Position numbers and translations under genes: made by a program. Of a DNA stretch of 34,487 nt, positions 1-34,487 are shown piece by piece. Origin of the DNA: an uncultured Oscillospiraceae bacterium (GTDB lineage Bacteria; Bacillota; Clostridia; Oscillospirales; Oscillospiraceae); NCBI GenBank assembly GCA_944385665.1, contig CALWYB010000025.1:1-34487 (forward strand), written 5' to 3'. The notes beneath the pieces were generated by a model. The model had not been told where the DNA came from. It saw nothing but the letters and a program-made list of their open reading frames with translations, and ran no database searches. Numbering within the stretch: position 1 is the first letter of the stretch; each line of letters begins with the position of its first letter.

Positions 1-386
<386 letters not shown>

Positions 387-397
387 TCACACGTTTA

Positions 398-426
398 ATT
401 TTACGGAAAGATGGATGAAAAAACAA
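398..426 (-). promoter_or_regulatory. Probable sigma-A promoter of mglB
   Basis: Read on the minus strand: TTGTTT (426-421), a 17-base spacer, TAAAAT (403-398). It lies about 65 bases before the mglB start, in an AT-rich stretch between two GC-rich genes. No transcript data, so the call rests on hexamer match and spacing. Confidence 0.6.
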
Positions 427-509
427 GTATAAATTTCACCGAAAGGAGGGTAAAAACTTATGCTGATGTGACAACCTGTAAAAAATTTAAGAAAAGGAAT
501 TGTGCACTT

Positions 510-1490
510 TTATGGGTCCTTGCGCTGCTCGAAGGCAAACAGGGCTTTTTGGCTATCCATACTAAACAGGTTCCTGCGGTCCACGATTTGGGTAGAAGTG
601 TCCACAATAGGCTCCATGTCGGAGGCATGTCCGGAAAGCAGGTTGTAGGCACTTTCCACACCCAGATAGCCCATAGCATAAGGGTTTTGGACCACCAGCG
701 CGTCTACACTGCCCTCCTGCAAGCCGTCCACCGTGGCCACGTTGGAGTCAAAGCCCACCAGAAAAACCTCCGAGGAGAGTCCCAGCGCTTCCACCGCATG
801 GGCCGCCCCCACACTGGTGGGCTCGTTGAAGGCCAGCAGCACGTTGATCTGCGGATATCGATTCAGCAGCGCGGCGGTGTCGGTCTGGGCGTGTCCGGCC
901 TCAGCCAGGGTGTTGATGACCGAGACGATCTCTGCCCGCCCGCTCTGGGTAAAGATGTCCACAGCACCCCGTTCCCGTTCCTGGCCGTTGGCGCTGCTGA
1001 TATCGTAGTTGATGATCCCTACTTTCAGCGCCCCGCTGACCCGGTCCAGAGCGGCCTGGGCTGCCATTTGACCGGCGGCGTAGTTGTCCGTGCCGATGTA
1101 GGTGCTCACCGCGCTGGAGTCTACATTGCTGTCAATGGCCACGATTTTTAGCCCGGCCTGAGCGGCGGCGTCGATGGCGGCGGCGTTGTTTTCATAGTCA
1201 ATGGCGGAAAAGACCAGGGCCTCGGCTCCCGCCTTCACCGCGTCGGCCACCATCTGGTTCTGGGCCTCATAGTCCTCCTCTGTGTCGGGACCGATGATGC
1301 TCAGAGACAGATTATATTCCGTGGCCGCCGCCGCCGCGCCTGCGAAGCCGGACAGCCAGACCTCGGTCTGGGGGGACTTCCCCCCGGGGGCCCCGGGGGG
1401 GGGGGGGGGGGTGGGGGTGGGGGAGGAGCAGCCGCCCAAGAGGGAGAGCGCCAGAATCAGGCTCAGGGCAAGGCATCTATTTCGTTTCAT
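510..1490 (-). CDS. Sugar-binding lipoprotein, likely ligand sensor of the YesM/YesN pair
   Basis: 326 residues. The start at 1490 has GGAGG six bases ahead; an in-frame upstream extension to 1541 is unlikely because a lipoprotein signal (MKRNRCLALSLILALSLLGGC, split here as residues 1-20 plus Cys21) begins exactly at 1490. After Cys21 comes a Pro-rich linker coded by a C homopolymer, then a Peripla_BP_4 (RbsB/MglB-like) fold: VWLSGF near 43, ALVFSAIDYENNAAAIDAA, IVAIDSNVD, YIGTDNYAAGQMAA, LLAFNEPTSVGAAHA and VGFDSNVATVDGLQEG. The start overlaps the end of the kinase gene by 14 bases, so it is translated with yesM/yesN and not with ABC transporter genes. No permease or ATPase gene adjoins it. 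In known XylFII-LytS-YesN systems such a protein presents sugar to the kinase; I infer the same here. Ligand unknown, perhaps galactose given mglB downstream. Confidence 0.82.
   Translation of the reverse strand: MKRNRCLALSLILALSLLGGCSSPTPTPPPPPGAPGGKSPQTEVWLSGFAGAAAAATEYNLSLSIIGPDTEEDYEAQNQMVADAVKAGAEALVFSAIDYENNAAAIDAAAQAGLKIVAIDSNVDSSAVSTYIGTDNYAAGQMAAQAALDRVSGALKVGIINYDISSANGQERERGAVDIFTQSGRAEIVSVINTLAEAGHAQTDTAALLNRYPQINVLLAFNEPTSVGAAHAVEALGLSSEVFLVGFDSNVATVDGLQEGSVDALVVQNPYAMGYLGVESAYNLLSGHASDMEPIVDTSTQIVDRRNLFSMDSQKALFAFEQRKDP
1395..1411. repeat. Homopolymer of 17 G (C on the coding strand) inside the sensor lipoprotein gene
   Basis: An unbroken run of 17 G, flanked by further G/C runs (1381-1425). 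It codes the poly-Pro part of the linker just after the lipid-anchored cysteine. A change of one or two bases would shift the frame and abolish the mature protein. Confidence 0.95.
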
Positions 1491-3195
1491 AGCTTCCCTC
1501 CTGAATCTTGGGCATACGGATCTCCACACAGGTGCCCACATCCAGCTCGCTGGTGATGTGCAGCCCGTACTGTTTGCCGAAGTAGATCTGAAGCCGGTCG
1601 TTCACATTTTTGATGCCGATGCCGGTGCGGTCCTTGGGGCCGTGCTGGAGGATGGAGGCCACCTGCTCCTCGCTCATGCCCACGCCGTTGTCCTGTACGG
1701 TAAAGACGATGTCCTCCCCGTCTGGATAGACCCGCACGGTGATGCGCCCCTCGTCCACCAACAGGTCCAAGCCGTGGTTGATAGCGTTTTCAATGATGGG
1801 CTGGAGGGTGATCTTGTTGCAGTAGTAGTCCAGACATGCCGGGTCGACCTCGAATTCATAGGTGAACTGATTTTTATAGCGGTACTTCTGGATCTGAAGA
1901 TAGCTCTCTGCGTGCTCGATCTCCTTGGCGATGGGGATGAGTTCGCTGCCCTTGCTGATGCTGATGCGGAACAGCCGGGCCAGGGCGTGGACCATCTTCA
2001 CCGCGTCGGTGTTGCGGCCCTGCTCGCACATCCAGGCGATGGAGTCCAGGGTGTTGTATAGGAAGTGGGGGTTAATCTGGGCCTGGAGGGCCTTCAACTC
2101 CGTTTTCCGCAGATTGACCTCCTCCTCCCGCACGGTAGACATCAGCTGCTGGATGCGCACCACCATGTGGCCGAAGGAGTCGGACAGCTCCCGTACCTCC
2201 CGGGTACCGCCCACAGGGCGGTAAGTGAAGTGGTCGGCGTCGGTCTCAAAGCTTTCCATGGCGGAGGCCAATCCCCGCAGGGGACGGCCCAGCAGCTGGG
2301 AGAGCAGGAAGCTGGTGAGCAGCGCGGCGGCCAGCACCACCACCGCCAGCAGACCGGACAGGCGGATCATGTCCTGTACATTCCGGTTGACCAGCTCGTC
2401 CACGTAGCTGACGCCGATGATTCGCCAGTCGCTGCCCTCCACACTGGTCAGGCAGTAGATGACCGTGTCATCCACGTAGGTGCCGTCGTCCAGAGCAGCC
2501 AGCGCATTGGTGTTTTCTGATTTCAGCCCTGCGTAGAGAAGCTGCTGCTGGGGGTGGTAGACGATATTTCCGTCCCGGTCCATCAGAAAGCAGTAGCCCC
2601 GCTGGCCGATACTCACATTATTGATGTAGTTGGAAATGCTGGAGAAGCTCAGGTCCAGGGAGACCCAAGCGGCCTCGCCGGGCTGGGAGAGGGGGGCGGT
2701 CATGGTGACCACCCAGGGGTAGTAGCTCTCAAACAGGGTCTCCACATGGGGGGCGGTCATGTACGGGGCCGAGGAGTGTAGTGCCTTCTCTAAGTTAAAG
2801 GAGAGATTTTGATAGATGTGTTCCTTGGGCTGACGCCCGGGAGACCAGCAGTCCAGCAGGGCCCCCTGGGCGGAGTAGCTGGTGACCGCTACCACATCGG
2901 GACGGAACTGAAGGAAGGCGGCGAGCAGTTCATCCCGGCTGCCCTCATTTTCCAGCATGGACTGCTCCACCAGAGCCATGGCCTGGTTCATGTCCGAGAG
3001 GTAATTGCCCACCGTATTGGACACCTGGGAGACCGCCTGGGCGCTGGTGGTGCGGGCGCTTTGTACCATGGCGCTGCGGTAGCGGTTCAGAAACAGAAGG
3101 ATGCAGCAGCACAAAATGATAGCCACCACACCCACCACCATGGCCACCAGAATGGTGGTGATCCGCACGCCGCTGCGGGAGACGCCGCGCTTCAA
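1477..3195 (-). CDS. YesM/LytS-type membrane sensor histidine kinase
   Basis: 572 residues. It probably starts at TTG (3195), which overlaps the yesN stop as TTGA, typical of translational coupling. Order: transmembrane helix about 12-36; extracytoplasmic Cache-like sensor about 40-275; second helix about 279-303; HAMP about 303-355; His_kinase domain with QAQINPHFLYNTLDSIAW, phospho-acceptor His377; HATPase with N box around Asn470 (QPIIENAINHG), DNGVGM (502-507) and GIGIKN (525-530). This is the architecture of YesM kinases, which phosphorylate an AraC-type YesN regulator. The next gene is a sugar-binding lipoprotein, likely its extracellular partner. All motifs appear intact. The stimulus is inferred to be a sugar. 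Confidence 0.9.
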   Translation of the reverse strand: MKRGVSRSGVRITTILVAMVVGVVAIILCCCILLFLNRYRSAMVQSARTTSAQAVSQVSNTVGNYLSDMNQAMALVEQSMLENEGSRDELLAAFLQFRPDVVAVTSYSAQGALLDCWSPGRQPKEHIYQNLSFNLEKALHSSAPYMTAPHVETLFESYYPWVVTMTAPLSQPGEAAWVSLDLSFSSISNYINNVSIGQRGYCFLMDRDGNIVYHPQQQLLYAGLKSENTNALAALDDGTYVDDTVIYCLTSVEGSDWRIIGVSYVDELVNRNVQDMIRLSGLLAVVVLAAALLTSFLLSQLLGRPLRGLASAMESFETDADHFTYRPVGGTREVRELSDSFGHMVVRIQQLMSTVREEEVNLRKTELKALQAQINPHFLYNTLDSIAWMCEQGRNTDAVKMVHALARLFRISISKGSELIPIAKEIEHAESYLQIQKYRYKNQFTYEFEVDPACLDYYCNKITLQPIIENAINHGLDLLVDEGRITVRVYPDGEDIVFTVQDNGVGMSEEQVASILQHGPKDRTGIGIKNVNDRLQIYFGKQYGLHITSELDVGTCVEIRMPKIQEGSYETK

Positions 3196-4469
3196 GCCCG
3201 CTCACCCGCCTTTTCCAGGTCCAGCCTGCGGCGCATGGCGTTGGGAGACTCGCCGCAGTATTTTTTAAAGCAATAGCTGAAGTAGTGCTGGTCGGTATAG
3301 CCGCACCGCTGGGCCACCTCCTGGATTTTCATGGGAGAGGAGGACAGCAGGTCCCGGGCGGCCTCCATGCGCTTGCGGATCAGGATGTTAATAAAGGTTT
3401 CTCCGGCATACTTTTTGATGCAGGCGCTGAGGTGGTTGGGGCTTACATCCAGCATGCCGCTCAGGGAGACCAGGGAGAGGTCGGCGTCCATATAGTGCTG
3501 ATCCAGAGTGTCCAGAGCCCGCTTGCACAGCAGATTGCCCCCTTTGACGGCGGGGGCCAGGTCGCGGATAAACTGGACGCCCCCCTCTGCGGGATCGCCC
3601 TGGCGCAGCGCCTCCATAGCCTGGCGGTATGCCTCATGGAGGGCGGTAAGGGTGTGTACCGCCCGGCTGACCCCGATACGGCAGCGCTTGTTCAGCACCC
3701 GGGAGGCCATCTGGGGGATCTCATCGGCCAGAATATGCAGATATTCCTCAAAGTCGGAGGGATTGCCCAGCAGCACCGAAATCACCTTGCCCGAGGCAAA
3801 AAAGCCCACCCCCCGGAGATACTTGGCGGCCAGGGTGTTCACCGACGCGGCAAAGGCGGAGTCGGTGCAGTTGGAGCCATCCTCGGCCAGGAGCGTGGAC
3901 ACCATCACCGTATAGTAGGGGTGGTCGTCCGGGTCCCGGAGCAAACCGCACTGCCGGGCAAACGCCTCCGCGTGGGCCTCACCGTCCGGGTCTGGGTAGT
4001 TATCCAGTACCAGGGGCATGAGCATAGTGGCGCGCAGGTCCTGTTCGTCCATCCGGGGGCTGGCCTGGCGAAACAGGGCGAACTGGGCGTCAATTTTTTG
4101 GCGGATGTTGCGCAGCTCAGCTCCCAGCCCCTCCAGAGTCAGAGGCTTGAGCATATAGCTGAGAATATTGTACTGGATGGCCTGCTTGGCATACTCAAAA
4201 TCATCGTAGCCGCTTAAAAAGGCGATGTTGGTGGCAGGGCGCACTTCGCGCACCTGACGGGCCAGCTCAATGCCGGAGATAAAGGGCATACGGATGTCGG
4301 TAAGCAGCAGATCGGGCTCCAGCTTCTCCACCAATTGGAGGGCGTCCAGACCGTTGCTGGCCTTTCCCACCAGACAAAAGCCATAGTCCTCCCAGGGAAT
4401 CATGGTACAGACAGCTTCCCGAAGTTCATCCTCGTCGTCGGCGACGATCACAGTGTACAGTGCGGCCAT
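3192..4469 (-). CDS. YesN-type response regulator (REC + AraC HTH)
   Basis: 425 residues. The start at 4469 is preceded by AAAGGA. An N-terminal receiver domain (residues 4-125) has the acidic pocket DDE (11-13), phospho-acceptor Asp58 in LLLTDIRMP and Lys108 in SYMLKP. A middle region of about 190 residues has no clear motif (YesN linker). The C-terminal AraC-type double HTH, about 325-420, includes LSLVSLSGMLDVSPNHLSA and IQEVAQRCGYTDQHYFSYCF. It should bind DNA when phosphorylated by the adjacent kinase and most likely activates sugar-uptake genes, mglB being the nearest candidate. First gene of the yesN-yesM-lipoprotein operon. A palindrome identical in plan to the LysR-linked site sits about 105 bases upstream. 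Confidence 0.9.
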   Translation of the reverse strand: MAALYTVIVADDEDELREAVCTMIPWEDYGFCLVGKASNGLDALQLVEKLEPDLLLTDIRMPFISGIELARQVREVRPATNIAFLSGYDDFEYAKQAIQYNILSYMLKPLTLEGLGAELRNIRQKIDAQFALFRQASPRMDEQDLRATMLMPLVLDNYPDPDGEAHAEAFARQCGLLRDPDDHPYYTVMVSTLLAEDGSNCTDSAFAASVNTLAAKYLRGVGFFASGKVISVLLGNPSDFEEYLHILADEIPQMASRVLNKRCRIGVSRAVHTLTALHEAYRQAMEALRQGDPAEGGVQFIRDLAPAVKGGNLLCKRALDTLDQHYMDADLSLVSLSGMLDVSPNHLSACIKKYAGETFINILIRKRMEAARDLLSSSPMKIQEVAQRCGYTDQHYFSYCFKKYCGESPNAMRRRLDLEKAGERA

Positions 4470-4572
4470 AGAAATCGATCCTTTCTGTCGTAGAGAGTGG
4501 GGCAGGGGTGGGATCAGAGCGAGGGGACAGCCGGGAGGCAGTCCGCCTGGGATGGATTTTTGCGCATCATAC

Positions 4573-4589
4573 CATAGATAAAATCTATG
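4573..4589. promoter_or_regulatory. 17-bp palindrome upstream of yesN; second copy of the LysR-linked site
   Basis: CATAGAT-AAA-ATCTATG is a perfect inverted repeat. Within its 20-base context (4571-4590) it matches the site at 5543-5562 at 18 of 20 positions. On the minus strand it is followed directly by TGGTATGAT, an extended -10 element that could serve yesN, so a bound protein would block or contact that promoter. It also lies just downstream of the lysR stop, but it is AT-rich and lacks a terminator T-run. Confidence 0.6.
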
Positions 4590-4621
4590 AATTATTTGGA
4601 ACGTGAAACTGGTGTGAAAAG

Positions 4622-5503
4622 TTACAGACAGGTACCGTCCAGGATAAATTGACGAAACCGGCGCACGGCAGGAGCCTGGTAGGAGCGGTCATCACTGACC
4701 AGGTAAAAGTTTCGCTCCCACACAGGAAAACTGATTTGCAGGATCTTGACGTTCAGCCGTAATAAGAGCTCCATGTAGGGCACCACGGCGATGCCGAAGC
4801 CCTGGGCCACCAGACCGGCGATGACCTGATCCTCCTCCGTCTCATAGGCGATCTGAGGGGTGCCGTTGATCTGGGCAAACAGGCCGTCCACCACCCCCCG
4901 CAGGCCGGAGCCTTTGGCGAAGTATACCTGGGGGTAGGGGAGGGTCTGGGACAGGTCCACCGTGTGGAACTGGGCCAGAGGATGATTCCGTGGGACGATC
5001 AAAACCAGGTCCTGCCGGTCCACCGGAATGGAGGCAAAGCCAAATTCTGCCGGGGGACGGGAGCAAAACAGCAAATCAAACCGCTTTGCAGCCAATCCCT
5101 CCAGCAGATGCTGGGTGACGTCGGTGTGGAAGGTGAAGCGGATATCCTGGCCGGGGTGGGCGGCCAGAAAGCGGGAGGCCAGAGAAGGGACCAGCTCGAT
5201 GCCCAGAGTGCGCAGCAGCCCCAGGCGGATCAGCCCCTCGCCCCGGGCCACCCGCTGCAGAGACTCCACCCCCTGGTCCAGGGTGGACAGGGACTGCTCC
5301 ACACACTCCAGAAACTGCTCCCCAAAGCGGGTGAGAGCAGTGCTGCGTCCGTTCTTTTCAAACAGGGGCACCCCCAGCTCCGACTCCAGCTGCGTGATGG
5401 CATGACTCAAGCTGGGCTGGGTGATGCAAAGACGCTCGGCGGCCCGGGTGTAATGCAGGGTATGGGCCAGTTCGGCAAAATAACGAAGATGTAACAAGTT
5501 CAT
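4622..5503 (-). CDS. LysR-family transcriptional regulator of the adjacent shikimate/quinate operon
   Basis: 293 residues from the start at 5503. An upstream in-frame start at 5563 would add 20 residues and run through the operator, and LysR proteins normally begin a few residues before the HTH, so 5503 is preferred; its SD is a weak G-run. The winged HTH covers residues 1-60 (LRYFAELAHTLHYTRAAERL, ITQPSLSHAITQLE, PLFEKNGRSTALTRFG). The effector-binding domain, about 90-293, has the usual two-lobed pattern (IRLGLLRTLG, DLLFCSRPP, VAQGFGIAVVP). Divergent from aroE-like gene 1, with a T-N11-A box between them: the classical arrangement for a LysR activator of the divergent operon that also represses itself. 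Effector unknown; shikimate, quinate or a dehydro form is inferred. Confidence 0.9.
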   Translation of the reverse strand: MNLLHLRYFAELAHTLHYTRAAERLCITQPSLSHAITQLESELGVPLFEKNGRSTALTRFGEQFLECVEQSLSTLDQGVESLQRVARGEGLIRLGLLRTLGIELVPSLASRFLAAHPGQDIRFTFHTDVTQHLLEGLAAKRFDLLFCSRPPAEFGFASIPVDRQDLVLIVPRNHPLAQFHTVDLSQTLPYPQVYFAKGSGLRGVVDGLFAQINGTPQIAYETEEDQVIAGLVAQGFGIAVVPYMELLLRLNVKILQISFPVWERNFYLVSDDRSYQAPAVRRFRQFILDGTCL

Positions 5504-5545
5504 CGTAACGCCCCCCATCATCTTATGCAAAGCATAACACAAACC

Positions 5546-5560
5546 ATAGAAAAAATCTAT
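5546..5560. promoter_or_regulatory. LysR recognition site (T-N11-A palindrome) in the divergent promoter region
   Basis: ATAGA-AAAAA-TCTAT is a perfect inverted repeat with 5-bp arms and satisfies T-N11-A (T5547, A5559). Its centre lies about 65 bases before the start point predicted from the promoter at 5583-5611, the usual place of the primary LysR site. Confidence 0.7.
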
Positions 5561-5582
5561 CATTTCATACGAAAGAGTTCAT

Positions 5583-5611
5583 TTGTTAAATTTTTATCGA
5601 TGATGTAGAGT
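5583..5611 (+). promoter_or_regulatory. Probable promoter of the shikimate/quinate operon
   Basis: TTGTTA (5583-5588), 17-base spacer, TAGAGT (5606-5611). The weak -10 fits a promoter that needs an activator. The predicted start near 5618 rules out the ATG at 5612 as start codon of the first gene. Confidence 0.6.
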
Positions 5612-5624
5612 ATGGGACGAACAA

Positions 5625-5670
5625 AAGCTGCCCGGCCGGCAGAAGGAGCGCTCCCAAGCCGGGGCAGTTT
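5625..5670 (+). other. Leader hairpin touching the ribosome binding site of the first operon gene
   Basis: AAGCTGCCCGGC (5625-5636) can pair with GCCGGGGCAGTTT (5658-5670) with a single bulged G. The 3' arm ends one base before the SD AAAGGAGG (5671-5678). It could tune translation or mRNA stability. There is no T-run, so it is not a standard terminator. Confidence 0.5.
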
Positions 5671-5686
5671 AAAGGAGGAACTGAGC

Positions 5687-6550
5687 TTGCATATTTCAGG
5701 CACCACCACTCTGCTGGGGCTGATCGGCTCGCCGGTAGAGCATTCCAAATCTCCGGCCATGTACAACCACTGTTTTCAGACCTTCGGCCTGGATTGGGCC
5801 TACCTGGCCTTCAACATCCCCCTGGAAAAGACGGGGGAGGCAGTACAGGCCATCCGGACCCTTCATATGCGGGGGGCCAATGTGACCATGCCCTGCAAAA
5901 GCGCTGTCATTCCCTACCTGGACAAGCTGACCCCTGCGGCCCAGGCCATCCACGCCGTCAACACCATTGTCAATGAGGACGGCGTGCTGGTAGGCCACAA
6001 CACCGACGGATGCGGCTACACACAGAACCTGCGCCGCAATGGCGTGGAGGTCAAGGGCAAGAAGATTGTCCTGCTGGGCGGCGGCGGCGCGGCCTCGGCC
6101 ATCACGGTCCAGGCGGCCCTGGAGGGGGCGGCGGAGATCGCCGTCTTCAACCTGCGGGACAGCTTCTGGGCGCAGATCCAGCAGCGCATGGACACCATCG
6201 CCCACACCGCTCCGGACTGTAAGATTTCCCTGCAGGACCTCAACGACCGGGATGCCCTGAAAGACGCCATCGCCCGCTGCGACATACTCTCCAACGCCAC
6301 CCGGGTGGGGATGGCTCCCTATGAGGACCAGAGCAACATCACCGATCTGAGCTGGTACCGCCCTGACCTGGTGGTCACCGACGTGGTCTACGCGCCTCCC
6401 GCCACCAAGATGCTCCGGGAAGCTCAGGCCGCGGGCTGCAAGACCTGCGACGGCCTGGGCATGCTGCTGTGCCAGGGGGCGGAGGCCTTCCGGCTGTACA
6501 GCGGCCTGGAGATGCCGGTGGAGGAGATCCGGACCCTGCTTTACTCCTAA
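5687..6550 (+). CDS. YdiB-like quinate/shikimate dehydrogenase, copy 1
   Basis: 287 residues. Start is TTG at 5687, eight bases after AAAGGAGG; this also aligns its N-terminus with that of copy 2. The AroE fold is complete: GSPVEHSKSP with substrate serines Ser20 and Ser22, catalytic Lys71 (NVTMPCK), Asn92, Asp107 (HNTDG), dinucleotide loop GGGGAASA (131-138) and Gln263 (GMLLCQGAEAF). The cofactor loop reads FNLRDSF (154-160): Asp158 after Arg resembles YdiB (NRRDEF), which uses NAD as well as NADP, rather than biosynthetic AroE (NRT). Known reaction: reversible oxidation of shikimate or quinate to the 3-dehydro acid. First gene of a seven-gene operon with a transporter, shikimate kinase and a second copy, so a catabolic or salvage role is more likely than the basic aromatic pathway. 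Confidence 0.85.
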   Translation: MHISGTTTLLGLIGSPVEHSKSPAMYNHCFQTFGLDWAYLAFNIPLEKTGEAVQAIRTLHMRGANVTMPCKSAVIPYLDKLTPAAQAIHAVNTIVNEDGVLVGHNTDGCGYTQNLRRNGVEVKGKKIVLLGGGGAASAITVQAALEGAAEIAVFNLRDSFWAQIQQRMDTIAHTAPDCKISLQDLNDRDALKDAIARCDILSNATRVGMAPYEDQSNITDLSWYRPDLVVTDVVYAPPATKMLREAQAAGCKTCDGLGMLLCQGAEAFRLYSGLEMPVEEIRTLLYS

Positions 6551-6574
6551 AATAACAACGAAAGGATTTTGGAA

Positions 6575-7798
6575 ATGAACCAGACTGTGGACTCCAGAAA
6601 GTACTACCCCACGGCCCTGGCCCTGTACATCACCTACTTTGTCCTGGGCATTGCGGCCTCCATTATGGGGCAGTACAAGCAGAACTTCGCCGCCATGTGG
6701 GGCGCCGCTACCCTGGCCGACGGAAGCTACGACGTCTCCGGCGTGGTGGCGGTGATCGCCGCCATCGGACTGGGCCGCCTCATCGCCTTCCCGGTGGCAG
6801 GTCCTCTCAGCGACCGGCTGGGCCGCCGCCTCTCCGCGCTCATCGGCTGTGCCCTGTATGCCATCTTCCTGCTGGCGGTGACCTTTTCCACCAACATCTA
6901 CTTAGGCTATGTGCTGGCGGTGATCAGCGGTATGGCCAACTCCTTCCTGGATACCAGCATCACCCCCTCCTGCATGGAGATTTTTAAGGAGAAGGGCACC
7001 ATCGCCAACATCTTCACCAAGCTGTCCATCTCCATCGCTCAGTTCCTGCTGCCCTTTGCCATCAGCTTTGTGGCCGTGGAGAACCTGCCCTTCAATACCA
7101 TCTTCCTGGCTACCGCGGTTATCATCGTGGTGGACGGCATTTTCCTGGCCTTCCTGCCCTTCCCGCCCTTTGAGCGTGCCGTGAAGGGGGACAAGAAGAA
7201 GGAGAAGATGCAGTTTACTCCCGCCGCCATCGTGCTGGTGTGCCTGGGCTTCACCACCTCCACCACCTTCATGCTGTGGATGAACTGCAACCAGGAGCTG
7301 GGTACTCTGTACGGCCTGGCCGACCCCAGCAAGATCCAGTCCTTCTACTCCGTGGGTATTGTGCTGGCCCTCTTTGTCAGCGCCGCCCTCCTGAAGCGGA
7401 ACGTGGAGCCTGCCAAGATCCTGGTGACCTACCCCTGCGTGGCTCTGGTGACCCTGGCGGCGGTCTATGTGGTACAGCAGCCGGTGATGTGTCTGGCCGG
7501 CGGCTTCCTGCTGGGCTTCTTCGCCGCCGGCGGCGTGCTTCAGCTGGTCACCGCGGTGGCCAATGAGATGTTCCCTAAAAATCGCGGCGTCATCACCTCC
7601 ATTGTGATGATCGCCTCCAGCGTGGCCAACTACCTCACCGTCAGCGCGGCGGGCGTGCTCACCCGCATGGGCGGCACCAATGGCCCCCGGCTGGTGCTGC
7701 TGTTCAACATGGCCATCACCCTCATCGGCATTCTGCTGGCCCTGTACCTCAATGTGTGCCTGAAGCGGGAGCGCTCTGCCGCCAAGCAGGAGGGCTGA
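6575..7798 (+). CDS. MFS transporter, probably for quinate/shikimate-type acids
   Basis: 407 residues with about 12 hydrophobic segments. AAAGGA at 6561-6566 supports the ATG at 6575 over the TTG at 6569. The MFS signature between helices 2 and 3 is clear (AGPLSDRLGRRLSALIG). The middle loop is short and charged (KGDKKKEKM). It starts 24 bases after copy 1 of the dehydrogenase and ends three bases before the shikimate kinase. Family knowledge: secondary transporters, many for sugars or organic acids. Import of a hydroaromatic acid is inferred from context only; residues do not reveal substrate. Confidence 0.85.
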   Translation: MNQTVDSRKYYPTALALYITYFVLGIAASIMGQYKQNFAAMWGAATLADGSYDVSGVVAVIAAIGLGRLIAFPVAGPLSDRLGRRLSALIGCALYAIFLLAVTFSTNIYLGYVLAVISGMANSFLDTSITPSCMEIFKEKGTIANIFTKLSISIAQFLLPFAISFVAVENLPFNTIFLATAVIIVVDGIFLAFLPFPPFERAVKGDKKKEKMQFTPAAIVLVCLGFTTSTTFMLWMNCNQELGTLYGLADPSKIQSFYSVGIVLALFVSAALLKRNVEPAKILVTYPCVALVTLAAVYVVQQPVMCLAGGFLLGFFAAGGVLQLVTAVANEMFPKNRGVITSIVMIASSVANYLTVSAAGVLTRMGGTNGPRLVLLFNMAITLIGILLALYLNVCLKRERSAAKQEG

Positions 7799-7801
7799 GG
7801 C

Positions 7802-8308
7802 ATGAAGCATCTGTTTCTCATCGGATTTATGGGCGCGGGCAAGACCTCCGTCTCCCAGGCCCTGGGCAAGGCCCTGGGTTGGAAGGTGGTAGAGATGGAT
7901 CAGCACATCTCCGCCCAGGAGGGGATGTCGGTCTCCGACATCTTCGCCCAAAAAGGAGAGCCCTACTTCCGCGCCTGCGAGACCGCTCTGCTGGAGAGCT
8001 TTGCCCAGAGCGAGCCCTGCGTGGTCTCCTGCGGAGGCGGCGTGCCCATGCGGGAGGAGAACGTGGCTGCCATGAAGCGCAGCGGCACCGTCGTGCTGCT
8101 CACCGCCCGCCCGGAGGTCATTCTGGAGCGAGTGAAGGACGACCACAGCCGCCCCCTTCTGGAGGGGCACAAGGACATCCCATACATCACCTCGCTCATG
8201 GAGCAGCGCCGTCCCAAGTATGAGGCCGCGGCGGACCTGGTCGTGGACACCTCGGACATCAGCGTGGAAGAAGTCTGCCAGGAGATCCTCCGGCAGACCC
8301 AAGAATAA
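7802..8308 (+). CDS. aroK: Shikimate kinase
   Basis: 168 residues, usual length. Phosphorylates shikimate to shikimate-3-phosphate with ATP in the cytoplasm. Walker A is GFMGAGKT (8-15). Shikimate-contacting residues are in place: Asp33 (EMDQH), Arg57 (YFRACE) and the Gly78-Gly80 run (CGGGVP). The lid motif RPLL begins at Arg117. SD GGAGGG lies just before the ATG, inside the end of the transporter gene. In this operon it could commit imported or regenerated shikimate to chorismate synthesis. The enzymes of the full pathway (aroA, aroB, aroC, aroD) are absent from the window, so this is not a standard aro operon. Whether it is the only shikimate kinase of the genome cannot be told. Confidence 0.9.
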   Translation: MKHLFLIGFMGAGKTSVSQALGKALGWKVVEMDQHISAQEGMSVSDIFAQKGEPYFRACETALLESFAQSEPCVVSCGGGVPMREENVAAMKRSGTVVLLTARPEVILERVKDDHSRPLLEGHKDIPYITSLMEQRRPKYEAAADLVVDTSDISVEEVCQEILRQTQE

Positions 8309-8340
8309 ACGAAACAAAACTCAGCAAGGAGGAGTTTATC

Positions 8341-9186
8341 ATGTCTAAGAAAGCACCCCTTACCATCAGTTCCTGGACCCTGGGCGACCAGTGCACCTTT
8401 GAGGAGCGGGTGGCCGCTGCCAAGGCCGCCGGCTTCGAGGGCATCGGCCTGCGGGCGGAGACCTACGTGGACGCCCTGAACGAGGGCCTCTTCGACGCCG
8501 ACATCCTGGCCATCCTGAAGAAGTACGACATGAAGGTCACCGAGGTGGAGTACATCGTGCAGTGGTGTGAGGAGCACCGCTCCTACGAGCAGAAGTACAA
8601 GGAGCAGATGTGCTTCCATATGTGCGAGCTGTTCGGTGTCAACCACATCAACTGCGGCCTCATGGAGGACTACTCCGTGGAGTACACCGCCCAGAAGCTG
8701 CGGGAGCTGTGCCATCGGGCCGGCAAGTACACCATCGGCGTGGAGCCCATGCCTTACAGCGGCCTGCCCGATGTGAAGAAAGCCTGGGCGGTGGTGAAGG
8801 CCTCCGGCTGTGACAATGCCAAGCTGATTTTGGACTTCTGGCACTACATCCGGGCCAATCAGCCCTACGACCTCTCCATTCTGGAAGGCATCCCTGCCGA
8901 GAAGATCGTCTCCATCCAGATCAACGACGTCCAGGCCCACCCCTACGCCAAGAGCATCCTGCGGGATGAGTCCATGCACGACCGTATGCTCCCCGGCACC
9001 GGCAGCGGCGACACCGCTGGCTTTGTCAAGCTCATCCGGGACAAGGGTGTGCAGCCCGCCGTCATCGGTGTGGAGGTCATCAGCGATGAGATCCTCAGCC
9101 ACGGCGTGGCGCAGGCTGCCAAAGAAAACTACGAGGCCACCAAGGCCGTTCTGGACCAGGCCTGGCCCGAAGCGCTGGAAGCGTAA
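8341..9186 (+). CDS. Sugar-phosphate isomerase/epimerase-like TIM barrel, candidate 3-dehydroshikimate dehydratase
   Basis: 281 residues, xylose-isomerase-like TIM barrel (AP_endonuc_2 fold). SD AAGGAGG-like (AGGAGG) precedes the ATG. Probable metal ligands in order: Glu135 (GVEPMPY), Asp165 (LILDFWH), Gln193 (IQINDV) and Glu245 (GVEVIS); His168 and Arg171 form D-x-x-H-x-x-R. The Glu/Asp/Gln/Glu set at this spacing resembles QuiC/AsbF 3-dehydroshikimate dehydratases (3-dehydroshikimate to protocatechuate), but also other members such as inosose dehydratase and sugar epimerases. Its place between shikimate kinase and the second dehydrogenase favours a hydroaromatic substrate. Fold is sure; the dehydratase assignment is inference. 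Confidence 0.75.
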   Translation: MSKKAPLTISSWTLGDQCTFEERVAAAKAAGFEGIGLRAETYVDALNEGLFDADILAILKKYDMKVTEVEYIVQWCEEHRSYEQKYKEQMCFHMCELFGVNHINCGLMEDYSVEYTAQKLRELCHRAGKYTIGVEPMPYSGLPDVKKAWAVVKASGCDNAKLILDFWHYIRANQPYDLSILEGIPAEKIVSIQINDVQAHPYAKSILRDESMHDRMLPGTGSGDTAGFVKLIRDKGVQPAVIGVEVISDEILSHGVAQAAKENYEATKAVLDQAWPEALEA

Positions 9187-9209
9187 TTTCATCATCGGAG
9201 GAATTGATT

Positions 9210-10082
9210 ATGGAAAGCAGAATTTCTGGTCACACCAAGCTCTTTTGCCTCATTGGCTCCCCCGTGGGCCACTCCGGCTCTCCCGCTATGTACAATTACA
9301 GCTTCGCCCGCACTGGCGTGGACGCGGCTTACCTGGCCTTTGATATTCCCCTGGAGCAGACCCAGGCGGCGGTGGACGCCCTGAAGCTGCTGAATGTGGG
9401 CGGCTTCAACGTCACTATGCCCGACAAGACCGCCGTGGCCGGCATCGTGGACGAGCTGTCCCCCGCTGCCCGTCTCATCGGCGCCAGCAACACCGTCACC
9501 GTGGGGGAGGACGGCAAGCTCACCGGTCACAACACCGACGGCATCGGCTTTGTCCGCAACCTCCAGGAGCACGGTGTGGAGGTCAAGGGCAAGAAGCTGG
9601 TGGTCCTGGGCGCCGGCGGCGCCGCCACCGCCATCTGCGTCCAGGCGGCTCTGGACGGTGCGGAGTCCATCGCCATCTTCAACCGCAAGGACGAGTTCTA
9701 CGCCAACGGCGAGCACACCGTGGAGAAACTGGCCCAGGCGGTCCCCGCCTGCAAGGTCTCCATCTCTCCCCTGGAGGACAGCGCCGCTCTGGCTGCTGCG
9801 GTGCAGGGCTGTGACATCCTGGTCAACGCCACCAAGGTGGGCATGAAGCCCCTGGACGAGGAGAGCCTCATCGATCCCTCCCTGTTCCGCGCCGACCTGG
9901 TGGTGGCCGACACCGTGTACAATCCCCGTGAGACCAAGATGATCCAGCAGGCTCAGGCCGCCGGCTGCAAGGCCGCCGTGGGCGGCATCGGCATGCTGCT
10001 GTGGCAGGGTGTGGCCGCTTATAAGCTGTTCACCGGCAAGGACATGCCCGCCCAGGAGGTCCTGGAGAAGTTCTTCTCCTAA
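9210..10082 (+). CDS. YdiB-like quinate/shikimate dehydrogenase, copy 2
   Basis: 290 residues from ATG 9210 (SD GGAGGAA; a TTG at 9204 is too close to the SD). Motifs: GSPVGHSGSP with Ser22 and Ser24, catalytic Lys73 (NVTMPDK), Asn94, Asp110 (HNTDG), GAGGAATA (134-141), and cofactor loop FNRKDEF (157-163), nearly the YdiB loop, with Asp161. GMLLWQGVAAYK closes the active site. Clearly homologous to copy 1 along its whole length but divergent, so an old duplication with probable division of labour (for example quinate versus shikimate, or oxidation versus reduction). Followed after 30 bases by the ABM gene. Confidence 0.86.
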   Translation: MESRISGHTKLFCLIGSPVGHSGSPAMYNYSFARTGVDAAYLAFDIPLEQTQAAVDALKLLNVGGFNVTMPDKTAVAGIVDELSPAARLIGASNTVTVGEDGKLTGHNTDGIGFVRNLQEHGVEVKGKKLVVLGAGGAATAICVQAALDGAESIAIFNRKDEFYANGEHTVEKLAQAVPACKVSISPLEDSAALAAAVQGCDILVNATKVGMKPLDEESLIDPSLFRADLVVADTVYNPRETKMIQQAQAAGCKAAVGGIGMLLWQGVAAYKLFTGKDMPAQEVLEKFFS

Positions 10083-10112
10083 AAGGGCCCATGTGAGAAG
10101 GAAGGAATTTTT

Positions 10113-10421
10113 ATGAACCCCTTGCTGCTGCTTGTGACCTATACGGCGAAACCTGGGATGCGGGAGCATTTTCTCCATGACATCCAGGAAAGCGCAATAT
10201 TAGATACCATCCGTGGGGAAGACGGCTGCCTGACCTATGACTACTTCCTGGCAGCAGAGGACGCAGACCGTCTTCTGCTGGTGGAGAAGTGGGCCAGTCC
10301 CGAGCAGCAGCAGACCCACATGGACCAGCCCCACATGAAGGCACTGGGAGAGATCAAAGAGCGGTGGATCGCCCAGACCCATGTAGAGCGCATTGATTTT
10401 AAAGAAGGAGATCAAAAATGA
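10113..10421 (+). CDS. ABM-fold (YgiN-like) small protein
   Basis: 102 residues, antibiotic-biosynthesis-monooxygenase fold: starts LLLLVTYTAKPGM, then GCLTYDYFLAAEDADRLLLVEKWAS and the His-rich MDQPHM, all typical. SD AAGGAAGGA. Family members are dimeric ferredoxin-like proteins: cofactor-free oxygenases, isomerases, quinol-binding or haem-degrading proteins. Its stop overlaps the start of the Fe-S flavoenzyme by ATGA, so the two are probably made together. In an anaerobe a true oxygenase role is unlikely; tautomerase, ligand-binding or protective roles are possible. Function not known. Confidence 0.8.
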   Translation: MNPLLLLVTYTAKPGMREHFLHDIQESAILDTIRGEDGCLTYDYFLAAEDADRLLLVEKWASPEQQQTHMDQPHMKALGEIKERWIAQTHVERIDFKEGDQK

Positions 10422-12346
10422 AGTTTCCGGCTATGTTTTCTCCGGTGAAGATCGGCACCGTCACGGTGCCCAACCGGTTTGTCATGCCCCCCATGGGCAA
10501 CAACCTGGCCAATACCGACGGTACCCTGAGCGACCGTTCGGTGGCCTACTATGAGGCCCGTGCCAAGGGCGGCTTCGGCCTCATCACCATCGAGTCCACC
10601 GTAGTCTATCAGGAGGCCAAGGGCGGCCCCCGCAAGCCCTGCCTGTTCTCCGACGACACCGTGGACAGCTTCCGCCGGGCGGCGGACGCCTGCCACGCCT
10701 ATGGTGCCAAGGTGTCCATCCAGCTCCAGCACGCCGGCCCCGAGGGCAACTCCGCCCTCACCGGCTACCCCCTGAAGGCGGCCAGCGCCATGCCCGCCGC
10801 CAACGGCCGGGAGATCCCCGAGGCAGTGTCCAATGAGGAGATCTACCGCATCATCGAGTGCTACGGCGACGCGGCCCGCCGGGCTCAGCAGGCCGGCATC
10901 GACATGGTGGAGGTCCACTGTGCCCACGGCTACCTGGTGAGCACCTTTATCTCCCAGCGCACCAACCACCGTACCGATGAGTTCGGCGGCTGCTTTGAAA
11001 ACCGGATGCGTCTGCCTCGGCTGATCATCGAGAACATCCGCCGCAAGACCGGCGGCAACCTGCCCATCCTGTGCCGCATCAACGCCTGCGACGAGGTGGA
11101 GGGCGGCCAGAGCGTCCAGGACGCGGCGGCTGTGGCGGCCTACCTGGAGCAGGAGTGCGGCGTGGACGCCCTGCACGTGACCCGTGCCGTCCACCTCCAC
11201 GATGAGTTCATGTGGGCTCCCGGCATCACCCACGGCGGCTTCAATGCCGACCTGGTCACCGAGATTAAGCGAGCCGTGTCCGTGCCCGTCATCGCGGTGG
11301 GCCGCTTCACCGAGCCCCAGTACGCCGAGCTGCTGGTGAAGCAGGGCCGCGCCGACCTGATCGCCTTTGGCCGTCAGAGCATCGCTGACCCCGAGCTGCC
11401 CAACAAGGCTCGCACCGGCCGCCTGGAGGAGCTGTCTCCCTGCATCGGCTGCCTGCTGGGCTGTGTGCCCAATATGTTTGCCGGCCATCCCATCACCTGC
11501 GCCGTGAACCCCTGTGTGAGCCGGGAGCTGGAGCTGGTGCCCGCTGCCGTCTCCAAGAAGGTGGTCGTGGTGGGCGGCGGCCCCGGCGGCCTGTATGCGG
11601 CCTGGGCCTGCGCGGTGCGGGGCCACAAGGTGACCCTGCTGGAGAAGGAGAGCGAACTGGGCGGCAACTTCCGCGTGGCCTCCTATCCCACCGGCAAGGG
11701 CCAGCTGTCTGAGCCCATCCGTGCCTTCATCGTTAAGTGCCAGAAGGCGGGCGTGGACCTGCGCTGCGGTGTGGAGGCCAACGAAGAGATCCTGAAGGAG
11801 CTCCAGCCCGACGCCATCATCCTGGCCACTGGCTCCAACCCTCTGGTCCTGCCCATCCCCGGCCTGGATACCTGCGGCTATATCACGGCCCAGGATATGC
11901 TGCTGGGCAAAGCCAACGTGGGCACCAAGGTGCTGGTCGTGGGCGGCGGCATGGTCGGCTGCGAGGCCGCCGAGTACCTGGCCGAGCGGGAGCATGAGGT
12001 GGGCATCATCGAGATGAAGGATGTCATTGCCGCCGACGTGACCCCCGAGAGCCGCCGGTACATGTTCGAGAACTTTGAGGAGCACCACACGGTTCTCCAG
12101 CCCGGCGCCAAGGTTTGTAAGTTCTACCCCGACGGCGTGGACTACACCCTGGCCGACGGCACTGCCGGCTCCATGCGCGGCTACGACAACGTGGTTCTGG
12201 CCATGGGTTCCCGCAGCAATGCGGTCCTGAAGGAGGCCGCGGAGCGGGTGGCCGGACAGGTCATCGTTATCGGCGAGGCCTTCAAGGCCCCCGGCAATGC
12301 GGTGACTGCCACCGGCGACGCCCTGAATGCGGCCCTGCAAATTTAA
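10418..12346 (+). CDS. Old-yellow-enzyme/2,4-dienoyl-CoA-reductase-like Fe-S flavoenzyme (FMN, 4Fe-4S, FAD), probable enoate or enone reductase
   Basis: 642 residues, the usual length. Residues 1-340: FMN TIM barrel (PNRFVMPPMGNN; HCAHGYLVSTF with probable proton donor Tyr172; RTDEFGG; His259/His261 in the substrate loop). Cysteines 342, 345, 349 and 361 have the C-x2-C-x3-C-x11-C spacing of the 4Fe-4S site in this family. Then an FAD-type Rossmann motif GGGPGGLYAAWA (386-397) and an NAD(P)H motif VVGGGMVGCEAAEYLA (507-522). Relatives include 2,4-dienoyl-CoA reductase, clostridial enoate reductase, flavone reductase and BaiCD. They reduce C=C bonds conjugated to a carbonyl group, which 3-dehydroshikimate and shikimate possess. 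Last gene of the operon, coupled to the ABM gene, ending before a strong terminator. Substrate is inferred. Confidence 0.88.
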   Translation: MKFPAMFSPVKIGTVTVPNRFVMPPMGNNLANTDGTLSDRSVAYYEARAKGGFGLITIESTVVYQEAKGGPRKPCLFSDDTVDSFRRAADACHAYGAKVSIQLQHAGPEGNSALTGYPLKAASAMPAANGREIPEAVSNEEIYRIIECYGDAARRAQQAGIDMVEVHCAHGYLVSTFISQRTNHRTDEFGGCFENRMRLPRLIIENIRRKTGGNLPILCRINACDEVEGGQSVQDAAAVAAYLEQECGVDALHVTRAVHLHDEFMWAPGITHGGFNADLVTEIKRAVSVPVIAVGRFTEPQYAELLVKQGRADLIAFGRQSIADPELPNKARTGRLEELSPCIGCLLGCVPNMFAGHPITCAVNPCVSRELELVPAAVSKKVVVVGGGPGGLYAAWACAVRGHKVTLLEKESELGGNFRVASYPTGKGQLSEPIRAFIVKCQKAGVDLRCGVEANEEILKELQPDAIILATGSNPLVLPIPGLDTCGYITAQDMLLGKANVGTKVLVVGGGMVGCEAAEYLAEREHEVGIIEMKDVIAADVTPESRRYMFENFEEHHTVLQPGAKVCKFYPDGVDYTLADGTAGSMRGYDNVVLAMGSRSNAVLKEAAERVAGQVIVIGEAFKAPGNAVTATGDALNAALQI

Positions 12347-12364
12347 GTTTCTTCCCATTCAATG

Positions 12365-12409
12365 CCAGAGGACCCCGGGACAGGCTTGGCCTGTCCCGGG
12401 GTCCTCTGG
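12365..12409. terminator. Strong hairpin terminator between convergent genes
   Basis: Arms 12365-12385 and 12389-12409 pair perfectly over 21 bp around a TTG loop. The stem is followed by TTATAT rather than a long T-run. It closes the shikimate/quinate operon and may also serve the acetyltransferase gene on the other strand, which ends at 12425. Confidence 0.85.
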
Positions 12410-12424
12410 TTATATCGAGATCAA

Positions 12425-13018
12425 TTAAAAGGCCAACTCCTCCGGCGGGATCTTATCCGCTGGCGTAACCGGGCGGATGGGGCGGCAGGGGACGCCTGCG
12501 GCCACCACGCCGGCCGGGATGTCCCGGGTCACCACACTGCCCGCCCCAATGACGGAGCCTTTCCCGATGGTCACGCCGCCGCATACCACCACGTTGGCGC
12601 CCAGCCACACGTCGTCCTCCAGGGTGATGGGCTTGGAGGTGCTGATGCCGGTGGAGCGCTGCTCCCCGTCGATGGAGTGGCCGGCACAGCTCAGGCATAC
12701 GCCGGGGGCGATAAAGGCCCCTGCCCCGATGTGGACGGGGGAGGTGTCCAGAATGACGCAGTTGTAGTTGATAACGGCCAGACCGTGGGTGTGAATATTG
12801 AAGCCGTAGTCGCAGTGGAAGGAGGGCTCAATAAAGGTGAGGGGATGGCAGGTGCCCAGCAGCTGCTGTAAAAGCTCCTGCCGCCGCGCTCCGGCGTTGG
12901 GAGGGGTCTGGTTGTATTCCCAGCACAGGCGCTGGGCATTGGCTTTGAGCTGAGAGGGAATGTTCCGGTTCTGGCCCACATAGCCCTGGGGATTTTGCAG
13001 GATAGCGCGAAAGTCCAT
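12425..13018 (-). CDS. Maltose/galactoside-type O-acetyltransferase (left-handed beta-helix)
   Basis: 197 residues. Start at 13018, with AAGGAG at a good distance. The N-terminal helical part (1-60, with LGTCHPLTFIEPSFHCDYG following) and hexapeptide repeats from about 65 onward (PVHIGAGAFIAPGVCL, PITLEDDVWLGANVVV, VTIGKGSVIGAGSVV) are those of the Maa/LacA family. Probable catalytic His in SCAGHSID. It uses acetyl-CoA to acetylate a sugar or related hydroxyl group. It lies 15 bases after the lipoprotein gene and is likely cotranscribed with it. Substrate unknown. Confidence 0.88.
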   Translation of the reverse strand: MDFRAILQNPQGYVGQNRNIPSQLKANAQRLCWEYNQTPPNAGARRQELLQQLLGTCHPLTFIEPSFHCDYGFNIHTHGLAVINYNCVILDTSPVHIGAGAFIAPGVCLSCAGHSIDGEQRSTGISTSKPITLEDDVWLGANVVVCGGVTIGKGSVIGAGSVVTRDIPAGVVAAGVPCRPIRPVTPADKIPPEELAF

Positions 13019-13033
13019 AGGTGGATGCTCCTT

Positions 13034-13696
13034 TTAGTTTGAAGTTGCGTCGGAGGGCTTGGTCAGATCCAGACCGTGCTCCCCGATGTCCAGGGAGCCG
13101 TCCTTCAGGGAGATGAAGGGGGAGAAGGACACCTTCTCGCCCTGGTAGGTCAGCTCGATGGTGGCATCGGCAAAGATGTCGCTGACGTTGCACTGAAGAA
13201 TGAAGGGCTGGCAGTCGGACTCCTGGTAGATCAGGGTAGACTGAGAGGTGTTGAAGTCGTTGGCGTAGAGGGACAGCTCCATCCCCTCGTACCGGGGGAT
13301 GATTAGATAGTAGTCGCCGGAGGACAGATAGTGGATGGGGATGTCGTCGCTGTCCAGATAGCGCTGCACGTAGTAATCCAGGTCCTCGATCTCCAGATAG
13401 CCCAGATGGGCCACCGCATAGCTCTGGTCGTCGGTAAAGGGGATCTGATCCCGCTTGCTGGTCTGGGCCTGAGAAGAACTGGAGGTGCCGGGGGTGCTGC
13501 CGGGGTCAGCCGTGTCAGAGGTGCTGCCCGAAGCAGTAGAGTCCGGCGCGCTGGAGGAACCGGAGGCGTCCGGAGTACTGGAAGAGCTGCCGGGATCGGG
13601 GGCACTGGCCGTGCTGCCGGAGCCGGGCGTCTTGGGGGCACAGCCGGCCAGCAGCAGGCAGGTCAGAAGGGAAGCAAAAACAAGGCTTTTTTTCAT
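13034..13696 (-). CDS. Lipoprotein of unknown function with Ser/Pro/Asp-rich linker
   Basis: 220 residues. Start at 13696, backed by AAGAGG; an upstream TTG at 13702 is less likely. Lipobox LLAGC with Cys19. Residues about 20-80 are a low-complexity Ser/Thr/Pro/Asp/Gly linker, typical of proteins crossing a thick cell wall. The remainder (about 85-220) is globular, with AVAHLGYLEIEDLDYYVQRY and YYLIIPRYEGMELSLY; I do not recognise the family. Probably shares a transcript with the acetyltransferase gene. It has its own well-formed promoter. Confidence 0.8.
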   Translation of the reverse strand: MKKSLVFASLLTCLLLAGCAPKTPGSGSTASAPDPGSSSSTPDASGSSSAPDSTASGSTSDTADPGSTPGTSSSSQAQTSKRDQIPFTDDQSYAVAHLGYLEIEDLDYYVQRYLDSDDIPIHYLSSGDYYLIIPRYEGMELSLYANDFNTSQSTLIYQESDCQPFILQCNVSDIFADATIELTYQGEKVSFSPFISLKDGSLDIGEHGLDLTKPSDATSN

Positions 13697-13767
13697 AGTC
13701 AATACCTCTTAAGTCATTGCACCTGGTGTAGGTGAAGGGAAACAGAGCCGGCAAATTCCGGTGATTT

Positions 13768-13796
13768 ATTATAACAAAAACCACCATAGAGTACAA
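13768..13796 (-). promoter_or_regulatory. Probable sigma-A promoter of the lipoprotein gene
   Basis: Minus strand: TTGTAC (13796-13791), 17-base spacer, TATAAT (13773-13768), about 70 bases before the start codon. Consensus -10 and ideal spacing. Confidence 0.75.
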
Positions 13797-13863
13797 CCAG
13801 ATCTTGCCTTGCGGAAATCTTTACAGAACTTAAGACGGGGTTAAGACTCTGTGACAAAAGAAC

Positions 13864-13872
13864 TGGTATACT
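13864..13872 (+). promoter_or_regulatory. Possible extended -10 promoter of the YcxB-like gene
   Basis: TGGTATACT is a TGn-extended -10 element about 38 bases before the start codon; no good -35 is seen 17 bases upstream. Confidence 0.4.
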
Positions 13873-13909
13873 GCCCCATAGTGAAAGACCAAGCAGCCAG
13901 GAGGTATTT

Positions 13910-14425
13910 ATGGAGTTTACCTGTAAAACCGTCTACGACCGCAGGGTGCTGGCCGCTATGTCCCGGGCTCTGCGCAAGACGCTGCGAAAAAGAATCGACC
14001 GCGGGCTGAAGGTGTTTGCCGGTGTGGTGACGGTGATCGCCCTGATCACAATTTTGGATCCTGCACAGAGCCTGTGGCTGCGGGGACTCTACGGAGTCCT
14101 GGTGTTTTTGATGCTGTTTGTGGAGTGGAAGGGAGACTCCCTGAACGCCATCTTTGCCAGGCGGAAGGCCTTGCCGGGGATGGAAGTGTGTCGGGCGCGG
14201 TTTGGCCCGGACGGCTATGAGACAGTAGTGACCGGAGCGGCCACCCGGTGGGAGTATGACAGAGTCCTGGCTCTGGTGGAGACAAGCCGGTATTTCATCT
14301 TGATTCTGGGCAGAAACCACGCCCAGGCTTTTGAAAAGCGCTGCCTGGAGCCGGAAAGTGAAGCGGACTTTCGGGCCTTTCTGGAACAAAAGACAGGGCA
14401 GAGCATCCAGTATATCGGGGGTTGA
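13910..14425 (+). CDS. YcxB-like membrane protein
   Basis: 171 residues; SD AGGAGG before ATG. A short basic N-terminal part (RALRKTLRKRIDRG) is followed by two adjacent hydrophobic helices (about 34-50 and 56-72). The soluble C-terminal part contains RFGPDGYETVVTGAATRWEY and ALVETSRYFILILGRNHAQAF, resembling the YcxB-like C-terminal domain (a PH-like fold, common in Bacillota). Role in the family is unknown. Single gene, with a different gene order on each side. Confidence 0.7.
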   Translation: MEFTCKTVYDRRVLAAMSRALRKTLRKRIDRGLKVFAGVVTVIALITILDPAQSLWLRGLYGVLVFLMLFVEWKGDSLNAIFARRKALPGMEVCRARFGPDGYETVVTGAATRWEYDRVLALVETSRYFILILGRNHAQAFEKRCLEPESEADFRAFLEQKTGQSIQYIGG

Positions 14426-14711
14426 TGAGCCCCTCAAAAAACAAGTGGAAACCTCGAAACAGATCCTCGGTCAGGCGGTCAAAGCTGGGACCGGGGATTT
14501 TTTTGCCCGAAAAGGGGAAAAGAAAAACGGGGATGGGGCGTGGAAAAGTCCGGAGTGGGCATAAAGGATAAGGACAGCCGTTTTTTACAAACAATTTTTG
14601 TCGCTTTCTTTTCGTACGAAAAGGAGGAGCCGGTGGCAGAAACATGAAAATTGTGATATAGTAGGAAACCGTTGTAAAGACTGAAAATAGAAACAGAGGG
14701 TGATAGAAGTT
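14426..14711 (+). other. Intergenic region upstream of codB
   Basis: 286 bases with no convincing gene. It contains the 16-bp palindrome (14608-14623) and a possible -10 (TATAGT, 14657-14662) with no clear -35, as expected for a regulated promoter. I see no riboswitch consensus that I recognise. Confidence 0.5.
14608..14623. promoter_or_regulatory. 16-bp perfect palindrome, candidate operator of the cytosine genes
   Basis: CTTTTCGTACGAAAAG is fully self-complementary and lies about 90-100 bases before codB, just upstream of the likely promoter. Probably the binding site of a dimeric regulator encoded elsewhere. Confidence 0.6.
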
Positions 14712-15956
14712 ATGAGTCAGGAAAAAAAGAAAACAGACAAAGACGTCCAGGTGGACGCCGACTACTCCCTGGAGGCGGTACCGGAATCGGCCCGCAAGGG
14801 ATTTTGGAACATGTTTTTTGTCATGCTGGGCTTTACCTTTTTCTCTGCCAGCATGAGCGTGGGCGCCAAGCTGGGCAATGGCCTGGACCTGTCCGGGTTC
14901 TTCTGGGCTTGCCTCATCGGCGGCGTGATCCTGTCCGCCTACTGCGGTATTTTGGCCTATATCGGATCCGAGACCGGCATGACCATGGACCTGCTGTGCC
15001 GCCGCACCTTTGGCGAAAAGGGTTCCTACCTGTCCTCCGCCATTCTGGGCTTTACCCAGATCGGCTGGTTTGGTGTGGGCGTGGCTATGTTCTCCATCCC
15101 TGCCGCCCAGCTCATGGGAGTCAATGAGTGGGTCCTCACCATCATCGCCGGCCTGCTGATGACCGCCACCGCCGCCACCGGAATGAAGGCGTTGGAGATC
15201 GTCAGCTATATCTCCGTGCCCCTCATTGTCATTCTGGGTATGTACTCCATGATCACCGCTACCAGCGACGGCGGCGGACTCGCAGCCATCTTTGCCCAGT
15301 CTGCCGGCGGCATCACCCTGATAACCGGCATTGGCTATGTCATCGGCTCCTTCATCTCCGGCGGTACCGCCACTCCCAACTTTATCCGCTTTGCCAAAAA
15401 CAGCAAGATCGCCGTGTGGACCACCGTCATCGCCTTTTTCCTGGGCAATACCCTGATGTTCTGCTTCGGCGCGGTGGGCGGCGCTTTCACCGGGAAGGAC
15501 GATATTTTCTACGTCATGATCGCCCAGGGCCTGGCCATCCCCGCTCTTATTGTGCTGGGTGCCAACATCTGGACCACCAACAACAACGCCCTGTACACCG
15601 GCGGCCTGGCCATCTCCAACGTCTCCGGGGTGCGGATGAAGTTTACCACCTGGATCGCCGGTATCGTGGGCACCGCTCTGGCCATCTGGCTCTACTGGAA
15701 CTTTGTGGGCTGGCTCAATATCCTCAACTGTGCCCTGCCCCCCATCGGCGTTCTTGTGATCCTGGACTTCTTCAAAAACCGCAAAAAATTTGCTGCCGGT
15801 GGTGAGACCTCCGTGGTCAACTGGTTCAACATCGCCGGCATCGTACTGGGCGCGGCGGTGGCCAACACCCTGCACTGGGGCATCGCTGCCCTGAACGCCA
15901 TGATCGTGGCGGCCATTTGCTTCTTTGTGGGTGAACTGCTCCGGAAAGACCGGTAA
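14712..15956 (+). CDS. codB: Cytosine permease (NCS1 family)
   Basis: 414 residues. ATG at 14712 follows GAGGGTG; the GTG at 14700 lies inside that SD. About 12 hydrophobic helices, with NCS1/CodB motifs: SMSVGAKLGNGLDLSGFFWA near the first helix, TQIGWFGVGVAMF, and GGTATPNFIRFAKNSKIAV. Imports cytosine (or a close base analogue) by cation symport. It lies 29 bases upstream of cytosine deaminase, giving the classical codBA order. The hydrophilic N-terminal tail (MSQEKKKTDKDVQ) is normal for the family. Confidence 0.92.
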   Translation: MSQEKKKTDKDVQVDADYSLEAVPESARKGFWNMFFVMLGFTFFSASMSVGAKLGNGLDLSGFFWACLIGGVILSAYCGILAYIGSETGMTMDLLCRRTFGEKGSYLSSAILGFTQIGWFGVGVAMFSIPAAQLMGVNEWVLTIIAGLLMTATAATGMKALEIVSYISVPLIVILGMYSMITATSDGGGLAAIFAQSAGGITLITGIGYVIGSFISGGTATPNFIRFAKNSKIAVWTTVIAFFLGNTLMFCFGAVGGAFTGKDDIFYVMIAQGLAIPALIVLGANIWTTNNNALYTGGLAISNVSGVRMKFTTWIAGIVGTALAIWLYWNFVGWLNILNCALPPIGVLVILDFFKNRKKFAAGGETSVVNWFNIAGIVLGAAVANTLHWGIAALNAMIVAAICFFVGELLRKDR

Positions 15957-15985
15957 TATATATTTTTAGAGAGGAAGGTACGGTT

Positions 15986-17224
15986 ATGCTGCTGAAAGAT
16001 CTGCACCTGGGCAACACCCAGGAGACGGTGGACATTCGGGTCACCGACGGGAAGTTTGCACAGATCGCTCCCAACCTGGAGCCCATCCCCGGGGAGGAGA
16101 CGGTTACGGACTGCGCGGGCAAGATGGTGCTGCCCCCCTTTGTGGAGTCTCACGTACACCTGGATACCTGCCTGACGGCGGGCCGCCCCCGCTGGAACCT
16201 CACCGGAACCCTGTTTGAGGGTATCCAGTGCTGGGAGGAGTACAAGCCTTTCCTCACCAAGCAGGAGGTCAAGGAGCGGGTGAACAAGGCCATCCGCATG
16301 CAGGCCGCCAACGGCATCCAGTATGTGCGCACCCATGTGGACATCAACGACCCCAAGCTCACCGCTCTGGAGGCCATCCTGGAGCTGCGGGAGGAGGTCC
16401 GGGACTACATGGACATCCAGATCGTAGCCTTTCCCCAGTATGGCATCCTGAGCTACCCCAAGGGGGCGGAGCTGCTGGAGCAGGCCCTGAAGATGGGAGC
16501 CGACGCCGCGGGCGCCATTCCTCACTTTGAGTTTACCCGGGAGTACTCCGTGGAGTCCCTGAACATCTGCTTCGACCTGGCGCAGAAGTACAATAAGCTC
16601 ATTGACGTCCACTGCGACGAGATCGACGATGAGGCCTCCCGGGGCCTGGAGACCCTGGCCACCCGGGCCTATGAGACCGGGATGAAGGACATGGTCACCG
16701 CCTCTCACACCACTGCCATGCACAGCTACAACAACGCCTACGTCATCCGCCTCATGCGCATCCTCAAACTTTCCGGCATCAACTTTGTGGCCAACCCCTG
16801 CGTCAATGTCCACTTGGGCGGTCGGGCCGACACCTATCCCAAGCGCCGCAGCATGACCCGGGTGAAGGAGCTCACCGACGAGGGCATCAACGTCTCTTTC
16901 GGCTCCGACGATATCTTCGATCCCTGGAACCCTCTGGGCAACGCCAAGATGCGGGATCAGGTGTTTATGGGCCTGTATACCGGCCATATGCTGGGCTATG
17001 ATGAGATCGTCAACTCCTACCGCTTCGTCACCACCAATGCCGCCCGCACCCTCCACTTGGGAGATGACTACGGCATCGCAGAGGGGAAGGACGCCAACTT
17101 TGTCATCCTGGACGCAAAGGACTGGTACGACGCATTGAACTACGATGCGCCCATCTTGCGCAGTTACCGGAAAGGAAAACTCCTTGCCAGCACTGTCCCG
17201 GTGGAGACACAGGTATTCTTCTGA
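15986..17224 (+). CDS. codA: Cytosine deaminase
   Basis: 412 residues, amidohydrolase family. Converts cytosine to uracil and ammonia in the cytoplasm. Metal and catalytic residues: His56 and His58 (ESHVHLD), His209 and Glu212 (DVHCDEIDD), His241 (ASHTTAMHSY), Asp308 (GSDDIFDPW). The HCDEIDDE and FVANPCVNVHLGGRADTYPKRR blocks closely follow E. coli CodA. The loop has Ser where E. coli has His (GSDD versus GHDD), a modest change near the metal Asp. SD GAGAGGAAGG. Forms an operon with the permease for use of cytosine as nitrogen and pyrimidine source. Confidence 0.94.
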   Translation: MLLKDLHLGNTQETVDIRVTDGKFAQIAPNLEPIPGEETVTDCAGKMVLPPFVESHVHLDTCLTAGRPRWNLTGTLFEGIQCWEEYKPFLTKQEVKERVNKAIRMQAANGIQYVRTHVDINDPKLTALEAILELREEVRDYMDIQIVAFPQYGILSYPKGAELLEQALKMGADAAGAIPHFEFTREYSVESLNICFDLAQKYNKLIDVHCDEIDDEASRGLETLATRAYETGMKDMVTASHTTAMHSYNNAYVIRLMRILKLSGINFVANPCVNVHLGGRADTYPKRRSMTRVKELTDEGINVSFGSDDIFDPWNPLGNAKMRDQVFMGLYTGHMLGYDEIVNSYRFVTTNAARTLHLGDDYGIAEGKDANFVILDAKDWYDALNYDAPILRSYRKGKLLASTVPVETQVFF

Positions 17225-17237
17225 TTTCCCGGAAGAC

Positions 17238-17275
17238 AAAATGCGCCGCAGAGCAGCTGCTCTGCGGCGCATTTT
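17238..17275. terminator. Bidirectional intrinsic terminator
   Basis: A perfect 38-bp palindrome with 19-base arms meeting at 17256/17257, A-run on the left and T-run on the right, so it can stop both codBA and the converging ATPase gene. Confidence 0.9.
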
Positions 17276-17301
17276 TGTAAGGGGAATAAACTTGTCAGAG
17301 C

Positions 17302-19002
17302 TTACAGCCGTAAGCCGCGATAGCGGTTGAAGCAGGCGAAGAGTTCCTGCTTCCGAGGCCGGGCCAGGAAGGGGACTCCGGAGCGGCCCCCGCACAGGGC
17401 CTCCAGACCGTTCCGGTCCAGCAGAGCCTCCAGCTCCGCCACGATCTGGCGCAGAGTGCGGTGCCCATCCATGAGGCGCTGCTGGGTATATACCATGGCG
17501 TAGCCCAGGGCGGCGGACTGCTCCCCGTCCCGCAGCTGCTCCACATACCGCAGGTCGATGGTCTCCCGGTTAATGGATACCCCGTCCCGGCCCAGAGATT
17601 TCAGCTTGATCCGCTCCCCCCGAAACTCCGGAGAGGGGGTGGGGCGGCGTTCAAAGCTGGGCAGCGGCGCAGGCGGCAGAGGCGTGGTGTTGACCGGGAA
17701 GGCGGCGGCCTCCCGCTTGGCCAGGGCGGTGATGTCCTTGGGCACATAGCGGTCCATCTGGAGGATGGTATCCGCCACGTGGAAGTAAGCACCCGAGCTC
17801 CCCGCTACCAGGATGGTAGAGACCCCGTCCTGTTCATAGAGTTCCCGGACCCGGTCAAGAAAGGGGGTGATGGGTTCCATATCCCGGTGGATGACCCGCT
17901 GCATCAGCTCGTCCCGAACCATAAAGTTAGTGGCGCTGGTGTCCTCGTCGATGAGCAGCAGGGAGGCATCTGCCTCCAGGGCCTCCACCACGTTGGCGGC
18001 CTGGGAGGTGCTGCCGCTGGCATCCTCGGTGGAAAAGGCGGTGGTGTCCTTACCGTTGGGCAGGTCGCTGATGAACATGGAAATATCCGTGCGGCGGATG
18101 CTACGGCCGTCCTCCGAGCGGATTTTCACGGCGCTCTCGTCGGTAATCACATATTCCCGGCCATCCCCGGCGATGTGGTTGTAGACTCCAAGCTCCAGGG
18201 CTTTCAGCAGGGTGGACTTCCCGTGATAGCCGCCGCCCACGATCAGGGTGACGCCCCGCCGGATTCCCATGCCGGTGAGTTTGCCCCGGTGTGGCAGGTC
18301 CAAAGTGACCGACAGCTCCTGGGGAGAGCGGAAGGGGACCGCGTCCTTCATGGGCAGGGAGGACACCCCGGAGGAGCGGGGCAGGATGCTCCCGTCGGCC
18401 ACAAAGGCGCACAGACCCAGCTGGGGCAGCAGGTCCCGGATGGCCTGCTGGTCCTCCGCCAGATCGGCGATGGCCTGGAGCCGGGACTTGTCCAGATTGC
18501 GGCAGAACAGGCTGGACTCCACACACCGGGGAAGCAGGTCAAAGAGGATCTTCTCCAGCTCCCGGGCGTTGATAGTGCGGCCGTTGGCGGGAAAACCAAC
18601 CTCCAGACGCAGGGTGATGTTGCCGGTGCTGGGGTCCAGCTGGCAGGCGGTGCGTTCCAGCACCTCCTGGCCGCAGCGGCTGATGGAGATGAGGCCGCTG
18701 TGCCCCGAGCCCTTGGCCTGGAAGGAGGCCTGGTCGGCCAGGCGGCCAAACCGGCGGGTCAGTGCGTCCTGAAGAGCGATGCGCTGACAGGGCAGACGGT
18801 AGAGTTCCTTGGGAAAGGCCGCCTGCCGTCCGCCTACGTGGATGCTTACCTTGGAGGGGGCGGCGAAGGGGTCCCCCTGCACGTGGTCGATGGACAGCAC
18901 ATAGCCGGGAAACTGGTAGCTTCCCCGGGTGTCCTTATAAGCGGGATAGCCCCGCCGGTCAATGCGGGCGAGCAGATTTTTTAAGTCGTTGGATGTCTGC
19001 AT
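17302..19002 (-). CDS. Predicted ABC-class ATPase (PF09818-type), function unknown
   Basis: 566 residues; GGGAGG precedes the ATG at 19002. N-terminal region about 1-230 begins NLLARIDRRGYPAYKDTRGSY and has GYVLSIDHVQGDPFA, hallmarks of this family. The ATPase core has Walker A GGGYHGKST (about 253-261) and Walker B LLLIDEDTSATNF, then STILVAGSSGAYFHVADTI. A C-terminal part (about 430-566) carries a Pro-rich spacer. These are soluble stand-alone ABC ATPases without a membrane partner; no transporter gene adjoins. Role unproven in the family. Divergent from the TetR gene. Confidence 0.85.
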   Translation of the reverse strand: MQTSNDLKNLLARIDRRGYPAYKDTRGSYQFPGYVLSIDHVQGDPFAAPSKVSIHVGGRQAAFPKELYRLPCQRIALQDALTRRFGRLADQASFQAKGSGHSGLISISRCGQEVLERTACQLDPSTGNITLRLEVGFPANGRTINARELEKILFDLLPRCVESSLFCRNLDKSRLQAIADLAEDQQAIRDLLPQLGLCAFVADGSILPRSSGVSSLPMKDAVPFRSPQELSVTLDLPHRGKLTGMGIRRGVTLIVGGGYHGKSTLLKALELGVYNHIAGDGREYVITDESAVKIRSEDGRSIRRTDISMFISDLPNGKDTTAFSTEDASGSTSQAANVVEALEADASLLLIDEDTSATNFMVRDELMQRVIHRDMEPITPFLDRVRELYEQDGVSTILVAGSSGAYFHVADTILQMDRYVPKDITALAKREAAAFPVNTTPLPPAPLPSFERRPTPSPEFRGERIKLKSLGRDGVSINRETIDLRYVEQLRDGEQSAALGYAMVYTQQRLMDGHRTLRQIVAELEALLDRNGLEALCGGRSGVPFLARPRKQELFACFNRYRGLRL

Positions 19003-19095
19003 GCAATGGTTCCTCCCAGAATGCGGAAAATAATTGGACCTCTATTGTATTCCACCTGGGGGAAGAAAAGCAAGGGAGATGGATGCATATTCTGC

Positions 19096-19124
19096 TTGTA
19101 TTGTCGGGACCGCTGTGATAGAAT
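19096..19124 (+). promoter_or_regulatory. Probable promoter of the TetR gene
   Basis: TTGTAT (19096-19101), 17-base spacer, TAGAAT (19119-19124). The -10 overlaps the inverted repeat at 19122-19153, consistent with autorepression. Confidence 0.6.
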
Positions 19125-19153
19125 AAAAACGATTTCAGAATTTTGTTTTTATT
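19122..19153. promoter_or_regulatory. Candidate TetR operator: inverted repeat AATAAAAAC / GTTTTTATT
   Basis: Nine-base arms at 19122-19130 and 19145-19153, 14 bases apart, between the promoter and the tetR start. The right part (19139-19153), read on the minus strand, is AATAAAAACAAAATT, present unchanged at 19838-19852 on the other side of tetR. Confidence 0.5.
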
Positions 19154-19166
19154 GAAGGAGACAGCC

Positions 19167-19781
19167 ATGCCCAAAGTTGCGTATTCCCAGCAGGAGCGGG
19201 AAAAGGTACGGGACGCTCTGATCGCCGCCGCCTTGGAACAGATGGCCAAGCAGGGGATTCAGCACACCACAGTGGAGCAGATTTATAAGGCGGTGGGCAT
19301 CTCCCGCACCTTTTTCTACACCTTCTTTCCCACGAAGGAGGACCTGGTGGTGGAGACCCTGTACCGCCAGCAGCCAAAGGTGCTGGCCTATGCCAAGAGT
19401 CTGATGGACGACCCTGCTCTGTCCTGGCGGGAGGGGGTGCGACGGTTTATCCATTCCTGCTGCTACGGGGAAAAAAACGGCATCGCGGTTTTGACCGTAG
19501 AGGATCAGCAGCGTATTTTCCGGCGGCTCTCTCCGGAGAGCTACCGTATGTTCCGGGAGAAGCAGGGGAGACTGTTCGGCGGCCTGCTGGAGTGCTTTGG
19601 CGTGCAGGCAACCACGGAGCGGATCAGTCTCTTTACCAACCTCAGCCTGTCGGTCATGATCATCCGCCGGGCCATTCCCAATACCCTCCCCCTGTTTGTC
19701 CCCCAGGCGGCGGACGCCACCGTGGACCTGCAGATCAACGCCATCGTGGACTGGCTGGAGGGGCTGCGGGAAACCGAATAA
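19167..19781 (+). CDS. TetR-family transcriptional regulator
   Basis: 204 residues. ATG 19167 follows GAAGGAGACA; an in-frame ATG at 19143 lies before that SD. N-terminal HTH (about 10-58): REKVRDALIAAALEQMAKQG, HTTVEQIYKAVGISRTFFYTFFPTKEDLV, a clear TetR pattern. The C-terminal ligand domain is unassigned. It stands between a divergent ATPase gene and a downstream pair of unknown genes, with the same 15-base element on both sides. Probable local repressor; ligand unknown. Confidence 0.9.
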   Translation: MPKVAYSQQEREKVRDALIAAALEQMAKQGIQHTTVEQIYKAVGISRTFFYTFFPTKEDLVVETLYRQQPKVLAYAKSLMDDPALSWREGVRRFIHSCCYGEKNGIAVLTVEDQQRIFRRLSPESYRMFREKQGRLFGGLLECFGVQATTERISLFTNLSLSVMIIRRAIPNTLPLFVPQAADATVDLQINAIVDWLEGLRETE

Positions 19782-19786
19782 GTCAG

Positions 19787-19830
19787 GAATCCGTCCGGAC
19801 GGAGCCGTTCAGTTCCGACGGATTCTTTGT
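19787..19830 (+). terminator. Probable terminator after tetR
   Basis: GAATCCGTC (19787-19795) pairs with GACGGATTC (19817-19825), followed by TTTGTT. The loop contains a further GC-rich palindrome (CCGTCCGGACGG, partly sharing the arm). Confidence 0.6.
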
Positions 19831-19837
19831 TACCCCA

Positions 19838-19852
19838 AATAAAAACAAAATT
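19838..19852 (+). repeat. Second copy of the 15-base A-rich element of the tetR promoter
   Basis: AATAAAAACAAAATT matches, base for base, the minus strand of 19139-19153. It lies about 100 bases before the next gene (19950) in an AT-rich stretch that probably holds that gene's promoter. Confidence 0.55.
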
Positions 19853-19949
19853 TAAAAATTATCTTTATTTTAGACAACAAGCAACTCCCGTTCCCACCGC
19901 GGCAACCCGGCCGCGTGAAGAAAACCATATTTTTCAGGAGGAAACGACC

Positions 19950-20435
19950 ATGGGATTGTTCAGCAAACTATTTAAGGGACCCGAGATCGACATGGAGAAG
20001 AGCCGTGCCAACGCCAAGAAAATGCGGCTGCTCTTTAACCAGGTGGTGGACAACGGAGACGACTACCGGTTGATCTTTGGGTATACGGAGGATGTGTCTC
20101 GGTTTAATTATGGCTTTGTCCACGGCAGCAAGACCAAGATCGGCAATTTGATCGTGGGCTGGAACGAGGAGAGCCAGACCATCGTGGTGGTGCCCACCGT
20201 GCCCGACCTGTCCGGCTGCGGCGACCCCACCTACTACCGCCGCAGCGAGATTTTAAAGGCCTACCAAAACAAGTATCCCACCGACGCCTTCATCATCTAT
20301 CCGGACAAGAAGAGCTACATCGGTATCAATGCCTACGACTGGCTGGAGGACGAGTCTCTGTATGTCTACGTGTCCCAGGAGGAGGAACTGGCCGCTTTTA
20401 CGGAGTTTTTCCTCAACCGGTTTGCCACCAAGTGA
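19950..20435 (+). CDS. Conserved-looking cytoplasmic protein of unknown function
   Basis: 161 residues from the ATG at 19950, preceded by AGGAGG; a longer in-frame reading from 19827 has no SD. No signal peptide or membrane helix. Begins MGLFSKLFKGPEID, then a mixed alpha/beta pattern with YRLIFGYTEDVSRFNYGF, IGNLIVGWNEESQTIVVVPT and FIIYPDKKSYIGINAYDW. I do not recognise the family. It precedes a 63-residue membrane protein by 10 bases, probably in one transcript, and may be under TetR control. Confidence 0.75.
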   Translation: MGLFSKLFKGPEIDMEKSRANAKKMRLLFNQVVDNGDDYRLIFGYTEDVSRFNYGFVHGSKTKIGNLIVGWNEESQTIVVVPTVPDLSGCGDPTYYRRSEILKAYQNKYPTDAFIIYPDKKSYIGINAYDWLEDESLYVYVSQEEELAAFTEFFLNRFATK

Positions 20436-20445
20436 GGAGACGGGC

Positions 20446-20637
20446 ATGTCTCCAGGGGCGCTGGGCGCGTTTTTGTTGGTCCTGGTCGTGGTGTTCGTGC
20501 TGGGGAATCTGTGGTTTCATCTGGTGGAGTCTCTGCTGCGGGGGATAAAACGCCTTCTGCTGAGAGACCAGGAGCCTCAGGCGTGGCATCCGCTTCCTCC
20601 GGAACCGGAGGAGAAAACCGACGTGGATCAGAAATAA
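20446..20637 (+). CDS. Small single-helix membrane protein
   Basis: 63 residues. SD GAGGAGA lies right before the ATG, overlapping the end of the previous gene's 3' region. One strong membrane helix (about 5-27, LGAFLLVLVVVFVLGNLWFHL), then a basic segment (RGIKRLLLR) and a Pro/Glu-rich tail: N-out/C-in topology by the positive-inside rule. No family recognised. Followed at once by a terminator, so it is the last gene of a two-gene unit. Confidence 0.7.
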   Translation: MSPGALGAFLLVLVVVFVLGNLWFHLVESLLRGIKRLLLRDQEPQAWHPLPPEPEEKTDVDQK

Positions 20638-20640
20638 GAG

Positions 20641-20691
20641 ATCCCCTGCTTTCGGGCTGCAAACGGGTTAAGCAGTCCGAAGGCAGGGGAT
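20641..20691. terminator. Long hairpin terminator between convergent genes
   Basis: Arms 20641-20660 and 20672-20691 pair over 20 positions with G-T pairs and an 11-base loop, then TATTTTATG. It separates the small membrane protein gene from the converging EamA gene. Confidence 0.8.
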
Positions 20692-20709
20692 ATTTTATGA
20701 CAAAAGGCC

Positions 20710-21564
20710 TCACAGCATCAGAAGGGTACCAAGCACTACGCAGATCAATCCGACGCCCGCCTTCCGGGAGAGGGTCTCGTGGAATACCACGTAGGAGAAA
20801 CCAATGGTCACCAGGATACTGAGCTTGTCGATGGGGACCACCACGCTGGCCGGGCCGTCCTGGAGGGCCTTGTAGTAGCACAGCCAGGAGCAGCCGGTAG
20901 CGATGCCGGAGAGCAGAATGAAGACCAGCTCTTTGCTGGGAATGCCGGTCAGGCTGCCCTGCTTCCCCTTGAGAAACACTACCAGCCACGCCATCACCAG
21001 CACGACGCCGGTGCGCAGGGCGGTGCCCAGGTTGGATTCCACCCCGGTGATTCCCACTTTGCCGAAGATGGAGGTCAAGCTGGCAAAGACAGCGGACAGG
21101 ATGGCGTAGATGAGCCAGGAGAAGCCAGAGGCCTGGGTAGTCTGCTCTTTTTTCTGGATCATCAGCAGGGTGCCGCCGGCAATGGCGCACAGGCCTGCCA
21201 GCTTTTTGATTCCCATGGGTTCCCCAAAAAAGAGGACGGCTAAAAGTACGGTGAGTACGATGCTGCATTTGTCAATGGGGACCACTTTGTTGATGTCACC
21301 CAGCTGGAGCGCCCGGAAGTAGCACAGCCACGAGGCGCCGGTAGCCAGACCGGACAGGATCAAAAACAGCCAGGTAAAGGAAGGAATCCGGGTAATTTCT
21401 GGTGCTGAGCCCACCAGAAATACCATCAGCCACGAGAAAATCAGCACTACAATGGTACGGATGGCGGTGGCCACCTCCGAATCCGTTTTTTTAATGCCGC
21501 ATTTTGCCAGAACCGCTGTGATTCCGGCAAAAAACGCAGAGCCCACCGCAAACAAGCCCCACAT
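20710..21564 (-). CDS. EamA/DMT-family transporter
   Basis: 284 residues, start 21564 with GGGAGG upstream (the longer in-frame start lies before the promoter). Ten hydrophobic helices in two repeated halves; the duplication is visible as WLCYFRALQLGDINKVVPID and WLCYYKALQDGPASVVVPID, each followed by a helix and FFGEP or FHETL. EamA proteins export or import metabolites such as amino acids; the substrate cannot be told. Divergent from the dehydratase-like pair, with separate promoters in the 346-base gap. Confidence 0.88.
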   Translation of the reverse strand: MWGLFAVGSAFFAGITAVLAKCGIKKTDSEVATAIRTIVVLIFSWLMVFLVGSAPEITRIPSFTWLFLILSGLATGASWLCYFRALQLGDINKVVPIDKCSIVLTVLLAVLFFGEPMGIKKLAGLCAIAGGTLLMIQKKEQTTQASGFSWLIYAILSAVFASLTSIFGKVGITGVESNLGTALRTGVVLVMAWLVVFLKGKQGSLTGIPSKELVFILLSGIATGCSWLCYYKALQDGPASVVVPIDKLSILVTIGFSYVVFHETLSRKAGVGLICVVLGTLLML

Positions 21565-21598
21565 GGCGGCTCGCCTCCCTGTGATCGATTTTGTACCT

Positions 21599-21627
21599 AT
21601 TATAGTGCGGACAGCATATACCAGCAA
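21599..21627 (-). promoter_or_regulatory. Probable promoter of the EamA gene
   Basis: Minus strand: TTGCTG (21627-21622), 17-base spacer, TATAAT (21604-21599), about 35 bases before the start codon. Confidence 0.7.
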
Positions 21628-21729
21628 GGGTCAAAAGTACGAGAATGGGTAAGAAAAGAACCATTGCGCCTGACAAAATGCCTGCTTCCTATGGGGAAAA
21701 CCAGCTAAAAACCGGGGCAGAAACTCCGA

Positions 21730-21758
21730 TTGATTTTGTGAAGTCCCGGTGATAAAAT
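21730..21758 (+). promoter_or_regulatory. Probable promoter of the dehydratase/activase operon
   Basis: TTGATT (21730-21735), 17-base spacer, TAAAAT (21753-21758). It leaves a leader of about 145 bases before the first gene. Confidence 0.6.
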
Positions 21759-21910
21759 AATCCAGATTTTACTTTTTGCGCGTCTGCATGTACTTTGCCG
21801 CGCGGGTTTTCCGGTTGTGTGCGGCCGGAGGACCCGCCGTTTTTTCGGGAGGACGGGCCGAAGGGGCCGGACATGCGGACCCAGTTCCATGGAGGGAAGA
21901 AGGAGGCACC

Positions 21911-23185
21911 ATGCAAGTCGTACAAACCTTTGGCCACGTGGTTTCCCAGTGGAGCGGACCCCACCCGGACCGGGCACGGGGGCTGCTCAAGCTGGGCTGG
22001 GAGGCCCAGAATCTGAAAAACAAGACGATGCCGGACAAACGGCTGCTGCCGGCCGATCAATACTTGGCCACCATTATGATGGATGCCATGCTCAAGCCAC
22101 TGCAAAAGCCGGAGTCCTCTGCCATTGTCAGCGTTTTTACCCCCAGTGAGATCCTTCAGGAGGCGGGACTCAACCCCTACAATGTGGAGGGTTTCTCCTG
22201 TTATCTGTCTGGTTCCCAGGCGGAGCGCACCTTTTTGCAGCAGGCGGAAAACACCGGGATCTCCGAGACCCTGTGCAGTTACCATAAGACCTTTCTGGGG
22301 GCGGCGGACAAGAAGGTACTGCCCCGGCCCAAGTGTATCGTCTATACCAACCTCACCTGCGACGCCAACCTGCTCACCTTCCGCCGTCTGGCGGAGATGT
22401 ACAAGGTACCGTATTTTTCCATCGATATCCCCATGCAGCAGAATGAGGACAACATCGCCTACGTGGCCGACCAGCTGCGGAAGCTGGCGGATTTCCTGAA
22501 GCAGGTGACCGGACGGGAGATCGACACGGAAGCCCTCAAGCTCCGGCTGCGCCGCAGCCGCCGCACGTTGGAGAAGTTCCAGGACTGCCAGCGGGCGCGG
22601 GCGGACAAGTATGTGCCCTCCGACCTGGTTACACCGCTGTACAGCGGTATGGTCAACAACATTCTGCTGGGGAGTGAGCAGGTGGAACGCTATGTGGACC
22701 AGCTCTACGAAGAGATCCAGAAGGCGCCCAAGGCCCGGGGTAAGCACATCTATTGGATGCATACCATCCCCTTCTGGTCGGAGGCCGTGCGCCATGCTCT
22801 GTCCTTCCGGGAGGAGGCGCAAATCGTAGGCTGTGAGCTCAGTCAAACCTGCGAGCCTGATTTTGACCCGGAAAAGCCCTTTGAGGCCATGGCCTACCGG
22901 ATGGTCTACCACTCTTTGAACGGCAGCGCCCTGCGCCGTATCGAGGCGGGCATCCGTCACGCCAAGGAGGCGGGGGCGGACGGCGTGGTGTGGTTCAACC
23001 ACTGGGGCTGCAAGCACACCCTGGGGGCCGCCCAGCTGGCCAAGAAGAAGTTTGAGGAGCAGGGGCTGCCTCTGCTGGTGCTGGACGGCGACGGCTGCGA
23101 CCGCAGCCACGGCGGGGAGGGGCAGACCTCCACCCGTTTGGAAGCGTTTCTTGAGATGCTGGGAGAGGGAGGAAGCAAGCAGTGA
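21911..23185 (+). CDS. 2-hydroxyacyl-CoA dehydratase family protein (HgdB/FldC/BcrB-like)
   Basis: 424 residues. ATG 21911 follows AGAAGGAGG. Family marks: VFTPSEILQEAGLNPYNVEG (76-95), SYHKTFLGA, YTNLTCDANLLTFRRLAE, VPYFSIDIP, a second-domain HWGCKHTLGAAQ, LDGDGCDRS and the closing TRLEAFLEML. Candidate cluster cysteines: Cys97, Cys122, Cys150, Cys367 and Cys396. The family binds 4Fe-4S or double-cubane clusters and performs ATP-driven, low-potential radical dehydrations or reductions. It overlaps the next gene by GTGA, so both are made together, probably as a heterodimer. No CoA-transferase or acyl-CoA dehydrogenase gene is nearby, so neither substrate nor CoA dependence is shown; a double-cubane cluster protein is an alternative. 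Confidence 0.85.
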   Translation: MQVVQTFGHVVSQWSGPHPDRARGLLKLGWEAQNLKNKTMPDKRLLPADQYLATIMMDAMLKPLQKPESSAIVSVFTPSEILQEAGLNPYNVEGFSCYLSGSQAERTFLQQAENTGISETLCSYHKTFLGAADKKVLPRPKCIVYTNLTCDANLLTFRRLAEMYKVPYFSIDIPMQQNEDNIAYVADQLRKLADFLKQVTGREIDTEALKLRLRRSRRTLEKFQDCQRARADKYVPSDLVTPLYSGMVNNILLGSEQVERYVDQLYEEIQKAPKARGKHIYWMHTIPFWSEAVRHALSFREEAQIVGCELSQTCEPDFDPEKPFEAMAYRMVYHSLNGSALRRIEAGIRHAKEAGADGVVWFNHWGCKHTLGAAQLAKKKFEEQGLPLLVLDGDGCDRSHGGEGQTSTRLEAFLEMLGEGGSKQ

Positions 23186-24840
23186 ACAAGACCTACTACG
23201 TGTGCAAATATACCCCCATCGAGCTGCTGGCCGCCCTGGGCGCCCAGTGCGAAAATCTCAACGAGATGCCCCAGGGGTTTGACCTGGCCGACCAGATCGC
23301 CCATCCCAACCTGTGCGGCTTCGGCAAGTCCCTACTGGAGGCGGTGATGAGCGGCAAAGTAAAAGAGCTGGTCCTGGTCAACTGCTGCGATACCATCCGC
23401 AGCGTGTACGACGTGCTGGAGGAGAGCGGCAAGCTGGACTTTCTGTACCTGGTGGACATGCTCCACAGCGAGGGGGAGTGCAGCCGGGAGCGCACGGTCA
23501 TCCAGCTCAAGGGGCTGGCCCGGGCCTACAGCGCCTATAAGGGAACCGCCTTTGATGAGGCGGCCTTCCGGGCGTCCTTCCATAAGCCGGAGCGGGTCTG
23601 CGGCCCCCATATCAGTGTGCTGGGCGCCCGCATGGGCCGGGAGCTCTATGAGATGGTGCAGGATGCCATGCCCTATCCGGTGGAGAATGAGACCTGTGTC
23701 CACAACCGTTCCGTAGGGGAGATGCTGCCCCCGGAAGATGCCGACTTTGATGGGCTGATGGAGTGGTACGCCGGGGAGCTGCTGGGCCAGATCCCCTGTA
23801 TGCGCATGATGGACAACACGGGCCGCAAGCGGCTCTTCCACGACCCCGGTCTGAAGGGGATCATCTACCACACGGTAAAATTCTGCGACTTTTACAGCTT
23901 TGAGTATGCCCAGGTGAAACAGAATCTGGCGGTGCCCCTGCTGAAAATCGAATCGGACTATACCCTCCAGAGCAGCGGGCAGCTTCTGACCCGCCTGGAG
24001 GCCTTTGCGGAGAGTCTGGATGCCAGCCGGTGCGAGGGAAAGGAGAAGAAAATGGGAAAGGGATATTTTGCGGGCATTGACAGCGGTTCCACCAGCACCG
24101 ACGTGGTGATTCTGGACCGGGAGGGAAAAATGATGACCGGCATCATCCTGCCCACCGGGGCAGGAGCGGCCATCGGCGCGGAGCGCGCCCTGGAGCAGGC
24201 TCTGGAGGCCGCCCATCTCCAGCGGGAGGACATTGACGCCATCGTCACCACCGGTTACGGCCGCACCGCCATCACCGAGGGGGACAAGAGCATCACGGAG
24301 ATCACCTGCCACGCCCGGGGCGCTCACTTCCTGGACCCCACGGTGCGTACCGTCATCGACATCGGCGGCCAGGACAGCAAGGTCATCCGCCTGGACGAGG
24401 AGGGCAGCGTGGTCAACTTCGTGATGAACGACAAGTGCGCCGCGGGCACCGGGCGCTTTTTGGAGATGATGGCCCGCACCATGGAGATGAGCCTGGACGA
24501 GATGAGCAAGGCCGGGCTCCATTACCAGGAGGACATCACCATCTCCAGCATGTGTACCGTCTTTGCTGAGTCGGAGGTGGTCTCCCTCATCGCCCAGAAC
24601 AAACCCACTGACGACATTGTCCACGGGCTCAATAAGGCGGTCGCCTCCAAAACGGCGGCCCTGGCCAAGCGGGTCGGAGGCGAGGAGCGGTATATGATGA
24701 CCGGCGGCGTGTCCAAGAACCAGGGTCTGGTCAAGACCCTGGAGGAGAAGCTGGGCACCAAGCTGGTGGTCAGCGACCGGGCCCAGCTGTGCGGCGCCCT
24801 GGGCGCGGCTCTCTTTGCCAAGGATATGGTAGAGGCCTGA
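23182..24840 (+). CDS. Fusion: dehydratase-like subunit (about 1-280) + HgdC/BcrA-type ATP-dependent activase (291-552)
   Basis: 552 residues, GTG start overlapping the previous stop (GTGA). Part 1 is a shortened 2-hydroxyacyl-CoA dehydratase subunit: HPNLCGFGKSLLEAV (Cys45), LVNCCDTIRSVYDVLE (Cys68/Cys69), IIYHTVKFCDFYSFEYA (Cys235), VPLLKIESDYTLQSSGQLLT and TRLEAF. Part 2 is a complete activator: GIDSGSTSTDVVILD phosphate loop, DIGGQDSK (393-400), NDKCAAGTG with Cys419, SSMCTVFAESE with Cys458 (the two cysteines that hold the bridging 4Fe-4S of the dimer) and MMTGGVSKN. In known systems these are separate genes. A good internal SD and ATG sit exactly at the junction (residue Met291), so a free activase of 262 residues, the normal length, may also be made. 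Electron donor unknown; the ferredoxin at 25016 is a candidate. Confidence 0.88.
   Translation: MNKTYYVCKYTPIELLAALGAQCENLNEMPQGFDLADQIAHPNLCGFGKSLLEAVMSGKVKELVLVNCCDTIRSVYDVLEESGKLDFLYLVDMLHSEGECSRERTVIQLKGLARAYSAYKGTAFDEAAFRASFHKPERVCGPHISVLGARMGRELYEMVQDAMPYPVENETCVHNRSVGEMLPPEDADFDGLMEWYAGELLGQIPCMRMMDNTGRKRLFHDPGLKGIIYHTVKFCDFYSFEYAQVKQNLAVPLLKIESDYTLQSSGQLLTRLEAFAESLDASRCEGKEKKMGKGYFAGIDSGSTSTDVVILDREGKMMTGIILPTGAGAAIGAERALEQALEAAHLQREDIDAIVTTGYGRTAITEGDKSITEITCHARGAHFLDPTVRTVIDIGGQDSKVIRLDEEGSVVNFVMNDKCAAGTGRFLEMMARTMEMSLDEMSKAGLHYQEDITISSMCTVFAESEVVSLIAQNKPTDDIVHGLNKAVASKTAALAKRVGGEERYMMTGGVSKNQGLVKTLEEKLGTKLVVSDRAQLCGALGAALFAKDMVEA
24039..24054 (+). promoter_or_regulatory. Internal ribosome binding site and start codon at the dehydratase/activase junction
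   Basis: AAAGGAG (24039-24045), six bases, then ATG (24052-24054) in the frame of the fusion. Starting here gives exactly the activase domain. Confidence 0.65.
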
Positions 24841-24867
24841 GCCTTCGGCAAAACGTTCCAACCAAAT

Positions 24868-24911
24868 AAAAACGTGCACGTTTCCCGGATCAGGAGACGT
24901 GCACGTTTTTT
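24868..24911 (+). terminator. Intrinsic terminator of the dehydratase/activase operon
   Basis: AAAAACGTGCACGT (24868-24881) pairs with ACGTGCACGTTTTT (24897-24910), 15-base loop, T-run after. Each arm contains the self-complementary ACGTGCACGT, so the DNA also carries a direct repeat of a 10-bp palindrome. Confidence 0.85.
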
Positions 24912-25015
24912 GTTCTTTTGAACTGGCCGGAGGCATACCCCTTGGTGATGAGGTCACAGAATCAAAGAGCTGCATCCGGTATTCTGATACCACAATCTGG
25001 AGAGGGAGGTCCTGT

Positions 25016-25228
25016 ATGACAACGACGAAACGTGTGCCGAAGAAAGCGAGTGTATCCCAGCGAGACTGTGTGGCCTGCGGCTGCTGTGTGAAGGTGTGCC
25101 CCCTGGGGGCCATCTCCATTGACCGGGGCATCCAAGCGGTGGTGGACTGGGCCAAGTGCGTGGGCTGCGGGAAGTGCGCCCGGGAGTGCCCGGCGTCGGT
25201 AATTGAGATCCGGGAGGTGGAAGGATGA
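25016..25228 (+). CDS. Small 2x[4Fe-4S] ferredoxin-type protein
   Basis: 70 residues. ATG 25016 follows GGGAGGT; an upstream in-frame ATG at 24899 lies inside the terminator hairpin and is rejected. A basic N-terminal stretch (MTTTKRVPKK) precedes two cluster motifs: CVACGCCVKVCPLGA and CVGCGKCARECPASV, each C-x2-C-x2-C-x3-C-P. Cytoplasmic low-potential electron carrier. Its stop overlaps the next gene by ATGA. The partner membrane protein suggests that it delivers or receives electrons at the membrane; it might also feed the activase encoded just upstream, though a terminator separates them. Confidence 0.88.
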   Translation: MTTTKRVPKKASVSQRDCVACGCCVKVCPLGAISIDRGIQAVVDWAKCVGCGKCARECPASVIEIREVEG

Positions 25229-25794
25229 AAAAGAAGTGGTATGACTATCTGTGGATCGTCTCGCTGACCTATCTGATCCTGGGCTTTTTCAATATCCTGT
25301 TTGCCTGGCTGGGGCTGCTGTGCTTTTTTATCCCGCTGCTGATTTCCGTGATCGGGGGCACCAAGGGTTACTGCAACCGCTACTGCGGCCGGGGCCAGCT
25401 GTTTTCCCTGCTGGGCGGCCGGTTTGGCCTGTCCCGGCGGCACGATGTGCCCCGGTGGATGAAAAGCAAGTGGTTCCGCTACGGCTTTTTGATCTTCTTT
25501 TTTGCTATGTTTTTCCTGATGCTGTGGAACACCTATCTGGTGTTCGCCGGAGCTTCCAGTCTCAGGCAGGTGGTGACCCTTCTGTGGACCTTCAAGCTGC
25601 CCTGGCAGTGGGCCTATCATGGGACCCTGTTCCATCCCGGGGTGGCCCAGTTTGCCTTTGGCTTTTACAGCGTGATGCTTACCTCAACCGTGCTGGGCCT
25701 GGTGACCATGGTGCTCTTCAAGCCGCGCAGCTGGTGTATCTATTGCCCCATGGGCACCATGACTCAGCTGATTTGCAAGGTGAGAAACCGGTAA
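25225..25794 (+). CDS. NapH-like Fe-S membrane protein
   Basis: 189 residues with four hydrophobic helices (about 9-45 as a double span, 88-108, 145-168). Cysteine motifs on the cytoplasmic side: GYCNRYCGRGQLFSLLG near residues 49-65 and RSWCIYCPMGTMTQLIC near 170-186, the pattern of NapH/YccM/RnfD-like 4Fe-4S membrane proteins, but with only part of the usual polyferredoxin tail. That tail is replaced by the separate ferredoxin translated immediately before it. Likely moves electrons between a membrane carrier and ferredoxin. Ends seven bases from the converging TIGR04076 gene. Confidence 0.8.
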   Translation: MKKKWYDYLWIVSLTYLILGFFNILFAWLGLLCFFIPLLISVIGGTKGYCNRYCGRGQLFSLLGGRFGLSRRHDVPRWMKSKWFRYGFLIFFFAMFFLMLWNTYLVFAGASSLRQVVTLLWTFKLPWQWAYHGTLFHPGVAQFAFGFYSVMLTSTVLGLVTMVLFKPRSWCIYCPMGTMTQLICKVRNR

Positions 25795-25801
25795 CCGGCG
25801 C

Positions 25802-26071
25802 TTACTCCTCCGGATCGATTTTTTCGATGCGGAAGACGTTGATCACGTCCACATCCGGGCAGCAAAACACCGCCGTCCCCTCCGGCTGCCCCGGAATGGC
25901 GCCGCCGTAGCGGAGGATGTCGATGTATGGGAAGGCCACATGGAGGGCCATGGGGCACAGCTGGCCCCGCTGGGTGTCAAAATCGAAGGTGTCGCCCACC
26001 CGGTGTCCCCGGTGGCAGGCACAGGGGCCTTTGCGGTCGATGAGGGTGAGATGGATTTTTGGCTTTTGCAT
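25802..26071 (-). CDS. TIGR04076-family small protein
   Basis: 89 residues; SD AAAGGAG before ATG 26071. Pattern HLTLIDRKGPCACHRGHRVGDTFDF, then GQLCPMALHVAFPYIDILRYGG and FCCPDVDVINVFRIE, which I recognise as the TIGR04076 family of anaerobes. Cysteines at 17, 19, 39, 70 and 71 may bind metal. Function unknown. 18 bases after the HxlR gene, so probably one transcript. Confidence 0.8.
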   Translation of the reverse strand: MQKPKIHLTLIDRKGPCACHRGHRVGDTFDFDTQRGQLCPMALHVAFPYIDILRYGGAIPGQPEGTAVFCCPDVDVINVFRIEKIDPEE

Positions 26072-26089
26072 GGTGGAAGCTCCTTTCTC

Positions 26090-26437
26090 TCACAGGCGGT
26101 TCTGCTCGCCCCAGTCGCACATCTGATCCAAAATAGGGATCAGGGACTTGCCCCGGGAAGTCAGACTGTACTCCACCTTGGGGGGAATCTGAGGGTACTC
26201 CTCCCGGTGGACCAGCTGGTCCGCCTCCAGTTCCTTCAGAGTGGAGCTGAGGGTTTTGTAGGAGATCCCGCCGATGTACTTCTTCATCTCGTTGAACCGG
26301 ACCACGCCAAAGCACATGAGCGTGTAGAGGATGGTCATTTTATATTTGCCGTTGATAAGGGACAGGGTATAGCTGAACCCGGTATCGGCCAGGTTGGAGT
26401 TGGCAATACAGCTTTGATATTCCGCCGGTTCTTTCAT
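26090..26437 (-). CDS. HxlR-family transcriptional regulator
   Basis: 115 residues; AAGGAG before ATG 26437. Winged HTH of the HxlR type: YTLSLINGKYKMTILYTL, RFNEMKKYIGGISYKTLSST, LKELEADQLVHREEYPQIPP, VEYSLTSRGKSL. The Cys-Pro that usually opens this domain is absent; cysteines are at 10 and 42. HxlR proteins sense reactive electrophiles or redox state and control nearby oxidoreductases. Its target could be its own operon with the TIGR04076 gene. Confidence 0.88.
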   Translation of the reverse strand: MKEPAEYQSCIANSNLADTGFSYTLSLINGKYKMTILYTLMCFGVVRFNEMKKYIGGISYKTLSSTLKELEADQLVHREEYPQIPPKVEYSLTSRGKSLIPILDQMCDWGEQNRL

Positions 26438-26576
26438 AAGACACTCTCCTTTTTTATCATACTGCTGTTTCGCATATACAAGATAAAAATGTAGTATGGA
26501 TAATGCTTACCCTGATTGTAACCGGAAGGGGAGAGAAAGTCAAACGGCAGCGCAGTTGCAGGTTAGATCAGACAAA

Positions 26577-26605
26577 TTGACGGCTTGGTGGGTTGGTGCT
26601 ACAAT
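26577..26605 (+). promoter_or_regulatory. Strong sigma-A promoter of the GATase-like gene
   Basis: TTGACG (26577-26582), 17-base spacer, TACAAT (26600-26605). It decides the start at 26637, since longer in-frame starts lie upstream of transcription. Confidence 0.75.
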
Positions 26606-26636
26606 GGCAGACAAGAAACAGGGAGGAGGGACTTCC

Positions 26637-27395
26637 ATGGAACCCATCATTGGAATCACCGCCAATTACATGTTTGACGGTTCAGCGGAGTATGCGGAGG
26701 GGATTGGCGCGCCGGATCAGGAGTGGCAGCTGCTGGCGGACGACTATATCACCTCGGTCAAGCGGGCCGGCGGAATTCCCTTGATCCTGCCGGTCATCAA
26801 GGAGGAGGGGGACCGGGCGGTCACCCTGCGGCTGCTGGACTGTGTGGACGGAATACTGTTCAGCGGCGGCAGCGATGTGGACCCGCTGCGCTTTGGGGCG
26901 GTGACTACGGGAAAGACGGGAAATCTGATCCCTGAGCGGGATGAACAGGAGTTCTTCCTGTTCCGCCACGTGCTGGAAAAGACCAGCAAGCCCATGCTGG
27001 GGATCTGCCGGGGAGCGCAGCTGTTCAACGCCGCCATGGGGGGTACCCTCATTCAGCACATTCCCGATCTGGGCCTGGCCCCTCATACGCTGCCTATGTA
27101 TCCCCGAGCTCAGACCTCCCACTGGGTGACAATCGCCCCGGATTCCCGCTTGAGCCGCATTGTGGGGACAGACCGGCTAGGGGTAAACTCCTTCCACCAC
27201 ATGGCGGTGGAGCAGTGTGCACCAGGGATTCGAGCGGTGGCCTGGTCGGAGGATGGGATCATCGAGGCCATCGAACTGGAGCATCCCGGGGACCGGTTTT
27301 TCCTGGCGGTGCAGTGGCATCCGGAGATGATGGCGGAGAAGAACGCCGTACAGAAAAACATTCTCACGGCCTTTGTAGACAGCTGCAAGGGCTGA
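26637..27395 (+). CDS. Class I glutamine amidotransferase-like hydrolase (PuuD/peptidase C26)
   Basis: 252 residues from ATG 26637, SD GGGAGGAGGG. Motifs: PIIGITANYMFDG at the N-terminus, DGILFSGGSDVDP (71-83), nucleophile Cys124 in LGICRGAQLFNAAMGGTL, and His228/Glu230 in AVQWHPEM. This is the gamma-glutamyl-gamma-aminobutyrate hydrolase family (peptidase C26), which cleaves gamma-glutamyl amides and includes PuuD. No putrescine pathway genes are near, so the substrate is open. Single-gene unit with its own promoter and terminator. Confidence 0.88.
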   Translation: MEPIIGITANYMFDGSAEYAEGIGAPDQEWQLLADDYITSVKRAGGIPLILPVIKEEGDRAVTLRLLDCVDGILFSGGSDVDPLRFGAVTTGKTGNLIPERDEQEFFLFRHVLEKTSKPMLGICRGAQLFNAAMGGTLIQHIPDLGLAPHTLPMYPRAQTSHWVTIAPDSRLSRIVGTDRLGVNSFHHMAVEQCAPGIRAVAWSEDGIIEAIELEHPGDRFFLAVQWHPEMMAEKNAVQKNILTAFVDSCKG

Positions 27396-27404
27396 AAAAG
27401 AACG

Positions 27405-27434
27405 AAAAGGCTCCTGCCACGGCAGGAGCCTTTT
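27405..27434. terminator. Intrinsic terminator, usable from both strands
   Basis: AAAAGGCTCCTGC (27405-27417) pairs with GCAGGAGCCTTTT (27422-27434), 4-base loop. It lies between the GATase-like gene and the end of the converging CMD-cupin gene. Confidence 0.85.
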
Positions 27435-27448
27435 GTATTGGAATGCGA

Positions 27449-28201
27449 TCAGCCCAGCTTGCTGTACTCCGGATCGGAGACCGCCTCCAGCCACTCATTG
27501 GAGCAGCCTTCGCCGGGGACCTCCAGGGCCAGGTGGGAGAACCAGCTGTCGGCGGCAGCGCCGTGCCAGTGCTTCACCTCCGGGGGGATGTTGACCACGT
27601 CGCCGGGGTGGAGCTCCTGAGCCGGCTTGCCCCACTCCTGGTACCAGCCCCGGCCCGCCACGCAGATCAGCATCTGTCCGCCGCCGGTCTGGGCGTGATG
27701 GATGTGCCAGTTGTTGCGGCAGCCCGGCTCAAAGGTCACGTTGTATACACCCACCTGACTGGTGGAGAGGGGGTGCAGGTAGCTCTGGCCCACAAAGTAC
27801 TGGGCAAAGGCGTCGTTGGGCGCGCCGATGGGGAAGACCATCTCCTTCTGGTGCTGCTGCTTGCCGTCCTCCCCGGCGTCCTCGGCCCAGACCTCCTTGG
27901 CCATGCGGAAGGCCGCCCAGGCCTTGGGCCAGCCGGCATAGAAGGCGGCGTGGGTCAGAATCTCCGCGATTTCCTCCCGGGTGATACCGTTATTTTTGGC
28001 GGTGGTCAGGTGGTACTGGAAGGAGCTGTCCACCAGTCCCTGGGACATGAGGGCCACCACGGTGACCAGGGAGCGGTCCCGCAGGGAGAGTTTATCCTCC
28101 CGGCTCCACACCTCGCCGAACAATACATCGTCGTTGAGCTGGGCAAACTTGGGGGCGAACTGCCCCAGGGAATCTCTGCCCGCTGTCTGCTTGACTGCCA
28201 T
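27449..28201 (-). CDS. Carboxymuconolactone-decarboxylase-like domain fused to a cupin
   Basis: 250 residues; GGAGG before ATG 28201. Residues 1-110: CMD/AhpD-like helical domain (LRDRSLVTVVALMSQGL, ITREEIAEILTHAAFYAGWPKA), without the CxxC of peroxidase-active AhpD. Residues about 130-235: cupin with HIHHAQTGGGQ (His166, His168) and PPEVKHWHGA (His211, His213) as metal ligands. Such fusions are common in anaerobes beside flavodoxin-fold reductases and hydrolases, as here. Probably acts on a small organic acid or quinone-like compound; reaction not known. Confidence 0.85.
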   Translation of the reverse strand: MAVKQTAGRDSLGQFAPKFAQLNDDVLFGEVWSREDKLSLRDRSLVTVVALMSQGLVDSSFQYHLTTAKNNGITREEIAEILTHAAFYAGWPKAWAAFRMAKEVWAEDAGEDGKQQHQKEMVFPIGAPNDAFAQYFVGQSYLHPLSTSQVGVYNVTFEPGCRNNWHIHHAQTGGGQMLICVAGRGWYQEWGKPAQELHPGDVVNIPPEVKHWHGAAADSWFSHLALEVPGEGCSNEWLEAVSDPEYSKLG

Positions 28202-28229
28202 ATCAAAAGCCTCCTATAAATGAACTCGC

Positions 28230-29204
28230 TTATTTCAGATAGGTCTGGAAGAACTGCTGGATCTTGTCGAAGGGGATGATGTCCTTCCGGTCGTAGAGAT
28301 CGGTGTGGACCGCACCGGGGATGAGAAGCAGTTCCTTGTTGTCGGTGTAGGGGTTGTCTTTGACCATGTTGGCAAAGGCGTCCTTGCTGAAATAGCAGGA
28401 GTGGGCCTTGTCCCCGTGGATGACCAGCACGGCGCTGCGGATCTCGTTGGAGTAGCGCAGGATGGGCATGTTGAGGAAGGACAGGGAGGAGGTCACGTTC
28501 CAGCCGTCGTTGGAGTTGAGGGAGCGCTCGGTGTAGCCCCGCTCCGTCTTGTAGTAGTCATAGTAGTCCTTCACAAAGAAGGGAGCGTCCTCCGGCAGGG
28601 GGTCCACCACGCCGCCCGCCCGGGCGCAGGTCCCGTTTTTGTAGTCCTCCGTGCGCTGGGCATTGAGGGCTTTTCGGGTCTCATACCGCTTGTCGGCGCT
28701 GTTGTCGGCGTCAAAGTAGCCGTTTGCAGTGACCCGGGTCATATCATACATGGTGGAGGCCACAGTGGCCTTGATGCGGGTATCCATGGCGGCGGCGTTC
28801 AGGGCCATGCCGCCAAAGCCGCAGATGCCCAGTATGCCGATCTTCTCCGGGTCTACAAAGTCCCGGGTGGAGAGGAAGTCCACCGCGGCGGAGAAGTCCT
28901 CGGTGTTGATGTCGGGGGAGGCCACATTCCGAGCCTGGCCGCCGCTCTCCCCGATGAAGGAGGGGTCAAAGGCCAGGGCGGCAAAGCCCCGGGAGGCCAG
29001 CTCCTCGGCGTACAGGCCGGAGCACTGCTCCTTTACCGCACCGAAGGGACCGGACACGGCCACGGCGGCCAAGTTCCCGAAAGCATCCTTGGGCAGATAC
29101 AGGTCGCCGCACAGCTCAATACCGTAGCGGTTGTGGAAGTGGACCTTCTCCCGGGTCACGGTGTCCCGCAGGGGAAAGGAATATCCGTTGTATTTGGAAC
29201 GCAT
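28230..29204 (-). CDS. Alpha/beta hydrolase (YcjY/dienelactone-hydrolase-like)
   Basis: 324 residues; AAGGAGG before ATG 29204. Alpha/beta hydrolase fold: VAVSGPFGAVKEQCSG oxyanion region, FAALAFDPSFIGESGG, nucleophile elbow GILGICGFGGMALN, and GAVHTDLYDR with probable catalytic His300. The elbow has no serine; Cys128 sits where a nucleophile could be, as in dienelactone hydrolase, but the spacing is GICGFGG and not a plain G-x-C-x-G, so activity is uncertain. No signal peptide. Middle gene of the three-gene operon. Confidence 0.83.
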   Translation of the reverse strand: MRSKYNGYSFPLRDTVTREKVHFHNRYGIELCGDLYLPKDAFGNLAAVAVSGPFGAVKEQCSGLYAEELASRGFAALAFDPSFIGESGGQARNVASPDINTEDFSAAVDFLSTRDFVDPEKIGILGICGFGGMALNAAAMDTRIKATVASTMYDMTRVTANGYFDADNSADKRYETRKALNAQRTEDYKNGTCARAGGVVDPLPEDAPFFVKDYYDYYKTERGYTERSLNSNDGWNVTSSLSFLNMPILRYSNEIRSAVLVIHGDKAHSCYFSKDAFANMVKDNPYTDNKELLLIPGAVHTDLYDRKDIIPFDKIQQFFQTYLK

Positions 29205-29218
29205 GATAAAATACCTCC

Positions 29219-29752
29219 TTACACGTGCTTGCCCATTTCATAGGCTTCGGTCAGTTTTGCCTGGGACATTTCGCCTGGGTCGTTGGCGTTGCCGCCCCGG
29301 ACCACTCCGGCCAGCCGGGCCTGTTCAAAGCAGGCGATCCAGCCCTCCAGGCCGTGTACCGGACCGTCGGAGGCGCTGTCGTCCTCCGCTGAGGCGGTGA
29401 GCAGATAGATGTCCCGGAATTGGTAGTCGGCGGAGTAGAGGGGGTTGGCCCGGTCCAGCAGAGTCTTCATCTGGCCGGACATCTCGTAGTAGTACACTGG
29501 GGTGGCAAAGCAGATCACGTCTGCCGCCCCCATTTGTTCCACAATGGCGTTGGCGTCATCGGGAATGACACACCGGGGCGCCTTCAGGCAGGCCATACAG
29601 CCGTTGCAGAACCGCAGATCCTTGCCCCGCAGGGAGATGACCTCCACCTGGTGGCCGGCCTCCCGGGCGCCTTGGGCAAACTGCTGGGCCAGCAGGTGGG
29701 AGTTGCTGTTCTGCCGCAGACTGGTTGAGATCACCAAAACGTTTTTGCTCAT
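29219..29752 (-). CDS. Flavodoxin-fold NAD(P)H-dependent FMN reductase with Cys motif
   Basis: 177 residues; AAAGGAG before ATG 29752. Starts KNVLVISTSLRQNSNSHLLA (phosphate-binding loop for FMN), then FCNGCMACLKAPRCVIPDD, a C-x2-C-x2-C-x5-C motif like iron-sulfur flavoproteins, then VICFATPVYYYEMSGQMKTLLDR. Probably reduces a quinone, nitro or enone compound. First gene of the operon, so it may define the pathway's redox step; the operon promoter lies just upstream. Confidence 0.86.
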   Translation of the reverse strand: MSKNVLVISTSLRQNSNSHLLAQQFAQGAREAGHQVEVISLRGKDLRFCNGCMACLKAPRCVIPDDANAIVEQMGAADVICFATPVYYYEMSGQMKTLLDRANPLYSADYQFRDIYLLTASAEDDSASDGPVHGLEGWIACFEQARLAGVVRGGNANDPGEMSQAKLTEAYEMGKHV

Positions 29753-29791
29753 AAGCGTTTCTCCTTTTGGTTTCGGTTTTCTTGTGAGAAT

Positions 29792-29820
29792 ATTCTATCA
29801 CGCCGAGAATTAAATAACAA
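29792..29820 (-). promoter_or_regulatory. Probable promoter of the flavodoxin-hydrolase-cupin operon
   Basis: Minus strand: TTGTTA (29820-29815), 17-base spacer, TAGAAT (29797-29792). Confidence 0.7.
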
Positions 29821-29822
29821 AT

Positions 29823-29859
29823 ACCTATATAGAATACTGATCTATGCTTAAAACCTATA
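29823..29859. repeat. Tandem ACCTATA elements upstream of the promoter
   Basis: ACCTATA occurs at 29823-29829 and again at 29853-29859, exactly 30 bp apart, i.e. about three helical turns and on the same face of the DNA, just upstream of the -35. Candidate activator sites. Confidence 0.45.
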
Positions 29860-29889
29860 CTTGAAAACCGCTGGCCTATCAAGGCCCAA

Positions 29890-29928
29890 GAAAAAAAGAC
29901 CCGGAGGCCTTGCATGGCCTCCAGGTCT
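29890..29928 (-). terminator. Intrinsic terminator of yhaM
   Basis: On the minus strand a 13-base stem with one mismatch (arms 29928-29916 and 29909-29897, 6-base loop) is followed by a run of T (29897-29890 on the plus strand is A). Confidence 0.85.
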
Positions 29929-29942
29929 GCTTCCGTTTGCAG

Positions 29943-30896
29943 TTAGCCGATGGGGTGCTTGTAGATACGCTTGTCCAGGGCAAAGATGCGGTTGCTGAAC
30001 TGGCCGTCCTCCAGCTTGTCAAAGGTCTCCCGGTAGATCTCCATGCGGCTGTCGATCTGGTCAATATAGGCCAGCAGCTCGCTCTCCGCGCAGACGGGGC
30101 GGACGGCCGCGCCGTAGTCCGGCTCCCCGTGGTGGGAGAGAATCAGATGCTGCAGCAGCACCGACTTCTCCTCCGGAAGCTCCAGCTCCCGGGCCACCTG
30201 CGCCACTTCCTGGGCTCCCATGACCAGGTGTCCCAGCAGATCTCCCTTCGTGGTGTAGCCGGTGACCAGGCCCAGTTCAGAGCGGGCAAACTCCGTCTCC
30301 TTCTGGAGATCGTGGGCAAAGGTGCCGGCCAGCAGGAGGCTGCGGTCCACGGTGTCGGAGTAGAGCCGGGCGAGAAAATCAGCGGTTTTCATCATATTAC
30401 CCGTGTGCATGAGCAGGCCGTTGAGAAAGCCGTGGTGCACGCTCTTGGCGGCGGGGATCTGCCGGAAATTTTCCTGGTGGCGGCGGAACAGCTCCAGGGC
30501 GACGCGCCGGTAGTCCTCGTCGGCAATGGAGTTGAGCAGCTCCAAGACCGTGGAGAGGGACTGCTCCACGTCAATAGGAGCCACAGGGACCAGAGCTGCA
30601 ACGTCGTAGGAGTCGCTGGGGTCGGCCAGCCGCAGACTGTTCATGCTCACCTGGGCGGAGCCCTTGAACTCGGTCACAGTGCCGCTGACCTTTACCACCT
30701 TTCCCTCATCCGCCTTGCCGATGGGGCCGGAATAGTCCCACACCTGAGCCTCAATGGCTCCGGTGGCGTCGGAGAGGGTAGCGTTCAGAAAGGGCTTGCC
30801 ACTGGCGGTGACCTTGGGGTATGCCCCTTTCAGAATATAAAATCCTTCCACCTCGTCGCCGATGCGCATATCCGTAATTGCCTTGTTATATTCCAT
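29943..30896 (-). CDS. yhaM: 3'-5' exoribonuclease YhaM family (OB fold + HD domain)
   Basis: 317 residues from ATG 30896 (AGGAGG upstream). OB fold about 10-95 (PFLNATLSDATGAIEAQVWD). HD domain about 150-290 with metal-binding residues His164 (LLMHTG), His195-Asp196 (TFAHDLQKE), His223, His255-His256 (LSHHGEPD) and Asp279 (YIDQIDSRME). Length and order match B. subtilis YhaM, a metal-dependent RNA/DNA 3' exonuclease of the cytoplasm. Own transcription unit, with a hairpin in its leader. Confidence 0.88.
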   Translation of the reverse strand: MEYNKAITDMRIGDEVEGFYILKGAYPKVTASGKPFLNATLSDATGAIEAQVWDYSGPIGKADEGKVVKVSGTVTEFKGSAQVSMNSLRLADPSDSYDVAALVPVAPIDVEQSLSTVLELLNSIADEDYRRVALELFRRHQENFRQIPAAKSVHHGFLNGLLMHTGNMMKTADFLARLYSDTVDRSLLLAGTFAHDLQKETEFARSELGLVTGYTTKGDLLGHLVMGAQEVAQVARELELPEEKSVLLQHLILSHHGEPDYGAAVRPVCAESELLAYIDQIDSRMEIYRETFDKLEDGQFSNRIFALDKRIYKHPIG

Positions 30897-31128
30897 ATTC
30901 AAATCCTCCTGTTTCCAAGTGAGCCGGAGAGCGCTCACTTTCTTGTTCTTTCCCAGTATTTCCGTAATAAGAGCCGCCGCAGGAAGGAATTAAGCGGCTG
31001 CTGAAACGCGCCGCAGCCGGTTCGGGTTCCGATACGGAAATCTGTTAAATGATACCATCTTCTTGTCCCTTCGTCAAAGCCTCAAATTGGAAATGTACGG
31101 CCTGTTTGGCAGCGCCGGGGAGATTCCA
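30897..31128. other. Divergent intergenic region between yhaM and the XRE-type gene
   Basis: About 230 bases without a gene. Inverted repeat AAGTGAGC (30917-30924) / GCTCACTT (30933-30940) lies just upstream of the yhaM SD on the minus strand; a second, GC-rich repeat CGGCTGC / GCAGCCG lies at about 30995-31019. Either could be a leader hairpin or an operator. Nothing else recognised. Confidence 0.4.
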
Positions 31129-31157
31129 TTGCCTTTTCCTCTGGGGCACCGTATAAT
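31129..31157 (+). promoter_or_regulatory. Sigma-A promoter of the XRE-type gene
   Basis: TTGCCT (31129-31134), 17-base spacer, TATAAT (31152-31157); perfect -10. It places the start codon at 31195 and excludes the longer frame from 31063. Confidence 0.8.
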
Positions 31158-31194
31158 GGTTCTATCAGGAAACCGGAAATGTGAGGGTTTTGCT

Positions 31195-31716
31195 ATGGCC
31201 AGAGTGTCGACAAAAGAGAATAAAAATATCTATCACAGAACGCGGGAGGCGCTGCAGCTGAGCCGGGAAGCGGCCAGTGAACTGCTGGAGTCCATTCCAC
31301 CGGAGCGCATTGAAAAGATTGAAAATGAGCGCTCTCTGCCCCATCCCGATGAGGTACTGACCATGGCGGAGAAGTACAAGCAGCCCAGCCTGTGCAACTA
31401 CTACTGCGCCAACCAGTGTCCCATCGGGCAGCAGTATGTGCCCGAGATCAAGATCAAGGACCTCTCCCAGATCATTCTGGAGATGCTGGCCTCGCTGAAC
31501 TCCATGAACAAGCGCAAGGAGCGGCTCATTGAGATCACAGCGGACGGAGTCATCAGTGATGACGAGTTGGAGGACTTTATCTACATCCAGGAGGAGCTGG
31601 AGCGCATCTCCATCACGGTGGAGACTCTGCAGCTGTGGTCCGAGCGAATGCTGGCCACCGGAGCCATTGATGCCCGGCAGTACCAGGCCGCCAAGGAAGG
31701 CGCCAAGGGCAGGTAA
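31195..31716 (+). CDS. XRE-type helix-turn-helix protein
   Basis: 173 residues from ATG 31195, weak SD GAGGG. N-terminal HTH about 8-60: NIYHRTREALQLSREAASEL, IPPERIEKIENERSLPHPDEVLTMAEKY, an XRE pattern. Then CNYYCANQCPIGQQYVPEI, with three cysteines that could bind metal, and a long helical C-terminal half (about 85-165, LSQIILEMLASLNSMNKRKE, EELERISITVETLQ) probably forming a coiled coil. Role unknown; may be a regulator or a structural DNA-binding protein. Confidence 0.78.
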   Translation: MARVSTKENKNIYHRTREALQLSREAASELLESIPPERIEKIENERSLPHPDEVLTMAEKYKQPSLCNYYCANQCPIGQQYVPEIKIKDLSQIILEMLASLNSMNKRKERLIEITADGVISDDELEDFIYIQEELERISITVETLQLWSERMLATGAIDARQYQAAKEGAKGR

Positions 31717-31847
31717 TTTGCTGCGTTGGTGGAAATAACCCACGGTAATTTGCCGAAAGAGTGATGTATTCTGACGCGGCGGGATGCTAGAATACAACCA
31801 GAGCAGATGAAAAACTATCTGCCAAGGTCGTCAGGGAGGTGGCTGAC

Positions 31848-31970
31848 ATGGAGACAAAGATCCGAATCAGAACGATCCGACTGATGGAGATGCTCCAAAA
31901 GAACCCTGCTTACGCACAGACCCTGGGAGTGGAAGCCGCTCTCACAAAGGCACCCGCAGAGACAACATAA
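31848..31970 (+). CDS. Small basic protein, 40 residues
   Basis: Too short for usual gene finding. ATG 31848 with strong SD GGGAGGT, TAA at 31968-31970, followed by a terminator. Sequence begins METKIRIRTIRLMEMLQKNP and ends in KAPAETT: one amphipathic, basic helix and a polar tail. A -10-like TAGAAT lies at 31790-31795. The SD, stop and terminator make it a likely real gene. Function unknown. Confidence 0.6.
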   Translation: METKIRIRTIRLMEMLQKNPAYAQTLGVEAALTKAPAETT

Positions 31971-31988
31971 TCCGGACGCTGTCATGCT

Positions 31989-32018
31989 GGGGCCTCACAG
32001 GGTTGGGGCCCCTTTTTT
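31989..32018 (+). terminator. Terminator of the 40-residue gene
   Basis: GGGGCC (31989-31994) pairs with GGCCCC (32007-32012), 12-base loop, then six T. Confidence 0.75.
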
Positions 32019-32071
32019 GCGGCCAAAAGAGGTTGGACAGCGGTATTTTGAAGTGAGGAAAGGAGCGCAAT

Positions 32072-33016
32072 GTGGTGAACTACTATGATGAGCAGCTGAG
32101 CCAACTGCAGGAGCAGTGCGCCAGAAAGAGAAAATTGGAGGCAGCCCGGGTGGAATTACACCGCCAGCGCAACGCTTTGACCGGTCAGGTGGAGGAGCTG
32201 AAGCAGATCATGGCGCGGGAGCAGGCGGACGTGGACCGGCTGGAGGGCGGCAGTCTTGCGGCATTTTTCTACCAAGTGGTGGGAAAGATGGACGAGAAAC
32301 TGACGGCGGAGCGGAAGGAGGCCTACGCCGCCCGGGTTAAATACGACGCCGCAGCCCGGGAACTGGCAGGGGTAGACGGGGACCTGCAGCGGTGCGAGTC
32401 GGAACTGGCTGGTTTGCAGGACTGCGAGAGCCGCTACCAGACGGTGTGGAAGGAAAAGGTGCATGCGGTCAAGGCCCAGGGGGGCGAGCCGGCGGAGAAA
32501 ATCTTGCAGCTGGAGGAGCGCATCGCCTATCTGGGAAACCAGAGAAAAGAGCTGCAGGAGGCCATCGACGCGGGAACGGCCGCCCGCTCCACCGCGGATC
32601 AGATCCTGGCCAGCCTGGACAGCGCAGAGGGCTGGGGCACCTGGGACCTGTTTGGCGGAGGGCTGATCGCCGATCTGGCCAAGCACGGCCATCTGGATGA
32701 GGCACAGCAGTCTGTGGAGCATCTGCAATCCCAGCTGCGGGCCTTTCAAACGGAACTGGCCGATGTGACCATCTACGCCGATCTCCAGGTCAGCATCGAC
32801 GGGTTTCTCCGGGTCGCCGATTACATCTTTGACGGCCTGTTTGCCGACTGGGCCGTGCTGGACCGGATCCATCAGTCCCAGGAGCAGGTGCAGGGGACCA
32901 GAAACCAGATCTGTGATGTGCTGAACCGGCTGGGGACCATGATGACCGGGATCAATGGAGAGATCGCCGAAAAGAACCGACAGATGGAAGAACTGGTACA
33001 TCGGGTGCCGATGTAA
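32072..33016 (+). CDS. Coiled-coil protein of unknown function
   Basis: 314 residues from GTG 32072 (AAAGGAG seven bases before); a second GTG at 32075 is also possible, and the ATG at 32070 is out of frame. Residues 1-60 and 75-185 are dense in Glu, Lys, Arg, Gln and Leu with heptad spacing (EQLSQLQEQCARKRKLEAAR, EKILQLEERIAYLGNQRKEL): long coiled coils. A Gly/Trp-rich hinge (EGWGTWDLFGGGLIADLAKHG) about 188-208 separates them from a final helical part. No signal or membrane segment. Followed by a 56-residue gene 42 bases on. Confidence 0.75.
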   Translation: MVNYYDEQLSQLQEQCARKRKLEAARVELHRQRNALTGQVEELKQIMAREQADVDRLEGGSLAAFFYQVVGKMDEKLTAERKEAYAARVKYDAAARELAGVDGDLQRCESELAGLQDCESRYQTVWKEKVHAVKAQGGEPAEKILQLEERIAYLGNQRKELQEAIDAGTAARSTADQILASLDSAEGWGTWDLFGGGLIADLAKHGHLDEAQQSVEHLQSQLRAFQTELADVTIYADLQVSIDGFLRVADYIFDGLFADWAVLDRIHQSQEQVQGTRNQICDVLNRLGTMMTGINGEIAEKNRQMEELVHRVPM

Positions 33017-33058
33017 GATATGGTTTTGTGATATAACAAACAGAAGGGAGACGAGACC

Positions 33059-33229
33059 GTGAGCGCAGAAGTCGGGGGTACATACAGGTTATGGATCAAC
33101 TGGGCAGAGCAGATCGTGTCCTTCCGTAAAGTGGAAGCCCAGGCCTTTGAGGTGCTGGAGTTTCCCTCCAACGAGGAGCGGTTTGCGTATGTCTTCGATC
33201 ACTGTGCGACCGGGTTCCGCATCCAGTAA
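33059..33229 (+). CDS. Small protein, 56 residues
   Basis: GTG 33059 after AAGGGAG, TAA at 33227-33229. Sequence has YRLWINWAEQIVSFRKVEAQ, then FEVLEFPSNEERFAYVFDHC and ATGFRIQ: a compact mixed alpha/beta pattern without signal or membrane segment. Probably cotranscribed with the coiled-coil gene and ended by the terminator at 33299. Family not recognised. Confidence 0.6.
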   Translation: MSAEVGGTYRLWINWAEQIVSFRKVEAQAFEVLEFPSNEERFAYVFDHCATGFRIQ

Positions 33230-33298
33230 CGGCTGCGGGCCGAGAGCAGGTTACGACATACCGATTTGAGCCGGAGACAATGAAATAGAAATGAGATG

Positions 33299-33335
33299 AA
33301 AAGCCGCTGCCTGAGGTGTAAGGCAGCGGCTTTTT
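33299..33335. terminator. Intrinsic terminator after the 56-residue gene
   Basis: AAAAGCCGCTGCC (33299-33311) pairs with GGCAGCGGCTTTT (33322-33334), 10-base loop, T-run. Confidence 0.9.
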
Positions 33336-33363
33336 GGCAGAAAAAGAATATAGCTGGTGTCCG

Positions 33364-33392
33364 TTGACCGTTGTTTTCCAGAAGCGTACAAT
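33364..33392 (+). promoter_or_regulatory. Sigma-A promoter of the PPOx-fold gene
   Basis: TTGACC (33364-33369), 17-base spacer, TACAAT (33387-33392), 25 bases before the start codon. Confidence 0.78.
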
Positions 33393-33416
33393 AAAAACAA
33401 GGAGGCGAACCGAGCA

Positions 33417-33953
33417 ATGGCTGATACAACCTACTATACCCAGGAGACCCTCCGGGCGGCAGCCCGCTATTGGGACGAGAAGGACGCAGACAGTGCCAAG
33501 CTGGAAAAAGGCAGACTGCTGGCCGTACTGGAGGACTATATCAACGAAAATAATACCTGTGCTCTGGCCACAGGGACAGGGGAGTATGTGCGATGCACTC
33601 CTATTGAGTACAGCTACCATGACGGCTGCTTTTGGATGTTCAGCGAGGGCGGAAAAAAGTTTATCGGTCTGGCGGAAAATCCCCATGTTTGCCTGGCCAT
33701 TTTTGACCGGTATGAGGGGTTTGGCAAGCTTCACGGCGTTCAGGTCATGGGCAGAGCAGAAATGGTGGAGCCCTTTAGCCCAGACTATAACGCCCATGCA
33801 GCCGCTCAGAAGATTCCGCTGGCTGCCTTGCGGAAGCTTCCCAGTCCCATGCACCTGATCCGGGTTACTCCCACGCGGATCGACTGCCTGTTTTCAGAGT
33901 TTAAGAAATTGGGCTGTGCGTCCCGACAGACCTTGGTGTTGGAGGAGACATAA
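33417..33953 (+). CDS. Pyridoxamine 5'-phosphate oxidase-fold flavoprotein
   Basis: 178 residues from ATG 33417 (AAGGAGG upstream; the longer frame lies before transcription start). Split beta-barrel pattern: NNTCALATGTGEYVRCTPIEYSYHDGCF (in two strands), MFSEGGKKFIGLAENPHVCL, AIFDRYEGFGKLHGVQVMGR and LIRVTPTRIDCLFSEFKKLG. The family binds FMN or F420; members range from oxidases to reductases and haem or nitro-compound binding proteins. Single gene with promoter and terminator. Substrate unknown. Confidence 0.85.
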   Translation: MADTTYYTQETLRAAARYWDEKDADSAKLEKGRLLAVLEDYINENNTCALATGTGEYVRCTPIEYSYHDGCFWMFSEGGKKFIGLAENPHVCLAIFDRYEGFGKLHGVQVMGRAEMVEPFSPDYNAHAAAQKIPLAALRKLPSPMHLIRVTPTRIDCLFSEFKKLGCASRQTLVLEET

Positions 33954-33955
33954 AC

Positions 33956-33991
33956 ATACGGACGGAGACCTTTTGAGGCCTCCGTCCGTAT
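33956..33991. terminator. Hairpin terminator after the PPOx-fold gene
   Basis: ATACGGACGGAG (33956-33967) pairs with CTCCGTCCGTAT (33980-33991), 12-base loop, followed by ATTTTA. Confidence 0.8.
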
Positions 33992-34077
33992 ATTTTATGC
34001 AGGTTAAAACGGGGAGTTCAGTTTTGCCCCTCTGAAAGCGTATCGGCCAAAGGACAGGCCGCCAGGACCTTTGCGGA

Positions 34078-34487
34078 TTACTGGAAGGGGTTCTCGGTGG
34101 GGTAGGGCAGGCTCTTGGGCTGATTGTAGGCGATGTCGGAGACGCCGAAGTACTTGAGCACCTCAAAGAGGGCCTTGCCGCAGTGAGCGAAAGCCACCGC
34201 GCCGTGGTGGGGGTAGCGCTTCTGGATGAGTACGTGGCGGTAGAAGCGGCCCATCTCGGGGATGGCAAAGATGCCGATGCCTCCGAAGGAGCGGGTGGCC
34301 ACAGGCAGCACCTCGCCCTGGGCGATGTAGGAGCGCAGCTTGCCCTCGCTGTCGCACTGGAGACGATAGAAGGTGATGGCGCCGGGGGCGATGTCGCCCT
34401 CCAGAGTGCCCCGGGTGAAGTCGGGCTCGGAGCCCGCGGGCTCCAGCAGGCGGTGCTGAATGAGCTGGTACTTCACCGCGCAGCCGC
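34078..34487 (-). CDS. L-fucose/L-arabinose isomerase family protein, C-terminal part (cut by window edge)
   Basis: The last 135 or so residues; the frame is open to the right edge, so the GTG at 34476 is internal, not a start. Motifs: IQHRLLEPAGSEPDF, GDIAPGAITFYRLQCDSEG, VATRSFGGIGIFAIPEMGRF, YRHVLIQKRYPHHGAVAFAH and a PYPTENPF end. I recognise the COG2407 family, which isomerises aldoses such as L-fucose or L-arabinose to ketoses with a divalent metal. With MglB at the other window edge this fits a sugar-using gut organism. Exact sugar not determined. Confidence 0.85.
   Translation of the reverse strand, partial: GCAVKYQLIQHRLLEPAGSEPDFTRGTLEGDIAPGAITFYRLQCDSEGKLRSYIAQGEVLPVATRSFGGIGIFAIPEMGRFYRHVLIQKRYPHHGAVAFAHCGKALFEVLKYFGVSDIAYNQPKSLPYPTENPFQ

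What the first reader, a model, noticed from the sequence alone, without database searches (positions are those of the whole stretch)
5583..12409. Candidate anaerobic, possibly reductive, quinate/shikimate system
One LysR-linked operon holds two YdiB-like dehydrogenases, a transporter, shikimate kinase, a QuiC/AsbF-like TIM barrel, an ABM-fold protein and an Fe-S enoate-reductase-type flavoenzyme. Known aerobic quinate pathways end in protocatechuate and ring-cleaving oxygenases; none is here. A C=C reductase next to shikimate dehydrogenases suggests instead that the enone/enoate bond of 3-dehydroshikimate or shikimate is reduced, giving dihydroshikimate-like products and using hydroaromatic acids as electron sink. 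Such reduction has been described biochemically in lactobacilli, and gut flora are known to turn quinate/shikimate into cyclohexanecarboxylate; I know of no operon of this make-up assigned to it. The TIM barrel and aroK would provide side exits to protocatechuate or chorismate.
Basis: partly seen in the sequence, partly recalled or inferred. Interest (0 to 1): 0.9.

Follow-up and report, generated by a model that had tools for sequence, protein, structure and literature searches.

The report
Shikimate operon with unexplained reductase
A bacterium, probably from the gut, carries a gene cluster related to one already described in Listeria that probably imports the plant acid shikimate and processes it without oxygen, and its conserved but unexplained reductase makes an old question about bacterial ring reduction testable gene by gene.

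Summary
The operon is real: a divergent LysR gene, then seven co-directional genes (AroE, MFS, AroK, TIM barrel, AroE, ABM, Fe-S flavoenzyme) with gaps of at most 32 nt. Its make-up is not unknown. A genome whose TIM protein equals Lmo2234 over 284 residues reads LysR-TIM-OYE-AroE-MFS-MFS. The window's TIM is 55% identical to it, and the LysR's closest solved relative is the shikimate-bound regulator QuiR. Printed titles (papers not seen) say these Listeria genes make protocatechuate. So "no known operon" fails, but the reductive idea gains some support. The flavoenzyme belongs to its own clade (OYE-B). Of 55 distinct TIM genes, 23 have OYE-B within 7.5 kb, 24 an SDR, 0 both and 8 neither, and the TIM tree needs several switches. 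Of 26 TIM-module genomes checked, 24 hold a candidate ene-reductase; TIM-less controls were not run. I propose that shikimate becomes dehydroshikimate, with ring reduction, dehydration and ketone reduction making it an electron sink. Against this: two genus-mates keep LysR and OYE-B without TIM, and no substrate was tested. Verdict: a new variant of a known kind.

The parts
4622..5563 (-). LysR-type regulator, QuiR-like; family models begin at residue 21
   Evidence: Pfam HTH_1 + LysR_substrate; closest solved chain 5TED, Lmo0488 protein, 9.8e-41, named as L. monocytogenes QuiR bound with shikimate in PMC11602165 (passage)
5687..6550 (+). AroE1, YdiB-like shikimate/quinate dehydrogenase (ORF opens at 5612; likely start TTG 5687 behind AAAGGAGG)
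   Evidence: NCBIfam NF009200 1.4e-128 (428.3 bits, cut-off 432); aroE TIGR00507 212.1 over 200.2; start region read; Lys and Asp contexts NVTMPCK and NTDG in the translation, their catalytic role recalled
6569..7798 (+). MFS transporter, probable shikimate importer (inference)
   Evidence: Pfam MFS_1 5.4e-30; relatives of at least 40% identity in many TIM clusters
7802..8308 (+). AroK, shikimate kinase, extra copy
   Evidence: Pfam SKI 7.9e-47; another SKI match on the AroE-AroK ORF of contig C5
8341..9186 (+). TIM barrel of the Lmo2234 group (QuiC2 by inference); probable metal-dependent dehydratase
   Evidence: phmmer 3e-92 to 2g0w Lmo2234; AlphaFold model pLDDT 94, Foldseek best 2g0w TM 0.95, then 5hmq QuiC and 1i60 IolI; E135, D165, H168, Q193, R215, E245 invariant in 30 of 30
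9204..10082 (+). AroE2, YdiB-like dehydrogenase, core partner of the TIM gene
   Evidence: NCBIfam NF009200 449.4 bits over cut-off 432; 3tnl and YdiB-type chains closest among solved ones
10113..10421 (+). ABM-fold small protein, overlaps the next gene by 4 nt
   Evidence: Pfam ABM 3.7e-13; model pLDDT 92, Foldseek best PA3566, LsrG at rank 14
10418..12346 (+). Fe-S old-yellow-enzyme-type ene-reductase, OYE-B clade
   Evidence: Oxidored_FMN 7.8e-75 + Pyr_redox_2; Y172 aligns with residue 166 (Tyr) of 1ps9 dienoyl-CoA reductase and C342/345/349/361 with its CIGC...C...C cysteines (catalytic role recalled); own clade 100/100

Best explanation
This is a shikimate-responsive hydroaromatic operon whose core genes (LysR, TIM, AroE, OYE, MFS) are orthologous to an operon of Listeria. 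Steps as inferred: the MFS protein imports shikimate. AroE oxidises it to 3-dehydroshikimate (making NAD(P)H). The Fe-S flavoenzyme OYE-B reduces an activated ring C=C. The TIM barrel removes water beta to the ring ketone. AroE2 reduces the remaining ketone. The acid therefore serves as an electron sink: 2[H] if the product is dihydroshikimate, 4[H] if it is 3,4-dihydroxycyclohexanecarboxylate. AroK diverts part of the shikimate to chorismate. Shown here: the genes, their order, their orthology, and the conserved TIM/AroE/(OYE-B or SDR) core. Inferred: substrates, direction and order of steps.
For: The LysR is nearest to shikimate-bound QuiR. The TIM barrel belongs to the Lmo2234 group. OYE-B is one clade of 21 rows (100/100), each with a TIM gene or a QuiR-like LysR near it (L083's TIM). 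Of 56 TIM genes (55 after removing a duplicate record), 23 have OYE-B, 25 (24) an SDR, 0 both and 8 neither. On a 48-row TIM tree the SDR label needs 4 changes, at least 3 forced by well-supported branches. Of 15 SDR-type genomes 13 carry OYE-A or FrdL, in 10 of the 13 within 16 kb of TIM by coordinates; of 11 OYE-B-type genomes 7 carry OYE-A. Thus 24 of 26 TIM-module genomes hold at least one candidate ene-reductase. In L170 AroD, AroE, FrdL, SDR and TIM form one run. No UbiD and no type I dehydroquinase match in the own genome.
Against: G016 (99% complete) and G022 (65%) carry LysR+OYE-B but no TIM match, so OYE-B need not follow TIM. Listeria's genes are titled in print as protocatechuate biosynthesis with a dehydroshikimate dehydratase, which needs no reductase. 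G000 itself, G456, G459 and G436 have no OYE-A or FrdL, so a two-reductase scheme would be incomplete there. How often OYE-A and FrdL occur in TIM-less genomes was not measured. Seven of the 13 SDR-type ene-reductase calls rest on FrdL relatives of 31-36% identity, and G660's copy is in two pieces and may be broken. The Listeria/Enterococcus-like join on the TIM tree comes with a long-branch warning. AroE2-like genes stand without TIM in 45 of 80 loci, so AroE2 alone is no marker. No biochemistry was available.
Confidence: 0.5

Rival explanations
1. The operon is chiefly an oxidative exit to protocatechuate, as described for Listeria: shikimate to 3-dehydroshikimate by AroE, then QuiC2-type dehydration to protocatechuate, which is excreted. 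OYE-B merely rebalances NADH by reducing part of the 3-dehydroshikimate, or does something unrelated.
For: The TIM barrel belongs to the Lmo2234 group. Titles of Prezioso 2018 and Xue 2020 (reference lists). Foldseek places the QuiC dehydratase next after Lmo2234. No UbiD match in the genome, fitting excretion. OYE-B without TIM in two genus-mates fits an OYE-B that acts on 3-dehydroshikimate itself.
Against: It does not explain why TIM is accompanied by OYE-B or an SDR but never both, nor why 24 of 26 TIM-module genomes hold a candidate ene-reductase (no TIM-less control).
Confidence: 0.27
2. The operon mainly salvages environmental shikimate for aromatic amino acids: import, AroE interconversion and AroK phosphorylation, with TIM and OYE clearing side products.
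For: AroK (at least 40% identical) lies in 10 of 35 TIM loci of the genome contigs set. A chorismate mutase-AroK fusion lies in the Anaerotignum-type cluster L036.
Against: The other 25 of those 35 loci, the lactobacillus- and Clostridium-type ones among them, have none, nor do the Listeria-type clusters L158 and L159. The genome has its own AroE-AroK ORF. Salvage needs neither TIM nor OYE.
Confidence: 0.1
3. The cluster acts on an unrelated cyclitol or on a ring compound that only resembles shikimate.
For: IolI and IolE are structural relatives of the TIM barrel. TIM paralogues (52-54% identical) sit in other contexts in L168, L172 and L173.
Against: YdiB-like AroE, shikimate kinase and a QuiR-like regulator together point to shikimate-type acids.
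Confidence: 0.08

Closest known systems
Listeria monocytogenes qui genes (QuiR, QuiC2; protocatechuate biosynthesis)
   Same: L158, whose TIM equals Lmo2234 over 284 residues, reads LysR-TIM-OYE-AroE-MFS-MFS with OYE 58%, AroE 55% and first MFS 54% identical to the window's; LysR similar to QuiR.
   Different: The window adds a second AroE, AroK and an ABM protein in another inner order. Its genome has no match for the other Listeria module's OYE-A (best own hits 39% and 36%) or type I dehydroquinase; that module is LysR-OYE-A-AroE-AroD in L210.
Lactobacillus hydroaromatic reduction (quinate/shikimate to dihydroshikimate and 3,4-dihydroxycyclohexanecarboxylate; recalled, Whiting and Coggins)
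   Same: Lactiplantibacillus loci carry a TIM orthologue (62-65% identical) with AroE and MFS genes; L088 and L101 also carry AroD, ApbE and a fumarate-reductase-like flavoprotein.
   Different: An SDR stands where the window has OYE-B. The link between these genes and the recalled chemistry is my inference.
Fe-S old yellow enzymes: 2,4-dienoyl-CoA reductase (1ps9), BaiCD, BilR
   Same: Domain layout, aligned Tyr, four cysteines.
   Different: 488.3 bits against cut-off 825 for BaiCD and 462.3 against 750 for BilR; separate OYE-B clade.
QuiC / AsbF dehydroshikimate dehydratases
   Same: TIM fold; E135, D165 and E245 fall where AsbF has metal-binding Glu142, Asp172 and Glu253 (residues from PMC9324987, passage; mapping mine).
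   Different: About 20% and 15% identity. AsbF active-centre His144 and Lys200 would be Met137 and Asn195 by spacing, my mapping; QuiC has Leu and Ala at those places in the alignment.

Membership tests
Listeria-type qui operon (QuiR/QuiC2) | Core gene set side by side: divergent LysR, TIM, OYE, AroE, MFS | tested here: met
   All five present; inner order differs (AroE1-MFS-AroK before TIM, AroE2 and ABM between TIM and OYE)
Listeria-type qui operon (QuiR/QuiC2) | Shikimate-induced transcription through the LysR | not testable with these tools
   Only similarity to shikimate-bound 5TED (9.8e-41)
QuiC2-type dehydroshikimate dehydratase | Sequence group of Lmo2234 | tested here: met
   55% identity, E 3e-92, TM 0.95; that QuiC2 is Lmo2234 is inferred, not read
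QuiC2-type dehydroshikimate dehydratase | Converts 3-dehydroshikimate to protocatechuate | not testable with these tools
   Presumed metal ligands invariant in 30 of 30, necessary but not sufficient
Fe-S OYE ene-reductase (dienoyl-CoA reductase type) | FMN barrel + NAD(P)/FAD domain, active-site Tyr, four Fe-S cysteines | tested here: met
   (roles of the residues recalled)
BaiCD bile-acid or BilR bilirubin reductase | NCBIfam curated cut-off | tested here: not met
   488.3 of 825 bits; 462.3 of 750 bits
YdiB quinate/shikimate dehydrogenase | NCBIfam equivalog NF009390 cut-off 349 | tested here: not met
   286.0 and 269.9 bits; AroE2 meets the broader NF009200 (449.4 of 432), AroE1 just misses it (428.3); both meet aroE TIGR00507 (212.1 and 202.1 of 200.2)
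Aerobic quinate pathway with ring cleavage | Protocatechuate dioxygenase or other ring-cleaving oxygenase in the cluster | tested here: not met
   None among the ten proteins scanned; the rest of the genome was not searched for them

The most novel reading that the evidence does not exclude
The operon encodes most of a reductive hydroaromatic pathway for which I know no genes. The TIM barrel does not chiefly aromatise 3-dehydroshikimate but dehydrates its ring-reduced form to an enolone (a vicinal dione tautomer), as IolE does with inosose. OYE-B in clostridia and Listeria, or the SDR in lactobacilli and enterococci, reduces that product, the ABM protein may speed its tautomerisation, and AroE2 finishes 3,4-dihydroxycyclohexanecarboxylate. 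Protocatechuate in Listeria would then be a side reaction on the unreduced substrate. OYE-A, FrdL or OYE-B itself makes the first ring reduction.
Probability: 0.25. Interest if true: 0.75.

Novelty: new variant of a known kind. Interest (0 to 1): 0.5.

Why it matters
Quinate and shikimate reach the gut in plant food, and bacterial reduction of their ring has, to my knowledge (recalled), no assigned genes. The mutually exclusive OYE-B/SDR partners of one TIM-barrel enzyme give a short list of genes to assay, would question whether protocatechuate is the main product of such clusters under anoxia, and would link plant acids to electron disposal in anaerobic Clostridia and food lactobacilli.

Tried and rejected
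Quinate as the main substrate of the window's operon: weakened, since no type I dehydroquinase was found in the genome (25 of 30 genomes in that call had one); type II was not searched. Protocatechuate decarboxylation to catechol: no UbiD match in the own genome (2 of 10 genomes had one). The own genome's other full-length OYE proteins (L110, L111) as first ring reductase: both fall outside the OYE-A and OYE-B clades. ABM as a dione isomerase: the L036 relative hits LsrG in NCBIfam at 45.6 of 135 bits; for the L041 copy LsrG chains rank sixth and seventh of 11 solved hits (1.6e-8, 2.5e-7). The window ABM hits no NCBIfam model and shares only 22-25% identity with those copies, so this is a hint only. 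TIM paralogues in L168/L172/L173: neighbours scanned in L173 (permease, aldo/keto reductase, hemerythrin/PAS protein, zinc ABC transport) were uninformative. Foldseek on TIM and ABM did not separate dehydratase from isomerase.

Literature: ten searches; only listings were seen, and no title or abstract start shown names an operon or OYE for shikimate reduction. Passages only were seen of PMC11602165, PMC9324987, PMC13412374 and PMC12238238; the last, on gut OYE steroid reductases, does not hold the words shikimate or quinate. Prezioso 2018 is not held; Xue 2020 was seen as a reference only. Whiting and Coggins, lmo tags other than Lmo0488 and Lmo2234, and the IolE and dienoyl-CoA-reductase chemistry are recalled.

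Rows and choices: the 80 genome-contig loci are the best 80 of 258 relatives; 35 hold TIM. One search used 34 of these 35, the window and 20 stretches from 19 genomes; 17 of these are among the 38 TIM genomes (18 stretches) and two come. L083 was lost in that script's ORF choice and would add one OYE-B; L037 (no TIM called) and L106 (contig begins inside OYE) gave no row. L171 is the same contig as L084 (length 182331) and counts once in the 55; L085 and L086 are near copies from two species and L177 holds two TIM genes, all counted. L160 and L162 count as neither although an SDR lies just beyond 7.5 kb; the tree labels them SDR. AroK of L029, L030 and L058 is missed but seen. The OYE tree used 50 of 54 sequences over 560 aa, four identical ones dropped, shorter pieces left out. 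G763 and G846, with only the TIM paralogue, were left out of the 26 (FrdL 66% and none), as were TIM-less G016 and G022.


Full report
OBSERVATION. The window is G000:C25 of a 2.63 Mb draft genome in 132 contigs, 95.48% complete. It contains a divergent LysR gene and seven co-directional genes from about 5687 to 12346. Gaps between the seven genes are at most 32 nt, and ABM and OYE overlap by 4 nt. Another ORF of the genome (C5, 411 aa) matches both AroE and AroK families, so the operon's AroE1, AroE2 and AroK are additional copies. A gut origin is likely from the named relatives (chicken and goat gut records) but was not tested.

WHAT THE PARTS ARE. The LysR is closest among solved chains to 5TED, the Lmo0488 protein; PMC11602165 (passages) names 5TED as QuiR of Listeria monocytogenes bound with shikimate. 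The TIM barrel is closest to 2g0w, Lmo2234. A confident model (pLDDT 94) superposes on 2g0w at TM 0.95, followed by QuiC chains and IolI, with IolE and AsbF lower. E135, D165, H168, Q193, R215 and E245 are invariant in 30 of 30 aligned relatives; three of them fall where AsbF binds metal (passage, my mapping). The flavoenzyme has the dienoyl-CoA reductase layout, a Tyr aligned with residue 166 of 1ps9 and the four cysteines, but lies far below the curated cut-offs for BaiCD and BilR.

A KNOWN RELATIVE. In genome G560 the TIM protein equals Lmo2234 over 284 residues, and its neighbourhood reads LysR, TIM, OYE (58%), AroE (55%), MFS (54%), MFS (L158). A second locus there, L210, reads LysR, OYE-A, AroE, AroD, LysR. 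The titles of Prezioso et al. [quoted passage not shown] That QuiC2 is Lmo2234 is my inference. The window's operon is thus an enlarged relative of a described system, and the statement that no such operon is assigned does not hold.

COMPARATIVE GENOMICS. One genome-contig scan with AroE2 kept the best 80 of 258 relatives; 35 of the 80 loci hold TIM and 45 do not. In the order of L. plantarum 38 of 395 genomes had the TIM protein. In a phylum sample it is rare: 3 of 398, own included. In the window's genus OYE-B occurs in 3 of 64 genomes, own included, and TIM in 1 of 12 tested, the own one. Among 56 TIM genes examined (55 after removing a duplicate record) 23 have OYE-B within 7.5 kb, 25 (24) an SDR, 0 both and 8 neither. 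Of the 8, two have an SDR just beyond the limit, three are paralogues in other contexts and three are Anaerotignum-type. On a 48-row TIM tree the SDR label needs 4 changes, at least 3 forced by well-supported branches; Listeria-type (OYE-B) and Enterococcus-like (SDR) rows share a 100/99 clade, with a warning that long branches meet there. The exchange suggests that the two proteins do equivalent work.

TWO OYE CLADES. In a tree of 50 flavoenzymes OYE-B (21 rows, 100/100) holds the window protein; 18 rows have TIM among the called neighbours, L083's TIM is seen, and the two genus-mates L108 and L109 have only the LysR. OYE-A (10 rows, 100/100) holds copies beside quinate/shikimate genes. I then took 26 genomes with a TIM module: 15 SDR-type and 11 OYE-B-type. 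OYE-A (at least 50% identity) or a fumarate-reductase-like flavoprotein FrdL (E at most 1e-60) is in 13 of 15 and 7 of 11. So 24 of 26 hold at least one candidate ene-reductase. In 10 of the 13 SDR-type cases it lies within 16 kb of TIM (coordinates); it does not in G850, G819 and G660, and G660's copy is in two pieces. Seven of the FrdL calls are relatives of only 31-36% identity.

MECHANISM. Best reading: shikimate is imported and oxidised to 3-dehydroshikimate; ring C=C reduction by OYE-B, beta-dehydration by the TIM barrel and ketone reduction by AroE2 turn it into a reduced hydroaromatic acid, consuming 2[H] net to dihydroshikimate or 4[H] to 3,4-dihydroxycyclohexanecarboxylate (formula balance, mine). 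AroK takes a share to chorismate; a chorismate mutase-AroK fusion in L036 fits that branch. The order of steps is not fixed by the data. The exchange of OYE-B and SDR next to TIM would make most sense if both reduce the TIM product, which protocatechuate could not be. The strongest point against this is that G016 and G022 keep LysR and OYE-B without TIM, as expected if OYE-B acts on 3-dehydroshikimate itself.

WHAT IS UNCERTAIN. No substrate was tested. The published role in Listeria is protocatechuate formation, and the same enzyme may do both. In the window an ABM protein lies between AroE2 and OYE; a different ABM follows TIM in L035, L036, L040, L041 and L042, and no ABM-like match was found in the other TIM loci of the 80 except L104, where it lies apart. 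Two separate recruitments hint at a real role, possibly isomerisation, because relatives of the second kind resemble LsrG among other ABM proteins.

VERDICT. Observation confirmed; interpretation partly supported; a new variant of a known kind. Interest 0.5: the system is not new, but the unexplained reductase and its SDR substitute make an old pathway question testable.

Noticed in passing
window 21776-24840 (+): Two adjacent genes: a 2-hydroxyglutaryl-CoA dehydratase D-type protein and an HGD-D/BcrAD-BadFG ATPase fusion (acyl-CoA dehydratase activase model over its cut-off), 9.4 kb past the operon.
   Followed up: no
window 14700-17224 (+): Cytosine permease followed by cytosine deaminase (both over NCBIfam cut-offs).
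   Followed up: no
window 510-4469 (-): Periplasmic-binding-protein domain, dCache sensor kinase and AraC-type response regulator in a row, next to the LysR gene.
   Followed up: no
L160 12677-14797 and L162 1609-3729: In Enterococcus-like TIM clusters a 706-aa protein (hydantoinase/oxoprolinase family in L160, same length and place in L162) lies between MFS and SDR with two more proteins; those of L160 match no Pfam family.
   Followed up: partly
L041 2945-4381, L089 3946-5292, L163 8366-9703: A family of 445-478-aa proteins, 55-66% identical to each other, beside or near quinate/shikimate genes; the L041 and L163 copies match no Pfam or NCBIfam model; possibly a transporter.
   Followed up: partly
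L036 4181-5011: Chorismate mutase fused to shikimate kinase in an Anaerotignum-type cluster.
   Followed up: no
L168, L172, L173: TIM paralogues (52-54% identical to the window) outside any aro cluster; in L173 beside an amino-acid permease and near an aldo/keto reductase.
   Followed up: partly
L177 7727-12116: Two very similar TIM genes in one cluster of G602 (tree end branches 0.029 and 0).
   Followed up: no
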